This document shows positions 1 through 64,000 of a DNA stretch of 64,000 bases, in pieces. Source of the DNA: Bacteroidia bacterium (GTDB lineage: Bacteria > Bacteroidota > Bacteroidia > Flavobacteriales > Flavobacteriaceae); NCBI GenBank assembly GCA_030425285.1, contig JAUIAY010000001.1, forward strand, positions 606,963 through 670,962. Direction: 5' to 3'. Positions within the stretch are counted from its first letter, which is position 1, and each line of letters starts with the position of its first letter. Under the pieces are notes generated by a model. The model did no database searches, was not told the DNA's origin, and worked only from the letters and a program-made list of their open reading frames with translations. The position numbers and the translations under genes are program-made.

Positions 1-2
1 TT

Positions 3-305
3 TCAGATGAGTTTACAAATGGGAATGAAATACATGATTTTTGGGAAAAGCAAGATGATGAGGATAATAACGAACAACCTTTTGAGCCAGGCGATGTGAT
101 AGATGTAAGCTTATATGGTATTTCAGAACAGTATTATAACTACATGAGGCTGCTAATTGAGCAGTATGACAGTGGAGGCGATCCTTTTTCTTCAACGGCA
201 GCTGAAATTAGAGGGAATTGTATCAATTCATCCAATCCAGACAACTATGCGTTTGGGTATTTTAGAGTGACTCAAGTTGTAAAAGAAACCTATACATTTC
301 AATAA
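3..305 (+). CDS. DUF4249 family lipoprotein, C-terminal fragment
   Basis: The open frame enters from the left edge and ends with TAA; about 100 C-terminal residues are visible. The residues PFSSTAAEIRGNCINSSNPD followed by NYAFGYFRV match, from memory, the conserved end of DUF4249 proteins. These are Bacteroidota outer-membrane lipoproteins usually encoded right after a TonB-dependent receptor. The receptor and the lipoprotein signal would lie outside the window. An ATG at 96 is internal and is not a start, because the frame is open and family-like upstream of it. The molecular function of DUF4249 is not known. The gene ends on a bidirectional terminator shared with holB. Confidence 0.8.
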   Translation, partial: SDEFTNGNEIHDFWEKQDDEDNNEQPFEPGDVIDVSLYGISEQYYNYMRLLIEQYDSGGDPFSSTAAEIRGNCINSSNPDNYAFGYFRVTQVVKETYTFQ

Positions 306-312
306 AAAAGCG

Positions 313-342
313 AAAGCCGATTAATTTTTAATCGGCTTTTTT
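313..342. terminator. Bidirectional intrinsic terminator between DUF4249 gene and holB
   Basis: A perfect 12-bp stem (AAAGCCGATTAA at 313-324, TTAATCGGCTTT at 328-339) has a 3-nt loop. It is followed by a T run on the + strand and preceded by an A run at 304-310 that serves as the U tract on the - strand. It lies between two convergent genes. The holB stop codon (328-330) lies inside the stem. Confidence 0.88.
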
Positions 343-1482
343 ATGCAGTAACCGTGTCAATTTTATAGAAAGATCTGTCAATATAATTTTTGCGTTTCCA
401 TTACGCTCTATATGGTAAATAGCATCCTGTAGTTCTTCGGATATTTCTAAAATATTGTTTCCGTGAACAAATGGCGCAAACTTTTCGAGTTTAAAATCAT
501 CCTGCTTTGGTTCCATATAAACAAGTTCAGGGGCTTTATAGTTAATTAAAAGCGCTTGCCTAAAAAAGTTCAAACAAAACTGTAAAAATTGTTTTTGGGT
601 TTCCCTTCCTGTTTTGGCAATATCTTCACTCCAGGAAATTAGATCATGAATGGCGCCTTTGTTTCCTTTAGCTTTGAAGGCGCTACGTATCCAAAAAATA
701 AACCATTCTTCAAACTGCGTGTCTTCAGTATCATGGTATACTAAATCACAAGCTTTATTGTAATTGCCATTGGATTGATGTGCGATTTTACCTGCTATGT
801 CTTCGGTTAAATCGTATTTCTTTATTAATGATTGTTTAATAACCTCTTCGGGAAGAGGCGGAAAATGGAGTACTTGACAGCGAGACCTAATGGTGTTGAT
901 AATCTGTTCTTCATCTTCAGCTATCAGTATAAAAATCGTTTTGCTTGGAGGTTCTTCAATGAGCTTAAGAAGCTTATTAGCAGCTTGAGTATTGATTTTT
1001 TCGGCCATCCAAATAATCATGACCTTATAACCACCTTCGTAGGATTTTAAAGATAAGGATTTTACAATTTCCTGCGCTTCATCTACACCTATCTGACCTT
1101 GTTTTTTTTCAATATCAATTTTTTTGTACCAATCAAATAAATTGCCATAAGGCTGCTCCTCCAATAATTCACGCCATTCAGTCAAAAAATGATTTGATAC
1201 AGGATGCTTCTTAATAACTCCATTTGTCGCAACTGGAAATGCGAAATGTAAATCAGGATGCGAAAAGTTCTTGAATTTCAGATTACAAGCATCAAGACCT
1301 CCTGTGTTTTCATCTCCTTGATTTTTACATAGCAAATATTGGGCAAAGGCAATGGCCATTGGTAAGGTACCACTTCCTTCTGGTCCAACAAATAGTTGCG
1401 CATGCGCAATTCGCGTATTGTGGACACTTTGAATTAAATGTGCTTTGATGTGCTCTTGGCCTAGAATCTCACTAAATAGCAT
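328..1482 (-). CDS. holB: DNA polymerase III subunit delta' (clamp loader)
   Basis: HolB is the non-motor AAA+ subunit of the clamp loader that places the sliding clamp on DNA. The 384 residues start with MLFSEILGQEHIKAHL, typical of the family. The P-loop is degenerate: GPEGSGTL at about residues 33-40 lacks the Lys/Thr pair, and the Walker B region (about 153-162) lacks an acidic DE pair, so no ATP hydrolysis is expected, as in other delta' subunits. IEEPPS (175-180) and the SRC arginine-finger motif (200-202), which acts in trans on the neighbouring DnaX subunit, are intact. Only part of the zinc-binding Cys set is visible (C52, C66). It is divergent from pgk and convergent with the DUF4249 gene. 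Identification is confident. Confidence 0.93.
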   Translation of the reverse strand: MLFSEILGQEHIKAHLIQSVHNTRIAHAQLFVGPEGSGTLPMAIAFAQYLLCKNQGDENTGGLDACNLKFKNFSHPDLHFAFPVATNGVIKKHPVSNHFLTEWRELLEEQPYGNLFDWYKKIDIEKKQGQIGVDEAQEIVKSLSLKSYEGGYKVMIIWMAEKINTQAANKLLKLIEEPPSKTIFILIAEDEEQIINTIRSRCQVLHFPPLPEEVIKQSLIKKYDLTEDIAGKIAHQSNGNYNKACDLVYHDTEDTQFEEWFIFWIRSAFKAKGNKGAIHDLISWSEDIAKTGRETQKQFLQFCLNFFRQALLINYKAPELVYMEPKQDDFKLEKFAPFVHGNNILEISEELQDAIYHIERNGNAKIILTDLSIKLTRLLHKKAD

Positions 1483-1529
1483 GTGGTAAAGATAACAGTT
1501 TTGCTACTGTTTTTCTGAATTGAAAAAAT

Positions 1530-1537
1530 TATATTTG
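1530..1537 (+). promoter_or_regulatory. Bacteroidota -7 element upstream of pgk
   Basis: TATATTTG matches the TAnnTTTG -7 consensus exactly and lies 20 nt before the pgk ATG. The nearest upstream TTTG (1500-1503) is 26 nt away, which is longer than usual, so the -33 box is uncertain. Confidence 0.6.
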
Positions 1538-1557
1538 CTTTTCAATTTAATTATATC

Positions 1558-2745
1558 ATGAAAACACTTAACGACTTCAACTTTGAGAATAAAAAAGCCA
1601 TAATCCGCGTTGATTTTAACGTTCCATTGGATGAGAATCTAAATGTAACCGACGATACCAGAATCAAATCGGCGAAGCCAACAATTATAAAAATTTTGGA
1701 AGATGGTGGGAGTTGTGTTTTAATGTCGCACCTTGGAAGGCCTAAAGGAAAGGAAGACAAGTATTCATTAAAACATATTATAAATAAAGCCGAAGATGTT
1801 TTGGGTGTTGAAATAAAATTTGCTGAAGATTGTGTTGGTAATAAGGCCAAAGAAGCGGTTGCCAATTTAAACCCAGGCGAGATCCTATTATTGGAGAACC
1901 TTCGTTTTCATGATGAGGAAACAGCAGGTGATGTGGATTTCGCAAAACAACTTTCTGAATTAGGGGATATTTATGTTAATGATGCGTTTGGAACAGCACA
2001 TAGAGCACATGCTTCAACCACTATTATAGCGCAATTTTTCCCAAAGAGCAAGTGCTTTGGTTATCTGTTGGAGCAAGAAATAGAAAGTATTAAAAAAGTT
2101 ATGGAAACAGGAGAAAAGCCTGTTTGTGCTGTATTGGGAGGCGCTAAAGTGTCTTCCAAGATCACCATTATTGATAATATTTTAGATAAAATTGATCACC
2201 TAATTATTGGAGGCGGTATGACCTTTACATTTATAAAGGCTCAAGGCGGCTCCATTGGAAATTCTTTAGTGGAAGATGATAAATTGGATTTGGCTAATAC
2301 AATTTTAGCAAAGGCTAAAGAGAAAAACGTACAGGTGCATTTACCGGTTGATGCCATAATTGCTGATGCCTTTAGTAATGAAGCACAAACAAATACCTGT
2401 GATGTTGATAAAATCCCAAATGGTTGGATGGGACTTGACGTTGGACCACATACCGAAGCATTGTTTGCCAAAGTAATTAATACTTCAAAAACTATTCTGT
2501 GGAATGGGCCCTTAGGAGTTTTTGAAATGCCAAATTTTGCCAAAGGAACCATAGCATTAGGACATGCCATTGCCGAGGCTACGGCAAATGGAGCCTTTTC
2601 TTTGGTTGGCGGAGGGGATTCCGTTGCAGCGGTAAAGCAATTTAATTTTGAGGACAAGGTAAGCTATGTAAGTACTGGAGGAGGCGCCATGTTGGAAAGC
2701 CTTGAAGGAAAGACCTTACCCGGAATTGCAGCGATATTAGAATAA
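1558..2745 (+). CDS. pgk: Phosphoglycerate kinase
   Basis: Pgk transfers the acyl phosphate of 1,3-bisphosphoglycerate to ADP in glycolysis, in the cytoplasm. The 395-residue length is normal. Visible signatures are RVDFNVP (17-23, substrate-binding N-domain), [20 protein letters not shown], the nucleotide-domain motif GGAKVSSK near 194-201, [15 protein letters not shown] and the glycine-rich VGGGDSVAA near residue 350. The ATG follows a consensus -7 element, and no Shine-Dalgarno is seen, as is usual in this phylum. The gene appears monocistronic: 107 bases separate it from the next gene and contain only a weak AT-rich hairpin (2755-2781) without a U tract. Confidence 0.97.
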
Positions 2746-2852
2746 TTTAGTATATTTAATTCTGTCTCAAATTGAATTAAACCAGTAAAAATGAGTCATT
2801 ATATAAGAAAACAAATACCCAGTCGTTTAAAAGGTTTATAAAACTGTTAACA

Positions 2853-4427
2853 ATGCGTTTACCTACACTCCTTTGTTTATTTCTTTGTTTGGCTACACTT
2901 TCTTGGGCTCAAGACAGTATTCCTAAAAACACCGTTTCTAAAGAAAAGCTTACTTCTGAAAACGAAAGCGAAATAGATACCATTATAGATGGAAAGGCTT
3001 TTTACCAAAAAGAAATAGCCGCTAATTCAGATTCTCTAAAGACGAAAACACTTGAAGATCATGAGTTTGCAGCCGGTTTAGATCAAAAATGGTTAGATGA
3101 ATTGTATAGCAATGCGCTTTTTGATACTATTTATAATACAATTTCAGAGTTGGAATACAATGAAGTTTATTACCCTGATCTTCCAACTGATACCCTAAAG
3201 GCTCGTTTGGCCTTATTAAATTCAAAAACACCTTTTAATATTGAATATAATCCTTCTTTGGAAAGTGTTATAAAATCGTTTTTAAAGAATAGAAGACAGT
3301 ATTTTGAAAGGATGATTGGCTTAAGTCATTTTTACTTCCCGATGTTTGAAAGAGAACTTGACAATAATGATGTTCCTTTGGAGGTTAAATATCTGGCAAT
3401 TGTAGAATCGGCATTAAAGCCTAGAGCGAGGTCGCGTGTGGGAGCAACTGGGTTGTGGCAGTTTATGTTTACTACTGGAAAATATTACGGACTCAACGTA
3501 AGCAGTTATGTGGACGAACGGTCAGATCCTATAAAATCTACCACCGCAGCGGCCAAATACCTAGCATCACTGTATACCATTTTTGGAGATTGGGATTTAG
3601 CTTTGGCTGCCTATAATTCGGGACCCGGAAATGTTTCTAAAGCCATTAGACGTTCTGGAGGCTATCAAAATTATTGGAATATTCGTCACAATCTGCCACG
3701 TGAAACAGCAGGTTATTTACCAGCCTTCCTAGCAACGATGTATATTTTTGAATATGCTGAAGAACACGGACTGGTCTCCGAAAAGCCCCAATTTCATCAT
3801 ATAGAAACCGATACCATTGTAGTCAAACAAATGATAACCTTAGATCAGGTTTCTGAAGCTACTGGTGTAAATATGGAGGAGCTTCAGTTCTTGAATCCGT
3901 CCTACAAATTGGATATTATTCCTTTTATAAAAGGTGAAAACTATTCATTGCGATTGCCACGATCGGCTATAGGTGTTTTTGTTAATAATGAAGATACTAT
4001 CTACGCTTCGGCACAAGCTGAATTTGACGCTAGGGAAAAACCGTTGCCACAATTTTTTGACAGCGACAGTAAGATTCGCTATCGAGTGAAATCGGGAGAT
4101 TATCTAGGTAAGATTGCCAGACAATATGGAGTTAGGGTTAGCCAAATAAAACAATGGAATGGCTTGCGAAGCAATAATTTGCGAATAGGTCAGAGACTGA
4201 CGATTTACCCAAGAACACCTGTGGCGCAAAAACCTTCAAGCACCGTAACAGCTTCAAAATCAACCACTGGAGATAATTCAAAAATCTACACAGTTAAAAG
4301 CGGCGACTCGCTTTGGAGCATTTCTCAAAAATTTCCTGGAGTTTCTATACAAAATATTCGAGATTGGAACGATATTAGTGGGAACAATTTAAAACCCGGA
4401 ATGAAGCTTAAAATATCCAAAGGATAG
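2853..4427 (+). CDS. Lytic transglycosylase with SLT domain and two LysM repeats (MltD-like)
   Basis: This is a periplasmic murein-cleaving enzyme. A signal peptide (about residues 1-19, ending near SWAQ) precedes a low-complexity region. A family 1 SLT domain spans about 150-300, with the catalytic glutamate in AIVES (E185) followed by GATGLWQFM and AAYNSGPGN, which shape the glycan cleft. Two C-terminal LysM modules (about 408-453 and 478-522, both beginning Y-x-V-K-S-G-D) would anchor it to peptidoglycan. The 524-residue length is typical of MltD-type proteins of Bacteroidota. The next gene, a DUF4837 lipoprotein, follows after 21 bases and is probably cotranscribed. Confidence 0.93.
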   Translation: MRLPTLLCLFLCLATLSWAQDSIPKNTVSKEKLTSENESEIDTIIDGKAFYQKEIAANSDSLKTKTLEDHEFAAGLDQKWLDELYSNALFDTIYNTISELEYNEVYYPDLPTDTLKARLALLNSKTPFNIEYNPSLESVIKSFLKNRRQYFERMIGLSHFYFPMFERELDNNDVPLEVKYLAIVESALKPRARSRVGATGLWQFMFTTGKYYGLNVSSYVDERSDPIKSTTAAAKYLASLYTIFGDWDLALAAYNSGPGNVSKAIRRSGGYQNYWNIRHNLPRETAGYLPAFLATMYIFEYAEEHGLVSEKPQFHHIETDTIVVKQMITLDQVSEATGVNMEELQFLNPSYKLDIIPFIKGENYSLRLPRSAIGVFVNNEDTIYASAQAEFDAREKPLPQFFDSDSKIRYRVKSGDYLGKIARQYGVRVSQIKQWNGLRSNNLRIGQRLTIYPRTPVAQKPSSTVTASKSTTGDNSKIYTVKSGDSLWSISQKFPGVSIQNIRDWNDISGNNLKPGMKLKISKG

Positions 4428-4448
4428 CTTCTTTTAAAAAACTAGATT

Positions 4449-5426
4449 ATGCAAAAAATTTTATTTGTTATTACTGCTCTTGTGGTTGTTTTGTCATGTC
4501 AGGACGCAAAGAAAAAAACCACGAGACTATTGTCCGAGTCGTCAGGAAACATTAATACGCTTTCGGTCGTTGTTGATCATGAATTATGGGAAGGAGCTGT
4601 GGGCGAATCTATTAGAAATGTTTTTGCAGCGCCTGTTCATGGACTCAACCAAGACGAACCTCTTTTTATTTTAAGCCAAATACCACCATCGGTTTTTTCG
4701 GGTTTTGCTACAAGAAGTAGAATTGTTTTAAAAATTGAAAAAGGCAGTGAGGCCAATGTGAAAATTGCAAAAGATGTTTTTGCAAGACCGCAACGTGTAA
4801 TTGTGGTAACAGGTAAAACGAATGAGGAGATTATCGATCAAATTATCGAAAATTCTCAACAGATGGTTTTATCATTTAAGAACGAAGAAATAAAAGAGCG
4901 CCAAAGACGCACTAAACAATCCGTTCATAATAATAATTCAATAAAGGAAAATTTGGGAATAGATATTGAGTTTCCATCGGTTTATAGAATCGCGAAAGAA
5001 GAAAACAATTTTTATTGGATTAGGAAAGACATTACAACAGGAACAACCAATCTGATGTTATACGAATTGCCTTATGGTAGTATTGTTGAAAATGACAGCT
5101 TGATTAATCAAATCATTAAAATGAGGGATTCTGTTGGAGAGGTTCATATTCCAGGACCAGTTGATGGTTCTTTTATGGCAACGGAAAACGCCTACACACC
5201 GTTTTTATCAAAAACTACAATAGATGATAAAGAAGCGATTGAAACCAAAGGTCTGTGGGATGTTAAGAATGCATTTATGTCTGGACCTTTTGTAAATTAT
5301 GTAATCAATGACCCTGAAAACAATAGGCATTTGGTGGTCGAGGGCTTTGCGTTTGCGCCATCGGTTGAAAAAAGAGATTATATGTTTGAATTGGAGTCAA
5401 TCATAAAATCCATAAAGTTTGAATAA
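4449..5426 (+). CDS. DUF4837 family lipoprotein
   Basis: The 325-residue protein has a type II signal peptide with lipobox VLSC (Cys at about 17), so it is predicted to be lipid-anchored in the envelope. The overall layout (a DUF4837 protein directly after an MltD-like enzyme) is common in Flavobacteriaceae as I recall it. There are no enzyme motifs that I recognise. A charged stretch around 150-165 (KNEEIKERQRR) may be helical. Its association with a murein hydrolase and with the M23 gene on the far side of tatA suggests a cell-envelope role, but that is inference only. A terminator follows 17 bases after the stop. Confidence 0.82.
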   Translation: MQKILFVITALVVVLSCQDAKKKTTRLLSESSGNINTLSVVVDHELWEGAVGESIRNVFAAPVHGLNQDEPLFILSQIPPSVFSGFATRSRIVLKIEKGSEANVKIAKDVFARPQRVIVVTGKTNEEIIDQIIENSQQMVLSFKNEEIKERQRRTKQSVHNNNSIKENLGIDIEFPSVYRIAKEENNFYWIRKDITTGTTNLMLYELPYGSIVENDSLINQIIKMRDSVGEVHIPGPVDGSFMATENAYTPFLSKTTIDDKEAIETKGLWDVKNAFMSGPFVNYVINDPENNRHLVVEGFAFAPSVEKRDYMFELESIIKSIKFE

Positions 5427-5443
5427 TAATACTTAAAGCATAA

Positions 5444-5472
5444 AAAAGCCCAACTTTTAAAGTTGGGCTTTT
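5444..5472. terminator. Bidirectional terminator between DUF4837 gene and tatA
   Basis: AAAAGCCCAACT (5444-5455) pairs with AGTTGGGCTTTT (5461-5472) around a small AT loop. Runs of T follow on both strands (six on the - strand, four on the +). It separates the convergent DUF4837 and tatA genes. Confidence 0.85.
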
Positions 5473-5483
5473 ACATTAAAAAG

Positions 5484-5660
5484 TTATTCCTTTTTATCTT
5501 TATCATCTTCTTTACTGGCATCCTTAAATTCTTTGATACCACTTCCCAAACCACGCATGAGTTCAGGTATCTTTTTTCCGCCAAATAACAATAAAACAAC
5601 CACAACAATTAACACGATTTGCCATGGTCCTGGAGCTAAAAATATACTTGATGAAATCAT
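5484..5660 (-). CDS. tatA: Twin-arginine translocase subunit TatA/E
   Basis: A 58-residue protein begins [20 protein letters not shown]. It has a short N-terminal transmembrane helix (about 11-26), the family hinge [20 protein letters not shown] (amphipathic helix, about 26-45) and a charged Lys/Asp/Glu tail. TatA oligomers form the pore or membrane-thinning element that lets folded proteins cross the inner membrane. The gene is easily missed because of its size. It stands alone on the - strand between two envelope genes, with its own consensus -7 element 20 bases upstream of the ATG and a terminator just after the stop. The rest of the Tat system (tatC) is not in the window. Confidence 0.93.
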
Positions 5661-5679
5661 TACTTTAATATTTAGGACA

Positions 5680-5687
5680 CAAAGTTA
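5680..5687 (-). promoter_or_regulatory. -7 element of tatA promoter
   Basis: On the - strand the sequence reads TAACTTTG, an exact TAnnTTTG match, ending 20 nt before the tatA start. No clear -33 TTG box is seen at the expected distance. Confidence 0.6.
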
Positions 5688-5762
5688 CTAATTAAACTTT
5701 AATATAACCGTTTAATCCCTAACTTTAGTATTTTGTAAAACAAGTGATGACATTATTTTACT

Positions 5763-5770
5763 TAATTTTG
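5763..5770 (+). promoter_or_regulatory. -7 element upstream of the M23 peptidase gene
   Basis: TAATTTTG matches TAnnTTTG and ends 8 nt before the ATG at 5779, implying a nearly leaderless transcript. A TTTTG at 5731-5735 is 27 nt upstream, longer than the usual spacer. This may be the first promoter of the long + strand run that leads into the polysaccharide locus. Confidence 0.5.
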
Positions 5771-5778
5771 CGAGACCT

Positions 5779-6648
5779 ATGAGCAACAAAAAGAAAAAGC
5801 CGAGAAAGTTTGCAAAAAAACTACTGAACAAATACCGTTTGGTGATTTTAAACGAGGATACTTTTGAGGAGCGTTTGTCTCTCAAGTTGACCAGATTAAA
5901 TGTATTCGTTTTAATGTCTTTGCTTTCTATTTTCTTAATCGTGGCAACCACTATTTTGATTGCATTCACACCATTACGTGAGTATATTCCGGGCTACTCG
6001 TCTACAGAATTAAAAAAGCGAGCGACCGAGTTGAACTATAAAACAGATTCCCTACAACAAGTTATTGCCATCAATGAGCAGTATTTCTCTTCAATAAAAA
6101 AAGTTCTTTATGGCGAAGTCAGCACAGTGGACTTTAATAGGGACTCCATTATTGAAGCCACCAAAATTGAAGCCAAAAATGTTAATTTAACACCTATTAA
6201 GGAAGACTCCATTCTTCGAGAAAAAGTCAAAAAAGAAGACAAGTACAACTTATTCGAATCGGCAAAATTAAGCTCGAGTTTTATTTTGTTTCCTCCGGTA
6301 AAGGGACCCATATCCCAAGAATATAATGCCAAGGAAAGACATTATGCGGTTGACATTGTAACCGAAAGTGACACTCCAGTAAAAGCTACTGCCGATGGGA
6401 CAGTGATTTTTGCTGAATGGACAACAGAAGCTGGGTATGTGATGATATTGGAACACAGTCAAGGCTTAATTTCAGTTTACAAGCACAATGCACTTTTAAC
6501 TAAATCCCAAGGTGATTTGGTATTGGCAGGAGAAGTCATTGCAACTACGGGAAATACTGGAGAACTTACCACTGGGCCACATTTACATTTTGAGCTTTGG
6601 AGTAACGGTTATCCCATTAATCCAACAAATTTCATAGACTTTAATTAA
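5779..6648 (+). CDS. M23 family metallopeptidase, membrane-anchored
   Basis: This is predicted to be a zinc endopeptidase or amidase activator acting on peptidoglycan. A basic cytoplasmic tail (1-40) is followed by one transmembrane helix (about 41-64), a linker and a C-terminal LytM domain. The metal ligands are visible as HYAVD (H188, D192) and the second His of PHLHF (H268, H270), plus the catalytic KHN histidine (H236), so the enzyme should be active. The 289-residue length fits the flavobacterial M23 family with an N-terminal anchor. Its stop overlaps the ATG of the GH3 gene (TAATG), indicating translational coupling. Confidence 0.92.
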   Translation: MSNKKKKPRKFAKKLLNKYRLVILNEDTFEERLSLKLTRLNVFVLMSLLSIFLIVATTILIAFTPLREYIPGYSSTELKKRATELNYKTDSLQQVIAINEQYFSSIKKVLYGEVSTVDFNRDSIIEATKIEAKNVNLTPIKEDSILREKVKKEDKYNLFESAKLSSSFILFPPVKGPISQEYNAKERHYAVDIVTESDTPVKATADGTVIFAEWTTEAGYVMILEHSQGLISVYKHNALLTKSQGDLVLAGEVIATTGNTGELTTGPHLHFELWSNGYPINPTNFIDFN

Positions 6649-8150
6649 TGTTTTCAATAAAATCTGCTCTAGCAAAACCATTTGCCAAACGTGTGTCCAA
6701 ACAGATCAATAAATGGGCAAGCAATCCTATTGAAACCCAGGAAAAGGTTTTTAAAATGCTGATTCAGCAGGCAAAGGACACCAAGTTTGGTGCAGACCAT
6801 GATTTTAAAAACATTAAAAACCATGATGATTTTGCAAATCGTGTTCCTGTTCGTGATTATGAAGCCTTACGAAATTATATAGATTTAGCGGTTGCAGGTG
6901 AAGAAAACATTTTATGGGAAGGCAAACCCATTTATTTTGCCAAAACAGCAGGAACTACGTCAGGTTCTAAATATATTCCCATTACAAGCGATAGTATGCC
7001 GTATCACATTAGCGCAGCTAGAAATGCCATACTTATGTACATTGCCGAAACTGGTAATAGCAAGTTTGTTGATGGTAAGATGATATTTTTACAAGGCAGC
7101 CCCATTCTTGATAAGAAAAACGGTATTCAATTAGGGCGTTTGTCAGGAATTGTGGCACATTATGTACCTAAATACCTTCAAAAAAACAGAATGCCTTCTT
7201 GGGAAACCAATTGCATTGAAGATTGGGACGAAAAGGTCAACGCTATTGTGAGTGAGACTCTAAATGAAGACATGACGGTAATTTCTGGAATTCCTTCTTG
7301 GGTTCAAATGTATTTTGAAAAAATTAAGGAACGTACAGGCAAAAAAGTAGGTGATGTTTTCAAAAATTTTAATCTGTTCATTTTTGGAGGGGTTAATTAT
7401 GAACCTTATAAAGCCAAGTTTGAAAACTTAATAGGCAGAAAAGTAGATAGTATTGAACTGTATCCAGCAAGCGAAGGTTTTTTCGCCTTTCAGGATAAAC
7501 AGGAAGAAAAAGGGATGCTATTGCAGTTGGATTCAGGTATCTTTTATGAATTTATAAAAGCCGACATGTTTTTTGAAGATAACCCCAAACGATTAACCCT
7601 TAAAGATGTTAAAATAGGTGAGAATTATGTCATGATTGTCTCCACAAATGCAGGTCTTTGGGCTTATAATATAGGCGACACTATTCAGTTTACATCAATA
7701 AAACCATTTAAAGTGATTGTTTCGGGCAGAATTAAGCACTTTATTTCGGCTTTTGGCGAGCATGTAATTGGAAAAGAAGTAGAGCAAGCCTTAAAAGAAG
7801 GATTGGAAGGCACACAAATTCAAGTATCGGAGTTCTCAGTTGCGCCGCAAATTAACCCAAAAGAGGGACTGCCTTACCACGAGTGGTTTATAGAATTTGA
7901 TAGTAAAACGACAAATGTTCAGGAGTTGGAATTGAAAATAGACCAATCACTTCAAAAGCAAAACAGCTATTATTTTGATTTGATTTCCGGGCAGGTTTTA
8001 AGGCCTTTGAAAATAACACATGTGAAACAAAATGGTTTTCAGGAGTATATGAAATCCATTGGTAAATTGGGTGGGCAAAACAAGCTTCCACGTTTGTCCA
8101 ATGACCGAAAAATAGCCGACAAGTTACAGGTATTGGGTTTGACTAAATAA
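6648..8150 (+). CDS. GH3 auxin-responsive promoter family acyl-adenylating ligase
   Basis: GH3 proteins belong to the adenylate-forming superfamily. The plant members join amino acids to carboxylic acids such as jasmonate or auxin, via an acyl-AMP intermediate. The AMP-binding loop is recognisable as TAGTTSGSKYIPIT at about residues 100-113, and later motifs ELYPASEGFFAFQ and YNIGDTIQF fit the family. At 500 residues it has the usual bacterial length. The substrate in Bacteroidota is unknown to me. It is translationally coupled to the M23 gene upstream and lies 28 bases before DUF6909, which has its own promoter motif. Family assignment is strong; function is open. Confidence 0.88.
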   Translation: MFSIKSALAKPFAKRVSKQINKWASNPIETQEKVFKMLIQQAKDTKFGADHDFKNIKNHDDFANRVPVRDYEALRNYIDLAVAGEENILWEGKPIYFAKTAGTTSGSKYIPITSDSMPYHISAARNAILMYIAETGNSKFVDGKMIFLQGSPILDKKNGIQLGRLSGIVAHYVPKYLQKNRMPSWETNCIEDWDEKVNAIVSETLNEDMTVISGIPSWVQMYFEKIKERTGKKVGDVFKNFNLFIFGGVNYEPYKAKFENLIGRKVDSIELYPASEGFFAFQDKQEEKGMLLQLDSGIFYEFIKADMFFEDNPKRLTLKDVKIGENYVMIVSTNAGLWAYNIGDTIQFTSIKPFKVIVSGRIKHFISAFGEHVIGKEVEQALKEGLEGTQIQVSEFSVAPQINPKEGLPYHEWFIEFDSKTTNVQELELKIDQSLQKQNSYYFDLISGQVLRPLKITHVKQNGFQEYMKSIGKLGGQNKLPRLSNDRKIADKLQVLGLTK

Positions 8151-8161
8151 TAGTATATTTG
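8133..8161 (+). promoter_or_regulatory. Candidate promoter for DUF6909 and the downstream polysaccharide genes
   Basis: TTG (8133-8135), an 18-nt spacer, then TATATTTG (8154-8161, exact TAnnTTTG), ending 17 nt before the DUF6909 start. The -33 half lies inside the end of the GH3 gene. It could drive DUF6909, the Wzz gene and the rfb/cys genes that follow without gaps. Confidence 0.55.
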
Positions 8162-8178
8162 GGGACTAAAAATTTTCT

Positions 8179-9870
8179 ATGAGTAATAAGAAACATCATG
8201 CGAGAACGAGAGCTCAAGAAAGCTCGAATGCTATTGAAAGGATGTACATTACTATGAGGCACTTGTTTAACAGAGGCTTCTACAAACCCATGGGTGTCTC
8301 CGGTGAAACACTTCGCGAAGCCTTACTACTTTTACGCCCTGAAATTTACGGATCCATAGCCGATGACAAAGCCGAACTGGAAGGGCTATTGTATGTTATA
8401 GACAGACTGCCTCAAGGCATTGAAGAATGCACCTTTATTAACCTGACGAGTGATGAGGGCTATGGCAATTCGCACTTCAAGGCTATTATTCCGCCCAAAA
8501 GACGCCGAAACTGCTATCGGATTGATGACGAACAAATGAACATTGAAATCACTAGAGGGCGTTCAGAAATATATGATATTTTGACTCATTTAACCTTTAT
8601 GTTTATTGAGTCTCATAAAATAAGCAAACGGGTGTTAATTGATGAAACTGGTAATACAACCAGAGACTGGGTTAAATTGGAGAAAGCTGTTTTGTCTAAA
8701 AATAAACTTAGCCAAAATGACAGAGAAATTGCCATCACACATACTGCGAATATATTAGGAAGAACTTTTAACGAGTTGAGTCAGGTTTATAACCAGTTTA
8801 GTACCAAAGAGCAACCCGAAAGATTGCTTCATATCGTTTATTGGTTGGGTAAATTGGCTATAGAGGAAATTGTAAATAACAATAAACGAACTGTGACTTT
8901 CAGTCCAGTTTTAAGAGAACGTTTAGGGCATCATATTCACGGTGAAATTTGGGCCGATAATATCAAAAGTATTCTTTTGAAGAATAAACTGATTGACAGA
9001 CCTATTCATGTGATTAGTGCCAATATGCATAGTGTTATGAATACCTTGTTTGCTACGAATCCTTTAAAATCAATAATTGCCAAAAAAGGTGTTTTTGGAG
9101 CATATGAAGATTTGAGCAAAAAAGAAAATGAAGCCTTACGCAATAAAGTAACTAAAGAAGCGTTGCAGAATGGAATGATTTATATTCCTGACACTTCAGG
9201 AACCAATATTGACGTTCAAATTTTTGACATAAACAAAACAGTTATAACAAAACTCGATTTAGAGATTGATAATTCTAAATTAAAAAAAGAGCAACCTGTA
9301 ATTTTAGTTATGGATTACGCCTTTGGGGAACAAGCTTATGAAACTATAGACGAACTTTTGAAGCCCGTGAAAGTGGACGGCAAACATATTTCTTTAAATG
9401 TTTCTTCCATCTCCATTATGGGTAAGGCTGGTATATTGGAAGGTGGCAAAGGAGATATTATGATTCCTTCGGCACATATTTTCGAAGGCACAGCTGATAA
9501 TTACCCTTTTGAAAACGAGTTGAGCAAAACCGATTTAGAAGGCAATGGTGTGAATGTTTTTGAAGGTGCTATGATTACAGTTTTGGGAACGTCTTTACAG
9601 AATAAAGATATTTTGAAATTCTTTTTCAATTCCACTTGGAACGTTATTGGGCTTGAAATGGAAGGTGCCCATTATCAAAAGGCTATTCAAGCAGCATCTA
9701 AAATACGCAAGACTATTAGCCCAAACGTAAAGGTACGCTATGCTTATTATGCTAGTGATAATCCATTGGAAACAGGAAGCACATTGGCATCTGGAGGTTT
9801 AGGCACTTCAGGGGTGAAACCAACATATTTAATTACCAGAAAAATATTACAACAAATATTTAACAACTAA
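8179..9870 (+). CDS. DUF6909 family protein with nucleoside phosphorylase-like C-terminal half
   Basis: The 563-residue cytoplasmic protein (no signal peptide or membrane segment) I assign to DUF6909, a Bacteroidota family of unknown function. The C-terminal part has features of the purine nucleoside phosphorylase/AMP nucleosidase fold: GKAGILEGGKGDIMIPSA (like the glycine-rich GDI region), ITVLGTSLQN, GLEMEGAHY (like the ME-A/G ribose-binding motif) and YYASDNP (like the catalytic SD). These similarities are my reading and not a database result. The N-terminal half (IERMYITMRHLFNRGFYKPM and onward) is unlike anything I recognise. It sits between the GH3 ligase and the Wzz gene, 8 bases before the latter. 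Confidence 0.75.
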   Translation: MSNKKHHARTRAQESSNAIERMYITMRHLFNRGFYKPMGVSGETLREALLLLRPEIYGSIADDKAELEGLLYVIDRLPQGIEECTFINLTSDEGYGNSHFKAIIPPKRRRNCYRIDDEQMNIEITRGRSEIYDILTHLTFMFIESHKISKRVLIDETGNTTRDWVKLEKAVLSKNKLSQNDREIAITHTANILGRTFNELSQVYNQFSTKEQPERLLHIVYWLGKLAIEEIVNNNKRTVTFSPVLRERLGHHIHGEIWADNIKSILLKNKLIDRPIHVISANMHSVMNTLFATNPLKSIIAKKGVFGAYEDLSKKENEALRNKVTKEALQNGMIYIPDTSGTNIDVQIFDINKTVITKLDLEIDNSKLKKEQPVILVMDYAFGEQAYETIDELLKPVKVDGKHISLNVSSISIMGKAGILEGGKGDIMIPSAHIFEGTADNYPFENELSKTDLEGNGVNVFEGAMITVLGTSLQNKDILKFFFNSTWNVIGLEMEGAHYQKAIQAASKIRKTISPNVKVRYAYYASDNPLETGSTLASGGLGTSGVKPTYLITRKILQQIFNN

Positions 9871-9878
9871 CGACAATT

Positions 9879-10937
9879 ATGAGCGATAAACCACAACAAC
9901 AAATTACAAACGATGAGGTAGATTTAGGGCAGCTTTTCAAGCTGATTGGAAACGCCTTTGATCGCTTTATAAGATTCATTTATTCAATACTAAAAGGGCT
10001 TTTCTCTTTGCTTATCTATACCTTAAAGCCCATTATTGTCAATTTTAAAATTATTATAATAGTTATTATTGTTATGGGAGTTTTGGGATACACGTTAGAC
10101 AAGCTTAAGCCTAAAAAATATTCGTCGAGTATGTTGGTGAAACCATATTTTGACTCTAAATACCAATTAGTAAATACTATCAACTATTATAATGCGCTAC
10201 TTGAAAGTGAAGAATATGGTATTTTGTCAGATATTTTTACTCTGTCAGAAGAAGATGTTAAACAAATTTCAAGCTTTGAGATAAACCCAGGCCCTGAAAC
10301 AGAAAACGAACAACTATTACATTATCATAATTTTTTAAAGTCTATTGACAGCACCCAAGCTCTTGATGTTTCATTCAAAGACTTTCTAGAAAACAGAAGT
10401 GTTTATGCAGGAGATTTTTTTGAAATAAAGGTGTCCTCGTTAAAAAAAGATATTTTTCCAAAACTTGAGGATGGCCTTGGTACTTCGTTTACCAATGTCT
10501 ATTCAGAGAAGAAAATGAAAAAGAGAGATTCAGTAATCATCATTCAAAAGCAGAACATTTTACAGCAATTAAATGAAGTTGCGGCACTACAGGATGTGTA
10601 TATAAAAGTTTTGGAAGAAGAATCCAAATCAGCACCAACTGAAATCACAATTGGAGGGGAAGGGCTAGCTCTAAACAAGGATAGGACCCAAACTAGAGAA
10701 TTCGAATTATTGAACACTGAAATTAGATTGAGAAATGAACTTAAGGAATTGGATAAGCAAAAAGTAGAAGAAGATGTGTTTTTTGATGTGATATCTAGTT
10801 TTCAACGTGTTGGAAGCTTGGAATCTGAATGGTATCAAAAATACAAGTTCATTTTACCTGCTTTAGGATTTGTGTTGCTTTGCTTGGTCTATCTAACCAG
10901 AAAACTAGTTCGATACGTCGTTCAATATGAAGCATAA
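9879..10937 (+). CDS. Wzz-like polysaccharide chain-length determinant
   Basis: The 352-residue protein has an N-terminal cytoplasmic amphipathic region, a transmembrane helix at about 52-74, a periplasmic segment rich in coiled-coil-like sequence and a second helix near 322-340 before a short basic tail. This two-helix, large-periplasmic-loop layout is that of Wzz/FepE proteins, which set chain length in Wzy-dependent polysaccharide assembly. There is no C-terminal tyrosine kinase domain. It overlaps rfbB by 11 bases, so the two are surely in one operon. The expected partners (flippase, Wzy-like polymerase) lie 8-15 kb downstream. Confidence 0.82.
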   Translation: MSDKPQQQITNDEVDLGQLFKLIGNAFDRFIRFIYSILKGLFSLLIYTLKPIIVNFKIIIIVIIVMGVLGYTLDKLKPKKYSSSMLVKPYFDSKYQLVNTINYYNALLESEEYGILSDIFTLSEEDVKQISSFEINPGPETENEQLLHYHNFLKSIDSTQALDVSFKDFLENRSVYAGDFFEIKVSSLKKDIFPKLEDGLGTSFTNVYSEKKMKKRDSVIIIQKQNILQQLNEVAALQDVYIKVLEEESKSAPTEITIGGEGLALNKDRTQTREFELLNTEIRLRNELKELDKQKVEEDVFFDVISSFQRVGSLESEWYQKYKFILPALGFVLLCLVYLTRKLVRYVVQYEA

Positions 10938-11982
10938 TAAGGCCATTTTAATAACGGGAGGTGCTGGATTCATAGGCTCTCATGTGGTAAGACTGTTTGT
11001 TAACAAATATTCAGATTATCATATTTACAACCTGGATGCATTGACTTATGCGGGAAACCTAGAGAACCTCCAAGACATTGAAAGCAGTCCAAACTACAGT
11101 TTTTTAAAGGCAGATATAACCAACCAAGAGGAAATAAACGGTTTGTTTGACAAATATCGATTTGATGGGGTCATCCATCTTGCAGCCGAGTCCCATGTAG
11201 ATAGGTCCATTTCAGATCCCTTGGCGTTTGTGAAGACGAATGTTATTGGCACCATGATTTTGCTGAATGCTTTTAAAGATCTATGGCATAATAACTTTGA
11301 AGGTAAGCGTTTTTACCACATTAGCACTGATGAGGTTTATGGAACTTTAGGAGAAACAGGGCTTTTTACCGAAACAACACCGTATGATCCCAATTCCCCT
11401 TATTCAGCTTCAAAGGCGAGTTCCGATCATTTTGTAAGGGCATATGGCGAAACCTATAAAATTCCATTTGTTATTTCAAACTGCTCTAATAACTATGGAG
11501 AGAATCAGTTTCCAGAAAAGTTAATACCGTTGTTTATAAACAACATAATTAACAATAAGCCATTGCCCGTTTACGGTGATGGTAATTATACTAGGGACTG
11601 GTTATATGTTCAAGATCACGCCAAAGCCATAGACTTGGTTTTTCATAACGGAGCCAATAAAGAAACCTATAATATTGGTGGATTCAACGAGTGGAAAAAT
11701 ATCGATTTAGTTAAATTACTATGTCAAGAAATGGACATCAAATTAAACATGCCCAAAGGTGAATCTGAAAGGCTCATTTCATTTGTAAAAGACCGCCCTG
11801 GACATGATTTAAGATACGCTATTGATGCCTCAAAAATAAATAAGGAGCTTGGATGGGAGCCTTCAGTAACTTTTGAACAAGGGCTCGTTAAAACAATCAA
11901 CTGGTATTTAAACAATAAAAAATGGCTTGAAAGCGTCACATCAGGCGCCTATCAGTCTTATTACGAAAAACAGTACACCTAA
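10927..11982 (+). CDS. rfbB: dTDP-glucose 4,6-dehydratase
   Basis: RfbB converts dTDP-glucose to dTDP-4-keto-6-deoxyglucose, the second step of dTDP-L-rhamnose synthesis. It is an extended SDR enzyme with the NAD-binding motif GGAGFIGSHV near residue 10, the active-site STDEVYG (S133-D135-E136) and the YxxxK pair in YSASK (Y159, K163). LAAESHVDRSI and NCSNNYGENQFPEKLIP are diagnostic of the dehydratase. The 351-residue length is standard. It is followed with zero spacing by rfbA; the order rfbB-A-C-D is intact and all four are full length. Confidence 0.96.
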   Translation: MKHNKAILITGGAGFIGSHVVRLFVNKYSDYHIYNLDALTYAGNLENLQDIESSPNYSFLKADITNQEEINGLFDKYRFDGVIHLAAESHVDRSISDPLAFVKTNVIGTMILLNAFKDLWHNNFEGKRFYHISTDEVYGTLGETGLFTETTPYDPNSPYSASKASSDHFVRAYGETYKIPFVISNCSNNYGENQFPEKLIPLFINNIINNKPLPVYGDGNYTRDWLYVQDHAKAIDLVFHNGANKETYNIGGFNEWKNIDLVKLLCQEMDIKLNMPKGESERLISFVKDRPGHDLRYAIDASKINKELGWEPSVTFEQGLVKTINWYLNNKKWLESVTSGAYQSYYEKQYT

Positions 11983-12849
11983 ATGAAAGGAATTATACTT
12001 GCAGGAGGATCTGGTACAAGGCTGCACCCTGTTACACTATCAATTAGCAAGCAGTTGATGCCAGTATATGATAAGCCAATGATTTATTATCCGCTTTCAA
12101 CGTTAATGTATTCGGGTATTCGAGAGATTTTAATAATATCAACCCCAAAAGATTTACCGCTTTTCGAAGATCTGTTGGGAGACGGAAGCAAGTACGGCTG
12201 TAAATTTGAATATGCTATACAGGAAAACCCCAACGGATTGGCTGAAGCATTTATTATAGGTGACGATTTTATTGGAAATGACAAAGTAGCTTTAATTTTA
12301 GGAGACAACATTTTTTATGGAACAGGTCTTTCGTCACTTTTACAAAGCAATAATAATCCTGATGGCGGCATTATTTATGCGTATCGTGTACATGATCCTG
12401 AACGTTATGGTGTTGTTGAGTTTAATGAAGAAGGCCAGGCTATTTCTATAGAAGAGAAACCCAAAAAACCAAAATCCAATTTTGCCGTTCCAGGGATTTA
12501 CTTTTATGACAATTCGGTAGTTGATATTGCCAAATCTATTAAGCCAAGTGATAGAGGTGAACTTGAAATAACAGATGTCAATAAAGCCTATTTAGAGCAA
12601 GGTAAATTGCATGTCAGTATTTTGGATAGAGGCACAGCTTGGTTAGACACTGGAACATTTCAGTCTTTGATGCAAGCATCACAATTTATAGAAGTCATTG
12701 AAGAAAGACAAGGTTTAAAAATAGGTTCTATAGAGGCTGCAGCCTACGAAATGGGCTATATTAATTCTAAACAGTTCAAGGAATTGGCCACACAATTACT
12801 TAAGAGTGGTTACGGCAAAAATTTAATGGGATTATTGAATTCAAAATAA
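11983..12849 (+). CDS. rfbA: Glucose-1-phosphate thymidylyltransferase
   Basis: RfbA makes dTDP-glucose from dTTP and glucose-1-phosphate, the committed first step to dTDP-rhamnose. The N-terminal nucleotidyltransferase signature [20 protein letters not shown] begins at residue 8, and the metal-binding [16 protein letters not shown] and [20 protein letters not shown] motifs are all present. At 288 residues it is the usual length. Its ATG directly follows the rfbB stop, and its own stop overlaps the rfbC ATG (TAATG), typical of coupled translation. The enzyme is often feedback inhibited by dTDP-rhamnose. Confidence 0.96.
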
Positions 12850-13406
12850 TGAAGATTCAAGAAACAAAATTAAAAGGTTCTTTTGTAATTGAGCCAAAAG
12901 TTTTTGAGGACAAGCGAGGTTATTTTTTCGAGTCTTTCAATAAAAAGGAATTCAAAAGACAAACCGATCTTGAAATTGACTTTGTTCAGGATAACGAATC
13001 CTTTTCCACAAAAGGTGTTTTAAGAGGGTTGCATTATCAAATAGGTGATTTTGCACAGGCCAAATTGGTTAGAGTGATAAAGGGAAGCGTTTTGGACGTA
13101 GTAGTTGATATTAGAGAAAACTCACCAACTTACGGAGAGTACGTATCAGTTGTTCTTTCGGAAGAAAACAAAAAACAATTTTTTATGCCTAGAGGTTTTG
13201 CTCATGGTTTTGTTGTTTTAAGTGAAACAGCTATTTTTTCCTATAAATGCGACAACTATTATCACCAACCTTCCGAAAGAGGTGTCATTTTTAACGATCC
13301 CGATTTAAGTATCGATTGGCAATTGCCAATAGAAGACCTTATTGTTTCTGAAAAAGATTTAGTTTTGCCTACTTTAGAGCAAATCGAGCTCAATAAAACA
13401 ATTTGA
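12849..13406 (+). CDS. rfbC: dTDP-4-dehydrorhamnose 3,5-epimerase
   Basis: RfbC epimerises C3 and C5 of dTDP-4-keto-6-deoxyglucose. It is a small cupin-fold enzyme of 185 residues. Signatures are FVQDNESFSTKGVLRGLHYQ (with the catalytic His in RGLHYQ), KLVRVIKGSVLDVVVDIR, PRGFAHGFVVLSE and the YKCDNYY segment that carries the active-site tyrosine. It is preceded by an overlapping rfbA stop and followed by rfbD after 18 bases. No unusual features. Confidence 0.95.
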   Translation: MKIQETKLKGSFVIEPKVFEDKRGYFFESFNKKEFKRQTDLEIDFVQDNESFSTKGVLRGLHYQIGDFAQAKLVRVIKGSVLDVVVDIRENSPTYGEYVSVVLSEENKKQFFMPRGFAHGFVVLSETAIFSYKCDNYYHQPSERGVIFNDPDLSIDWQLPIEDLIVSEKDLVLPTLEQIELNKTI

Positions 13407-13424
13407 AGAAATTCTTAAAAGTCA

Positions 13425-14282
13425 ATGAAAACGGTTTTAGTTACTGGGTCTGGAGGTCAATTAGGGAAATGTATTGCGGATTTAGTAGTTAAAAATGGCA
13501 ATATACATTACATTTTTGCCAACCAAGCGAGGCTCGATATTACAGATTTAGATAAAGTCAATGATTTTTTTAATAAAAACAATATTAATTGGTGTGTAAA
13601 CTGTGCAGCTTACACACACGTTGATTTGGCAGAATCGGAAAAACAAAAGGCCTTTAAGATAAACGAAAAAGGTGTTGAGAATTTAGCAACTGTATGCAAA
13701 GCAAGCAACACAAAGCTTATTCATATTTCAACCGATTTTGTATTTGACGGCAGTAAAAAGTTCCTGTATTTGGAGAAAGACAAAACAAATCCCATTAGTG
13801 TTTATGGTCAATCTAAATTAAAAGGGGAAGAAAAGCTTCAAGAGATACTTGACAAATATTTTATCATTAGGACCAGTTGGTTATATTCAGAGCATCAAAA
13901 CAATTTCTTGAAGACAATGCTCCGTTTATCCGAAACAAAAAAGGAAATCAGTGTTGTTGATGATCAAATAGGTACGCCTACTTATGCAGGAGATTTAGCC
14001 CGAGTTATTATTGATATCATTGAAAAGGATTCAAACAGCTATGGTATTTATCACTATTGTAATGACGGACAAACATCATGGTATGGTTTTGCCAAAGAAA
14101 TTTTTAGTTTATCCAGCATAAGTATTAAAATAAATCCAATACCTTCGTCCGATTATAAAACAGCGGCCAAAAGACCCTATTATAGTGTTTTGGATACTAA
14201 CAAAATAAAAAAGGTTTTGGGCTTGGAAATACCCAATTGGGAATTAAGTTTAAAAGCAGCCTTAAAAAAATTACATGAATAA
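13425..14282 (+). CDS. rfbD: dTDP-4-dehydrorhamnose reductase
   Basis: RfbD reduces dTDP-4-keto-L-rhamnose with NAD(P)H to give dTDP-L-rhamnose. It is an SDR-fold protein of 285 residues with the dinucleotide motif TGSGGQLGKCI near residue 7, VNCAAYTHVDLAE, STDFVFDG and the YxxxK catalytic pair in YGQSKLKGE. The product is the activated rhamnose that a rhamnosyltransferase in the locus would use. The last 8 bases overlap the start of cysQ (ATGAATAA), which physically couples rhamnose supply with the sulfate-activation block. Confidence 0.94.
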   Translation: MKTVLVTGSGGQLGKCIADLVVKNGNIHYIFANQARLDITDLDKVNDFFNKNNINWCVNCAAYTHVDLAESEKQKAFKINEKGVENLATVCKASNTKLIHISTDFVFDGSKKFLYLEKDKTNPISVYGQSKLKGEEKLQEILDKYFIIRTSWLYSEHQNNFLKTMLRLSETKKEISVVDDQIGTPTYAGDLARVIIDIIEKDSNSYGIYHYCNDGQTSWYGFAKEIFSLSSISIKINPIPSSDYKTAAKRPYYSVLDTNKIKKVLGLEIPNWELSLKAALKKLHE

Positions 14283-15069
14283 AAATTTAGCAATAGCTAT
14301 AGAAGCATCCCTAAAAGCAGGAAAAGTCATCATGGAGGTGTATGATACCGCCTTTAATGTTGAATTAAAAGATGATAAATCACCATTGACAGAAGCTGAT
14401 AAAAAGGCGAATGACGTTATCAATTCATTTTTGGTTAATACAGACACACCAATTATAAGCGAAGAAAACAAACAGATTGATTACCAAGTAAGAAAGCAAT
14501 GGCAAGATTGCTGGGTTGTAGATCCTGTTGATGGTACCAAAGAGTTTATTAAAAGAAACGGGGAATTTACCGTAAACATTGCGTATGTTGAAGACGGACA
14601 ACCTTCATTGGGTGTTATTTATGTTCCAGCCAGTAAGGTGTTATATTACGCCAATGTTTCTGAAGGGAAATCTTATAAAGCTCAATTGAAGTCCCATGAT
14701 GTCTCAATTCAGGAAGCTATTGAAAAGGCAGAGCTTTTAGAGCCTAAAAATTCTGAATCAGAAATGGTTCAAGTTGTTGGAAGCCGTTCGCATATGAGTC
14801 AAGAAACTTTGGATTTTGTTGAGGAGATTAAAAAAACAGGAAAAACGGTTGAAATTGTATCTAAAGGAAGCTCTCTAAAGTTTTGTCTTGTGGCCGAAGG
14901 GAAAGCAGATGTGTATCCAAGATATGCCCCAACTATGGAGTGGGATACAGCAGCAGGACAAGCAATTTGTAATGCCATAGGTATTCAGGTAATATCCCAT
15001 GAAACAAACCAACCTCTTTTGTACAATAAAGAGAATTTATTAAACCCTTGGTTTGTTGTTTCTAAATAA
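14275..15069 (+). CDS. cysQ: 3'(2'),5'-bisphosphate nucleotidase (PAP phosphatase)
   Basis: CysQ hydrolyses 3'-phosphoadenosine 5'-phosphate (PAP), the by-product of PAPS-dependent sulfotransfer, to AMP, relieving product inhibition of sulfotransferases. It is an inositol monophosphatase superfamily member of 264 residues. The metal-binding signature DPVDGTKEF starts at residue 83 (D83, D86) and the second motif WDTAAGQA is at about 223-230. The upstream acidic ISEEN is also visible. The gene overlaps rfbD and lies 6 bases before the DUF2061 gene. Its presence beside cysC/D/N and two sulfotransferases points to a PAPS-consuming sulfation pathway. Confidence 0.93.
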   Translation: MNKNLAIAIEASLKAGKVIMEVYDTAFNVELKDDKSPLTEADKKANDVINSFLVNTDTPIISEENKQIDYQVRKQWQDCWVVDPVDGTKEFIKRNGEFTVNIAYVEDGQPSLGVIYVPASKVLYYANVSEGKSYKAQLKSHDVSIQEAIEKAELLEPKNSESEMVQVVGSRSHMSQETLDFVEEIKKTGKTVEIVSKGSSLKFCLVAEGKADVYPRYAPTMEWDTAAGQAICNAIGIQVISHETNQPLLYNKENLLNPWFVVSK

Positions 15070-15075
15070 GTTCTA

Positions 15076-15525
15076 ATGGCAAAATACAAGCAAGAATCTC
15101 ACGCTAGAAGCATATTGAAAGGTGTATCGTGGCGCATTGTAGCCACAGCCGACACCATTTTAATAGTTTTACTGATTACTTGTTTAAATGGAAATTGCAG
15201 TATAGATCACGCTATTAAGATTGGCGCAGCAGAGTTTTTAATTAAACTTTTGGTTTATTACTTCCACGAGCGTATTTGGCAATTTGCCCTTAAGGATGGT
15301 GTAGTAACTTCAAAAGAAACACTTTATAAAACAATTTCTTGGCGCGTAGTTGCCACAACCATGACATTCATTATTTCAGGAGCTATCTTAAATGCCTATG
15401 ATGAAATCGCGCTATATATAGCTATTACAGAATTATTTACGAAATTTGCACTCTATTATTTTCATGAGCGTATGTGGCTAAAGCTGCCTCTGGGAAAAGT
15501 AAGAAAGATTTTCAAGAAAAACTAA
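15076..15525 (+). CDS. Membrane protein with two tandem DUF2061 domains
   Basis: The 149-residue protein contains two copies of a roughly 60-residue domain. The first runs from SWRIVATADTILIVLL to AAEFLIKLLVYYFHERIW, the second from SWRVVATTMTFIISGAIL to ITELFTKFALYYFHERMW. Each copy has two predicted transmembrane helices, giving four in total, and ends with the strongly conserved YYFHER-(I/M)-W. DUF2061 has no established function known to me. Its position between cysQ and cysC, within 10 bases of each, suggests a link to sulfate activation, perhaps in transport, but that is guilt by association. Confidence 0.88.
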   Translation: MAKYKQESHARSILKGVSWRIVATADTILIVLLITCLNGNCSIDHAIKIGAAEFLIKLLVYYFHERIWQFALKDGVVTSKETLYKTISWRVVATTMTFIISGAILNAYDEIALYIAITELFTKFALYYFHERMWLKLPLGKVRKIFKKN

Positions 15526-15533
15526 AAACAGGA

Positions 15534-16136
15534 ATGGGCGAAAATATCATCCCACACGATTATCAGATTTCTAGATCAGACAGACAAAAAAACAAAAATC
15601 ATAATTCCTTTTTATTGTGGTTTACGGGTCTTTCGGGTTCGGGTAAGTCAACTATAGCAAATGTGGTAGAACAGGAGCTATTTAAACAAGGTATAAACAC
15701 CTACACTTTAGATGGCGATAATATTAGAAAAGGTATCAATAGTGATTTAACCTTTTCCCCAGAAGATAGAACTGAAAACATAAGACGTATAGCCGAAGTG
15801 GCAAACCTTATGGTTGATGCTGGAATTGTCACTTTAGCAGCATTCGTTTCGCCCTATAAAAAAGATAGAGAGAATATTAAAAGTATCGTCAAAGATGTTA
15901 ACTTTGTCGAGATTTATATTAACACCAGTGTCGAAGAATGTGAACGACGTGATGTAAAGGGTTTATACAAGAAAGCTCGCGCTGGTGAAATAAAAAATAT
16001 GACCGGAATTTCAGCGCCTTATGAAGCACCTGAAAACCCAGATATAGAAATTAAAACCGAAGAAGTATCTGTTGAATTAGCAGTCAAAAAGATACTTGAT
16101 TATATTAGACCAAAATTACAACTCCAAAATGAGTAA
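15534..16136 (+). CDS. cysC: Adenylylsulfate (APS) kinase
   Basis: CysC phosphorylates adenosine 5'-phosphosulfate to PAPS, the universal sulfuryl donor. I choose the ATG at 15534 (200 residues, begins MGENIIPHDYQ) over an in-frame ATG at 15474: the latter would overlap DUF2061 by 52 bases, and 15534 is preceded by AGGA. The Walker A motif GLSGSGKST spans about residues 32-40. DGDNIRKGINSDLTF, EDRTENIRR and FVSPYKKDRE are the family signatures, and the substrate-binding lid GISAPYEAPENP is intact. It is a stand-alone kinase and is not fused to CysN. It overlaps cysD by 8 bases. Confidence 0.95.
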   Translation: MGENIIPHDYQISRSDRQKNKNHNSFLLWFTGLSGSGKSTIANVVEQELFKQGINTYTLDGDNIRKGINSDLTFSPEDRTENIRRIAEVANLMVDAGIVTLAAFVSPYKKDRENIKSIVKDVNFVEIYINTSVEECERRDVKGLYKKARAGEIKNMTGISAPYEAPENPDIEIKTEEVSVELAVKKILDYIRPKLQLQNE

Positions 16137-17034
16137 GTATTATTTAAATTATCTAGACGAGTTAGAAAGTGAAGCTATTTTTGTGCTACGTGAAGTATGG
16201 GCGCAGTTTGATAATCCCGTAATTTTATTTTCAGGAGGGAAGGACTCTATTTTGGTAACACATTTGGCCAAGAAAGCATTTTATCCAGCTAAAATTCCGT
16301 TTCCATTAATGCATGTGGACACAGGACATAATTTTCCAGAAACCATTCAGTTTCGAGACGATATCATTAAGGAATTAGGTGTTCAATTAATTGTGGGTTC
16401 TGTTCAAGAATCTATTGATGAAGGTCGTGTAGCCGAGGAACGTGGTAAGAACGCAACAAGAAACGCTTTGCAAATCACAACGCTTTTAGATGCGATTGAA
16501 GCCAATAAAATAGATTGTGCCATTGGAGGTGGAAGACGTGATGAAGAAAAAGCCAGAGCCAAAGAAAGATTCTTTTCACATAGAGATGATTTTGGCCAAT
16601 GGGATCCAAAAAACCAACGCCCTGAATTGTGGAACATTTTCAACGGCAAACATTTTGAAGGCGAGCATTTTAGAGCTTTCCCAATAAGCAACTGGACTGA
16701 AATGGATGTTTGGAATTATATAAAACGTGAAAATATTGCCATCCCTTCTTTATATTTTGCGCATGAACGCGAGGTTGTTTGGCGACAAGAATCATGGATT
16801 CCTAATTCCGAATTTTTAGTATTAGAAGATCACGAAGAAATAGTCACAAAAAAAATACGTTTTAGAACATTGGGTGATATCACCATAACAGGTGGTATTG
16901 AGTCTGATGCTGATACGTTAGAAAAAATAGCTGATGAAGTTTCTGGTATGCGTCAAACAGAACGCGGTAACAGAAGTGATGACAAGCGTTCTGAATCTGC
17001 GATGGAAGACAGAAAGCGACAAGGTTATTTTTAA
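16129..17034 (+). CDS. cysD: Sulfate adenylyltransferase subunit 2
   Basis: CysD is the catalytic PP-loop ATP pyrophosphatase half of ATP sulfurylase, making APS from ATP and sulfate together with the GTPase CysN. With the ATG at 16129 it has 301 residues, close to the E. coli length, and begins MSKYYLNYLDELE. An upstream in-frame ATG (16096) would add 11 residues inside cysC and is less likely. The PP-loop SGGKDS is at about 35-40, followed by HVDTGHNFPET, GGGRRDEEKARAKER and the C-terminal RQTERGNRSDD and EDRKRQGYF, all typical. The last bases of cysC and the start of cysD overlap as ATGAGTAA. Confidence 0.96.
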   Translation: MSKYYLNYLDELESEAIFVLREVWAQFDNPVILFSGGKDSILVTHLAKKAFYPAKIPFPLMHVDTGHNFPETIQFRDDIIKELGVQLIVGSVQESIDEGRVAEERGKNATRNALQITTLLDAIEANKIDCAIGGGRRDEEKARAKERFFSHRDDFGQWDPKNQRPELWNIFNGKHFEGEHFRAFPISNWTEMDVWNYIKRENIAIPSLYFAHEREVVWRQESWIPNSEFLVLEDHEEIVTKKIRFRTLGDITITGGIESDADTLEKIADEVSGMRQTERGNRSDDKRSESAMEDRKRQGYF

Positions 17035-17052
17035 TCAAAATTATTAATTGCA

Positions 17053-17084
17053 ATACTGCCCCGAAACTTCGGGATATTCAGTAT
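17053..17084. repeat. Nested inverted repeat between cysD and cysN
   Basis: The outer arms ATACTG (17053-17058) and CAGTAT (17079-17084) enclose an inner palindrome CCCGAA-AC-TTCGGG (17060-17073). It is the only GC-rich island in the 66-base gap between cysD and cysN and has no U tract, so it is not a typical terminator. It may be a small REP-like element or an mRNA stability structure. Confidence 0.6.
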
Positions 17085-17100
17085 CTCATATAAAATTATC

Positions 17101-18354
17101 ATGTTAGATAACAATCAATTATTACGTTTTACAACAGCAGGAAGTGTAGATGACGGAAAGAGTACTTTAATAGGGCGCTTGCTTTATGACTCCAAATCAA
17201 TTTTTGAAGACCAATTGCAGGCCATTGAAAACACCAGCAAAAAGAAAGGTCACGAAGGCGTTGATTTGGCATTGTTTACAGATGGATTACGTGATGAACG
17301 TGAGCAAGGCATTACAATTGATGTTGCCTATAGATATTTTACAACACCCAAACGAAAATTCATTATTGCAGATACGCCTGGCCACATTCAATATACTCGT
17401 AATATGGTAACAGGAGCTTCAACAGCCAATGCGGCTATTATTCTAGTTGATGCAAGACACGGTGTGATTGAACAAACCAGAAGACATTCCTTTATAGCAT
17501 CATTGCTTCAAATACCACATGTTATTGTGTGTATTAATAAAATGGATTTAGTTGATTTTTCTGAAGAGGCCTATAATAAAGTTATCGAGCAGTTTGAAGA
17601 ATTTTCATCCAAAATGCTGGTGAAGGATGTTCGTTTTATACCTATAAGCGCTTTGTTAGGAGATAATGTGGTTAATCGTTCACAAAATATGGATTGGTAT
17701 CAAGGAGCACCATTATTGCATACACTAGAAACGATGCATATTAGTAGCGATATCAATAAAGTTGACGCACGTTTTCCAGTTCAAACAGTTTTAAGACCAC
17801 AAAGAGAAGGATTCATAGACTATAGAGGTTATGCAGGCCGTGTAGCAAGTGGTGTGTTTAGAAAGGGCGATGAGGTCACCATTATGCCATCAGGTTTTAA
17901 TTCTAAAATAAAATCTATTGACACTCTAGAAGGAGGATTGGAAGAAGCATTTGCTCCGATGTCAGTTTCAATAACATTAGAAGATGATATTGATATTAGT
18001 AGAGGAGACATGATTGTGCGATCAAACAACAAACCAGAAGCTTCACAAGATTTAGAGGTTATGCTTTGTTGGCTTCATAATGATGCTGCCAAGCCTAGAG
18101 CCAAGTATACAATTAGACACACTTCCAATGAGCAAAAAGCTATGATTAAAGAGGTTGTCTATAAGTATGATATAAATTCATTGGAAAGGAATATGGATGA
18201 TAAGGAATTGGTAATGAACGATATTTCAAAAGTTAAAATCCGCACAACAAAGCCCTTAATGGTGGATTCTTATAGAGAAAATAGAACAACGGGGAGCATC
18301 ATTTTGGTTGATGACGCTACGAATGAAACTGTTGCTGCAGGAATGATTGTTTGA
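17101..18354 (+). CDS. cysN: Sulfate adenylyltransferase subunit 1 (GTPase)
   Basis: CysN is an EF-Tu-like GTPase that drives APS formation by CysD. G1 is GSVDDGKS (14-21), followed by the switch segment REQGITIDVAYRYF, G3 is DTPGH (91-95) and G4 is NKMD (146-149), so all nucleotide motifs are intact. At 417 residues it is the short Bacteroidota form without a C-terminal APS kinase domain, consistent with the separate cysC gene. The C-terminal barrel region ends with ETVAAGMIV. No cysH, cysI or cysJ (sulfate reduction genes) follow, so the block as seen stops at PAPS. Confidence 0.95.
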   Translation: MLDNNQLLRFTTAGSVDDGKSTLIGRLLYDSKSIFEDQLQAIENTSKKKGHEGVDLALFTDGLRDEREQGITIDVAYRYFTTPKRKFIIADTPGHIQYTRNMVTGASTANAAIILVDARHGVIEQTRRHSFIASLLQIPHVIVCINKMDLVDFSEEAYNKVIEQFEEFSSKMLVKDVRFIPISALLGDNVVNRSQNMDWYQGAPLLHTLETMHISSDINKVDARFPVQTVLRPQREGFIDYRGYAGRVASGVFRKGDEVTIMPSGFNSKIKSIDTLEGGLEEAFAPMSVSITLEDDIDISRGDMIVRSNNKPEASQDLEVMLCWLHNDAAKPRAKYTIRHTSNEQKAMIKEVVYKYDINSLERNMDDKELVMNDISKVKIRTTKPLMVDSYRENRTTGSIILVDDATNETVAAGMIV

Positions 18355-18364
18355 TGGCATTGTT

Positions 18365-18889
18365 ATGATTAGAGTTCTAATATTTATTATGTTTTTTACA
18401 CTTGCTTCTTGTAATAACAGTAAGTCTTCAGAGACAGAAATTCCAATCGTGGAAGTAAAGGAAGAGTTTGAATTAGTTTTTGAATTAAAAACATCATTGG
18501 AAGATGAGTTTAAAGTCATTGTGAATAACATCAAAGTTGATGAATTTCAGAAGAAAAGTATTCAGGTTATAGAAACTATTCCGCCTTCTTCAGGTTATGA
18601 AAAATTAAAAGCAAATTTCGGCGATAAAAATATTTCAAATTTTATACTAATCAACCTTGGTAAAAAAGAGAAGGTAGTTGAATTTAATTACATTTCATTC
18701 AAATATGGTCAAAAATCAATAGTTGTAGACGCTAGTAATTTTGATGAGTTTATGAACTACAACAAATTTGTTTCGATTGACAAAAGCAATTTTACTATCA
18801 CAACTCAAAAGATTGGCAATAAACATAATCCGATAATATCAGCAAAAAGAGTACTTATAAATAAACTTTTGCAAAAAGAGGGTAAATAA
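18365..18889 (+). CDS. Hypothetical lipoprotein
   Basis: I do not recognise this family. Starting at the ATG at 18365 (10 bases after cysN) gives 174 residues with a clear lipoprotein signal: MIRVLIFIMFFTLASC, with lipobox L-A-S-C at about 13-16, then a Ser/Glu-rich linker. The frame also has an ATG at 18347 inside cysN, but the 18365 start gives a better signal peptide. The mature part is mixed alpha/beta-looking with many Lys, Ile and Phe and no catalytic motif. It lies between cysN and the flippase, so it may be part of the polysaccharide export or sulfation machinery; this is inference. From here base composition becomes visibly more AT-rich. Confidence 0.65.
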   Translation: MIRVLIFIMFFTLASCNNSKSSETEIPIVEVKEEFELVFELKTSLEDEFKVIVNNIKVDEFQKKSIQVIETIPPSSGYEKLKANFGDKNISNFILINLGKKEKVVEFNYISFKYGQKSIVVDASNFDEFMNYNKFVSIDKSNFTITTQKIGNKHNPIISAKRVLINKLLQKEGK

Positions 18890-18890
18890 A

Positions 18891-20213
18891 ATTTTAATTC
18901 TAAGGGTTATCAAAACACTTTATAATTTCTATAAAAATCTACTTGACAAAGACCTTAAAGAGATTGTTGACAAAGGATTTAACTTTTTACTTCTTCGTGT
19001 TTTAGGAATAATAGCCGGATATATTTTTACTTATATCATTGCTCAAGAATATGGTGCAGAGGTTAATGGATTAGTTTCATTAAGCTTTACATTATTAATG
19101 TGCTTGAGTATTTTTGGTCGATTAGGGATTGATATGAATTTGATACCATTTTTCTCTATTAAGGAAAACAGTTTTGATTCTGGCCTTTTTTTAAAAGTAC
19201 TATTAAAAGCATTTATTTTTTCTTCTCTAATAGCATTAGTTCTTTATGGTTTAAAGAACTTAATCTGTGTACATTTATTTAGTAAGCCGCAGTTGTTGCC
19301 CTATATTTTTTGGGTTTGTTTGACAATCCCTTTCTGGTCTGTTGTTTTAATTTGTGCCGGATTTTTTAGATCAATAAAGAAGAACAACCTTTTTGCTTTT
19401 TTTAATAACCCTGGCAGGTTTTTATTTTCTCTAGGCATTTTTATTGTGTTATTGACTTATTCAAAAGATTCGCTAAATGCAATTAAAGCACATTTTTTTG
19501 GGGTTTTCATTTTGGCATTATACAGTTTTTATTTAGCCCTTAAAGAATTTGATAAAATTAGATTTAAACCTGTTTTCAATTCATGGGTTTTTATTAAGGA
19601 TGCTATTCCCATGATGTTTTCTGGTGCAATTATCGTGTTTTTGGGTTGGTCTGATACTTTGGTTTTAGGTATTTATGAAACTGATGAAACAATAGGTGTT
19701 TATAATGTTGCCTTAAAAATAGCCATGATTACAAGTTTTTCATTGCAAGCAATTAATTCTATTCTTGCGCCCAAAATAGCCACATATTTTAAGCTCAATC
19801 AAAAGGATAAGTTTGAGAGTTTAATACGATTTTCAACAAAGCTTAATTTCATAATTACTACAGTTATTGTTGTATTAATATTAATTTTTCATCGTTTTAT
19901 TTTAGCCACATTTGGCGAGGCTTTTTTATCAGGGAGTATTATATTAATAATTTTGTGTGTTGGTCAGTTAATTAACTCTTTTTCGGGTTCAGTCGGCATA
20001 ATTTTACAGATGACAGGACATCAAAAAAAATATCAAAATATTGTTTTTGTTGCACTTATAATTAATTTAGCACTAAATTTTTTATTAACTCCGTTATATG
20101 GTGCTTTTGGGGCCGCGGTATCAACTGTTATAGGTATAGCTTATTGGAATTTTTCTGGAGCATTTTATTTAAAAAGAAAGCTTAATATAACTAGTTATTT
20201 TTCGATTCATTAG
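18891..20213 (+). CDS. Polysaccharide flippase (Wzx-like) with non-canonical start
   Basis: This is a multi-pass membrane protein of the polysaccharide transporter/MATE-like class, expected to flip lipid-linked repeat units across the inner membrane. The frame is open from 18861, and the translation upstream of the first ATG (19098) is clearly part of the protein: KGFNFLLLRVLGIIAGYIFT supplies the first transmembrane helix, followed by the start of the second. No ATG, GTG or TTG exists between the upstream stop (18858) and 19098. I place the start at ATT 18891, two bases after the previous stop (about 440 residues, normal for Wzx); ATT at 18897 is an alternative. An undetected frameshift is another possible explanation. 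Confidence 0.7.
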   Translation: MLILRVIKTLYNFYKNLLDKDLKEIVDKGFNFLLLRVLGIIAGYIFTYIIAQEYGAEVNGLVSLSFTLLMCLSIFGRLGIDMNLIPFFSIKENSFDSGLFLKVLLKAFIFSSLIALVLYGLKNLICVHLFSKPQLLPYIFWVCLTIPFWSVVLICAGFFRSIKKNNLFAFFNNPGRFLFSLGIFIVLLTYSKDSLNAIKAHFFGVFILALYSFYLALKEFDKIRFKPVFNSWVFIKDAIPMMFSGAIIVFLGWSDTLVLGIYETDETIGVYNVALKIAMITSFSLQAINSILAPKIATYFKLNQKDKFESLIRFSTKLNFIITTVIVVLILIFHRFILATFGEAFLSGSIILIILCVGQLINSFSGSVGIILQMTGHQKKYQNIVFVALIINLALNFLLTPLYGAFGAAVSTVIGIAYWNFSGAFYLKRKLNITSYFSIH

Positions 20214-20219
20214 ATATTT

Positions 20220-21110
20220 ATGTTAAAACCAAATACATTTATAATTGGAGCGCAAAAATCTGCAACCACTTCATTATATAATTGGATAGCACAGCACCCT
20301 GATATTTGTGCCCCTAACTCATTAAAAGACTATCCGATTTTCTTAAGTAAGAACCATTCAGAAAAAGAAATAGAGTCTTTTGAAAAAGAATACTTTAGAG
20401 AAGGTTATAAGGAGCAAAAAATAATTTTGCAAGGATGTGTAAATTATATGTTCTATAGAAACGGGATAGAGAATGTTTATTCATTTAACCCTGAATCTAA
20501 ACTAATTTGTGTGCTGCGAAATCCTACAGATAGAGCTATTTCGGCATATAATTATTTTAAGAAACTTAATTTAGAAAACCTATCTCTTAAGGAGGCACTA
20601 TTGCAAGAAGAGTCAAGAGCAAAAAAATCACAACGGCAAAAAAACAATTTTACCTATAAAGCACATGGTTTATATTTTGAACAATTAGAATTTATATATT
20701 CCATTTTCAGAAAAGAGCAAGTTCTAGTTTTGCTATATGATGATTTAAAAACAAAACCAGAAATGGTAATAAAACAAACTTTTGATTTTCTTAAAGTTGA
20801 TAACGGCATAAAGGTAGAAACTAAAAAACTTAATGTCACAGGAGAAATTAAACATAAACCACTTCATGATTTACTGTTTAAAGAAAGTAAAATTAGAAAA
20901 TTTATTGTTGACAATTTTATTGATCCCATACTGCCCATTCACAGAAGGACTAATTTAAAGTTAGCTTTTTTAAATTGGAACACTAAAAAGAACAAAAAGG
21001 TTAATGAGAATAGTTTTGAACATGAGAGAAATGATCTCAAACAGTTTTTTAAGCAGGATATTGAAAAATTAGAAAAATTAATTGGGAAAAATCTAGACCA
21101 TTGGAAATAG
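20220..21110 (+). CDS. PAPS-dependent sulfotransferase domain protein 1
   Basis: It transfers sulfate from PAPS to an acceptor, here probably a hydroxyl of a glycan. The 5'-phosphosulfate loop is IIGAQKSATTSLYNW (about residues 8-22, with the key Lys in QKSATTS) and the 3'-phosphate site is VLRNPTDRAISAY (R100 and S108 in the usual R-x7-S spacing). At 296 residues the length fits the Sulfotransfer_1 family of heparan sulfate-type enzymes. There is no signal peptide or transmembrane helix, so action is cytoplasmic, on nucleotide- or lipid-linked sugars before flipping. It follows the flippase by 6 bases and overlaps the second sulfotransferase by 10. Confidence 0.87.
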   Translation: MLKPNTFIIGAQKSATTSLYNWIAQHPDICAPNSLKDYPIFLSKNHSEKEIESFEKEYFREGYKEQKIILQGCVNYMFYRNGIENVYSFNPESKLICVLRNPTDRAISAYNYFKKLNLENLSLKEALLQEESRAKKSQRQKNNFTYKAHGLYFEQLEFIYSIFRKEQVLVLLYDDLKTKPEMVIKQTFDFLKVDNGIKVETKKLNVTGEIKHKPLHDLLFKESKIRKFIVDNFIDPILPIHRRTNLKLAFLNWNTKKNKKVNENSFEHERNDLKQFFKQDIEKLEKLIGKNLDHWK

Positions 21111-22108
21111 AAGAAAAAAATCCTGTTCCTTTCTTTATAGTTGGAGTTCAACGATCCGGCACAACATTGTTGCGGTTAATTTTGAACGCGCACTCAAAAA
21201 TAGCAATACCAGAAGAAGCTAGTTTTTTAAAACCTTTGTTGAGCACTAAATGGATTAAAAAATCAATAAAAGGGAATGAAAAAGATAAGGTTGTTAGTTA
21301 TTTGCGAAATAATGAACAGTTTAAGCTGTGGAATTTTGACAGAGAACCTTTGCTAAATGAAATTGAGAGTAGGGATATAATTACCATAAAAGAAATTATG
21401 GAGATAATGTACTCTTCTTATGCAAAACATGAGGGAAAGTCAAATTGGGGAGATAAAAGCCTCTTTTTTGGTTCAATGGAGAATATTAACAAAATGTTTC
21501 CTGAAGCTCTTTTTATACATATAGTAAGGGATGGTAGAGACGTTTTTCATAGTTGGCGCAAAATGGATCCAAGCAAGTCACACCCTTCAGTAATGGCGCT
21601 TGATTGGAAAGCTAAACATTATTTAATAGAAAAATCATTAAAAGAGATTCCAAAGCAAAAAATACACTTAATTAGATATGAAGATTTAGTTAATGATCCC
21701 AAAAAACAACTATTGGCGATATGTGATTTTCTGAATATTCCCTTTGAAGATAAAATGATAAGTTTTCACAAGGACAGCAATAAGTATATTGGGAAACACC
21801 ATTCTGATCTAATTTTTAAGGCTATTGACAAGTCGAACACCAATAAATGGAAAAAAACGTTAACCTTAAATGAGCAATCAATATATCAACTTGTTGTAAA
21901 AAAATCCTTAAAAAAATATGATTATGAACTAATAGATGATAAAGCCATTGTAAAAACCTATTTCTTAACTTTTTTTGATTTAACTATTGGTTTACCAAAA
22001 AGGTTTATTGAGCTTTTGAAAGTAAGATTTTCTTTTTGGATAGCTTTAAGAAAAGGAGAAGCGCCTAAAAACATAAAAGTTGGTGATATGCCAGAAATTA
22101 ATAATTAG
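21101..22108 (+). CDS. PAPS-dependent sulfotransferase domain protein 2
   Basis: This is a second sulfotransferase, distinct from its neighbour: the PAPS loop is FFIVGVQRSGTTLLRLIL (about 11-28) and the 3'-phosphate site is IVRDGRDVFHSW (R143, S151). The 335-residue length and the sequence EDLVNDPKKQLLAICDFLNI resemble bacterial Sulfotransfer_3-like enzymes. The start appears to be TTG at 21101, inside the end of the first sulfotransferase gene, since no ATG precedes the PAPS loop. It is cytoplasmic by prediction. Two different sulfotransferases in tandem suggest sulfation at two positions or on two residues of the repeat unit, which is inference. Confidence 0.85.
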   Translation: MEIEEKNPVPFFIVGVQRSGTTLLRLILNAHSKIAIPEEASFLKPLLSTKWIKKSIKGNEKDKVVSYLRNNEQFKLWNFDREPLLNEIESRDIITIKEIMEIMYSSYAKHEGKSNWGDKSLFFGSMENINKMFPEALFIHIVRDGRDVFHSWRKMDPSKSHPSVMALDWKAKHYLIEKSLKEIPKQKIHLIRYEDLVNDPKKQLLAICDFLNIPFEDKMISFHKDSNKYIGKHHSDLIFKAIDKSNTNKWKKTLTLNEQSIYQLVVKKSLKKYDYELIDDKAIVKTYFLTFFDLTIGLPKRFIELLKVRFSFWIALRKGEAPKNIKVGDMPEINN

Positions 22109-22114
22109 AAAACA

Positions 22115-23386
22115 ATGGAACTAAAGGTAAAAAAGTCTTGGCTTTTAGAAACAAGTTTAATTTTCTCAATTTTAATACTTGTTTTTTTGTATGACTTTTT
22201 TTCTAGTAAAATAGGTTTTTTCGACGAGTTAATAGCATTGTTTTCATTCCTTGTAATTATTTATCAAGTTTTTTTGCACCAAAAAACAAGGCTTTTTAAT
22301 AGAGAGTATTTAGTAATATTTTTTTTACTTTTATTGGTGTTTATTGGCTTATTGTCAAATGCTTACTCATGCATTATTGGGTTTTGTACCGATTTGCCCG
22401 CTATAATTGCCGATGCTATAACTTTCTCCAAAGCATTCGTTGTTTATTTTGCAATAAGGTTTCTAAATAATAGTATTGATTCCAATCAAGTTTTAAATAA
22501 GCTTGCTATTTATTCTGAAAGGATTTTTTATATACTTGTTTTATTTGTTGTCCTTGACATAATATTTAAAATTTACCCACGAGAAAATAGATTTGGGATA
22601 CAGTCAATAGAACTTTTTTTTCAGCACACGTCTAGATATGCATTTGCTTTTTCATTTATATTTTTAGTTCTCTTACCTAAATACTACCAGAAAAAGCTGG
22701 GATTACTTTTTTTGGTTTTATTTTTCGGCTTGTTGTCTTTGAGGATTAAGTACATAGGTTTTTTACTGTTAACAACAATATTTATTTTTTATGGAAAAAG
22801 ACTAGTGAAAATCCCCAAGACATTTGTATTATACTTTTTAATATTTGTTGTTCTAATTTTATCATGGGTTTTTAAAGAGAGAATTCAAATGTATTTTGTT
22901 TTTGATGGACTCAATGAAGCTTGGTCTAGAGCAGTTATTTTATATTACAGCTTTATTATAGGATTCGATTTTTTTCCTTTAGGAACTGGGTTTGGCACAT
23001 ATTCTTCATATTATTCGGGCGCTTACTATTCTTGGGTATATGATATGTATGAAATAAGCCATGTATATGGTATTAAAAGAACACATTGGAAGTTTATTGC
23101 AGATCAATATTGGCCAATGGTTTTAGGTCAATTTGGTTATTTGGGACTCGTTAGCATGTTAATAATAGTCTATAATTATTTTATGTTATTTCTAACAAAA
23201 GTAAAATCTAACTTATTCAATAACTCACAGTATTATTTGTATCTAGGGGCTTTATTGGGATTACTAATGCTTTTAATTGATAGCACGTCTGATTCAATCT
23301 TTTCTCAACAACGAGCTGTAGTTATGTTTGCTTACTTTGCATTAATAATTAATATTTCTAGCAATCGTGAAAGTACTTCAAATTAA
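22115..23386 (+). CDS. O-antigen polymerase/ligase-like membrane protein
   Basis: The 423-residue protein is very hydrophobic with about 10-11 predicted transmembrane helices. A larger loop in the C-terminal half carries PLGTGFGTYSSYYSGAYYS, the glycine-rich loop pattern seen in Wzy polymerases and O-antigen ligases. It begins MELKVKKSWLLETS, 6 bases after the second sulfotransferase. Its role is probably to polymerise undecaprenyl-linked repeat units in the periplasm. Sequence identity in this class is always low, so polymerase versus ligase cannot be settled from sequence. Another such protein is encoded one gene downstream. The last 20 bases overlap the GT4 gene. Confidence 0.72.
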   Translation: MELKVKKSWLLETSLIFSILILVFLYDFFSSKIGFFDELIALFSFLVIIYQVFLHQKTRLFNREYLVIFFLLLLVFIGLLSNAYSCIIGFCTDLPAIIADAITFSKAFVVYFAIRFLNNSIDSNQVLNKLAIYSERIFYILVLFVVLDIIFKIYPRENRFGIQSIELFFQHTSRYAFAFSFIFLVLLPKYYQKKLGLLFLVLFFGLLSLRIKYIGFLLLTTIFIFYGKRLVKIPKTFVLYFLIFVVLILSWVFKERIQMYFVFDGLNEAWSRAVILYYSFIIGFDFFPLGTGFGTYSSYYSGAYYSWVYDMYEISHVYGIKRTHWKFIADQYWPMVLGQFGYLGLVSMLIIVYNYFMLFLTKVKSNLFNNSQYYLYLGALLGLLMLLIDSTSDSIFSQQRAVVMFAYFALIINISSNRESTSN

Positions 23387-24575
23387 TAAATTTCTTAAAC
23401 CTGTTGGTGGATCTGAAACCTATATGTTTCAGTTGGCAAAATCTTTGAGAGAAAAAGAAATAGAAGTTAAGTTTTGGGGGATGTATGATGAAGACAACAT
23501 TACACATGATTTCCCAAATTTGTTAGCCGAAAACATCAATTACAGTAATCAAGGAGCTGCCAAAAAATTGGGATCATTAGTTGATACCATTTACTCAAAA
23601 AAAAACAGAAAAAAAATCGGAATTGTGTTGGATGAGTATAAACCAGACATTGTCCATATTCATAATTATAACTTTCAAATATCACCAAGTATTCTTCCTG
23701 AAATAAAAAAAAGAAATATCTCTGTTGTTCAAACAATACATGACAGCCAAATGGTTTGTCCATATCATAGACTATTTAATTTCCAGCAGAATCAAGTTTG
23801 TATTAAATGTGTCGAAGGGTCTTTTTTTAATTGTATTAAGGACAGGTGTTTTGATGGTTCGTTACTAAAAAGCATGGTTGGAGCCGCTGAAAGTATGTTA
23901 TACCATTCCTTGGGTTATTATGAGAAACACATAGATACTTTTATAAGTCCAAGTAGATTTTTAGCGGAGTTAATAAAAAAAAGGATTGACAAGGAAATTG
24001 TTGTTATACCTAATTTTACAGTTATTCAAAAGGAGGAGGACACTATTTCTAAAACCGAAGACTATTATTTATATTATGGGAGAATTTCTGATGAAAAAGG
24101 TATTTTAGAATTATTAGATTTATTCAAGGACATAAGCTTAAAGTTGGTAATTGTTGGTAAAGGGGCACTTGATGAAGAGGTGGAGAATAGAATTAAAGGT
24201 TTAAAAAACATTAAGTTTTTGGGTCCAAAATATAATAAAGAACTTTTTGACATTGTTGAAAAGGCTAAATTTGTTATTCAACCAGCCAAAGGATTTGAGA
24301 ATTGTCCCATGACTGTAATAGAGTCTTTTGCTTTAAGCACGCCTGTCATTGGATCAAACCACAGCGGATTTAACGACTTGATTAAAAACGGTATTACAGG
24401 ATATCTTTTAGACTTCTCAAAAACCGAAGAGGTCAAAACCAAATTACTGGAAATAGACAAGGTTTCTACAATTCAAATTAGGAAAAACATCAAGGAATAT
24501 TACACCAAAAATTTATCCAAAGATGTTCATATAGATAAAGTTCTATCAGTATATAAAAAACTTTTAGAAAAGTGA
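23367..24575 (+). CDS. Glycosyltransferase family 4
   Basis: This is a GT-B fold retaining glycosyltransferase of 402 residues. The N-terminal VLQINKFLKPVGGSETYMF is the acceptor-domain glycine-rich loop. The C-terminal domain has YYLYYGRISDEKGILELLD and the nucleotide-sugar site FVIQPAKGFENCPMTVIESF, where the E-x7-E pattern is partly altered (E293 in FENCP, E301 in VIESF). A GTG at 23367, inside the 3' end of the previous gene, serves as the start. A Cys-rich insert (CPYHRLFNFQQNQVCIKCVE then CIKDRC) is unusual for GT4 and might bind a metal. Donor and acceptor are not predictable. Confidence 0.85.
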   Translation: MKVLQINKFLKPVGGSETYMFQLAKSLREKEIEVKFWGMYDEDNITHDFPNLLAENINYSNQGAAKKLGSLVDTIYSKKNRKKIGIVLDEYKPDIVHIHNYNFQISPSILPEIKKRNISVVQTIHDSQMVCPYHRLFNFQQNQVCIKCVEGSFFNCIKDRCFDGSLLKSMVGAAESMLYHSLGYYEKHIDTFISPSRFLAELIKKRIDKEIVVIPNFTVIQKEEDTISKTEDYYLYYGRISDEKGILELLDLFKDISLKLVIVGKGALDEEVENRIKGLKNIKFLGPKYNKELFDIVEKAKFVIQPAKGFENCPMTVIESFALSTPVIGSNHSGFNDLIKNGITGYLLDFSKTEEVKTKLLEIDKVSTIQIRKNIKEYYTKNLSKDVHIDKVLSVYKKLLEK

Positions 24576-25741
24576 TAACTACCAGAAGTTTAAAAGCTAT
24601 AAATTTAAACGAAGCCGTATTCATTATCCTAATGCTTTATTTAGGCATGGCGTTTTTTTCATTTGCCTTGTCAAACATACTTTTAGGTTTAGCAGGTATA
24701 TTTTATTTAATAGGACAGATAAAAGGTCAAATAACCTTAAGAGGGTTTAGTTGGAAGCTATACTTAGTTTGTGCAGTACCTTATTTGTTAACAATTATAT
24801 CTTTTTTGAATTCTGAAGCATATAACAGCGGTTTAAGATATCTCAATTTAAGATTGCCAATTTTAGTTGTTCCACTGATGATATTAAGCCTTAAAATTGA
24901 AAAAACATACATTATCAAAGGATTTAAATTATTGGTGATAGCATCACTGTTAGCTTGTGCGGGAACTTTTTATAATGCTATCAAATATTTTGACCAAGAT
25001 ATCTTGTTAAAAACCGATTTTGTCCATTTCATTACAATTATACAACACCCTTATTTTGGGGTATTAGTTTTAATTGCTCTCCTATCGGTTCTTGAGTATC
25101 AAATTATTTCTAACAAGCTATTCAAATGGTTGGTTATAATATTACTTACTCTTGCAATTGTGTTAACCACATCACGTATAGTTTACATTTCCTATTTTTT
25201 GGTAGTTTGCTTATATTTTTACTCACATTTATCCAGAAAACAATTTGTCTTTTCGATTATAGCTGTTTCTATTTTGGCATCAATGTTTTTATTCTTTAAC
25301 AAAAGTGTTTTAAATAAGTTTGAACATAGTTTGGATTATGACAAATCTCCAAGATTAAAACTTTGGAGCAATACTTTTGAAGCAGTTGACAAAACTCAAA
25401 GTTATTATTTTGGAATAGGTATTGGCGATTTTTATAAAGTTAAAAAAGATGTTTATTTTGGAGAAAATTATTCAGAAACCGCTTTAGGGTCTTACGGATT
25501 TAATCCGCATAGTCAACTCATAGAGTTTTATCTTACAAACGGTATTTTTGGTATAATCATATTACTTTTTGCTTTGATGTTTTATTTTACTAAAATTAAA
25601 ACCCAAAGCAAGTTTGCGCAAGCCGTTTTCTTAATCATTTTCTTATTTTCAATGGTAGAATGTATATTGGATAGACAGTATGGTGTACAATTATATAGCG
25701 TATTGATTCCATTAATGTTAAATAAAAATTTCAAAAAATAG
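24572..25741 (+). CDS. O-antigen ligase/polymerase family membrane protein
   Basis: The 389-residue integral membrane protein has about ten predicted helices and starts with GTG, overlapping the GT4 stop as GTGA. The C-terminal periplasmic loop contains GIGIGDFYKVKKDVYF and YGFNPHSQLIEFYLTNGIFG. The pattern NPHSQ-x-x-x-x-x-x-x-x-G-x-x-G is the O-antigen ligase/Wzy_C signature, with the His thought to be important in WaaL. With the other Wzy-like protein upstream, one may polymerise the glycan and one may transfer it to lipid A-core or another acceptor. This one looks the more ligase-like, with moderate certainty. Confidence 0.75.
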   Translation: MITTRSLKAINLNEAVFIILMLYLGMAFFSFALSNILLGLAGIFYLIGQIKGQITLRGFSWKLYLVCAVPYLLTIISFLNSEAYNSGLRYLNLRLPILVVPLMILSLKIEKTYIIKGFKLLVIASLLACAGTFYNAIKYFDQDILLKTDFVHFITIIQHPYFGVLVLIALLSVLEYQIISNKLFKWLVIILLTLAIVLTTSRIVYISYFLVVCLYFYSHLSRKQFVFSIIAVSILASMFLFFNKSVLNKFEHSLDYDKSPRLKLWSNTFEAVDKTQSYYFGIGIGDFYKVKKDVYFGENYSETALGSYGFNPHSQLIEFYLTNGIFGIIILLFALMFYFTKIKTQSKFAQAVFLIIFLFSMVECILDRQYGVQLYSVLIPLMLNKNFKK

Positions 25742-25742
25742 A

Positions 25743-26696
25743 ATGAAATTCCATATACCAATATGCATGTTGATTTTGTTAGTGGTAGCATCGTGCTATA
25801 AACCACAATTAAAGCAAGACGATTTTGATGTTTTTTGGCAAACCGCTGTAAACGAATTAGGAGATGATTTTACTTTTGAAACAGTAAAGGACACTCTTGT
25901 TGAAAACAAAATATTGAACCTTGTAAAAATTCAATCATATCAAAATGTAGATATTTACGCTTGGGTGTCTACGCCAAAAGATTCAGGAACTTATCCCGTT
26001 TTCATAAAGTTTTCCGGATTTGGTATTGGCAATCAAAATGTAAACAAAATTCCTTATCAGTGGTTTCATTCTCAAAAAAAGAGCATTAATATATCTGTTG
26101 ATATAAGGGGTCAAGGGCTTAGTACTGATCAAATAGCTTTTGAAAACTACTTGACCAATGGTTTAGAAAACGAGCATAATTATATTTATAAAGGCGCCTA
26201 TTTGGATGCTGTTCGTATTGTTGATTTTGCTAGTCAACTACCCCGAAGTAATGGCGAGATAATTGCTACAGGTGCAAGTCAAGGAGGAGCATTAGCAACA
26301 GTTGCGGCTGCCTTAAACCCCAAAGTCACAACATGTATTATTGGTTACCCATTTCTAACCGATATGTTTGCTTATGATAAAACCCAATGGCCTATGAAAA
26401 TTTGGATTCATGAAACCAAAATGAAAGAATGGAAACTGGAGGAACTTCACAAAACATTGTCTTATTTTGATGTTTTAAATTTTGCCGAAAGAATAGATGT
26501 GCCTTTTTTTTTAAGAACACAAGAAGTAGACAAAATTACGCCTAAAGAAGGCGCATTAAAATTGTTTAATAATGTGAAAACCAGTAAAAAGAAATTATTT
26601 GTAGCGCCTTGTGAAGGACATGGGTGCTCGTTGACATCTAAAGAGGGTAACACTTTAGAAAGTGCTTTTATAAAAAAGAACCTGATTAATTTTTAA
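25743..26696 (+). CDS. Lipoprotein esterase, acetyl xylan esterase (CE7/AXE1)-like
   Basis: A lipoprotein signal (MKFHIPICMLILLVVASC, Cys18) precedes an alpha/beta hydrolase domain. The nucleophile elbow is GASQGG (S179). The likely acid is D263 in TQEVDKITP and the likely base H293 in CEGHG; DIRGQGLSTDQ and GAYLDAVRIVDF are CE7-type motifs. The 317 residues match acetyl xylan esterases or cephalosporin-C deacetylases, which remove acetyl groups from small glycans. Placed one base after the ligase-like gene and anchored in the envelope, it may trim acetyl groups on the secreted polysaccharide. It is the last gene of the + strand run. Confidence 0.82.
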   Translation: MKFHIPICMLILLVVASCYKPQLKQDDFDVFWQTAVNELGDDFTFETVKDTLVENKILNLVKIQSYQNVDIYAWVSTPKDSGTYPVFIKFSGFGIGNQNVNKIPYQWFHSQKKSINISVDIRGQGLSTDQIAFENYLTNGLENEHNYIYKGAYLDAVRIVDFASQLPRSNGEIIATGASQGGALATVAAALNPKVTTCIIGYPFLTDMFAYDKTQWPMKIWIHETKMKEWKLEELHKTLSYFDVLNFAERIDVPFFLRTQEVDKITPKEGALKLFNNVKTSKKKLFVAPCEGHGCSLTSKEGNTLESAFIKKNLINF

Positions 26697-26703
26697 AATA
26701 TTT

Positions 26704-26711
26704 TATTTTTG
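26704..26711 (+). promoter_or_regulatory. -7 element upstream of the small acidic protein gene
   Basis: TATTTTTG, an exact TAnnTTTG match, lies 29 nt before the ATG at 26741. No TTG -33 box is apparent. Confidence 0.55.
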
Positions 26712-26740
26712 TTCTTTGTTAAAGGTTTAAAAATTTACAC

Positions 26741-26959
26741 ATGGATATAATTAACACATATACAGAAGAAGTTGAAGCTCTAGAGGCTAAATTTGAATCT
26801 GTTTCAGATGATTCTCTAACAAGAGAAAATCTAAAAGAAGAAACTCATGAGGTTTTAGCAAGGTTAAAAAAAGACCAAGACACAGAAGCCTATTTTGATT
26901 TAAATGATGACTTTGAAGAATTGATATTCCGATTGATATCAATTATAGGTCAGTTGTAA
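26741..26959 (+). CDS. Small acidic protein of unknown function
   Basis: A 72-residue protein, strongly acidic (about 20 Asp/Glu) and predicted almost fully helical: MDIINTYTEEVEALEAKFES, then a charged middle, and a hydrophobic end FEELIFRLISIIGQL. There is no signal peptide or cysteine. It has its own consensus -7 promoter element and a complete, well-spaced reading frame, which support a real gene. The family is not recognised. It is convergent with a GT4 gene 9 bases away. It might be a small adaptor or regulator, but nothing in the sequence says which. Confidence 0.6.
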   Translation: MDIINTYTEEVEALEAKFESVSDDSLTRENLKEETHEVLARLKKDQDTEAYFDLNDDFEELIFRLISIIGQL

Positions 26960-26968
26960 AAGTTTATT

Positions 26969-28060
26969 TCAGAGAGCCTTTTCGTAAACACTAATAACAT
27001 CTTTGGCAATTGTATCCCAATTGTATTTTGCTTGAAGAAGTTGTTTGCAATCTCTTTTTATAAGATTGTCATTTAGCTTTGAACGAAGTTTATAGCTTAA
27101 TTCCTCTACATCGCCTGTCTTGAAATAATCTTCATTTGGTAAATTCACTTCAAGATTTGCCGGAATATCACTCACCAATACATTTAAATTATAACTTAAT
27201 GCCTCCAGTAAGGCTATAGGTAGCCCTTCATGATAGGACGGCATTACAAACATTTTGGCATGAGAAAATACCTCATTGAGTTCGGCTCCTTTTATAAAAC
27301 CTGTTAAAACAATATGATTAGTATTAGCTTTTTCCTTTAAAGATTGGCTGTATTTAGTTTCATGATCTGCATCACCAACTAAAACCAATTTCTGTTGAAT
27401 GTTGCTCCTAATATAGGCATCTATGAGATCGTGAAATCCTTTTTCTTCAACAAATCGGCCAACAGCAATGATATAGTTATTAGGCTCTAATCCAAGGCTT
27501 GAAATATAATTCGTTTGAGCTGTTATCTGGGGAATAACTACACCATTGTAAATTAGATTACAATCAGTACGATGGTATTTTTCCTTTAAAATGGATTTGA
27601 TAACATTAGAAATAACAATTACTTGATTTGCAAATCTTGTTCCTAACCGTTCACCCATTTTAAGCATGGCCTTGGCAAGTTTGCCCCACTTTTGTCTGTC
27701 ATAGTCAGGACCATGGTTGGTCACAACAACTTTTAATCCGAACAATTTGGCAATAGGGGTCGCAATCATAGGGCCTACAGCATGAATATGTAGAATATCA
27801 GGTCTTTTTATAGCTGCATAAATAACACCTAATAAGGTATGCGTAATAGCTTCAATAGATTTTACCTTGGGAGCATATAAATGTTTAAGCTTTATCCCTT
27901 TGTAAGTTGTTATGGCTGAATCAGCCACATAAGGTTTTCGGGTGATAATGGTTACCTGGTGACCTTCTTTAACAATGCGCGGGTACAAGTGTTCGCAATG
28001 TGTTTCAACACCGCCTAATATGTTGGGAATACCACGTGTGCCTAGAACAATTATCTTCAT
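26969..28060 (-). CDS. Glycosyltransferase family 4
   Basis: The 363-residue GT4 enzyme has the N-terminal signature VLGTRGIPNILGGVETHCEH, found in rhamnosyl-/galactosyltransferases of exopolysaccharide loci. The C-terminal domain shows IAVGRFVEEKGFHDLIDAY and the nucleotide-sugar binding stretch MFVMPSYHEGLPIALLEAL with both conserved glutamates of the E-x7-E motif (EGLPIALLE). It is cytoplasmic. It begins at ATG 28060 and lies 73 bases downstream of the FG-GAP protein gene on the same strand. Donor sugar is unknown; dTDP-rhamnose made by the rfb genes is one candidate. Confidence 0.9.
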   Translation of the reverse strand: MKIIVLGTRGIPNILGGVETHCEHLYPRIVKEGHQVTIITRKPYVADSAITTYKGIKLKHLYAPKVKSIEAITHTLLGVIYAAIKRPDILHIHAVGPMIATPIAKLFGLKVVVTNHGPDYDRQKWGKLAKAMLKMGERLGTRFANQVIVISNVIKSILKEKYHRTDCNLIYNGVVIPQITAQTNYISSLGLEPNNYIIAVGRFVEEKGFHDLIDAYIRSNIQQKLVLVGDADHETKYSQSLKEKANTNHIVLTGFIKGAELNEVFSHAKMFVMPSYHEGLPIALLEALSYNLNVLVSDIPANLEVNLPNEDYFKTGDVEELSYKLRSKLNDNLIKRDCKQLLQAKYNWDTIAKDVISVYEKAL

Positions 28061-28133
28061 TAAAATAGCCTAACTTTTACAAGCGTTAAATATAGGCAGT
28101 ATTTTAAAATTAAAGTTGAGAGGAAAAATAAAT

Positions 28134-30563
28134 TTAGTTTTTAACCACTTTTTTGGTAGTTGTGGCTCCGTCAATAGCCTTAAGCTTTACAAAATACATC
28201 CCATTGGCGAGTGAAGAAATATCAACAGTTTTGGTATTATTAAATGTGAGTACTTTTTGGCCAATTTGGTTAAAAACAGTAATACTCAATAATTCTTTAG
28301 GATACTCAATATTTAAATAGCCTGTTGTTGGGTTAGGGTAAATTGAAAATTGTGACAAGCTATTTTCGTCTACACTTAATGCTGATAAATTTTCATTCCA
28401 CTTAACAGCACTATCTCTCCAATAACCAGATACAACATCTAAATCTCCATCATTGTCAATATCAGCAGTATTAATACAACAAACACCATCTCCAGTGTCA
28501 GAGATTATTTGCCTAGGTCCTAAATCCCCATTACCATCAGTGTTTTCGTACCAAGCCACTATGTTATTATTAGCTGATGCAGTTAGTAAATCTAAATCCC
28601 CATCATTATCAATATCACTCGAGAATATTCTGGTATAGCCTTGAATGCCAAAAGTTAAAGTTTCACTTGCTCCAAAATTCCCATTCCCATCAGTATTTTC
28701 GTACCAAACTATAAAATTGCTGTTATTAGGAGTGCTCAAAATATCATTATCTCCATCACCATCTAAATCGTATGAATAGATAGAATTAGTTAAGTAGTTA
28801 TCATCAATAAGTTGTAGTGAACTAAAATTTCCTAAACCGTCAATATTTTCAAACCATACTAACTTTTCTTCACCGTATAAACTTACAAGCAAGTCATAGT
28901 CTCCATCACTATCTAAATCAACAGTAAACAACAATGGGGAACTCCATGGTTGAGAATAAATTAATTCTTGAGTTGCAAAACTTCCATCCTCTCCAATGTT
29001 TTTATAACAAACAATTGTTCCTTCTTCTTCTGGAACCGTCTTAATGATGTCAAGATTTCCATCATTGTTTATGTCTATAACTACTGCTTTATTGCCTCCA
29101 TTTTCATCCACTATAACAGGATTAGAGTCAAATTCTCCATTACCAGTATTTTTATACCATCCAATTCCGCTTAAGTTAGCGAAAAACACATCTATATCAT
29201 TGTCACCATCCATATCTTTACAACTAATATCCGCACCACTTAAAGCAATTAATTTGAGAGGACTATAACTTCCAAGTCCATCTGTGTTTTCAAACCAAAC
29301 AATTTTGTTGTCTGATGAAACAACAATATCCAAATCTGAATCATTATCTAAATCAGAAGGTTTAATAGATTCAATATGATAGCCAATGGATAAAGAATTA
29401 ATTATTTTACGTTGGTCAAAATTTCCTTGACCAGTATTCTTGTACCATCCGACAGCGTCGTGATAAACGTCACAAGCAAATACATCTACATCTCCGTCAT
29501 TGTCAATATCTGTAGGTAAAACGGAAAATGGAAACATATCGTCTACAGGTAGCGTATTTAGGGTGCTGCTAAAAGAACCTAAACCGTCCATGTTTTCAAT
29601 CCAATAGATATTATTATCACCAGATCCTTCACGAGTAAGTATATCTAAATCTCCATCGTTATCTAAATCACTTGCCTTAAGAGAATAAGGATGATCCAAA
29701 GTTGAGTTAATAATCTGTTCAGAAGCAAAGTTACCCATACCCAAGTTTTCTAACCAAAAAATAGTATCAGGATCAGAAGGATTAAAGAAATCATCAGAAA
29801 TTGAGAGCACATCTAAATCTCCATCATTATCTAAATCGGCTATTTCTATAGACCTTATATCATAAGTAGTTGTGATTGAATTGTAATCACCAAAATTTCC
29901 ATTACCAGTATTTTCATACCAAATTACTACATCTAATGATGACCTAAAGGCAAAAACATCTAAATCTCCATCGTTATCTATATCCTGTAAGCTTCCTCTA
30001 TTGTAGATAGTAGAATTAAGGTCATTTAAAATAAAATTACCTTGACCATCATTTCTATACCAAACCAATGAGCCATTATTTGCTGCTAAAATGTCAAAAT
30101 CTCCATCATTATCAATATCCCCAGTTTCAAGAGAATAAATTGGTTCGTCACTTGAGTTGTCTATAAGTATACCGTTACCACCAAAATATCCCTGACCACT
30201 AGTGTTTCTATACCATTCTAAACTATAAGAATTATTAAATCTCTTTGCAACAACTATATCAGTATCGCCATCACCATCCATGTCATTAGTTGAAAAATAT
30301 TCTATGTGCGAACCAAGCATTTGAGATGGAATATTGTTAAAAACCCCTAAACCATTGTTGTTTTTAAACCAAGACAACTTGCCATTTTCGTATATAGTAA
30401 CTATATCTAAATCACCATCGCCATCAATATCGCTACTTTTAATTCTATTAGGAGATTCAATTTTTCCTATGTTATCAGTTACTGTATGTTCTGCAAAAGA
30501 AATCTGCGAAAGCAAACCTAAAGGACATAATACAATTAGAAAAAGGATTACGAGCTGTTTCAT
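28134..30563 (-). CDS. FG-GAP/VCBS repeat protein secreted by the type IX system
   Basis: The 809-residue protein has a Sec signal (about 1-24), 14 repeats of roughly 50 residues and a C-terminal type A T9SS sorting domain (about 735-809: FSIYPNPTTGYLNIEYP, then NGMYFVKLK and TTKKVVKN). Each repeat has a calcium-loop-like D-x-D-x-D-G-D-x-D core (for example DIDGDGDLDIV) followed by a W-x-x-N turn and a GNGNF-like end. Such repeats form beta-propeller blades. The product should cross the outer membrane through T9SS and be released or attached to anionic LPS. The partner or ligand is unknown. It sits between two polysaccharide genes, downstream of the radical SAM gene. Confidence 0.93.
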   Translation of the reverse strand: MKQLVILFLIVLCPLGLLSQISFAEHTVTDNIGKIESPNRIKSSDIDGDGDLDIVTIYENGKLSWFKNNNGLGVFNNIPSQMLGSHIEYFSTNDMDGDGDTDIVVAKRFNNSYSLEWYRNTSGQGYFGGNGILIDNSSDEPIYSLETGDIDNDGDFDILAANNGSLVWYRNDGQGNFILNDLNSTIYNRGSLQDIDNDGDLDVFAFRSSLDVVIWYENTGNGNFGDYNSITTTYDIRSIEIADLDNDGDLDVLSISDDFFNPSDPDTIFWLENLGMGNFASEQIINSTLDHPYSLKASDLDNDGDLDILTREGSGDNNIYWIENMDGLGSFSSTLNTLPVDDMFPFSVLPTDIDNDGDVDVFACDVYHDAVGWYKNTGQGNFDQRKIINSLSIGYHIESIKPSDLDNDSDLDIVVSSDNKIVWFENTDGLGSYSPLKLIALSGADISCKDMDGDNDIDVFFANLSGIGWYKNTGNGEFDSNPVIVDENGGNKAVVIDINNDGNLDIIKTVPEEEGTIVCYKNIGEDGSFATQELIYSQPWSSPLLFTVDLDSDGDYDLLVSLYGEEKLVWFENIDGLGNFSSLQLIDDNYLTNSIYSYDLDGDGDNDILSTPNNSNFIVWYENTDGNGNFGASETLTFGIQGYTRIFSSDIDNDGDLDLLTASANNNIVAWYENTDGNGDLGPRQIISDTGDGVCCINTADIDNDGDLDVVSGYWRDSAVKWNENLSALSVDENSLSQFSIYPNPTTGYLNIEYPKELLSITVFNQIGQKVLTFNNTKTVDISSLANGMYFVKLKAIDGATTTKKVVKN

Positions 30564-30575
30564 GGTATAAACAAT

Positions 30576-30599
30576 TAGTGCCCATTAAGGTGGGCACTA
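30576..30599. other. Hairpin in the leader of the FG-GAP protein gene
   Basis: A perfect 9-bp stem (TAGTGCCCA at 30576-30584, TGGGCACTA at 30591-30599) has a 6-nt loop. It ends 12 nt before the FG-GAP protein start on the - strand and lacks a downstream U tract, so it is more likely a leader RNA structure or operator than a terminator. Confidence 0.6.
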
Positions 30600-30616
30600 T
30601 AAAAGTAAAAAAAAAA

Positions 30617-31696
30617 TTAATTGTTGTGTTTTTCAGGGACCCTCAAATCACCTTGCAAAGGATCTTGACCAACATCATAATGTGGTATGTGGTCTTTGCA
30701 AACAGGTTTGCCCAGCATGCTTTTAATTTTGTTTTTTACCACCCATTTGGTTGGGTGTTGTATGTATTTTTTCATTACAGGAGCCGCAGTGCCCACCATC
30801 CAACAGTTTTTAGGGCAGGTTCTTACCAAACCACGCACTTTTTCGGCTTGTTCACTGTACCATAAGTCTTCAAAAGAATCAAAGTCTCGAATATTACCCA
30901 TACTTTCTTTCCAGTACTTTTCCTCTAATCCGTTACAAGGGAAAACATCGCCATAAGGTTCTATAAAGAAATTCACTGTTCCTGCCTCACAAGGCAACAT
31001 ACGTTTACCGCCTTTTATATAGTTAATAAGACCTAAATTGAAGAAGGCTCTGTACCAGCTTTTTGGGTTGTTGGATTGTAGTAGCTTATCAATAAGCTTT
31101 TCAAAGTTTTCAATAACGACATCCTTGTTAGTTACAAAGTTGTCGTCTTTATGAAAATAAAAGGAGTTATGAAATGTGGCAGTAGCAAACTCCATTTTAA
31201 GTTCGTTACTTAAATCATAAAGGTTCAATAAATCATGGGAATTATAGTTGGAAACCGTCATTCCAAAGCCAACATCCTTAATACCCATGGCGCGTAGATC
31301 CTTAAGGGTTTTTAGACCTCGTTGAAAGCCTGTTTCGCGTCCACGAAGGTCGTTGTTAATTTCTTGCATCCCTTCCAAACTCACGCGAACACCAATATTT
31401 GGAAAGCGTTCTGCCATTTTAACTATTTTATTAGTATGCCAACCTGCGGTAGAAATAACCACACGATCGCTTTTACGGTACATAACTTCAATGATATCCT
31501 CTATATCTTTACGCATAAAGGGCTCACCACCAGTAATGTTAGTAAATTTAAAATTAGGTAAGCGTTCTAAATCTTCAGCAGTAATTTCCTTATTCTTATC
31601 TGTAGGATTTCTCCAAATATCACACATCTTACAAGCCATATTACATCTGTAAGTTGTAATAATGGAAACATCCGTAGGTAATTTAGCTTTGCTCAT
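30617..31696 (-). CDS. Radical SAM protein with SPASM-like C-terminus
   Basis: The 359-residue enzyme has the radical SAM cluster motif C-x3-C-x2-C in [15 protein letters not shown] (C18, C22, C25) and the glycine-rich [18 protein letters not shown] second set of cysteines toward the C-terminus ([21 protein letters not shown] and KPVCKDH) resembles a SPASM/twitch domain that binds auxiliary iron-sulfur clusters. Substrate cannot be read from sequence. It overlaps the hexapeptide acyltransferase gene by 14 bases and precedes the FG-GAP cargo gene, so it may modify a sugar, lipid or peptide linked to this locus. Confidence 0.85.
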
Positions 31697-32405
31697 AACT
31701 TTCTTTTCTGTTTTTTATAATCTTTGCAGGTACACCGCCAATGATTGAAAACGCAGGAATGTCCTTGGTAACAACCGCTCCAGCAGCTATAACGCAGCCA
31801 TCACCTATTTTTACGTCAGACATAATGGATACATTGGCTCCAATCCAAACATCGTTGCCAATAACAGTTTTCCCTTTAGTAACACCTTGGTTTTTTATTG
31901 GTACATCAATATCATCAAAATTATGGTTTTCAGAAAAAATATTGACTCTCGGACCAAAAATAACATTATTCCCAATTTCAATATCACCTCTAACACCAAT
32001 GAAACAATAATGGTTTATTCCAACATTGTTTCCAATCTTCAATGAGTTTCCAACGTTACGTAACACACCTGTACATTCAATTATGGCATATTTTCCCAAA
32101 GTAAAATTGTCTCCTATAGTAACGCCATCATAACTTAATGCATTAATCAAAGAGTTTTTCATTAAATTGAGACCACTTCCAGCAGTAACTTTATGTCCAA
32201 ATTGTATTTTCGCACCTCTTTCGGCAAATACAACACCTTTAGATTTTTTTAAAAAAGGCTTAACAAAAAAAACACCTCTTAAGGCAGAAAACCCTTTTGA
32301 GGACATAATCGTAAAGAACTCCCTAAAAGAAAAAGGGTAAGACAAAGTGTGTTTTTCTTTTTTAATTTTTGATAAGAAAAACTCTATAATCTTATATGCT
32401 TTCAT
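31683..32405 (-). CDS. Hexapeptide-repeat acyltransferase (WbbJ/maltose O-acetyltransferase class)
   Basis: The 240-residue protein is a left-handed beta-helix acyltransferase. Hexapeptide repeats run from about residue 70 on, with the catalytic-type segment [14 protein letters not shown] (the His is the likely base) and the C-terminal [18 protein letters not shown] and [13 protein letters not shown] signatures. The first 65 residues form a basic, amphipathic N-terminus rather than a clear transmembrane segment. It probably O-acetylates a glycan residue. This is of interest because an acetyl-esterase-like lipoprotein lies 6 kb away. A -7 promoter element is found 26 bases upstream. Confidence 0.88.
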
Positions 32406-32430
32406 TCATTGACTCAATACCTGTTCAGGA

Positions 32431-32438
32431 CAAAGTTA
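32431..32438 (-). promoter_or_regulatory. -7 element upstream of the hexapeptide acyltransferase
   Basis: On the - strand it reads TAACTTTG (exact TAnnTTTG), 25 nt before the start at 32405. It probably drives the leftward group: acyltransferase, radical SAM, FG-GAP protein and GT4. Confidence 0.5.
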
Positions 32439-32533
32439 GGCTTAATTATTCAAATTACATTGCTACATGTATTATATTTACCAATTAAATCTTAAAATGG
32501 TTTTTTATTTTTACAAAAAATTAAATTAATAAT

Positions 32534-33835
32534 ATGAAAATATCTGTAATAGGAACGGGCTATGTAGGCTTGGTAACTGGAACATGTTTGGCTGAAACTG
32601 GCAATGAAGTACTTTGCGTTGACATTGATGAGCAAAAGGTAAAAAAAATGCAAAACGGAGTGGTTCCTATTTACGAACCACATTTGGATGTTTTGTTTGA
32701 AAGAAACATTAAGGCTGATAGACTAAAGTTCACCACATCACTTCAGGAAGGTCTCGACCATGGTGAGGTTATTTTTTTGGCGCTTCCAACTCCAGAAGAC
32801 GAAGATGGTTCGGCCGATTTAAAATATATTCTAGGTGTTGCCAAGGATATTGGTAAATTAATGACCGAGTATAAGGTTATAGTTGATAAAAGTACCGTCC
32901 CAGTAGGAACATCAGATAAAGTAAAGGAAGCAATTTCAGAAAACAATTCGGTTGACTTTGATGTAGTTTCGAACCCTGAATTTTTAAGAGAGGGGTTTGC
33001 AGTAGATGATTTCCTAAAGCCTGAACGTATTGTTGTTGGAGCATCATCTCAAAGAGCAATAGACGTTATGGAGACACTTTACAAACCCTTTGTTAGGTCT
33101 GGAAATCCAATCATTGTTATGGATGAGAAGTCTGCAGAGCTTACAAAATATGCAGCCAATGCGTTTTTGGCAACAAAAATTACCTTTATGAACGAAATAG
33201 CCAATTTTTGTGATAGGGTCGGAGCTGATGTGGATAAGGTTAGAATAGGAATGGGAACAGATTCTAGGATAGGTAAAAGATTCTTGTTTCCAGGTATAGG
33301 CTATGGAGGCTCATGCTTTCCAAAAGATGTTAAGGCATTGCATAAATCAGGAAAGGATTCAAGCTACGATTTCAAGATTTTAGATGCGGTAATTAATGTA
33401 AACCAAAAGCAAAAAACTATTTTGGTTCCTAGAATTAATTCGTTTTTCAATAACGATATCAAAGGCAAAACATTTGCGGTTTGGGGATTGGCTTTTAAAC
33501 CAGAAACAGACGATATTAGAGAAGCACCTGCTTTATATATCATTAATGAATTGCTTGATGCAGGGGCCAATATAAAAGCTTTTGATCCAGAGGCCATGCC
33601 TAATGTCAAAAGAAAGTTAGGAGATAAAATAGCGTTTTCTACAGATATGTATGAAGCTTTAGAAGGTTCAGATGCGTTGATAATCTGTACAGAATGGAGC
33701 ATCTTTAGAACACCAAGATTTGATAAAATAAATGAAAAACTTAATCATAAAGTAATTTTTGACGGAAGGAATCTTTATGATTCCAAAGACCTAGCAGAGC
33801 ATGGGTTGGATTATTATTCAATAGGAAGGCCTTAA
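32534..33835 (+). CDS. ugd: UDP-glucose 6-dehydrogenase
   Basis: Ugd oxidises UDP-glucose to UDP-glucuronate with two NAD+. It has the N-terminal Rossmann motif [17 protein letters not shown] and the [24 protein letters not shown] and NPEFLREG signatures. The active-site cysteine is in [10 protein letters not shown] (C261), with the catalytic Lys region [11 protein letters not shown] upstream. At 433 residues it is full length. It is followed after one base by UDP-glucuronate decarboxylase, which uses its product. The 128-base region upstream, shared with the divergent acyltransferase, holds only a near-match -7 (TATTTTTA) for this gene. Confidence 0.96.
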
Positions 33836-33836
33836 T

Positions 33837-34823
33837 ATGAAAAGAGTTTTAATTACCGGAGCAGCAGGATTTTTAGGATCACATTTATGTGATAGATTTA
33901 TAGATGAAGGGTTTTATGTAATAGGCATGGATAATTTTATTACAGGAGACCGTAAGAATATCGGTCACCTGTTAGAAAACCCTAATTTTGAATTCGTAGA
34001 CCACGATGTTACAAATTTTGTTTCTATTGATGGCGATTTAGATTACATATTGCATTTTGCTTCACCCGCAAGTCCTATAGATTATTTAAAAATTCCAATT
34101 CAAACACTTAAAGTGGGATCATTGGGAACACACAATTTGTTAGGATTGGCAAAAGCCAAAAACGCTAGAATTCTTATTGCTTCTACTTCCGAAGTCTATG
34201 GAGATCCATTGGTACACCCTCAAAGCGAAGACTATTATGGTAACGTAAACACCATTGGACCTCGAGGGGTTTATGACGAAGCTAAACGTTTTCAGGAATC
34301 CATTACCATGGCTTACCATAGGTTTCATGGATTGGAAACAAGAATCGTTAGAATTTTCAACACGTATGGTCCTAGAATGAGACTTAACGACGGACGAGTA
34401 ATCCCAGCTTTTATGGGTCAGGCCCTGCGAGGGGAAGACTTCACAATTTTTGGAGACGGCTCCCAAACACGCTCCTTTTGTTATGTAGATGATCAAGTTG
34501 ACGGTATTTTTAGATTGATGTTTAGTGACTATTCCTATCCTGTAAATATTGGGAACCCAAACGAAATTTCGATTAAGGATTTTGCTTTTGAAATAATAAA
34601 ACTTACTGGTACCGATCAAAAGGTTGTGTTCAAGGATTTGCCAAAAGATGATCCAATGCAAAGAAAACCAGATATATCACTTGCCAAGAAGCTCTTAAAT
34701 TGGTCGCCTAGAGTTGATAGGGAAGAAGGTATGCGAAAAACATTTAAGTACTTTAAAGGCCTATCAGAAGAAGAGTTAAGAAAGAGTGAACATAAAGATT
34801 TTTCAAAGCACATTAAAAAATAA
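33837..34823 (+). CDS. UDP-glucuronate decarboxylase (UDP-xylose synthase)
   Basis: It converts UDP-glucuronate to UDP-xylose (or the 4-keto-pentose intermediate). It is a 328-residue extended SDR with [14 protein letters not shown] near residue 7. The UXS-specific stretches [34 protein letters not shown] and [11 protein letters not shown] (YxxxK: Y146, K150) separate it from dehydratases and 4-epimerases. [18 protein letters not shown] completes the family picture. The position one base after ugd makes a two-gene UDP-pentose pathway, and the stop is adjacent to the ATG of the initiating transferase. Confidence 0.93.
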
Positions 34824-36182
34824 ATGAACAGATTCGGTCAAGGAGGGTATTCAGGCTATTTAAGACTCATTTCATATGTAATTGATTTGAGTATAATAAA
34901 CTCTTTAGCTGTCTTGATTTTTTTTAAAAATGTTGACCCGTTTTTGTTTGTCCCAATTGCGTTAATATCTTGGGTTATTTTGTCACTTTTTTCAAAGTTT
35001 TATGAAGTTTATAGGTTTACTCGAGAGATAACTATTGTATCGTTAATATTCAGACAAATGACTTTATTTGGAATGTTAACATTATCGTTTTCAGGGTTTA
35101 ATCATGATTTGGGTATTCATCCTTATACTATTTTTAAGTATGTTCTAACAGCATTTATTTTTATCAGCTTTTTTAAATTTTCCCTCTATTATCTATTACA
35201 AAGATATCGGGCCATATTTGGAGGAAATTATCGTATTACAGTAATATTGGGAAGAAACAAACAAACAATTGCTTTAGAGAATTTTTTCAACAAAAATCCT
35301 GAATATGGATACAAGCACAAGAAGACATTCAATTTAAAAGATAAAACTTCATTTAACCTGGAAGAATGTTTTCAGTTCATTTTAAAAGAAAAGATAGATG
35401 AAATTTATTGTTCTATTTCCGAACTATCAAATAGTCAAATGGATATGGTCATTAATTTTGCTGATAACAATCTTAAGATACTTAAGTTTTTACCTGACAA
35501 TAAGGATATTTACTCTAAAAAACTGAAGTACGAATACTACGACTATATTCCTATTTTGTCATTAAGAAATATTCCCTTGGAAGATTCTGTAAATCAATTT
35601 TTTAAACGAGCTTTTGATATTCTGTTTTCTTCTTTTGTGATTATTTTTCTTCTCTCATGGTTAACGCCCATAGTTGCTATATTAATTAAGCTAGAATCAA
35701 AAGGACCAGTGTTTTTTAAGCAGTCCAGAAATGGATTTAATTATAAGGAATTTGATTGTTACAAATTTAGGTCAATGACACCTAATGAAGACGCGCACTT
35801 ATATCAAGCAACTCGAGATGATCAACGTGTAACCAAAATAGGAAAGTTCATTAGAAAAACCAGTATCGATGAATTACCTCAATTTTATAATGTACTTTTT
35901 GGAGACATGTCTGTTGTTGGGCCGCGACCCCACATGGTAAGTCATACAAACATGTATGCTAAAAGGATTGATAAATTTATGGTTAGACATTTTGTGAAAC
36001 CAGGTATCACAGGACTAGCTCAAATAAGTGGTTTTAGAGGCGAGGTAGAAACAGATAAAGATATCATTGGCCGAGTCAAGTATGATATTTTTTATATAGA
36101 AAACTGGTCACTTTTATTAGACTTGAAGATTATTACAAAAACGTTTATAAATACTGTAAAAGGAGAAGAGAAAGCCTATTAA
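34824..36182 (+). CDS. Exopolysaccharide polyprenyl glycosylphosphotransferase (WcaJ/WbaP-like)
   Basis: It starts glycan assembly by moving a sugar-1-phosphate to undecaprenyl phosphate at the inner membrane. The N-terminal half (about 1-125) has four hydrophobic helices and is followed by a cytosolic, divergent CoA-binding-like region. The catalytic bacterial sugar transferase domain (about 255-448) has the re-entrant helix FKRAFDILFSSFVIIFLLSW and the conserved GPVFFKQSRNGF, CYKFRSM, RKTSIDELPQF, VVGPRPHM and KPGITGLAQISGFRGE. At 452 residues the size fits glucose-1-phosphate transferases. It abuts the UDP-xylose synthase gene and overlaps the convergent GT4 gene by 4 bases. Confidence 0.93.
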   Translation: MNRFGQGGYSGYLRLISYVIDLSIINSLAVLIFFKNVDPFLFVPIALISWVILSLFSKFYEVYRFTREITIVSLIFRQMTLFGMLTLSFSGFNHDLGIHPYTIFKYVLTAFIFISFFKFSLYYLLQRYRAIFGGNYRITVILGRNKQTIALENFFNKNPEYGYKHKKTFNLKDKTSFNLEECFQFILKEKIDEIYCSISELSNSQMDMVINFADNNLKILKFLPDNKDIYSKKLKYEYYDYIPILSLRNIPLEDSVNQFFKRAFDILFSSFVIIFLLSWLTPIVAILIKLESKGPVFFKQSRNGFNYKEFDCYKFRSMTPNEDAHLYQATRDDQRVTKIGKFIRKTSIDELPQFYNVLFGDMSVVGPRPHMVSHTNMYAKRIDKFMVRHFVKPGITGLAQISGFRGEVETDKDIIGRVKYDIFYIENWSLLLDLKIITKTFINTVKGEEKAY

Positions 36183-37342
36183 AGGATTTCTTTTAACTGG
36201 TTCAACTGTGACTTGAAGTTAAACACGTCAGTTGAAACATTTAAAATATGCATTTTTAGTTCTTGAGAAAAATCCTCTTTTTTTAAAATTTGTATCTGTT
36301 TGTTAAGTTCAGGGTAATTACCTGATTCTGCTACCCAGCCCAAACGATAGTTTTTAATAAGACTTTCGCCCTCACCACCTCCAAAATACAACATAGGGAG
36401 CCCTAGTTTAGCATATTCAAATATCTTTGAAGGTATAGAGCCATAAATTCTGTTAAGAAGAGGAATAATGGTAATATCATATTTTAAAAGCTCGTTATGA
36501 AGTTGTTGCCTTGTGACTTCACCATGATAAAAAATAGGCAAGTTGTCATTTTTAGTAATGAATGCCTCAATTTTCTCCTTTTCGGCTCCAGCGCCATAAA
36601 TATGAAATTCTATGTTTTCATAGTTTAATTCTTGACAGAGTTTATGAATACCTTGAGCAATGCCCAATAATCCAGCATAAACAAGCTTGATTTTTGGACT
36701 TTCAGGCTCTTTAAATTCATTTGAAGAAGTTTCAAAATCTGGATAGTTCCGGTATAAAAAAGTTTCTTTGTCAGGAAATAGGGCAGTCACATGATTTAAA
36801 ATTTCTTCACTTTGCCCCAATATTAAATCGGCTTTTTTATAATTATGCTTTTCAATTTTCTCAAGTAATCTGTAACCAGAATTCTTCTTAAAAACACCCA
36901 ACTCATATCCGGCCAGTGGCCAAAGATCACTAACATTGAGAATCAATTTTCTTTTCTTTGACTTTAAAAAAAGCATACATGTAAATGCCACTATTAATGG
37001 AGGTGACTGAACAATAACAGTTTTTGGGACCTTGTTCCAAATGAAATACCAAACTAAACTGAAACTATAGGAAAGCATAGCCAACAGGCGTAAAAGTTTG
37101 TTTTTTGAGTTACTGGCAAATATCCAAAGACGGTGAATGGTTATGCCATTTTCATTTGATGACTTATTAAACTTCCCTTTATATTCTTTAAAAACTTTTC
37201 CATAGGGGTAATTAGGCAATGGTGTCAGGACCGAAATATTAAAACCTTCATCCTTTAACCCAGATGCCAAATGAAAAATTCGGTTGGATGCAGCTCCTGT
37301 TTCGGGTGGAAAGTAATTGGTGATAATAAGGATGTCTTTCAT
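36179..37342 (-). CDS. Glycosyltransferase family 4 (WbuB-like)
   Basis: The 387-residue GT-B enzyme starts MKDILIITNYFPPETGAASN, a pattern of WbuB-type GT4 proteins, which often use UDP-N-acetylaminosugars. LILNVSDLWPLAGYELGVF and the C-terminal KLVYAGLLGIAQGIHKL plus IIPLLNRIYGSIPSKIFEYA (the E-x7-E equivalent is reduced; SIPSKIFE holds the last Glu) support the call. It lies directly after, and on the same strand as, the CapK-like gene with no intervening base, so the two form a tight pair. Its 3' end overlaps that of the initiating transferase gene by 4 bases. Confidence 0.87.
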   Translation of the reverse strand: MKDILIITNYFPPETGAASNRIFHLASGLKDEGFNISVLTPLPNYPYGKVFKEYKGKFNKSSNENGITIHRLWIFASNSKNKLLRLLAMLSYSFSLVWYFIWNKVPKTVIVQSPPLIVAFTCMLFLKSKKRKLILNVSDLWPLAGYELGVFKKNSGYRLLEKIEKHNYKKADLILGQSEEILNHVTALFPDKETFLYRNYPDFETSSNEFKEPESPKIKLVYAGLLGIAQGIHKLCQELNYENIEFHIYGAGAEKEKIEAFITKNDNLPIFYHGEVTRQQLHNELLKYDITIIPLLNRIYGSIPSKIFEYAKLGLPMLYFGGGEGESLIKNYRLGWVAESGNYPELNKQIQILKKEDFSQELKMHILNVSTDVFNFKSQLNQLKEIL

Positions 37343-38665
37343 TTAAAAGGACTTTAAGTTAGACTCAATAATCTGTGGTTTTCCAGATTTTGTTGGTCTT
37401 ATTTCCGTTACTTCCTTGAAATGTATCATCAAGCAATTTTTTGTTAGAGTGTTTAGTTTGTTTTCAATACTATTTAAAACACCTTGGTCAAATTTATAAT
37501 TGGCATCCACTATATATTCAATGATAATACTTTCCAAATCATTTTGAATGATTTTATATTGTTTTATTTCTTGAAAGTATTCCAACACGCCAGTAAAACT
37601 GTGCACATTTAGGGTAATACCCATAGTTGTTTTCACTATATCGGTTTCTCTCCCAATAACTTTTTTTAAAAGCGGATAGTTTAATAAACCATCTTCAGGA
37701 TAGTCGGTTTTAGGCAACTTTATTGCTAAGTCACCTAATTTATAACGTATTAAGGGCATAGCTTTGTTCGTTAGGCAAGTTACCAATACATGTCCCATTG
37801 TACCATCTTCAACAGGATAGCCATTGTCGTCTACAATTTCTAAATAGACATGTGGAGACATTACATAATAACTATCTAAATCTCGTTTACAGGCCATAAG
37901 CAATCCCTCGGCGCAACCATAGGTATCAATAATCTTACAGTTAGAACCAAAGGCTTCAACCATATTGTTATGGTAATTGTCAAAAAGTTTATCTCCAAAG
38001 CAAATAATTCCGACGACATCAGATTTTATTTTTTGTTTTATAGCTGTTTTTGCCAATTGATTAATTACGGAAGGATAGCCAGCTATAAAAACACGCTTCT
38101 TTTTGGATATTTTAATTAGAACAGCTTCGAGTTCTGTTTCCGATAATCCAAAAGCCTTTACATAAGTACATTTGTAAAATATGTCTTTCAGTTTTTTTAG
38201 TAACGATCGTTTTTGCGAAATGCCAAATTGCAGTAAATTATCACCAACTCTATAATCGCTCCAAGTCCACCAATGGGTTTGTAAAGCCCGTAGATAAAAA
38301 GTATGTTCCTTGGTCATATAGGTAAATGACTGTATTCCGGAACTGCCACTGCTGTGATGTTTGTCTAAATCATCAATATTATAATCATCAGAAACCAAAT
38401 TTGAAGTTTGGTCACGTAATATGTTTTTGGTGAGTATTGGGAAATCTGAAATCTTTGAAGCATCAATATTTTTATAATAAGGCACATGTTTTTTTGCATA
38501 GGCCAGCATATTATTAAGACGCTTGCTCTGCAGTAACTCTAATTCATTTTCCGAAAGCACATCTAATTCCTTCCATTCCTTAAGATACTTTAAATAGTAT
38601 CCGCCAGTTAGTGTATTGGCAATGGGCAATACTAAAGTGTTCAGAAAGGATTTATAAAAAGGCAT
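37343..38665 (-). CDS. CapK/PaaK-like adenylate-forming enzyme (phenylacetate-CoA ligase family)
   Basis: The 440-residue protein belongs to the adenylate-forming ligases of the CapK type found in capsule loci. The AMP-binding loop is HHSSGSSGIQSFTYMTKEHT, and later motifs are FGDKLFD, DTYGCAEG and PLIRYKLGDLA. I choose the ATG at 38665. An in-frame TTG at 38680 would add five residues but lies inside a consensus -7 promoter element (38678-38685), so it is unlikely to be transcribed. It may activate a carboxylic acid for attachment to a sugar, as inferred for CapK homologues; the acid is unknown. It is coupled to the GT4 gene downstream. Confidence 0.86.
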   Translation of the reverse strand: MPFYKSFLNTLVLPIANTLTGGYYLKYLKEWKELDVLSENELELLQSKRLNNMLAYAKKHVPYYKNIDASKISDFPILTKNILRDQTSNLVSDDYNIDDLDKHHSSGSSGIQSFTYMTKEHTFYLRALQTHWWTWSDYRVGDNLLQFGISQKRSLLKKLKDIFYKCTYVKAFGLSETELEAVLIKISKKKRVFIAGYPSVINQLAKTAIKQKIKSDVVGIICFGDKLFDNYHNNMVEAFGSNCKIIDTYGCAEGLLMACKRDLDSYYVMSPHVYLEIVDDNGYPVEDGTMGHVLVTCLTNKAMPLIRYKLGDLAIKLPKTDYPEDGLLNYPLLKKVIGRETDIVKTTMGITLNVHSFTGVLEYFQEIKQYKIIQNDLESIIIEYIVDANYKFDQGVLNSIENKLNTLTKNCLMIHFKEVTEIRPTKSGKPQIIESNLKSF

Positions 38666-38677
38666 GTATACTTTTTT

Positions 38678-38685
38678 CAAAACTA
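38678..38685 (-). promoter_or_regulatory. -7 element of the CapK-GT4 pair
   Basis: On the - strand it reads TAGTTTTG (exact TAnnTTTG), 12 nt before the ATG at 38665. It argues against the TTG at 38680 as the start. Confidence 0.55.
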
Positions 38686-38710
38686 ATTATTTTTTAACCG
38701 TAAAAGCAAT

Positions 38711-38718
38711 TATTTTTG
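38711..38718 (+). promoter_or_regulatory. -7 element upstream of purD
   Basis: TATTTTTG (exact TAnnTTTG) ends 17 nt before the purD ATG at 38736. It is back-to-back with the CapK promoter in a 70-base divergent intergenic region. Confidence 0.6.
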
Positions 38719-38735
38719 CGCCAAACAACAACAAC

Positions 38736-40007
38736 ATGAACATTTTAATTTTAGGGTCGGGAGGAAGAGAGCACACATTTGCTTGGAAAATAGCACAAAG
38801 TCCATTATGTAAAAACCTTTTTGTAGCACCAGGTAATTCAGGAACAGCAGAAATTGCGACTAATATTGATTTAAGGGTTACGGATTTTGGAGCTATAAAA
38901 TCAGCAGTTTTATCAAATCACGTGAATATGGTTGTTGTGGGACCAGAAGACCCTTTGGTTCAAGGTGTTCACGATTTCTTTTTAAAGGACTCTGAATTAA
39001 AACACATACCTGTAATCGGTCCTCAAAAGGCAGCCGCCGAACTAGAAGGGAGTAAGCAGTTTGCCAAAGAGTTTATGATGCGACACCAAATCCCTACTGC
39101 TGCCTATCAAGCATTTGATAGAAACACTGTAGAAGAAGGGTGTGCTTTTTTAGAAACCTTAAACCCGCCTTATGTACTAAAGGCTGACGGATTGGCGGCA
39201 GGAAAAGGTGTTTTAATTCTGAATGATTTGGAAGAAGCCAAAACCGAATTACGAAACATGTTGGTAGATTCTAAATTTGGAGATGCCAGTAGCCGTGTGG
39301 TAATAGAGGAGTTTTTGGATGGTATTGAGTTAAGTTGTTTTGTTTTAACCGACGGTGAAAGTTATAAGATATTGCCAACAGCCAAAGACTATAAGCGCAT
39401 AGGCGAAGGAGATACTGGATTAAATACGGGTGGTATGGGAGCTGTTTCACCTGTTCCTTTTGCAACACCAGACTTTCTAAATAAGATAGAAGAACGTATT
39501 GTCAAGCCAACAGTCTCTGGATTAAAAAAAGATAACCTTCCTTACAAAGGCTTCATTTTTATAGGATTGATAAAAGTTGGTAACGATCCAAAAGTCATTG
39601 AATATAATGTTAGAATGGGTGACCCAGAAACCGAAGTGGTTTTACCAAGACTTAAAAATGACCTAGTAGAAGTATTTAACGCTATTTCCAATCAAACACT
39701 TCACAAAGTTGCTATAGAGATTGATGAGCGCGCCGCGACTACCATTATGATGGTTTCGGGTGGATATCCGGAAGCTTATGAAAAAGGCAAGGAAATAATA
39801 GGATTGGACCAAGTAGAAGACTCTATAGTTTTCCATGCTGGAGCTACATTGACTGATGATAAAATTGTAACATCAGGAGGTAGAGTGATAGCGGTTACCA
39901 GTTACGGTAAAACCTACCAAGAGGCCATAAAAAAATCTTATCAAAATATTGAAAAACTACATTTTGATAAGATGTATTATCGTAAGGATATAGGATTTGA
40001 CCTATAG
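38736..40007 (+). CDS. purD: Phosphoribosylamine-glycine ligase (GARS)
   Basis: PurD carries out the second step of de novo purine synthesis, joining glycine to 5-phosphoribosylamine with ATP. The ATG at 38736 gives 423 residues beginning MNILILGSGGREHTFAWKIA, the expected family N-terminus; an upstream in-frame ATG (38664) would add an unlikely extension across the promoter. The ATP-grasp domain shows PYVLKADGLAAGKGVLI, VIEEFLDGIELSC, GGMGAVSP and YNVRMGDPETEVVLPRL. It is a stand-alone core gene just right of the polysaccharide region, and it overlaps the convergent DUF6341 gene by 6 bases. Confidence 0.96.
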   Translation: MNILILGSGGREHTFAWKIAQSPLCKNLFVAPGNSGTAEIATNIDLRVTDFGAIKSAVLSNHVNMVVVGPEDPLVQGVHDFFLKDSELKHIPVIGPQKAAAELEGSKQFAKEFMMRHQIPTAAYQAFDRNTVEEGCAFLETLNPPYVLKADGLAAGKGVLILNDLEEAKTELRNMLVDSKFGDASSRVVIEEFLDGIELSCFVLTDGESYKILPTAKDYKRIGEGDTGLNTGGMGAVSPVPFATPDFLNKIEERIVKPTVSGLKKDNLPYKGFIFIGLIKVGNDPKVIEYNVRMGDPETEVVLPRLKNDLVEVFNAISNQTLHKVAIEIDERAATTIMMVSGGYPEAYEKGKEIIGLDQVEDSIVFHAGATLTDDKIVTSGGRVIAVTSYGKTYQEAIKKSYQNIEKLHFDKMYYRKDIGFDL

Positions 40008-40229
40008 ATAAGAGTGCGATGAAATACTCTTGTCCTCTTCGTTGTTATCGTTAAACTTTTTAAGCTGCATCATCCAATAGGTGAAAGCAACAAAGCCAAT
40101 CAACATAAAAATCCAAGACATCATATTGGCAGCAAACCAATTGTCCAATTCTAAAGCTCTTAAAGCGTCAAATGGTGCAAAAAGCACATTAACAAATAAA
40201 TCTTGGATAGCGTAAAAGAAATCTTTCAT
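40002..40229 (-). CDS. DUF6341 family small membrane protein
   Basis: The 75-residue protein starting MKDFFYAIQDLFVNVLFAPF has one to two hydrophobic segments (notably NMMSWIFMLIGFVAFTYWMM) and a polar tail ending SHSYL. I assign DUF6341 from memory of flavobacterial neighbours. Starting from an in-frame ATG at 40274 would add 15 residues, but the family begins at this Met and a -7 element sits 58 bases upstream. Next to it lies a divergent DUF6427 gene and then upp, a common arrangement in the family. Function is unknown. Confidence 0.75.
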   Translation of the reverse strand: MKDFFYAIQDLFVNVLFAPFDALRALELDNWFAANMMSWIFMLIGFVAFTYWMMQLKKFNDNNEEDKSISSHSYL

Positions 40230-40287
40230 ATATAAAATTTTAGGGCTCTGATTGAGCGTACAAAGTATTATCAATATATTTATAGCA

Positions 40288-40295
40288 CAAAATTA
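40288..40295 (-). promoter_or_regulatory. -7 element upstream of the DUF6341 gene
   Basis: On the - strand it reads TAATTTTG (exact TAnnTTTG), within the 163-base divergent region between the DUF6341 and DUF6427 genes. No other feature is evident in that region. Confidence 0.5.
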
Positions 40296-40392
40296 CATAT
40301 TTTCATTTTAAATTTTATAATTCAAATAGAATATTAGCAATTTACGACTAGTTGTTCAATATCAATTGTGGAATTAAGTAGTGACCAAGTAG

Positions 40393-41316
40393 ATGATTGC
40401 AACGTTTTTTAGCAAGGCTAAACCCATACATTTTGTAATAATAGCACTGGTGATGTTTATAGTTTTTACCATAACGGTTATTTTATCGTTTGGTAACGAA
40501 ATAAGCTTTGTAGAGTTTTTAAAGCAATTCGTGTTGTTTGGTGTCTGTTTTTTATCACTATTCATATTTGACTTTCTCATTGGTAAAAATCATTTGACAA
40601 AAAAAAACAGTTACCATTTATTGTTTTTCTGCTTGTTCCATGTTCTAATTCCCCAATCTTTTTTAGAACCTAAAATTTTACTGGCAAATCTATTTATACT
40701 GTTTGCTTTACGCCGAATTATCAGTATTCGCTCAAAAAAGCAGTTAAAGAAGAAGCTATTTGATGCAGCTTTTTGGATCACTTTGGCTACGCTATTGAGT
40801 TTTTGGGCGTCATTGTTCTACATACTGATATTTGTAGCGTTGTTTGTTTTTAAAATATCGGATGTTAAAAACTGGATAGTTCCTTTTTTGGGCATTTTAA
40901 CAGTTCTAATTATTGGATTTGCCATGTTACTTTTGCTAAACCAACCCATTATGCCTATTGGGTATTATTTGCCCAAAGTTAGTTTTGACTTTAGCACGTT
41001 AAACTCCAACCAAATAATTGTGGCTTCTACCATATTCTTTAGTTATTTTTTATGGTCTCTAGTATTTTATCTCAAAAACCTAAAGACAAAATCCAAAAAC
41101 TACAAGGCTTCCAATGTTTTAATTCTAATAGCTGCATTAATTGCCATTGCAGTAATCGTATTGAAACCTAATAAGTCAGGTGCTGAATTTTTATTTTTAG
41201 TTGCCCCTTTGTCAATTATAGTTGCCAATTATGTTGAACTCATTAAGGAAAAGTGGTTTAAAGAAGTTTTAATTTGGATTTTGATTTTAGCACCTATTGT
41301 GACACTAATGTTGTAG
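40393..41316 (+). CDS. DUF6427 family multi-pass membrane protein
   Basis: The 307-residue protein, beginning MIATFFSKAKPIHFVIIALV, has around eight predicted transmembrane helices with short basic loops (for example RRIISIRSKKQLKKK). I place it in DUF6427 because of its N-terminus (SK-KPI-FVI) and its position between DUF6341 and upp. There are no catalytic motifs and no signal peptide apart from the first helix. Its function is unknown; an envelope or transport role is only a guess. The 3' end overlaps the convergent upp gene by 12 bases. Confidence 0.75.
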   Translation: MIATFFSKAKPIHFVIIALVMFIVFTITVILSFGNEISFVEFLKQFVLFGVCFLSLFIFDFLIGKNHLTKKNSYHLLFFCLFHVLIPQSFLEPKILLANLFILFALRRIISIRSKKQLKKKLFDAAFWITLATLLSFWASLFYILIFVALFVFKISDVKNWIVPFLGILTVLIIGFAMLLLLNQPIMPIGYYLPKVSFDFSTLNSNQIIVASTIFFSYFLWSLVFYLKNLKTKSKNYKASNVLILIAALIAIAVIVLKPNKSGAEFLFLVAPLSIIVANYVELIKEKWFKEVLIWILILAPIVTLML

Positions 41317-41964
41317 TTTCTCTCCAAAAGCTAGGTCGCCAGCATCACCCAAACCAGGTACTATATAGCCTTTTTCATTTAGCATTTGATCAATTGTAGC
41401 AATCCATAAATGGGTGTCTTCAGTAAAATGTTTGGATACATAATCCACACCTTCTTTAGCGCCAATAACACTGACCAAATGAATGGTTTTTGGAGTCCCA
41501 AAAGGTTTTAAGGCTTCAAAAGTTGCTACCATAGATTGCCCTGTTGCAAGCATAGGATCTGCTAAAATCAATGTTTTGCCTTCTAGATTTGGACAAGCCA
41601 AATACTCAACAATAATTTCAAAACTTTCCGGATTATGCTTGTGATGTCTGTAGGCCGAAATAAAAGCATTTTCGGCATTGTCAAAATAATTAAGCAAACC
41701 ATTGTGCAAAGGAACACCTGCCCTTAAAATAGAACATAGAACAATGTCGTTGTTTGGCAGCTTTTCATTTGCAGTACCCAAAGGCGTGATAGTTTCAGAA
41801 GATTTATAGTCTAAAGATTTACTCAACTCGTAACCCAAAATCTCACCGGTACGCTCTATGTTACGTCTAAATCGCATACTATCCTTTTGTATTTTAATAT
41901 TTCGCATTTCTGAAATGAACGTATTTAAAATAGAATTTTGTTCCGAAAGATTATGAACCTGCAT
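41305..41964 (-). CDS. upp: Uracil phosphoribosyltransferase
   Basis: Upp salvages uracil by making UMP from PRPP and uracil. The 219-residue protein has ILRAGVPLHNGLLNYF, the PRPP-binding loop LILADPMLATGQSMV and the C-terminal uracil-binding YIVPGLGDAGDLAFG. It is a cytoplasmic core gene. The start MQVHNLSEQNSILNTF is standard. The intergenic region on its 5' side (74 bases, divergent to the DUF4254 gene) has only a one-mismatch -7 element (TAACTTTA on the - strand at 41993-42000). Confidence 0.95.
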   Translation of the reverse strand: MQVHNLSEQNSILNTFISEMRNIKIQKDSMRFRRNIERTGEILGYELSKSLDYKSSETITPLGTANEKLPNNDIVLCSILRAGVPLHNGLLNYFDNAENAFISAYRHHKHNPESFEIIVEYLACPNLEGKTLILADPMLATGQSMVATFEALKPFGTPKTIHLVSVIGAKEGVDYVSKHFTEDTHLWIATIDQMLNEKGYIVPGLGDAGDLAFGEKLQH

Positions 41965-42011
41965 GATTGTTTTTGGTTTATTGTTTGAGAGATAAAGTTA
42001 ATAAATAGGTT

Positions 42012-42019
42012 TATATTTG
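42012..42019 (+). promoter_or_regulatory. -7 element upstream of the DUF4254 gene
   Basis: TATATTTG (exact TAnnTTTG) ends 19 nt before the ATG at 42039. TTTG at 41984-41987 is 24 nt upstream and could be a loosely spaced -33 box. Confidence 0.6.
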
Positions 42020-42038
42020 CCTTTTAAAATACAATATC

Positions 42039-42647
42039 ATGTTTACAGAAAAGGCCAACAAAATATTTCAGGAGGTTATTGAAAAATATCATATCATAAA
42101 CACAGTAGATCAGGCGTTTACAAACCCTTATAACAAAGACTCTTATTTACTAGAGCATTTGTTATACAGAAAATGCTGGATTGATACGGTACAATGGCAT
42201 TATGAAGATATTATTCGCGATCCACAAATAGACCCTGTTGCTGCCTTAAAATTGAAGCGCCAAATAGATGCCTCAAACCAAGACCGTACGGATATGGTTG
42301 AGTATATAGACAGCTATTTTTTGGAGAAATATAAGGACGTTACTCCTAAAACCGATGCTACAATCAATACCGAAAGTCCAGCTTGGGGAATTGATAGATT
42401 ATCCATTTTAGCCTTAAAAATCTATCATATGAACGAGGAAGCTACTCGTGAAGATGCTTCCGACTCTCATAGAGAATCTTGCCAGAAAAAATTGGACGTT
42501 CTGTTGGAGCAACGGGTTGATTTATCAACAGCTATTGATACATTATTACAAGATATTGAAAACGGTGATAAGTACATGAAAGTTTATAAGCAAATGAAAA
42601 TGTACAATGACGATGAGCTGAATCCCGTTTTACGTTCTCAAAAATAA
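42039..42647 (+). CDS. DUF4254 family protein
   Basis: The 202-residue cytoplasmic, mainly helical protein is highly charged: MFTEKANKIFQEVIEKYHII, LLEHLLYRKCWIDTVQWHYE and DIIRDPQIDPVAALKLKRQI are the parts I recognise as DUF4254. There are no membrane segments or catalytic motifs. In many Bacteroidota it precedes a GT9 (heptosyltransferase-like) gene, as here after 60 bases, so a role in LPS core assembly has been suggested by context only. A palindromic repeat lies in the gap between the two genes. Confidence 0.82.
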   Translation: MFTEKANKIFQEVIEKYHIINTVDQAFTNPYNKDSYLLEHLLYRKCWIDTVQWHYEDIIRDPQIDPVAALKLKRQIDASNQDRTDMVEYIDSYFLEKYKDVTPKTDATINTESPAWGIDRLSILALKIYHMNEEATREDASDSHRESCQKKLDVLLEQRVDLSTAIDTLLQDIENGDKYMKVYKQMKMYNDDELNPVLRSQK

Positions 42648-42665
42648 AAGTAAAAATTATCAAGG

Positions 42666-42693
42666 TGTCATCCTGAACTTGTTCCAGGATCTC
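42666..42693. repeat. Short palindromic intergenic element
   Basis: TCCTGAAC and GTTCCAGGA (42671-42689) pair around a TT loop with one bulge, flanked by GTCA and TCTCA. The text resembles a dispersed repeat I know from Flavobacteriia genomes (GTCATCCTGAACTTG-type). It lies between the DUF4254 and GT9 genes. Confidence 0.6.
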
Positions 42694-42707
42694 ATTTTTT
42701 AGAGGTT

Positions 42708-43742
42708 ATGTCAAAACCCACCCACATATTGGTCATTAGGTTTTCTGCAATGGGTGATGTAGCCATGATAGTTCCTGTTTTAAGGGCGCTTACAAATCAA
42801 AACCCTCATTTAAAAATAACCGTTCTAACTAGAAAATTCTTCACCCCCTTTTTTCGAGATTTAGATAATGTAAAGGTCTTTCCTGCTCATGTAAAAGATA
42901 AACATAAAGGCGTTCGTGGGCTTTATAAACTATCCAGAGAGATTAGACCATTAAAGTGCGATGCCGTAGCCGATTTGCATAATGTCTTACGAAGCAAAGT
43001 GTTGAAACCCATGCTTGGTATTCGAAAAGTAGTTACTATTCACAAAGGGCGGAAAGAAAAAAAAGCACTTGTAAAAGGCAAAATATTTGAACAATTGAAA
43101 ACCACCCACCAACGTTACGCTGATGTTTTTAAAGCTTTGGGTTATACGATTGATTTAAAAAATCCCACATTTCCCAAACCAGCAACTTTAAGTGAAAACA
43201 GTTTAAAACTTATTGGTAATCCCAATAAAAAGCGAGTTGGTATCGCGCCTTTTGCAGCACACGAAAGTAAAATGTATCCATTGGAGCAAATGGAGCAGGT
43301 AATAGAAAGACTATCACAAGATTATCAAGTGTTATTATTTGGAGGCGGTAAAAAAGAAACACAAATTTTAAGCTATTTCGAATCCAAAGAGAAAGATATT
43401 ATTAATCTATCTGGACAATTGACTTTAGACGAAGAGTTAGATGTGATATCCAATTTAGATATTATGTTGTCCATGGATTCTGGTAATGCGCATTTGGCCG
43501 CCATGATGGGCATAAAAACCATTACCATTTGGGGTGTCACACATCCTTTTGCTGGTTTTACACCGTTTAATCAGCCAGAAGATTATTGCTTATTGTCCGA
43601 TAGAAACCAATACCCGCAAATCCCGACTTCAATTTACGGCAATAAATTCCCAGAAGATTATAAACAAGCAGCTGGAAGTACTTCTGTAGAAACGATTGTT
43701 GAGAAGGTGAAATCTGTCATTCCTGCAAAGGCAGGAATCTAA
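42708..43742 (+). CDS. Glycosyltransferase family 9 (heptosyltransferase-like)
   Basis: The 344-residue GT9 protein resembles ADP-heptose:LPS heptosyltransferases that build the inner core at the cytoplasmic face. It begins THILVIRFSAMGDVAMIVPV, the family N-terminus, and has KRVGIAPFAAHESKMYP, LLFGGGKKE and the nucleotide-binding SMDSGNAHLAAMMGIKTITIWG. The last nine codons, encoding SVIPAKAGI, derive from a dispersed palindromic DNA element that supplies the stop codon. This tail is not part of the enzyme fold and the enzyme is probably functional with it. It follows DUF4254 by 60 bases. Confidence 0.88.
   Translation: MSKPTHILVIRFSAMGDVAMIVPVLRALTNQNPHLKITVLTRKFFTPFFRDLDNVKVFPAHVKDKHKGVRGLYKLSREIRPLKCDAVADLHNVLRSKVLKPMLGIRKVVTIHKGRKEKKALVKGKIFEQLKTTHQRYADVFKALGYTIDLKNPTFPKPATLSENSLKLIGNPNKKRVGIAPFAAHESKMYPLEQMEQVIERLSQDYQVLLFGGGKKETQILSYFESKEKDIINLSGQLTLDEELDVISNLDIMLSMDSGNAHLAAMMGIKTITIWGVTHPFAGFTPFNQPEDYCLLSDRNQYPQIPTSIYGNKFPEDYKQAAGSTSVETIVEKVKSVIPAKAGI
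43716..43740. repeat. Palindromic element forming the 3' end of the GT9 gene
   Basis: ATTCCTGC (43719-43726) and GCAGGAAT (43731-43738) form a perfect 8-bp stem with an AAAG loop. Read in frame it codes for VIPAKAGI followed by the stop. The same peptide tail is widely seen in unrelated bacterial proteins where this type of repeat runs into a gene. Confidence 0.75.
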
Positions 43743-43761
43743 TTTTATTTAGATATAAATT

Positions 43762-44319
43762 ATGAAAAACCAGTTTTTTAGCGGATTGATACTTGTTTTA
43801 ATTATTGTTTCATGCAAATCATCTTATCTTAAAAATATCAAGCAAACGGGAACAAAAGATGATGCAAGAATAAATGCAATTATCTATTTCACTAATTCAA
43901 ATAGATTACTTTCTAATAAGTTTTACATAGTTTATAACTGCGATGAAACAGAAGATTTATTTTGTTTTAAGTTTTATAAAAACGAAAAGTCATTATTAAA
44001 ACTGTCAGATTCTATTGGAGGTTATCCCACAGGTTATTTCCCTAATAAACATATTGAAATGGATAATAAGCTCTTTTTGTGGAATGAACCAAATGTTCAA
44101 ATAACGAAAGAGATAATTGATGTTATGAATAAATATAATGCTATTGATTCTTCATATTATAAAATTCCTAATTATTTACCCCTTGTAGATACTGGCAGTT
44201 TTAAAAAAGAGATGTGTTATTTTATTTGTAAAGACAATATTTCAAAATATAGGAAAAAGAAATCTATTTGGATAGATGTTGAGGATTATCCTATAATAGA
44301 CTGTTTTAGTGAAAAATAA
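43762..44319 (+). CDS. Hypothetical lipoprotein
   Basis: The 185-residue protein has a lipoprotein signal (MKNQFFSGLILVLIIVSCKS, Cys18). The mature protein contains FCFKFYKNEKSLLKLSDSIG and several aromatic, Lys-rich segments; I recognise no family. Cysteines at about 75, 82, 152, 156 and 180 in a Cys-poor genome hint at disulfides. It starts 20 bases after the GT9 gene and is AT-rich like other accessory genes here. It is convergent with the PaaE-like reductase gene, with a 46-base gap that has no clear terminator. It could be a species-specific envelope protein. Confidence 0.62.
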   Translation: MKNQFFSGLILVLIIVSCKSSYLKNIKQTGTKDDARINAIIYFTNSNRLLSNKFYIVYNCDETEDLFCFKFYKNEKSLLKLSDSIGGYPTGYFPNKHIEMDNKLFLWNEPNVQITKEIIDVMNKYNAIDSSYYKIPNYLPLVDTGSFKKEMCYFICKDNISKYRKKKSIWIDVEDYPIIDCFSEK

Positions 44320-44365
44320 AATCTCTACCTTCTAAAAGCAGAGCGGTCTAAAGTCTAATCTCTTT

Positions 44366-45424
44366 TTAAATATCATCATAATCCACAACAATTGTTGGTG
44401 TTGTAGGTTGCGCTTGGCAGGTTAAAATCAACCCTTCAGCAACTTCATTATCAGTCAGAATATTATTTTGTCTCATGGTCGCTTCGCCTTCTTTTATTCT
44501 AGCCAAACAACTACTGCAAATACCACCTTGACAAGAGTAAGGCGCATCTAAATCCTCATCCAAAGCCGCTTCAAGAATCGTTTGTTTTTGAGACATTTCA
44601 AAAGAAGTTTCTTCGTCATCGACAATTACGGTAATTTTTGTGTTTCCATCAGCAACACCATTTGTTGAGGTTGTCTCGTTAGGCTTGGCAGCTTTAAACA
44701 ATTCGTAATGAATACGGTCTTGAGCTACTTGGTGTTCAGTCAGCACATCTTTTACTGCATGAATCATGCCTTCAGGTCCGCACAAATAATAAGCATCAAC
44801 ATCAATGTGCTTGTATTTATTTTTCATCACAAAATTAACCGTGCTTTTTTCAATGCGGCCAAAAATAGCTTCATCTTCATCAGCCTGACTAAATACAAAC
44901 TGAATAGACAGACGCTCACTGTATTGATGTTGTAGCTCTAAAAGTTCATTTAGAAACATAGTGTCTTTGGTGGTTTTGTTGCCGTAAACCAAAATAATTT
45001 TACTGTGCACTTCTTCTTCAAGAGCACATTTAACAATACTTAAGATGGGTGTAATACCACTACCCGCAGCAAAAAGAGCAATGTTTTTGGTCTTTTTATC
45101 ATTGGGCTCAAAAATAAAGCGACCTTTTGGAGATGCTACGTCCAATGAATCTCCAGCTTTCAATTCGTTATTTGCATAAGAAGAAAAGGTGCCGTCCTCA
45201 ACTTCTTTTACTGCAACCTTAAGCTCGTTGTTTTTTGGAGGGACACATAATGAGTAATCACGTCTTACCTCATTACCATCAATTTGGGTTTTAAGCGTAA
45301 TATATTGACCCGCTTGAAAATTGAAAGCTTCCTTCAAATTTTCAGGAACATCAAAGCTAATAGTTACAGCCTTTTCGGTTTCTCTTTTTACTTCTTTTAT
45401 GGTAAGGGTATGAAATTGCGACAT
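44366..45424 (-). CDS. PaaE-like FAD/2Fe-2S ferredoxin reductase
   Basis: The 352-residue electron-transfer protein joins a ferredoxin-NADP reductase module (about 1-230) to a C-terminal plant-type 2Fe-2S ferredoxin (about 260-352). The flavin motif is RRDYSLC, followed by GRFIFEP, the NAD(P)-binding AAGSGITPILSIV and YYLCGPEGM. The cluster ligands are C298, C303, C306 and C336. This architecture is that of phenylacetate-CoA epoxidase reductase PaaE and related Hcr-type proteins. No paaABC genes are near, so the partner oxygenase or acceptor is unknown. It is transcribed alone from a consensus -7 element. Confidence 0.88.
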   Translation of the reverse strand: MSQFHTLTIKEVKRETEKAVTISFDVPENLKEAFNFQAGQYITLKTQIDGNEVRRDYSLCVPPKNNELKVAVKEVEDGTFSSYANNELKAGDSLDVASPKGRFIFEPNDKKTKNIALFAAGSGITPILSIVKCALEEEVHSKIILVYGNKTTKDTMFLNELLELQHQYSERLSIQFVFSQADEDEAIFGRIEKSTVNFVMKNKYKHIDVDAYYLCGPEGMIHAVKDVLTEHQVAQDRIHYELFKAAKPNETTSTNGVADGNTKITVIVDDEETSFEMSQKQTILEAALDEDLDAPYSCQGGICSSCLARIKEGEATMRQNNILTDNEVAEGLILTCQAQPTTPTIVVDYDDI

Positions 45425-45441
45425 CTAAATATTGTTTTGAG

Positions 45442-45449
45442 CAAAAATA
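45442..45449 (-). promoter_or_regulatory. -7 element of the PaaE-like reductase gene
   Basis: On the - strand it reads TATTTTTG (exact TAnnTTTG), 17 nt before the start at 45424. Confidence 0.55.
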
Positions 45450-45506
45450 AGAAATAGTACTAGCAATGTTGTTTGGATTGTAACAAAAAGTGCTTTAATA
45501 TTACTA

Positions 45507-47003
45507 ATGAATAAATCCCAACTTAAAACTATGGTAAAACAGTTTATTTCTTTAGAGTGGAAACAGTTCTTGAGGGCATCCTATTTTCAAAAAGGCCTAG
45601 CAATTAAAATATTACTTATTCTTGCAGCAATTTATTTTGGTGGTATTGCCATATTTATGGGAATAGGCTTGTATTTTATTTTTAAAAAGACCATACCTGA
45701 AGTAGACCCAATAGTTTCTGTTAATAATTATTTAATCTACTGGTTTTTGTTTGAAATGCTTATCAGGTATTTTATGCAGCAACTTCCTGTTATGAATGTT
45801 AAACCATTAATGACCATTCCTATTAAAAGAAATACGGTCATTCATTATTTATTGGGAAAAACAACTCTGTCCTTTTTTAATTTTTTGTCTTTCTTTTTAT
45901 TCTTTCCATTTGCAATTGTTTTATTAGTAAAAGGGTATCCTATTCTAAATGTTGGCTTGTGGTTTATTGCAATTATTTTTATGACACTTAACATTAACTA
46001 CCTCAATTTTCTTGTGAATAAAAGCAATGTTGTTTTCTATGCTATAGCTGTTATTTTATTTGCATCAATAGGATTAGAATATTATGATGTGTTTAAGATT
46101 TCGGAGCCCATTGGTATTGCTTTCAATGCATTGTATAACTATCCATTTCTGATAATTGTTCCCATATTACTAGCAATATCTTTATATTATATAAACTTTA
46201 AGTATATAAAAAGTGGTTTTTACCTTGATGATGCAGTCTCCAAAAAAATTAAAGAGGTAAATGCTACAGATTTATCCTGGATGAATCGTTTTGGAAGTAT
46301 TGCACCTTTTTTAAAGAATGACATGAAATTGATTTGGAGAAATGCAAGACCTAAACAAGTCATGATGATGTCATTTCTGTTTTTGTTTTATGGACTCATT
46401 TTTTACACTCAAGAAACCTATAAACAAATGCCTGCCTTTTTAGCATTTGCCTCAATGTTTGTTACAGGTGGCTTTTTAATGACTTTTGGACAATTAGTGC
46501 CATCATGGGATAGTGAATACTATAAACTCTTAATGAGTCAAAATATTCCTTATAAGAAATATTTAGAGTCAAAATGGTGTCTCATGGCTGTTGCCGTGGC
46601 CATTTCTTTTGTCTTGAGCACACCTTATTTATATTTTGGGTGGAAAATATTCGGAATGATTGCTGCCGGAGCCTTATTTAACATTGGGTTAAATTCGTTT
46701 ATTACACTATTTGGAGGCGCCTTAAATCGTGTTCCAATCGAATTAAATGTTAAGGCTAAAGCTTTCAGTAATACCAATGGGTTTAATCCAACCCAAATGC
46801 TAATAGCGCTTCCAAAGTTTTTATTACCAATGGGCTTATTCTATATTCCCTACAAACTGGTAAATTTTGAAGCAGGCTTAATAGTTTTGGCATTAAGTGG
46901 TGTGGTAGGTATTGTGTTTAAAGGATTTTTTCTAAAGAAAATAGAGCAAGTGTACCAAACTGGGAAATATAAAACTGTAGCCGCTTTTGGCGAGAAGCAA
47001 TAA
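45507..47003 (+). CDS. DUF5687 family ABC-type permease
   Basis: The 498-residue protein is an integral membrane protein with about 11-12 predicted helices and no signal peptide. I assign it to DUF5687 by its N-terminus (QFISLEWKQFLRASYFQK) and by pairing with an ABC ATPase 22 bases downstream. The pair resembles ABC-2-type exporters with a large permease. The first Met (45507) or the one at 45531 could be the start. Substrate is unknown; lipids, peptides or antibiotics are typical for related exporters. GGALNRVPIELNVKAKAFSN is a long, soluble loop. Confidence 0.82.
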   Translation: MNKSQLKTMVKQFISLEWKQFLRASYFQKGLAIKILLILAAIYFGGIAIFMGIGLYFIFKKTIPEVDPIVSVNNYLIYWFLFEMLIRYFMQQLPVMNVKPLMTIPIKRNTVIHYLLGKTTLSFFNFLSFFLFFPFAIVLLVKGYPILNVGLWFIAIIFMTLNINYLNFLVNKSNVVFYAIAVILFASIGLEYYDVFKISEPIGIAFNALYNYPFLIIVPILLAISLYYINFKYIKSGFYLDDAVSKKIKEVNATDLSWMNRFGSIAPFLKNDMKLIWRNARPKQVMMMSFLFLFYGLIFYTQETYKQMPAFLAFASMFVTGGFLMTFGQLVPSWDSEYYKLLMSQNIPYKKYLESKWCLMAVAVAISFVLSTPYLYFGWKIFGMIAAGALFNIGLNSFITLFGGALNRVPIELNVKAKAFSNTNGFNPTQMLIALPKFLLPMGLFYIPYKLVNFEAGLIVLALSGVVGIVFKGFFLKKIEQVYQTGKYKTVAAFGEKQ

Positions 47004-47024
47004 AAAATTAAAATAATATTAATC

Positions 47025-47729
47025 ATGATAGTAACTTCAAACCTCTCAAAAAAATATAACGACAATCAAGTTTTAAGCATAGATCATTTAGAAATTCCCA
47101 AAGGACAAAGTTTTGGTCTAGTTGGGAACAATGGTGCTGGAAAAACAACCTATTTTAGTTTGCTACTTGATCTCATTCAACCTACTACAGGACATATAAA
47201 AAACAACGAGGTACTGGTTCACGAAAGTGAAGACTGGAAACCGTTTACGTCTGCTTTTATTGATGAAAGTTTTTTAATTGGTTATTTGACTGCAGAAGAA
47301 TACTTCTATTTTATTGGCGAATTAAGAGGGCAAAACAAATCTGATGTTGACGCATTGGTGTCGCAATTTGAAGACTTTTTTCATGGTGAAATTTTAGGCC
47401 AGAAAAAATACCTTCGCGATTTGAGTAAAGGAAATCAGAAAAAAGCAGGAATTGTGGCTGCATTAATTGGTAACCCTGAAGTTATTATTCTAGATGAACC
47501 ATTTGCAAACTTAGATCCAACTACTCAAATCAGGCTAAAAGGAATCATCAAAAATTTAGCTGAAACCAAAGGCATTACCGTTTTAATTTCCAGTCATGAT
47601 TTATTGCACGTAACGGACGTTTGTGAACGCATTGTAGTTTTGGAAAAAGGCGAAATAGTAAAAGATTTAAAAACCAGCGCTGAAACTTTAAAAGAGCTAG
47701 AGGCTCACTTTTCGGGAGAGGCTGTCTAG
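47025..47729 (+). CDS. ABC transporter ATP-binding protein
   Basis: The 234-residue nucleotide-binding subunit is partner of the DUF5687 permease. Walker A is GNNGAGKTT (34-42), the signature motif appears as LSKGNQKKAG (a variant of LSGGQ), Walker B is VIILDEPF, and the switch His is in ISSHDLLHV. It is cytoplasmic and energises export. The short length and the C-terminal VKDLKTSAETLKELEAHF are typical of small bacteroidal exporters. A 150-base stretch with no gene follows, holding a 13-bp direct repeat, before sprE. Confidence 0.93.
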   Translation: MIVTSNLSKKYNDNQVLSIDHLEIPKGQSFGLVGNNGAGKTTYFSLLLDLIQPTTGHIKNNEVLVHESEDWKPFTSAFIDESFLIGYLTAEEYFYFIGELRGQNKSDVDALVSQFEDFFHGEILGQKKYLRDLSKGNQKKAGIVAALIGNPEVIILDEPFANLDPTTQIRLKGIIKNLAETKGITVLISSHDLLHVTDVCERIVVLEKGEIVKDLKTSAETLKELEAHFSGEAV

Positions 47730-47783
47730 CAAGCTCTATCCTTTCAGGTTGTTTCACATAAACGGATTAACGCGTAAAAGTCC

Positions 47784-47814
47784 TTCAAAAAGATGCGATA
47801 ATTCAAAAAGATGC
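47784..47814 (+). repeat. 13-bp direct repeat upstream of sprE
   Basis: TTCAAAAAGATGC occurs at 47784-47796 and again at 47802-47814 (period 18 bases), about 65 bases before the sprE start. It is the only structure seen in the 150-base gap between the ABC gene and sprE. It could be a pair of regulator binding sites or chance. Confidence 0.4.
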
Positions 47815-47879
47815 TTATTTTTACCTTTCTGCATAATAATAGCAGCAGTTTATAGTTAATAAGGTTAAACACACCAACG

Positions 47880-50492
47880 TTGAAAACATCTTTTAAAATT
47901 ATTGCAGGAATCCTCCTTTCTACTTGCGTATTAGTTAGTTGCTCGCGCAAAAAAGACAGTTTTTTAAGTCGGAATTACCATGCCGTTACTGCCGAATATA
48001 ATACCTTATACAATGGATATTTGGCATTGGAAGAAGGCAGGAAAACTGTAAACGAATCCTATGACGATAATTATTGGGAAATTCTACCAATAGAACGCAT
48101 GCAGATTTCAGAAGAGGTTATGCTACCTGGCCAATCTAAAAATGAAAATTTTGAACGAGCCGAAGAGAAAGCTATTAAAGCTGTTCAAAAGCATGGCATG
48201 AACATCAATGGTAAGGAGAAGAATCCACAAATAGATGAGGCCTATTTGCTTTTGGGTAAAGCACGCTATTTTGACCAACGTTTTGTACCAGCATTGCAGG
48301 CTTTCAATTATATTCTCTACAAGTACCCAGCTAGTGATAATATAAACCATGCTAGGATTTGGCGTGAAAAAACCAACATCCGATTGGATAACAATGAATT
48401 GGCCATCAAAAACCTGAAAACTCTGATGCTTCAAGAAGAATTAGAGGGTCAGGATTTAGCCGATGCCACATCTATGATGGCTCAAGCTTATATCAATACC
48501 AAGTCATTGGACAGCGCTGTATGGCAATTGGAAACAGCAGCCAAAGCAACCAAAAGTCATGATGAAAGAGGTCGTTATCGTTTCATTCAAGGGCAGTTAT
48601 ATAACCGATTGAATTACAAAGACAGTGCTAATCTAGCTTTTGATAAGGTTATTGAATTAAACAGAAAAACACCAAGAACCTATTTAATTGCTGCCTATAT
48701 AGGCAAAGCTAGAAATTTTGATTTTGACAATGATGATAAAGTGGCTATGCTTGAGCTGTTGCATGAACTTGAAGCAAATAGGGAAAATCGACCTTTTTTG
48801 AGCAAGATCTATTATCAAATTGCTGAATACCACATTAAGAACGCTTCAGATTCTTTAGCGGTAGAATTCTACAACAAATCTTTAAGAACAAACTCATCCG
48901 ATAAGGTGTTGGTTTCTAAAAACTATGAGAACTTGGGCGACATCTTTTTCGATTACACAGAATATAAAATAGCAGGTTCGTATTACGATAGTACGATGCT
49001 GAATCTAAAGAAAGACAGTAAACCTTACCGCATCATAAAACGAAAAAGGGATAATTTGGATGATGTTATCCTTTACGAGGATTTAGCAATAAGAAATGAT
49101 AGTATTTTGAGACTAACAGCCATGTCTGAAAGTGAAAGAAACGAATATTTTGCCGAATATACTGAATCCTTGAAACTGGCAGCCGAAGAAGAAAAAGCGA
49201 GACAAGAAGAGGCCGAGCGAAACCAGGGATTGGTAACTGCTAAAAGCGGTAATTCTTTTGGAGTAAAATCCGGACTCAATTCTGATGCAAAAATGGATGC
49301 TAAATCAGATAGTAGATCTTCAGGAGGCGTTAGATTAGCTGGAGGGCCTACACCTGGAGGTGTCCCTACGTTTTATTTTTATAACACCTCTACCATAGCC
49401 TATGGTAGAAATGAGTTTAAAAAAATATGGGGAGAAAGAGAACTTCAGGACAATTGGCGTTGGGGTAGCGCACTTAAATCTTCTAAAGGAAATCAGGCGT
49501 TGGAATTAGCAAAAGTTGAAGAGGACAGCGAACTTTTTGACCCGAGCTATTATATTGCTCAAATCCCTAGCGAACAAGTGAAAATTGACAGTATCGCTGC
49601 CGAAAGAAACTTGGCGTACTATCAATTGGGTCTTATATATAAAGAGAAATTTAAGGAGTATGATTTGTCAAAAGACAAGTTTCAGACGGTATTGAATATG
49701 GAGCCTGACGAAAAGTTAATACTTCCTTCAAAATATAATCTTTATAAAATATACGAACTACAAGGCTACACTAACCAAGCCGAAAACATTAAAAAAGATA
49801 TTATAGACAATTATCCGGATTCTCGCTATGCGGCAATATTATTGAATCCAGAATCTGCACTTGCTCAAGACGATAGTAGTCCCGAAAACGTTTATAATAG
49901 GTTGTATAAGAGTTTGGAAAATCAGGAATATCAACAGGTTATAGACGAAAGCAACAAATATATTTCTGTTTTTGAAGGCGAAAAAATTGTTCCAAAGTTT
50001 GAGCTGCTAAAAGCAAATGCTATGGGCCGCCTTTATGGTTTTGAAGAATATAGTAAGGCTATTGGTTACATAGCCTATAATTATGCCAATACACCTGAAG
50101 GTGCTCAAGCAAAGACTATTACGGATGAACTGTTCCCAAAAATGAGCGCCAAGGAATTTGTTGAAAATCCTGAAGAAACGAATTTTAAGATAGTCTATTA
50201 TTTCAACAAACCTTCCGAAGAAGAAATTAAAGCCTTCACCGAAAAGCTTCAAAAAGAAATAGAAACTATTAATGTCTTTGATTTATCACTATCGGTAGAT
50301 GTTTACAATCCCGAAATGACCTTTGTGGTTGTGCACGGTTTGACGAGCAAAGAAGGTGCTTTGGGTTATGCTAGTGCACTGGAAGAAAGAAAAAAGGATA
50401 AAATAGTCTATCAGCATTTTGCGGCTTCCTCAACTAACTACAAAATCATTCAAGTTCATAAAAACATGGATGAGTATTTAAGTATTGAATAA
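47880..50492 (+). CDS. sprE: Gliding motility/T9SS lipoprotein SprE (PorW)
   Basis: SprE/PorW is a periplasmic TPR-containing lipoprotein needed for type IX secretion and gliding. The 870-residue size equals my recollection of the Flavobacterium protein. The signal is MKTSFKIIAGILLSTCVLVSC (lipobox Cys at 21), followed by RKKDSFLSRNYHAVTAEYNT and TPR-like helical pairs over most of the length (AYLLLGKARYFDQRFVPALQ). A low-complexity linker around 445-500 contains an EE/KAR coiled stretch and a GGVRLAGGPTPGG segment. Translation seems to begin with TTG at 47880, since no ATG is well placed. The gene lies just upstream of bactofilin and the ATP synthase genes. Confidence 0.9.
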   Translation: MKTSFKIIAGILLSTCVLVSCSRKKDSFLSRNYHAVTAEYNTLYNGYLALEEGRKTVNESYDDNYWEILPIERMQISEEVMLPGQSKNENFERAEEKAIKAVQKHGMNINGKEKNPQIDEAYLLLGKARYFDQRFVPALQAFNYILYKYPASDNINHARIWREKTNIRLDNNELAIKNLKTLMLQEELEGQDLADATSMMAQAYINTKSLDSAVWQLETAAKATKSHDERGRYRFIQGQLYNRLNYKDSANLAFDKVIELNRKTPRTYLIAAYIGKARNFDFDNDDKVAMLELLHELEANRENRPFLSKIYYQIAEYHIKNASDSLAVEFYNKSLRTNSSDKVLVSKNYENLGDIFFDYTEYKIAGSYYDSTMLNLKKDSKPYRIIKRKRDNLDDVILYEDLAIRNDSILRLTAMSESERNEYFAEYTESLKLAAEEEKARQEEAERNQGLVTAKSGNSFGVKSGLNSDAKMDAKSDSRSSGGVRLAGGPTPGGVPTFYFYNTSTIAYGRNEFKKIWGERELQDNWRWGSALKSSKGNQALELAKVEEDSELFDPSYYIAQIPSEQVKIDSIAAERNLAYYQLGLIYKEKFKEYDLSKDKFQTVLNMEPDEKLILPSKYNLYKIYELQGYTNQAENIKKDIIDNYPDSRYAAILLNPESALAQDDSSPENVYNRLYKSLENQEYQQVIDESNKYISVFEGEKIVPKFELLKANAMGRLYGFEEYSKAIGYIAYNYANTPEGAQAKTITDELFPKMSAKEFVENPEETNFKIVYYFNKPSEEEIKAFTEKLQKEIETINVFDLSLSVDVYNPEMTFVVVHGLTSKEGALGYASALEERKKDKIVYQHFAASSTNYKIIQVHKNMDEYLSIE

Positions 50493-50513
50493 CAAATTAA
50501 AAAATTGAAAGTT

Positions 50514-50942
50514 ATGTTTTCTGAAAATAAAAAAGACAGACCAACTACTGAAAATACCTCCAATCAAAATATCATTGCCCAAGGGACTAAAGTCATTGGC
50601 GATTTGGTGAGTGATGGGGATTTTAGAATAGACGGTAATGTGGAAGGCAACCTGCGTTCTCCAGGAAAAATTGTTGTTGGTAAGTCAGGTTTTGTAAAAG
50701 GGACACTTGTGGGAACTGATGCTTATTTTGAAGGAAAGTTTTCAGGAAAGCTAACCCTTTCGGGAACATTGACCTTAAAATCTACAGCACATATTGAAGG
50801 CGAAGTGGTTTTGGGCAAGCTTGCTGTTGAACCAGGCGCTACATTTAACGTTAATTGTACCATGAAAGGTGCCGTAAAAGAGTTTAATAAAGGTGAGCTC
50901 CAAGGAACAAAACCAAAAGAACAACAAGGCCAAACAGCTTAA
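50514..50942 (+). CDS. Bactofilin (polymer-forming cytoskeletal protein)
   Basis: A 142-residue bactofilin polymerises into filaments on the membrane and helps shape or position envelope enzymes. The ATG at 50514 (MFSENKKDRPTTENTSNQ) is preferred over an in-frame TTG at 50505. A Ser/Asn-rich N-tail precedes the repetitive beta-helix IIAQGTKVIGDLVSDGDFRI, VEGNLRSPGKIVVG, LTLSGTLTLKSTAHIEGEVV, typical of the bactofilin core. It follows sprE by 21 bases. Its last 50 bases overlap the atpZ reading frame, an unusually long overlap. Confidence 0.92.
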   Translation: MFSENKKDRPTTENTSNQNIIAQGTKVIGDLVSDGDFRIDGNVEGNLRSPGKIVVGKSGFVKGTLVGTDAYFEGKFSGKLTLSGTLTLKSTAHIEGEVVLGKLAVEPGATFNVNCTMKGAVKEFNKGELQGTKPKEQQGQTA

Positions 50943-51141
50943 CACTTACGCCAAGTACTCTAGCATTGCCTTCCAAATGTTTGCCATTATAGGGATAGGG
51001 AGTTATATTGGCGTTAAGTTGGATGATAAATTTCCCAATGAGCATAACTTATATGCCATTATCCTATCATTAACTTCCGTAATCTTGGCCATAGTTTTTG
51101 TAATAAGGCGTATTATTGCAAACTCAAAAGAAAATAATTAA
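50893..51141 (+). CDS. atpZ: AtpZ/AtpI-like ATP synthase accessory protein
   Basis: The 82-residue two-helix membrane protein has a polar N-terminus and helices at about 22-42 and 52-73. AFQMFAIIGIGSYIGVKLDD is the AtpZ/AtpI family pattern. These proteins assist c-ring assembly or insertion and are coded just before F0 genes. GTG at 50893 is the only start candidate that keeps the polar N-terminus. It begins inside bactofilin and its last base overlaps the ATG of the next gene (TAATG). Confidence 0.85.
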   Translation: MSSKEQNQKNNKAKQLNTYAKYSSIAFQMFAIIGIGSYIGVKLDDKFPNEHNLYAIILSLTSVILAIVFVIRRIIANSKENN

Positions 51142-51542
51142 TGGCACAATCATTTAAATCAAGACAGATAGCTTTTTTAATACAAAATGTGTGTTTTACG
51201 CTTATTTTGTTTGGAGTGCACACGTATTTATTGTCACATTTTGCTGAAGACAGAACATTTTTCTTTCCTATTTGGCAAATTTATGTTTTCCATTTTATCA
51301 TTACGACAGCATTGTACTCTGTAATCAATTATAAATACTCAAAAGGTAAAACAGATATCTTCAATACGTTTATGTTGAGTACTTTTTTAAAAATGGTTTT
51401 GGCCGTTTTATTCTTATTGCCCTTGCTGTTGTCTGATATTGAGAACAAACAACCGGATGTTTTCAACTTTTTTATCCCGTATTTTCTGTATTTGTTTTTT
51501 GAGGTTTTTTCGCTTACAAAATTCCTTAATAAACAGGCTTGA
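51141..51542 (+). CDS. DUF6168 family membrane protein
   Basis: The 133-residue protein has four predicted helices and no enzyme motif. The position between atpZ and atpB and the pattern (QNVCFTLILFGVHTYLLSHF, FNTFMLSTFLKMVLAVLFLL) suggest the flavobacterial DUF6168 family. The four-helix layout is like AtpI, so it may help ATP synthase assembly, but that is inference. It overlaps atpZ by one base and is separated from atpB by 122 bases that hold a consensus promoter. Confidence 0.78.
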   Translation: MAQSFKSRQIAFLIQNVCFTLILFGVHTYLLSHFAEDRTFFFPIWQIYVFHFIITTALYSVINYKYSKGKTDIFNTFMLSTFLKMVLAVLFLLPLLLSDIENKQPDVFNFFIPYFLYLFFEVFSLTKFLNKQA

Positions 51543-51595
51543 TATCAACTTCTTTTTAAGGGAAATTTATCCAAAAAATAATCATTAAATTATTG

Positions 51596-51626
51596 TTTGT
51601 CAATTAATATAATGTACGTACATTTG
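51596..51626 (+). promoter_or_regulatory. Consensus promoter of the ATP synthase operon
   Basis: TTTG (51596-51599), a 19-nt spacer, then TACATTTG (51619-51626, exact TAnnTTTG). This is the best match to the Bacteroidota -33/-7 consensus in the window. The atpB ATG is at 51665, giving an mRNA leader of roughly 30 nt. Confidence 0.75.
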
Positions 51627-51664
51627 CACCGAATTTAAAGCAAGGTATTTTTAAGCAATAAATA

Positions 51665-52992
<1,328 letters not shown>

Positions 52993-53001
52993 TGATTAGA
53001 T

Positions 53002-53036
53002 AAATATTGAGGTAACGGTTGGTTGCCTCAATATTT
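53002..53036 (+). other. Intercistronic hairpin between atpE and atpF
   Basis: A 15-bp stem (53002-53016 with 53022-53036, one G-U pair) has a 5-nt loop (GGTTG). No poly-T follows, so read-through to atpF is expected. It may protect the upstream atpBE message from 3' decay and raise the yield of subunit c, or partly attenuate transcription; both are inference. Confidence 0.7.
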
Positions 53037-53067
53037 TAAAATTTAAGTTATTTAAAACAAAAAAGAA

Positions 53068-53562
53068 ATGGATTTAATTACACCTGGATTTGGATTGGTA
53101 TTTTGGACAGCAATAACATTCTTATGTTTACTGTTCATTTTAAGAAAATTTGCTTGGAAACCTATTCTTGGAGCTGTTGAAGACCGTGAGGAAGGTATTA
53201 AAAAAGCATTGGCTTCTGCTGAAAACGCTCGTAAGGAAATGGAAAACTTACATGCCGACAATGAGCGAATCTTAAACGAAGCACGTGCAGAGCGTGAAGC
53301 GTTGTTGAAAGAGGCTAGAGAAATCAAATCTAAAATGATTGCTGATGCCAAAGATGAAGCTCAAGCGCAAGCAAGCAAAATCATTGAACAGGCTCAAGCA
53401 GCTATCGAAAGTGAGAAAAAAGCAGCTATGACTGAATTGAAAAATCATGTAGCAACCTTATCATTGGATATCGCTGAAAAAGTTGTTCGTGAAGAGTTGT
53501 CTAACAAAGACAAGCAAATTCAATTGGTTGAATCAATGTTGGGTGAAGCAATTTTAAACTAA
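53068..53562 (+). CDS. atpF: ATP synthase F0 subunit b
   Basis: Subunit b is the peripheral stator stalk. The 164-residue protein starts MDLITPGFGLVFWTAITFLC, with a single N-terminal membrane helix, and continues as one long coiled-coil helix rich in Ala, Glu and Lys (EEGIKKALASAENARKEMEN onward). It ends SMLGEAILN, and the C-terminus would contact the delta subunit encoded next. Length and layout are standard. Confidence 0.94.
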   Translation: MDLITPGFGLVFWTAITFLCLLFILRKFAWKPILGAVEDREEGIKKALASAENARKEMENLHADNERILNEARAEREALLKEAREIKSKMIADAKDEAQAQASKIIEQAQAAIESEKKAAMTELKNHVATLSLDIAEKVVREELSNKDKQIQLVESMLGEAILN

Positions 53563-53568
53563 TTCCAA

Positions 53569-54105
53569 ATGGCGGGTACAAGAGCAGCAATACGATACGC
53601 AAAAGCAATATTGAGTTTAGCATCAGAGCAAAACAATGCTGATGCCGTTAATAACGATATGAAGCTTATTGCTACAAGTATTGCAGAAAATAGTGACTTA
53701 AGCAATATGCTTCAAAGCCCTGTGGTAAGATCTTCGGTTAAAAAAACGGTGTTAATGGAAGTGTTCAATAATACGAATGCTTTAACAGGTAATTTAATTG
53801 ATACCTTAATAGCCAACAAACGCATTTCACTTTTAGAATCAGTTGCAGTTAATTTTAATCGTCTTTATGATGAATTACAAGGAACGCAAGTTGCTAAAGT
53901 AACAACTGCGGTACCTTTGACTGATGATTTAAAAGTAAAAGTTTTGGCCAAAGTAAAAGAGCTTACTGGTAAACAGGTTGAAGTAAAAAATATAATTGAT
54001 GAAAGCATTTTAGGTGGTTTCATTTTACGTGTTGGTGATATTCAGTACAATGCAAGTATTGCCAATAAGTTAAACAAGTTAAAAAGAGAATTTACATTAA
54101 ATTAA
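53569..54105 (+). CDS. atpH: ATP synthase F1 subunit delta
   Basis: The delta subunit (OSCP) links the b-stalk to the top of the F1 head. The 178-residue protein begins MAGTRAAIRYAKAILSLASE, the family N-terminus, and the C-terminal DESILGGFILRVGDIQYNAS is the conserved delta signature. It starts 6 bases after atpF. A 51-base gap with a small hairpin separates it from atpA. Confidence 0.94.
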   Translation: MAGTRAAIRYAKAILSLASEQNNADAVNNDMKLIATSIAENSDLSNMLQSPVVRSSVKKTVLMEVFNNTNALTGNLIDTLIANKRISLLESVAVNFNRLYDELQGTQVAKVTTAVPLTDDLKVKVLAKVKELTGKQVEVKNIIDESILGGFILRVGDIQYNASIANKLNKLKREFTLN

Positions 54106-54108
54106 ATT

Positions 54109-54137
54109 TTGGTAATAACGGCTCTCGAAGTTACCAA
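54109..54137 (+). other. Inverted repeat between atpH and atpA
   Basis: TTGGTAA (54109-54115) pairs with TTACCAA (54131-54137) around a 15-nt loop, in the 51-base gap between atpH and atpA. It is weak and lacks a U tract. It could tune translation or mRNA cleavage between F0/stalk and head genes. Confidence 0.45.
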
Positions 54138-54156
54138 TTATATTAAATAAACAAAG

Positions 54157-55737
54157 ATGGCAGAAGTAAAACCAGCTGAAATATCAGCAATCTTAAAACA
54201 ACAACTTTCAGGTTTTGAAGCAGGTGCTTCATTAGACGAAGTAGGAACAGTATTAACTGTTGGTGATGGTATTGTACGTGCTTACGGACTATCAAATGCT
54301 CAATACGGTGAGTTAGTAGAGTTTGAAGGCGGTTTAGAAGGTATTGTATTAAACCTTGAAGAAGACAATGTTGGTATTGTATTACTAGGTGATTCTAAAG
54401 GTGTAAAAGAAGGATCTACTGTAAAGCGTACCAATCGTATTGCATCTATCAATGTAGGTGAAGGAATTGTTGGTCGTGTGGTAGACACCCTTGGAAACCC
54501 AATTGATGGTAAAGGTCCTATCTCTGGTGAAACTTATGAAATGCCATTGGAGCGTAAAGCACCTGGTGTTATTTATCGTGAGCCAGTAACTGAACCATTA
54601 CAAACAGGTATTAAGTCAATCGATGCCATGATCCCTGTAGGAAGAGGACAACGTGAGTTGGTAATTGGTGACCGTCAAACTGGTAAGACAACAGTTTGTA
54701 TTGATACCATCTTAAATCAAAAAGAATTTTATGATGCAGGTGAGCCTGTATATTGTATATATGTTGCTGTAGGACAGAAAGCATCTACAGTTGCAAACAT
54801 CGCTAAAACGTTGGAAGAAAGAGGTGCTTTAGCTTATACAACTATTGTAGCAGCTAATGCTTCTGATCCTGCGCCAATGCAAGTTTATGCTCCTATGGCA
54901 GGTGCAGCAATTGGTGAGTATTTTAGAGATACTGGTCGCCCAGCATTAATTATCTATGATGATTTATCAAAGCAAGCGGTAGCATATCGTGAGGTATCGT
55001 TATTGTTACGTCGTCCACCAGGACGTGAGGCGTATCCTGGAGACGTTTTCTACTTACACTCGCGTTTATTGGAGCGTTCTGCAAAGGTTATTAATGATGA
55101 TGCCATTGCAAAAGAAATGAACGATTTACCAGAAACCTTAAAACCAATAGTAAAAGGTGGTGGTTCGTTAACAGCTTTACCAATTATTGAAACACAAGCA
55201 GGTGACGTATCAGCTTATATCCCAACTAACGTAATTTCTATTACGGATGGTCAGATTTTCTTGGATGGTGACTTGTTTAACTCAGGTGTTCGTCCAGCAA
55301 TTAACGTAGGTATTTCTGTATCACGTGTTGGTGGTAATGCTCAAATTAAATCGATGAAAAAAGTTGCAGGTACATTAAAATTAGATCAAGCTCAATTCCG
55401 TGAATTGGAAGCATTTGCGAAGTTTGGTTCAGATTTAGATTCAGCTACTTTAAATGTTATTGAAAAAGGTAAGCGTAACGTTGAGATATTAAAACAAGCT
55501 CAAAACGATCCTTATACAGTTGAAGACCAAATTGCAATCATTTATGCAGGTTCTAAAAACTTATTAAGAGATGTTCCTGTTGAAAAAGTAAAGGAATTTG
55601 AACGTGATTTTATAGAGTTCTTAAAAGCAAAACACAGTGATGCTTTAGCAACTTTAAAATCAGGTAAGTTAACTGATGAGGTTACAGACACGTTAATGAC
55701 TGTAGCTAAAGAATTATCAGCAAAATATAGAGCATAA
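54157..55737 (+). CDS. atpA: ATP synthase F1 subunit alpha
   Basis: The alpha subunit is the non-catalytic nucleotide-binding part of the F1 hexamer. The P-loop is GDRQTGKT (171-178). [40 protein letters not shown] (which includes the conserved arginine-rich segment) and [17 protein letters not shown] are standard. At 526 residues it is slightly longer than E. coli AtpA. Codon choice is of the highly expressed type, as in atpE. The beta subunit gene does not follow; atpG does. Confidence 0.97.
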
Positions 55738-55742
55738 CTAGG

Positions 55743-55791
55743 CTTTAGTCGTTAGTCAGCAAGACTATAGACTAACCACTAATAACTAAAG
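55743..55791 (+). repeat. Inverted and tandem repeats between atpA and atpG
   Basis: GTTAGTC (55751-55757) pairs with GACTAAC (55770-55776), and CTTTAGT (55743-55749) with ACTAAAG (55785-55791). The motif AGTC/GACT recurs six times in 61 bases. It looks like a low-complexity intergenic repeat; it has no U tract and the spacing leaves the atpG start free. Confidence 0.55.
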
Positions 55792-55798
55792 ACTAAAT

Positions 55799-56659
55799 AT
55801 GGCAAATTTAAAAGAAATACGTAACAGAATATCATCGGTGTCTTCAACCATGCAGATAACCAGTGCCATGAAAATGGTATCGGCTGCGAAGTTGAAAAAG
55901 GCACAAGATGCTATTACTGCTATGCGTCCTTATGCAGATAAGTTAACCGAGCTTTTGCAAAGTTTGAGCGCTACTTTAGATGCAGACTCTGGAAGCAAAT
56001 TTTCAGAACAACGTGAGGTAAACAAGGTATTGATTGTTGCTATTACCTCCAATAGAGGTTTGGCAGGTGCTTTTAATTCCAATATTATTAAAGAAGTTAA
56101 TAAATTGACTTCAGGTAAGTACGCCAACCAAGAAGTATCTTATGTAACTATTGGTAAAAAAGCAAATGATGCCTTTAAAAAGACTAATAAGGTATTAGCC
56201 AATAACAGCGAGGTTTTTGACGATTTAACCTTTGATAATGTTGCTGATATTGCTCAAATGTTGATGGATAAGTTTGTCGCTGGTGATTTTGATAAAATAG
56301 AGTTGGTTTATAACAAGTTTAAAAATGCAGCCACACAAGTTGTAATGACTGAACAATTTTTACCTATTGTTCCAGTTGAGAGCGACTCAAATGTGAATTT
56401 AGATTACATTTTTGAGCCATCTAAATTGGAAATCGTAGAGCAATTGATTCCAAAGTCATTAAAAACCCAATTGTTTAAAGCTATTAGAGATTCTTTTGCA
56501 AGTGAGCATGGTGCGCGTATGACAGCTATGCACAAGGCAACTGATAATGCAACAGAATTGAGAGATCAATTGAAATTGACTTATAACAAAGCACGTCAGG
56601 CTGCTATTACTAATGAAATCCTTGAGATTGTTGGTGGTGCTGAAGCATTGAACAATTAA
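55799..56659 (+). CDS. atpG: ATP synthase F1 subunit gamma
   Basis: Gamma is the central rotor shaft. The 286-residue protein starts MANLKEIRNRISSVSSTMQI and ends in the conserved ARQAAITNEILEIVGGAEAL, both helical parts of the coiled-coil shaft. The central domain IVAITSNRGLAGAFNSNIIK is the family signature. A clear intrinsic terminator follows 24 bases after the stop, so the operon ends here; atpD (beta) and atpC (epsilon) must be elsewhere, as is usual in Bacteroidota. Confidence 0.96.
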   Translation: MANLKEIRNRISSVSSTMQITSAMKMVSAAKLKKAQDAITAMRPYADKLTELLQSLSATLDADSGSKFSEQREVNKVLIVAITSNRGLAGAFNSNIIKEVNKLTSGKYANQEVSYVTIGKKANDAFKKTNKVLANNSEVFDDLTFDNVADIAQMLMDKFVAGDFDKIELVYNKFKNAATQVVMTEQFLPIVPVESDSNVNLDYIFEPSKLEIVEQLIPKSLKTQLFKAIRDSFASEHGARMTAMHKATDNATELRDQLKLTYNKARQAAITNEILEIVGGAEALNN

Positions 56660-56683
56660 GATAAATTTTTAAGTGAATATAAG

Positions 56684-56709
56684 AACCTCACCATCGGTGA
56701 GGTTTTTTT
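56684..56709 (+). terminator. Intrinsic terminator of the ATP synthase operon
   Basis: AACCTCACC (56684-56692) pairs perfectly with GGTGAGGTT (56696-56704) across a 3-nt loop and is followed by a run of seven T (56703-56709). Confidence 0.93.
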
Positions 56710-56716
56710 ATGCTAT

Positions 56717-56724
56717 TAATTTTG
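56717..56724 (+). promoter_or_regulatory. -7 element upstream of a lipoprotein gene
   Basis: TAATTTTG (exact TAnnTTTG) lies 35 nt before the ATG at 56760, just after the atp terminator. Confidence 0.5.
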
Positions 56725-56759
56725 AAGTTGTATCTTTATGATGTTTAGATGCTTAAACT

Positions 56760-57269
56760 ATGAAAATCAAAAGTCTAATTATCTTTTTGTTTAGTGCGGT
56801 TTTTATCACATTTGGATTTCTACAGTGTTCCAGTTCTAAAACCAATGGTCAACAAGGAATGGTTGAATTGGAAAAAAAGCCTTCGTTTGTTTTAGGAGAT
56901 GTTTTTTTTCAAAAATGGATAGCAGGTGTACAAGGCGGTGGATCAGGTTACCATTTGTACGTGCCTGTAAAAGAGAATAAAAAACATGTGGTTTTTGATA
57001 GTGCTTTTTTTAGAGGATTGAAAGCCAAGCTTGATCAGGGAAAAATGGGATATATAGCTTCTTTTAAAACAAATTTAAACAGCAAGCCTGATATAAGCAT
57101 GAGTAGTAATCCGCTGGATGAATATGGCAATATTTTTCCGCAGGAATTGAAATTAAATGAATGTGTTTTGAGTTATATTGAAAAAAATCAGGTTAAGTAT
57201 TATAAAGTTATACCTCTTATAGAGAAACAGACAGAATACTACCCAATAACTCCGCCTAATGAAGATTGA
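56760..57269 (+). CDS. Hypothetical lipoprotein
   Basis: The 169-residue protein has a lipoprotein signal (MKIKSLIIFLFSAVFITFGF then LQCSSSK, Cys at 23). The mature domain has LGDVFFQKWIAGVQGGGSGY and a central LYVPVKENKKHVVFDSAFF. I do not recognise the family, though similar small lipoproteins occur in marine flavobacteria. It is transcribed away from the atp operon with its own promoter element and ends 59 bases before a flippase gene. Nothing suggests catalysis. Confidence 0.65.
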   Translation: MKIKSLIIFLFSAVFITFGFLQCSSSKTNGQQGMVELEKKPSFVLGDVFFQKWIAGVQGGGSGYHLYVPVKENKKHVVFDSAFFRGLKAKLDQGKMGYIASFKTNLNSKPDISMSSNPLDEYGNIFPQELKLNECVLSYIEKNQVKYYKVIPLIEKQTEYYPITPPNED

Positions 57270-57328
57270 CCAATCTCTTTGGTTTACGTTATCTAAAAAC
57301 GTACTTTTAGCAGAATAAATAATAGCTT

Positions 57329-58792
57329 TTGGCCGCATTAAAAAGACTTTTCAAGCAAACATTTATTTACGGTTTGGCAACGGTACTTCCTAGAATGTTG
57401 AGCTTTCTATTGGTGCCGCTTTATACTACTGAAGGTGTACTTACTTCGGTTGCGGAGTATGGACAAGTAAATGTTATTTTTTCATGGTTTGTGTTGTTTA
57501 ATGTCATATTAGCCTATGGCATGGAAACAGCTTTTTTTAGGTACTATAGCAAAGAACAGGATAAAGATAAAGTTGTTGGCACTTCCACCATTTCCTTGAT
57601 TGTTTCTTCATTTGTTTTTTTTGCTATGGCTTTGCTTTTTCAAAACCAAATAGCAAATGTTATTGATATTAACGTCAAGTACATCAAGCTTGTAATTTGG
57701 ATTTTATTATTGGATGCATTGGTCATTATTCCTTTTGCTTGGTTACGTGCTACACAACAACCTATGCGTTATGCGGTTATTAAAATCTTGAACGTAGTAG
57801 TGAATCTTGGGCTTAATTTATTTTTCTTATTAGCGCTGAAAGATTTGGCTATTGGAGACAATATATTTTCAACTATTTACAAACCAAACTTTGAAATCAG
57901 TTACATCTTCATAGCAAACTTAATTGCAAGCGCTTTAACCTTGTTATTAATGATGTCTTTTTATGTTAAGGTCAAATTTACTTTTGATACCAAACTTTGG
58001 AATAGTATGATGCGATATGCGTATCCTGTTCTTATTGCTGGTGTTGCTTTTTCAATAAACGAAACGTTCGACCGTATTTTATTAAAAGAATTGTTGCCAC
58101 AAAACATCGCTGAAACCCATATTGGAATGTATTCGGCCTGTTATAAATTGGCGTTATTCATGACCTTATTTGCAACTGCCTATAGACTGGGTATAGAACC
58201 TTTCTTTTTTAGTCATGCCAATTCGGAAAACCCTCAAAAAAACTATGCTCGAATATTAGAGTTTTTTGTGGCTGCAGGTTCTGTAATATTTTTAGCTGTT
58301 GTGGTCTTTGCAGATTTAATCAAACCATTTATTGTAAGAGGTGAAGCTTACTGGGAAGCTATGTGGGTTGTTCCAATTATTCTTTTGGCCAATTTTTGCT
58401 TGGGGATTTATCATAACTTATCGGTTTGGTATAAAATTACAGATAGGACAAAGTTTGGAGCCTATATTTCCGTTATTGGAGCTCTTATGACTTTGGGAAT
58501 TAATATTTTGTTCATAAAAACCTTTAGCTATAAAGCTTCGGCTATTGCTACATTATCAGCTTATGCTACGATGATGCTACTATCTTATTATTTTGGAAGA
58601 AAATATTATCCTATACCATATAACCTCAAGAAAATTAGCATATACCTATTTGTATCCATCCTGTTTTCAGTAATTAGTTTTTATCAATTTAGATACAATT
58701 ATGTTATTGGTATTTCCCTCTTAATCGTATTTTTGGGTATTGTAGGCTTTTCTGAAAAGAATCAAATCAAACAACTCTTAAGAAGACAATAG
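57329..58792 (+). CDS. Oligosaccharide flippase family protein
   Basis: The 487-residue protein has 12-14 predicted membrane helices and belongs to the MOP superfamily (Wzx/RfbX class), flipping lipid-linked saccharides. The start is TTG at 57329 (MAALKRLFKQTFIYGLATVL), since the first helix would be lost with later ATG codons. FDRILLKELLPQNIAETHIG and YRLGIEPFFFSHANSENPQK are typical of the flavobacterial orthologue near dut. It is a different protein from the accessory flippase at 18.9 kb and is more like a core-genome copy, possibly for LPS or teichoic-like glycans. Confidence 0.87.
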   Translation: MAALKRLFKQTFIYGLATVLPRMLSFLLVPLYTTEGVLTSVAEYGQVNVIFSWFVLFNVILAYGMETAFFRYYSKEQDKDKVVGTSTISLIVSSFVFFAMALLFQNQIANVIDINVKYIKLVIWILLLDALVIIPFAWLRATQQPMRYAVIKILNVVVNLGLNLFFLLALKDLAIGDNIFSTIYKPNFEISYIFIANLIASALTLLLMMSFYVKVKFTFDTKLWNSMMRYAYPVLIAGVAFSINETFDRILLKELLPQNIAETHIGMYSACYKLALFMTLFATAYRLGIEPFFFSHANSENPQKNYARILEFFVAAGSVIFLAVVVFADLIKPFIVRGEAYWEAMWVVPIILLANFCLGIYHNLSVWYKITDRTKFGAYISVIGALMTLGINILFIKTFSYKASAIATLSAYATMMLLSYYFGRKYYPIPYNLKKISIYLFVSILFSVISFYQFRYNYVIGISLLIVFLGIVGFSEKNQIKQLLRRQ

Positions 58793-58798
58793 AAACAC

Positions 58799-59554
58799 GT
58801 GATTAAATTCTTCAATAAAATACGCAAACAACTGCTAAACGAGAACCAAACAGGGCGTTACTTAAAGTATGCCATTGGCGAGATTATTTTAGTGATGATT
58901 GGTATTTTGTTGGCCTTGCAAGTCAATAATTGGAATAACAATCGTGAATTGAAAAAAGAGGAATTAAAAGTGCTTAAAAGCCTTCTTAAGGAGTTTAATG
59001 AAAACCTGAATATTTTTGATATAGCCTATGAATTTCATTTAAACCGAAAAGAATCAATTGAAGCTATAATGACTTCTAATTTGAGAGAACTGCCATTAGA
59101 CAGCGTAAGAAGATTGAATCGTAACGTTAGTGATAACCTCACATTTGATCCGTTTCAAGGCATCTACAATTCAGTTATTAATTCGGGAAAAATTGAGTTG
59201 ATTTCCAATGATTCGTTAAAACACAAAATTGCCAGATTTCAAGATTTGTTAAGTGATTACAAGGAGGAAGAAACAAATACTATGTTATTTGTTTATAACA
59301 ACCTATACCCTTTTCAACTAGATAATTTAAAAATGAATTTTAACTTAATCTATGGAATAAAAGAAGGTTCTAGAGAAGAACTCACGGAATTGAACCAAAA
59401 CACAATCCAGCTAATCGAATCGGATAAATATGAAAATCTATTGGTTTATGTTTACGGCTATATGCGTGAAATTTTTACTGAAGGACCAATTTTAAGAGAA
59501 GAAATGAGGTCAATTATCAATTTATTACAATCAGAAATAAAAAAATATAATTAA
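58799..59554 (+). CDS. DUF6090 family protein
   Basis: The 251-residue protein has the DUF6090 N-terminus FFNKIRKQLLNENQTGRYLK followed by the single transmembrane helix YAIGEIILVMIGILLALQVNNW and a mainly helical soluble domain. GTG at 58799, six bases after the flippase stop, is the start. The family is very common, often multicopy, in Flavobacteriia and has no known function. It is located between the flippase and dut and separated from dut by a palindromic repeat. Confidence 0.8.
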   Translation: MIKFFNKIRKQLLNENQTGRYLKYAIGEIILVMIGILLALQVNNWNNNRELKKEELKVLKSLLKEFNENLNIFDIAYEFHLNRKESIEAIMTSNLRELPLDSVRRLNRNVSDNLTFDPFQGIYNSVINSGKIELISNDSLKHKIARFQDLLSDYKEEETNTMLFVYNNLYPFQLDNLKMNFNLIYGIKEGSREELTELNQNTIQLIESDKYENLLVYVYGYMREIFTEGPILREEMRSIINLLQSEIKKYN

Positions 59555-59560
59555 CTAAAT

Positions 59561-59588
59561 GTCACCTCGAGCGGAGTCGAGAGGTCTC
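59561..59588. repeat. Short palindromic element before dut
   Basis: CTCGA (59566-59570) pairs with TCGAG (59577-59581) and flanking ACC/GGT can extend the stem with a bulge. The stretch resembles the dispersed GTCACCTCGAGC-type repeats I know from Flavobacteriia. It ends 5 bases before the dut ATG and may affect its translation. Confidence 0.6.
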
Positions 59589-59593
59589 GAATC

Positions 59594-60028
59594 ATGAAAA
59601 TAAAAATAATCAATAAATCCAATCACGAGTTACCACATTATGAAACCATTGCTTCTGCGGGAATGGATTTGCGCGCTAACCTTTCAGAACCTAGAATTCT
59701 GAAACCACTTGAAAGAAGCATTGTTGGTACAGGTCTGTTTATAGAATTACCAGTTGGTATTGAGGCACAAGTTAGACCAAGAAGTGGTTTGGCAGCAAAA
59801 AAGGGTATTACAGTTTTAAATGCACCAGGAACCATAGATGCCGATTACAGAGGCGAAGTAGGTGTTATACTGGTTAATTTATCCAATGAAGATTTTGTCA
59901 TAAATAATGGTGAGCGTATTGCCCAATTGGTGATAGCCAAACACGAACGTGCTGAATGGATTGAAGTTGAAGAACTTTCAGAGACAACTAGAGGTTCAGG
60001 AGGTTTCGGAAGCACAGGAACAAAATAA
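59594..60028 (+). CDS. dut: dUTP diphosphatase (dUTPase)
   Basis: Dut removes dUTP from the nucleotide pool and supplies dUMP. The 144-residue trimeric enzyme has the five family motifs: [17 protein letters not shown] (with the phosphate-binding Ser), [13 protein letters not shown] (catalytic Asp), RIAQLVIA and the glycine-rich C-terminal lid [12 protein letters not shown]. The ATG at 59594 follows a palindromic element. A 43-base gap separates it from a nucleotidyltransferase gene. Confidence 0.96.
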
Positions 60029-60071
60029 TTGACAAATTATATTAACGAACAAACAGATAAACTTTAAGTAA

Positions 60072-61088
60072 ATGAAAATAATAGTACCCATGGCAGGACG
60101 AGGATCCAGATTAAGACCTCATAGTTTAACCGTTCCAAAACCGTTAATTCCTGTTGCAGGTGAACCAATTGTACATAGATTGGTAAAGGATATTGCTAAA
60201 GTAATCAATCAACCCATTGAAGAGATTGCATTCGTTTTAGGAGACCCAGCTTTTTTTGGCGACGATGTAGTTGAAAGTCTTGAGAATTTAGCAAAATCCC
60301 TTGGAGCAAAACCAACAATTTACAGACAGGATCAGCCTTTGGGAACAGGCCATGCCATTATGTGTGCTAAAGAATCGTTGTCAGGCCCAGCAGTTATTGC
60401 GTATGCCGACACGTTAATTAGAGCCGACTTCAATCTTGATGAAGATGCCGATGCCGTAATTTGGGTAAAACAGGTTGATAAACCAGAAGCTTATGGTGTT
60501 GTTAATTTGAATGACAATAATGAAATAACCGAGCTCGTAGAAAAACCAAAATTCTTTGTAAGTGATTTAGCAGTCATTGGAATATACTACTTTAAGGATG
60601 TCAGCGTTTTAAAAGATGAGTTACAGTATGTTTTGGATAACAATATTGTTAATGGTGGCGAATACCAAATTAATGATGGTATTAAAGGGATGATGGCTAA
60701 AGGGAAGGTTTTCAAAACCGGTCAAGTTGATGAATGGATGGATTGTGGAAACAAAGCCGTTACTGTTGAAACCAATGCTAGAATGCTTGGGTTTTTGCAG
60801 AATGATGGTGAAGAATTAATTGACTCCACCCTACGTATTGAGAACTCTAAAATTATACAACCTTGCTTTATCGGGAAGGATGTTGTTTTAAAAGATTCAA
60901 CGGTTGGACCTAATGTGTCTATCGGTAACAATAGTGTTATAGAGTCTTCAACCGTTAAAAATAGTTTAATTCAAAGCCATACAACCATTAAAAATGCTAA
61001 TTTAGACGAAGCAATGATTGGCAATCACGCGAAGTTTGATGGCAATTTTTCAAAAATCAGTATTGGTGATTATTCTGTTTTGGAATAA
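60072..61088 (+). CDS. Sugar-phosphate nucleotidyltransferase with beta-helix C-terminus
   Basis: The 338-residue enzyme combines an N-terminal nucleotidyltransferase fold (VPMAGRGSRLRPHSLTVPKP at 4-23, LGTGHAIMCA, EKPKFFVSDLAVIGIYYF) with a C-terminal left-handed beta-helix (IGKDVVLKDSTVGPNVSIGN and onward). It should activate a sugar-1-phosphate as an NDP-sugar. The R-x-R-P-H signature and lack of a full GlmU acetyltransferase part suggest a glucose-1-phosphate thymidylyl/uridylyl-like role; the exact sugar is not clear. The last codons (VLE and stop) are duplicated just downstream around a palindromic element. Confidence 0.87.
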   Translation: MKIIVPMAGRGSRLRPHSLTVPKPLIPVAGEPIVHRLVKDIAKVINQPIEEIAFVLGDPAFFGDDVVESLENLAKSLGAKPTIYRQDQPLGTGHAIMCAKESLSGPAVIAYADTLIRADFNLDEDADAVIWVKQVDKPEAYGVVNLNDNNEITELVEKPKFFVSDLAVIGIYYFKDVSVLKDELQYVLDNNIVNGGEYQINDGIKGMMAKGKVFKTGQVDEWMDCGNKAVTVETNARMLGFLQNDGEELIDSTLRIENSKIIQPCFIGKDVVLKDSTVGPNVSIGNNSVIESSTVKNSLIQSHTTIKNANLDEAMIGNHAKFDGNFSKISIGDYSVLE

Positions 61089-61133
61089 ATTCCTGCGGAG
61101 ACAGGGATCTTTAACAAGTTTTTGGAATAAATT
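61078..61133 (+). repeat. Palindromic element flanked by a 14-bp direct repeat
   Basis: TTTTGGAATAAATT occurs at 61078-61091 (spanning the stop of the nucleotidyltransferase gene) and at 61120-61133. The 28 bases between hold a CCTG/CAGG palindrome with TTCCTGCGGAGACAGGGAT, similar to the VIPAKAGI-type element at 43.7 kb. The arrangement looks like an insertion with a target duplication or slippage-driven local duplication. Confidence 0.6.
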
Positions 61134-61172
61134 TTGAATACTTGTTCTTGAATATTGCCAAGAACCTCATAT

Positions 61173-62534
61173 ATGAAACAAAAGACCTACATTTTCGCTT
61201 TTTTATTCGGACTGTTTTTGGTTCCGCACACGCTTTTTGCCCAAATTGACTATAACAAAACTCCCGATGACGACCTTGGTGAAGTTCAGGACAATAAGCA
61301 AGAGTATTTTTTTGAGGCCCTAAAACAAAAAGGCATTGAGAATTATGACAGAGCTGTTACAGCCTTGTTAAAATGCATAGAACTTGACGATTCACAATCG
61401 GTTTTCTATTATGAATTGGGTAAAAATTATAACAAACTCAAAAATTTTGGAGAAGCCGAAGATGCCTTAAAACAAGCTGTTAAAATGGAGCCAGGTAATG
61501 AATGGTATTTGGATGAATTGTATGATGTTTATGCGCAACAAGATGATTACGATAAGGCCATAAAAACGGTCAAACAATTGGTTAAGTATCATCCCGACTA
61601 TAAAGAAGACTTGGCAACCTTGTATGTGAAAACCAAAAAATATGATGAGGCATTAGAGGTTTTAGACGAAATGGATGCAGAACTGGGACTTTCTATGACA
61701 AGGGATATTATCAGAAATCAAATTTATGAGGCAACGGGCAGAAAGAAAGAACAAATTGAAAATTTGGAGGACCGAGTAGAGGATAATCCCGATGAGGAAT
61801 CAAACTATTTGGCACTCATTTACAGATATAGTGAAAACGACGAAAAGGACAAAGCTTTTGAAACAGCCAAAAAACTCTTGGAGATTAAACCCAACTCACA
61901 ATTGGTGCATTTGGCACTCTATAAATTTTATTTAGATGATCAAGATGCTGAAAAAGCCATAGAGTCTATGAAAACCGTGTTACAGAGTTCGCGTATAAGA
62001 CCAGATGCCAAAATGATGGTATTGGCCGATTTTGTGAAGTTTGTTTCAGAAAACCCACAATATGAAGATGATTTAGTTGAAACGACTTCAATTATTACCG
62101 ATGACAATAATGGCACCTCATATTTGGAAGTGGCCCAGTATTTTCTAAAAAAAGGAGACAAGAGTAAAGCTCTTGACTATTATGAAAAGGCATTGAAATT
62201 GGATAGTGACAACTTTGGTATTTTACGTAATGTATTATTGCTTCATTTAGATTTAAAAAACTATGACGAAGCCGTAACCATGAGCCGTGAAACACTCGAA
62301 AAATTTCCTTCTCAACCTTTATTTTATTTGATTCAAGGGGTTGCACTCAATGAATTAAAAAAACCAAATGAAGCTTTAGAATCGTTGGAAACAGGATTGG
62401 ATTATATTATCGAAGACCCCGAAATGGAAGCTGATTTTTACCAACAAATGAGTGTGGCTCATACCCAACTCAACAATACTGCTAAAGCAAAAACGTTTAG
62501 TGATAAAGCAAAACAATTGGAATCCTCAAATTAA
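61173..62534 (+). CDS. TPR repeat protein with signal peptide
   Basis: The 453-residue periplasmic protein starts at ATG 61173 (an in-frame TTG at 61155 is less likely, as it precedes the signal peptide MKQKTYIFAFLFGLFLVPHT, cleaved near FAQ). The rest is an array of about 10-11 TPR helices (SVFYYELGKNYNKLKNFGEA, AIKTVKQLVKYHPDYKEDLA, AKALDYYEKALKLDSDNFGI-like) that mediate protein contacts. In flavobacteria it usually lies between the nucleotidyltransferase and DUF4292, as here. Its stop overlaps the DUF4292 ATG (TAATG). Confidence 0.88.
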   Translation: MKQKTYIFAFLFGLFLVPHTLFAQIDYNKTPDDDLGEVQDNKQEYFFEALKQKGIENYDRAVTALLKCIELDDSQSVFYYELGKNYNKLKNFGEAEDALKQAVKMEPGNEWYLDELYDVYAQQDDYDKAIKTVKQLVKYHPDYKEDLATLYVKTKKYDEALEVLDEMDAELGLSMTRDIIRNQIYEATGRKKEQIENLEDRVEDNPDEESNYLALIYRYSENDEKDKAFETAKKLLEIKPNSQLVHLALYKFYLDDQDAEKAIESMKTVLQSSRIRPDAKMMVLADFVKFVSENPQYEDDLVETTSIITDDNNGTSYLEVAQYFLKKGDKSKALDYYEKALKLDSDNFGILRNVLLLHLDLKNYDEAVTMSRETLEKFPSQPLFYLIQGVALNELKKPNEALESLETGLDYIIEDPEMEADFYQQMSVAHTQLNNTAKAKTFSDKAKQLESSN

Positions 62535-63310
62535 TGGACATACGTTTTAAAATCTCAAGTATCTTTTTGATCTGTTTTACCGTTTTGGTTGGATGTAAAT
62601 CATCTAAGGCATTAGTGGATGGTGAAAAAAGCCTAGGATTGACCACAAAGGAGGTTATTAAAGCCAATGCTAAAAAGGCGGCTGACTTTAAGACCCTTCA
62701 CTCTAAAGTAAGAGTGGTTTATACCCAAGAGAATAAATCGCAGACACATACGGTTACTTTAAGAATGTTGAAAGACCAGGTGATTTGGATAAATTCTACA
62801 TTAAATTTAATCAGAGCAAAAATTACACCTGAAAAAGTGAGTTTTTATAATAAGTTAGATAACACGTACTTTGATGGAGACTACGGCTATTTAAGTGATA
62901 TTTTAGGAACGGAACTGGATTTTAAAAAGCTTCAAAATTTGTTATTGGGCAATGCGATATTTGATTTGGATAAAGAAACGTATGTTATGTCTGTTCATAA
63001 TGATGCCTATTTGTTTCAACCTAAAAACCAATTAAATTTGTTTGAATTGTTTTATATCATTAATCCATCGCATTTCAAGATAGATTCCCAGCAATTGTCA
63101 CAGCCTACGGAATCCCGTTTCTTGCAAGTTGATTATTTAAATTATCAAGAAGTGGACAAACAAAGTCTTCCGGAAAACCTAAAAATAATTGCTTTGGAAG
63201 GCGACCAAGAAACCATTATAGAAATAGCGTATAAATCGGTTAGTTTGAATGAAGATTTACGCTATCCTTTTAAAATCCCTTCTGGGTTTGATGAAATAAT
63301 TCTTAAGTAA
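62534..63310 (+). CDS. DUF4292 family lipoprotein
   Basis: The 258-residue protein has a lipobox (VLVGCKSS, Cys at about 21) and a beta-rich domain resembling LolA/LolB-type or outer-membrane lipoprotein sorting folds, as I recall for DUF4292. FYNKLDNTYFDGDYGYLSDI and the C-terminal YPFKIPSGFDEIILK are typical of the family. It is probably in the same operon as the TPR protein and the EnvC-like gene 3 bases downstream of its stop, suggesting an envelope-assembly job. Confidence 0.85.
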   Translation: MDIRFKISSIFLICFTVLVGCKSSKALVDGEKSLGLTTKEVIKANAKKAADFKTLHSKVRVVYTQENKSQTHTVTLRMLKDQVIWINSTLNLIRAKITPEKVSFYNKLDNTYFDGDYGYLSDILGTELDFKKLQNLLLGNAIFDLDKETYVMSVHNDAYLFQPKNQLNLFELFYIINPSHFKIDSQQLSQPTESRFLQVDYLNYQEVDKQSLPENLKIIALEGDQETIIEIAYKSVSLNEDLRYPFKIPSGFDEIILK

Positions 63311-63313
63311 TTT

Positions 63314-64000
63314 ATGCAAATATCTAAAACCCACATACTTGTTTTTGCCATTTTCACTGTAATGACATCATTCTGTTTTTCACAAAGCAAGAAACAGTTG
63401 GAGTTAGAAGAAAGACGTAATGAATTACGCGATGAAATCAAGCAAATCAATGAATTGCTCTTTAAGGATAAGAACAAGAAAAAATCTCAAACAACGCTTA
63501 TTGAGGATTTAAACTATCGCGTAAGTGTTCGAAAAAATTTAATACTGGTTACCAATCAGCAGGCTAATTTACTAACAAGAGAAATTAACGATAATCAAAA
63601 TAAGATAACCGAACTACGCGATGAATTGGCTACTCTGAAGGACAATTATGCTAAAATGATTGTGAAATCTTACAAGAGCAAAAGTGAGCAAAGCCGCGTG
63701 ATGTTTTTGTTGTCTTCTACTAATTTTAAACAAGCCTATAAACGTGTTCAGTACTTAAATCAGTATGCCAATTATCAAAAAGAACAGGGTGAAGCCATAA
63801 AAGTTAAAACAGCCAAGTTACAAGAAATCAATACGGATTTGTTACGGCAGAAAGCTGATAAACAACAGCTTATTGAAGAAAACCGTGTGGCACAACGCGA
63901 ATTGGAAAAAGAGCTGGGACAACAACGGGAATTGATGGCAGCCATCAATAAGAATTTAAATAACTATACAGCACAAATACGAGCTAAACAGCGCGAAGCT
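63314..64000 (+). CDS. EnvC-like murein hydrolase activator, N-terminal part
   Basis: The frame opens at ATG 63314 and runs off the right edge (229 codons visible). A signal peptide (MQISKTHILVFAIFTVMTSF, ending near CFSQ) is followed by a long coiled coil of heptads rich in Lys, Glu, Gln and Leu (KKQLELEERRNELRDEIKQI and onward) interrupted by the conserved YAKMIVKSYKSKSEQSRVMF and LLSSTNFKQAYKRVQYLNQY segment. This matches EnvC/peptidase M23 proteins that activate septal amidases; the C-terminal LytM domain would lie outside the window. It follows DUF4292 by 3 bases. Confidence 0.9.
   Translation, partial: MQISKTHILVFAIFTVMTSFCFSQSKKQLELEERRNELRDEIKQINELLFKDKNKKKSQTTLIEDLNYRVSVRKNLILVTNQQANLLTREINDNQNKITELRDELATLKDNYAKMIVKSYKSKSEQSRVMFLLSSTNFKQAYKRVQYLNQYANYQKEQGEAIKVKTAKLQEINTDLLRQKADKQQLIEENRVAQRELEKELGQQRELMAAINKNLNNYTAQIRAKQREA

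Follow-up and report, generated by a model that had tools for sequence, protein, structure and literature searches.

Our analysis of a flavobacterial genome, centred on a 64-kb stretch of DNA (hereafter the window), revealed a block of genes that most probably (roughly 0.78) constitutes a sulfate-activation cassette, supplying 3'-phosphoadenylyl sulfate (PAPS) for glycan sulfation in this genome. Open reading frames (ORFs) on the forward strand follow the order rfbBACD, cysQ, DUF2061, cysC, cysD, cysN, lipoprotein, flippase and two Pfam-verified sulfotransferases, and are followed by further candidate glycan genes:

10927..14282, + strand, rfbB, rfbA, rfbC and rfbD, dTDP-L-rhamnose synthesis (ORFs; NCBIfam equivalog models TIGR01181, TIGR01207, TIGR01221 and TIGR01214, respectively, each over its cut-off)
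14275..15069, + strand, cysQ, 3'(2'),5'-bisphosphate nucleotidase, PAP removal (TIGR01331, 263.5 bits, cut-off 228.8)
15076..15525, + strand, DUF2061 membrane protein with two repeats (PF09834, two stretches)
15534..16136, + strand, cysC, APS kinase (apsK, TIGR00455, 253.7 bits, cut-off 138.7)
16129..17034, + strand, cysD, ATP sulfurylase small subunit (TIGR02039, 409.2, cut-off 396.6)
17101..18354, + strand, cysN, ATP sulfurylase GTPase subunit (TIGR02034, 559.7, cut-off 336.1)
18365..18889, + strand, small putative lipoprotein (start ATG 18365)
18891..20213, + strand, Wzx-type flippase (PF01943, Polysacc_synt, 53.6 bits, cut-off 28.2; N-termini of relatives)
20220..21110, + strand, sulfotransferase 1 (PF00685, 2.4e-17)
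21101..22108, + strand, sulfotransferase 2 (Sulfotransfer_3, PF13469, 6e-37)
22115..23386, + strand, multi-spanning membrane protein, possibly a Wzy polymerase (position and reading of the translation only)
23367..24575, + strand, glycosyltransferase of GT4 type (PF00534, PF13439)
24572..25741, + strand, Wzy_C domain protein, polymerase or O-antigen ligase (PF04932, 6.1e-17)
25743..26696, + strand, AXE1-type esterase (PF05448, 2.4e-39)
32534..36182, + strand, UDP-sugar dehydrogenase (PF03721/PF00984/PF03720), NAD-dependent epimerase/decarboxylase (PF01370/PF16363) and priming sugar transferase (PF02397)

All genes named in a first-pass annotation of this DNA were recovered on one strand and in the order it gave (ORFs, Pfam, NCBIfam). 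Neighbouring genes overlap or are separated by small gaps, the widest being, as annotated, the 66 bases between the end of cysD (17034) and the start of cysN (17101). The end of rfbD overlaps the start of cysQ by 8 bases, and cysD, starting at ATG 16129, overlaps cysC by another 8. The cysC frame is open from GTG 15474, ATG 15534, 8 bases past DUF2061, being the likelier start; the flippase frame has no ATG, GTG or TTG before 19098, and ATT 18891 is its likeliest, uncertain, start codon. The products of 18365..18889 and 22115..23386 have no family match in Pfam or NCBIfam; in the former, an ASC motif is presumably lipobox-like, and a similar lipoprotein gene follows cysN in several loci of relatives (e.g., L015, L107, L113, and L130). 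Scans of positions 9500-27200 gave 75 promoter sites (mean 79.0 in shuffled sequence) and 9 terminator sites (mean 9.1), no excess in either case, so these counts do not set the operon boundaries. Neither Rfam, at its gathering threshold, nor a tRNA scan gave any match in the 64-kb window. The rhamnose genes, flippase, glycosyltransferase and Wzy_C protein all belong to the gene run of the block, while the gene for the priming transferase is some 13 kb past its sulfotransferases, beyond genes on the opposite strand; the genes at 32534..36182 possibly act in the same glycan pathway.

In the proposed pathway, CysD and CysN would convert sulfate and ATP to adenylyl sulfate (APS), and CysC would convert APS to PAPS. 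The sulfotransferases would then sulfate a lipid-linked sugar unit, assembled in the cytoplasm, at its hydroxyl (or amino) groups. CysQ would clear PAP, the by-product, and export and polymerization of the sulfated repeat would then fall to the flippase and polymerase gene products. We infer the catalytic activities, the cellular site, the product and the acceptor, a rhamnose-containing Wzx/Wzy glycan.

The first-pass annotation was right that cysH, cysI and cysJ are missing from the block; moreover, the genome, which is 99.99% complete, has no match to the sulfite reductase family PF01077, although the same search gave matches in 11 of 14 control genomes. The only CysH lies alone on another contig. 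It is the second of two PF01507 genes, the first being the cassette CysD, the sole CysD found; likewise, the only PF01583 match (CysC) is the cassette cysC. Without PF01077 sulfite reductase in the operon or the genome, and with its own CysD the only one found, the block cannot serve ordinary assimilation in this genome. Four further sulfotransferases are encoded at two other sugar loci, next to glycosyltransferases and glycan exporters; hence, the cassette probably supplies PAPS to the whole cell, and one pool would be common to the block and these four enzymes. The earlier statement that PAPS supply and use form one unit is too narrow, given four sulfotransferases elsewhere and the location here of the only CysC and CysD found.

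The lone CysH may also draw APS from the cassette CysDN. There would then be two sinks, glycan sulfation consuming PAPS and CysH consuming APS, with the resulting sulfite going to a use other than cysteine, such as a sulfonate; a sulfonolipid head group would be an example. Consistent with this are the presence of CysH without PF01077 sulfite reductase, the cassette CysD as the only supply found, and, among the matches listed, genes of CysH size (frames of 232-240 aa) in other sampled genomes without sulfite reductase (e.g., G006, G031, G048, and G084). We regard a second sink as rather unlikely, though worth keeping in mind; it is compatible with the glycan-sulfation explanation and does not exclude it.

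Sulfotransferase 1 is closest, in both sequence and predicted fold, to 3rnl from Alicyclobacillus and to heparan sulfate N-/3-O-sulfotransferases, although identity in the fold search is only about 17-24%; its predicted fold matched 3rnl at E 2.6e-16 and PAP-bound enzymes as well. In the alignment, the invariant residues K13, R100 and S108 are retained, and the near-invariant G15 is replaced by Ala, all four being residues that we take to contact PAPS. Its PAPS loop accordingly reads KSATT, where at least 90% of the rows in its alignment have Gly at the Ala position; KSATT also occurs in relatives at loci L107 and L113, both of which share the lipoprotein-flippase-sulfotransferase 1 run. By predicted fold and sequence motif, sulfotransferase 1 therefore qualifies as a putative PAPS-dependent enzyme. 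The solved structures closest to sulfotransferase 2 are CurM, from a polyketide pathway, and tyrosylprotein sulfotransferases. This proximity, together with the fact that sulfotransferase families do not reveal the substrate, would fit PAPS being made for two enzymes whose target is not the glycan but a lipid, a tyrosine residue of a protein or a small molecule that is secreted. However, both genes lie between the flippase and the glycosyltransferase and Wzy_C genes in a one-strand run, sulfotransferase 1 is nearest to 3rnl and the heparan sulfate enzymes and so resembles carbohydrate sulfotransferases, and the genome's four remaining sulfotransferases are also at sugar loci, which makes a non-glycan acceptor improbable.

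The glycan-sulfation reading was further assessed across 119 genera, each represented by one related genome. CysC is present in 61 of these genomes (79 match PF01583; 61 with >160 bits were kept and 18 with <64 bits dropped). All 50 genomes with a PF13469 sulfotransferase have CysC, none of the 58 genomes without CysC has such a sulfotransferase (Fisher p 3.9e-23), and the remaining 11 of the 61 with CysC lack any match to PF13469. Presence was scored at E <= 0.001 (49 of the 50 genomes also exceed the curated cut-off) and by PF13469 alone, so that genes matching only PF00685 are missed. On an RpoB tree, 16 independent pairs of genomes differ in CysC; on average, the sulfotransferase differs in the same direction in 10.8 of these, in the opposite direction in 0, and does not differ in 5.2 (median p 0.001). 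The same pairs test gave no link between sulfite reductase and CysC. The sulfotransferase tracks CysC, not sulfite reductase. RpoB was matched in 118 genomes, of which 100 entered the tree. Every CysC-free genome among the 118 was used (57; G112, also without CysC, has no RpoB match and was left out), as were the 11 that carry CysC but lack a sulfotransferase; from the 50 that have the two together, 32 were taken, namely the genome under study and 31 random draws. Presence counts rest on per-genome tables. Gene-presence inputs to the co-occurrence, pairs and CysD counts were transcribed by hand from result tables.

The order cysQ-DUF2061-cysC-cysD-cysN is kept in 42 of the 61 sampled loci. Its recurrence in many genera marks this cys order as more than chance. 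Pfam-matched sulfotransferases were found in 29 of the 61 sampled CysC neighbourhoods (20 kb at most), the other 32 having no confirmed one. rfbD directly precedes the cassette in only 4 of the 61 loci, and the rhamnose link is therefore local. Sulfotransferase candidates numbered 48, 20 of them Pfam-scanned singly and 28 assigned to PF13469 by subtraction from totals; five without a Pfam match (in L102, L106, L124, L126, and L141) were dropped. A first iterative search was discarded because it drifted to at least one hexapeptide transferase (window position 31686); the model used in its place was made from 29 matches picked by hand.

Assimilatory loci of the family share CysD, CysN and the DUF2061 protein with the cassette, but differ in having CysH and a sulfite reductase; those fetched contain no match to CysC. 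Five of these seven loci have the order DUF2061-cysH-cysD-cysN, the other two being without CysD. In the CysD tree (FastTree only), the five assimilatory-locus proteins branch apart from 133 cassette-type ones, that of the window included, with 100% local support. Among the matches listed by E-value, with those of CysD size ranking first, no CysD besides that of the cassette appears in any of the 30 CysC genomes (of 61) that lack sulfite reductase. Where CysC and sulfite reductase coexist (31 genomes), the same basis gives 18 with the cassette CysD only, 9 whose sole CysD is located apart from CysC and 4 with the two kinds together. In those 18 relatives the cassette CysD presumably feeds assimilation too; thus, the CysD branch is a weak test of function, and the idea that cassette CysD is reserved for sulfation family-wide was dropped on this recount. 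A reading of the block as an operon for assimilatory sulfate reduction, standing by chance beside sugar genes, its CysDN feeding CysH and sulfite reductase with CysC as an accessory, draws on the sharing of CysD and CysN by both pathways, the one CysH of the genome, the 18 relatives just mentioned and a survey that, in its available text, puts cysC, cysN and cysD of Winogradskyella MAGs under sulfur assimilation (PMC9723794), but is very improbable in view of the missing PF01077 sulfite reductase, the different gene order and CysD branch of the family's assimilatory loci, and the distribution of the sulfotransferase, which follows that of CysC.

DUF2061 tracks sulfate activation by co-occurrence: its presence goes with that of CysD across the 119 genomes and in the RpoB-tree pairs. 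CysD was scored here as a strong PF01507 match (103 of 119 genomes; 12 have no match and 4 have one weaker than E 1e-30), and DUF2061 is missing from 21 of the 119 genomes, one of them set as G113 by elimination. Among the matches listed, frames in assimilatory loci span about 85-115 aa and contain one repeat, against about 140-170 aa and two repeats in cassettes, where a few copies are short as well. The model is a predicted four-helix bundle (pLDDT 86), for which the fold search gave no PDB match at E <= 0.001. A role as the only sulfate importer was set aside in view of the SulP transporters (PF00916), which 116 of the 119 genomes encode; the genome under study has four such matches.

Two capsule clusters resemble the locus described here. 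Sulfated rhamnose was demonstrated in Vibrio sp. KMM 8419 by NMR (Rhap3S4Ac, a 3-sulfated L-Rha), and the authors, in the available part of their text, consider PAPS genes and sulfotransferases in a polysaccharide locus a hallmark of sulfated polysaccharide synthesis (PMC11641403). The flavobacterial locus has CysDN and CysC among its polysaccharide genes and, where at least one sulfotransferase would be looked for, two (PF00685 and PF13469, over the cut-offs). As far as that text goes, the Vibrio locus likewise combines rhamnose genes, cysC, cysN, cysD and sulfotransferases; however, its cys genes are second copies, whereas one CysC and one CysD were found in the flavobacterium, its cys and sulfotransferase genes are scattered over regions of a 95-kb locus, export is by an ABC transporter (Kps) rather than by the Wzx/Wzy route that the flavobacterial genes suggest, the strain is outside Bacteroidota, and DUF2061 is unmentioned (PMC11641403). 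The corresponding portion of the report on Cobetia marina KMM 1449, whose capsule contains L-Rha 2-sulfate, describes rhamnose genes, CysN/CysC, CysD, CysQ and a sulfotransferase in the capsule locus, but with fused cysN/cysC, a sulfate permease gene in the operon and an ABC-transporter capsule, and likewise does not mention DUF2061 (PMC11766843). Clusters with proven sulfated rhamnose are already published for Vibrio and Cobetia, and by analogy the flavobacterial locus would add to them. Sulfate groups in exopolysaccharides of a set of strains including Winogradskyella are noted in the accessible part of a review (PMC9605250). Our literature search, limited to top-ranked entries for broad topics, agrees with the first-pass annotation that sulfated polysaccharides are rarely described in this phylum. 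The central claim of that annotation, PAPS supply for surface-glycan sulfotransferases, is well supported at the sequence level by the absence of PF01077, the co-occurrence and pairs results and the sulfotransferases near CysC, and by the likeness to both clusters as far as their reports were available (PMC11641403, PMC11766843).

Since the donor genes recur in about half of the sampled relatives at genus level, the surface sugars of these flavobacteria probably carry sulfate decoration. More tentatively, and with the odds somewhat against the proposal as a whole, the CysC cassette of about half of the Flavobacteriaceae genera could be a glycan-sulfation system annotated as assimilation; in about half of those (30 of 61), which have no sulfite reductase, it would be outside assimilation, CysDN included, in many others its CysDN would have taken over the assimilatory APS supply, and DUF2061 would be a new membrane partner of sulfate activation common to both branches. 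Marine flavobacteria are known as degraders of sulfated algal polysaccharides; if the proposal is true, bacteria best known for this degradation would themselves make sulfated sugars on a broad scale. Should CysC be a marker of glycan sulfation, it would provide a simple genome test for such producers in the family, and about half of the sampled genera (61 of 119; 50 with PF13469) would be predicted to belong to them, which would affect views of how sulfated polysaccharides are cycled and of how phages adsorb and cations bind to these cells. For DUF2061, co-occurrence with sulfate activation would be the first functional lead.

The genome to which the window belongs (contig C7, positions 606963-670962) is 3.12 Mb in size, in 16 contigs, and 99.99% complete. 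The gene order proposed in the first-pass annotation was borne out: on the + strand, rfbB, rfbA, rfbC and rfbD are followed by cysQ, a DUF2061 gene, cysC, cysD and cysN (the cassette, in which CysDN makes APS and CysC makes PAPS), and then by genes for a small lipoprotein, a flippase and two sulfotransferases. The spacing is also as described there: neighboring genes overlap or stand a few bases apart, except for one 66-base gap between cysD and cysN. RfbBACD, CysQ, CysC, CysD and CysN were confirmed by curated models with scores over the cut-offs; DUF2061, the flippase and the two sulfotransferases were confirmed by Pfam. The sulfotransferase genes and the genes downstream of them are as follows:

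20220-21110, + strand: sulfotransferase 1
21101-22108, + strand: sulfotransferase 2
downstream, + strand: multi-spanning protein with no family match
downstream, + strand: GT4 glycosyltransferase
downstream, + strand: Wzy_C protein
downstream, + strand: AXE1 esterase

Beyond the AXE1 esterase gene lie genes on the opposite strand and then those for a UDP-sugar dehydrogenase, an epimerase/decarboxylase and a priming sugar transferase. Judging from gene content, the whole locus may be read as a Wzx/Wzy-type glycan locus, the genes not distinguishing between capsule, EPS and O-antigen. Closest relatives of the window CysD are found in flavobacterial genomes, e.g., Psychroserpens and Winogradskyella, from which the family is taken to be Flavobacteriaceae. 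The small lipoprotein (18365-18889) has no family match and also occurs 3' of cysN in several other loci (e.g., L015, L107, L113, L117, and L130 among those fetched); this recurrence points to a function in the pathway of the cassette. The flippase frame contains no ATG, GTG or TTG before 19098, and comparison with relatives suggests a start near ATT at 18891 (region 18861-18900), one base past the lipoprotein stop. Elsewhere in the window, 6648-8150 encodes a GH3-family protein akin to the lyso-ornithine lipid synthetase OlsH, scoring under the cut-off (384 bits vs 620).

The genome contains two PF01507 genes, the cassette cysD and one cysH on contig C5, whose product (230 aa) matches the phosphoadenylyl-sulfate reductase model PRK02090 of NCBIfam with a score over the cut-off (208.1 vs 154). 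No PF01077 sulfite reductase was found in this genome by a search that was positive in 11 of 14 control genomes; therefore, something different from the usual reduction to sulfide must consume APS and PAPS here. The lone CysH (G000:C5:3986-4486; loci L002 and L098) carries the Cys-pair motifs FCC and CKHC, and genes of CysH size are present also in other sampled genomes without PF01077 sulfite reductase. Six sulfotransferase frames were identified: two in the block, two on contig C1, adjoining glycosyltransferases and a Wzt_C-domain ABC exporter (L096), and two on contig C12, with glycosyltransferases alongside and a flippase some 5.5 kb farther along (L097). Neither of the two 20 kb stretches around the C1 and C12 pairs yielded a cys gene. 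As the cassette cysC is the single PF01583 match in the genome, the cassette probably supplies all six sulfotransferases.

The sequences nearest to sulfotransferase 1 are 3rnl and the human heparan sulfate N- and 3-O-sulfotransferases, and its predicted model (pLDDT 80) matched the same set by fold (3rnl, E 2.6e-16). Lys13, Arg100 and Ser108 are invariant in the alignment, while Ala replaces the near-invariant Gly15. Sulfotransferase 2 is nearest to CurM and tyrosylprotein sulfotransferases. The acceptor is not fixed by membership in these families.

Up to 20 kb was analyzed around 61 CysC genes from 60 sampled genomes (G115 contributing two). The rfb-cys-sulfotransferase order for which relatives were to be searched is conserved in its cys part, the order cysQ-DUF2061-cysC-cysD-cysN being found in 42 of the 61 neighborhoods, whereas rfbD lies immediately 5' of the cassette in only four. 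Five more neighborhoods have cysQ 3' of cysN (four with DUF2061, one without), and at least three of rfbABCD are present in 16. Pfam-matched sulfotransferases (41 in a total of 1.19 Mb) were found in 29 neighborhoods, and the other 32 hold no confirmed one; set against 164 PF13469 matches, some of them split, in 50 positive whole genomes combined, this means that the CysC neighborhood is strongly enriched in sulfotransferases. In a second set of 80 named loci chosen by CysD similarity, some too short to show the five-gene order, this order was seen in 32, and rfbD directly 5' of the cassette in eight, including Winogradskyella aurantia and an Oceanihabitans. L107 and L113 share with the window the run lipoprotein-flippase-sulfotransferase 1, their sulfotransferases being 52-54% identical to that of the window and sharing its KSATT variant. 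A MAG titled Algicola sp. (L010; by name Pseudoalteromonadaceae) agrees with the window both in CysD (98% identity) and in its flavobacterial gene order; it probably bears a homonymous or wrong name.

Across the family, 119 genomes were sampled, one per genus label, with completeness of at least 95%. A clear CysC was found in 61, sulfite reductase in 68, and PF13469 sulfotransferase in 50 (49 over the curated cut-off). All 50 genomes with the sulfotransferase have CysC, and none of the 58 genomes without CysC has the sulfotransferase (Fisher p 3.9e-23); CysC without it occurs in 11 genomes. CysC and sulfite reductase showed no association (31 genomes with both, 30 with CysC only, 37 with sulfite reductase only, 21 with neither; p 0.20). 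Since genera share history, an RpoB tree was built for 100 of the 119 genomes, on which CysC requires 27 changes and the sulfotransferase 19. Of 16 independent pairs differing in CysC, an average of 10.8 differed in the sulfotransferase in the same direction and 0 in the opposite one, and 5.2 showed no difference in it (median sign-test p 0.001; such p values are rough, as the tree was made from one protein with FastTree). Among 14 pairs differing in sulfite reductase, the sulfotransferase showed no trend (2.2 the same way, 1.7 the other).

CysD lies within 3 kb of CysC in 52 of the 61 CysC genomes. All 30 CysC genomes without sulfite reductase hold the cassette CysD and no second one; in genomes like that of the window, the cassette is outside assimilation. 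Where sulfite reductase is present (31 genomes), the cassette CysD is the sole one in 18, is accompanied by a CysD elsewhere in four, and is absent in nine, whose only CysD lies elsewhere. In many relatives, the cassette CysDN presumably serves both the sulfation and assimilation branches, which sets a limit to claims that the sulfurylase is strictly dedicated. Seven assimilatory loci were fetched: five have the order DUF2061-cysH-cysD-cysN and the other two hold no CysD. The CysD proteins of those five split from 133 cassette-type CysD, that of the window included, with 100% local support. One ATP sulfurylase seems to be swapped or shared between the sulfation and assimilation branches of metabolism in the family.

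The presence of DUF2061 (PF09834) follows sulfate activation almost perfectly: of the family genomes, 98 of the 103 with strong PF01507 matches, and none of the other 16, have it (p 7.6e-16). The link holds on the tree, where of 12 independent pairs differing in CysD an average of 11.6 differed likewise in DUF2061 and 0 in the opposite direction. By frame length, it usually has two repeats in the cassette, where a few copies are short, and one in assimilatory operons. It is predicted to fold as a four-helix bundle (model pLDDT 86), for which the PDB gave no fold match. The window protein (15076-15525) is a candidate membrane partner of APS/PAPS metabolism. No tie to sulfate was found in the accessible portions of published text mentioning DUF2061; two publications, as far as accessible, name it among genes responding to iron or an iron regulator.

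From sequence comparisons, the cassette is real and conserved, and we consider that it probably supplies PAPS for the sulfation of a glycan (probability about 0.78). The closest known systems, according to the parts of the reports available, are the capsule loci of Vibrio sp. KMM 8419 and Cobetia marina KMM 1449, each joining rhamnose genes, PAPS genes and sulfotransferases; the established structures of their products include sulfated rhamnose (PMC11641403, PMC11766843). None of the matches listed in the literature searched, mostly outside subscription journals, describes such a cassette from Bacteroidetes, flavobacteria included. The available part of a mat study reports the sulfotransferase gene absent, by BLAST, from its Bacteroidetes MAGs (PMC9723792), unlike the Flavobacteriaceae sampled here. 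In the accessible text of a Winogradskyella genome study, cysC, cysN and cysD are classed as sulfur assimilation (PMC9723794); our results suggest a different reading of these genes. The cassette is ordinary in principle, as marine Gammaproteobacteria are known to have this combination of genes, and, as far as the searches go, it is new as a family-wide trait.
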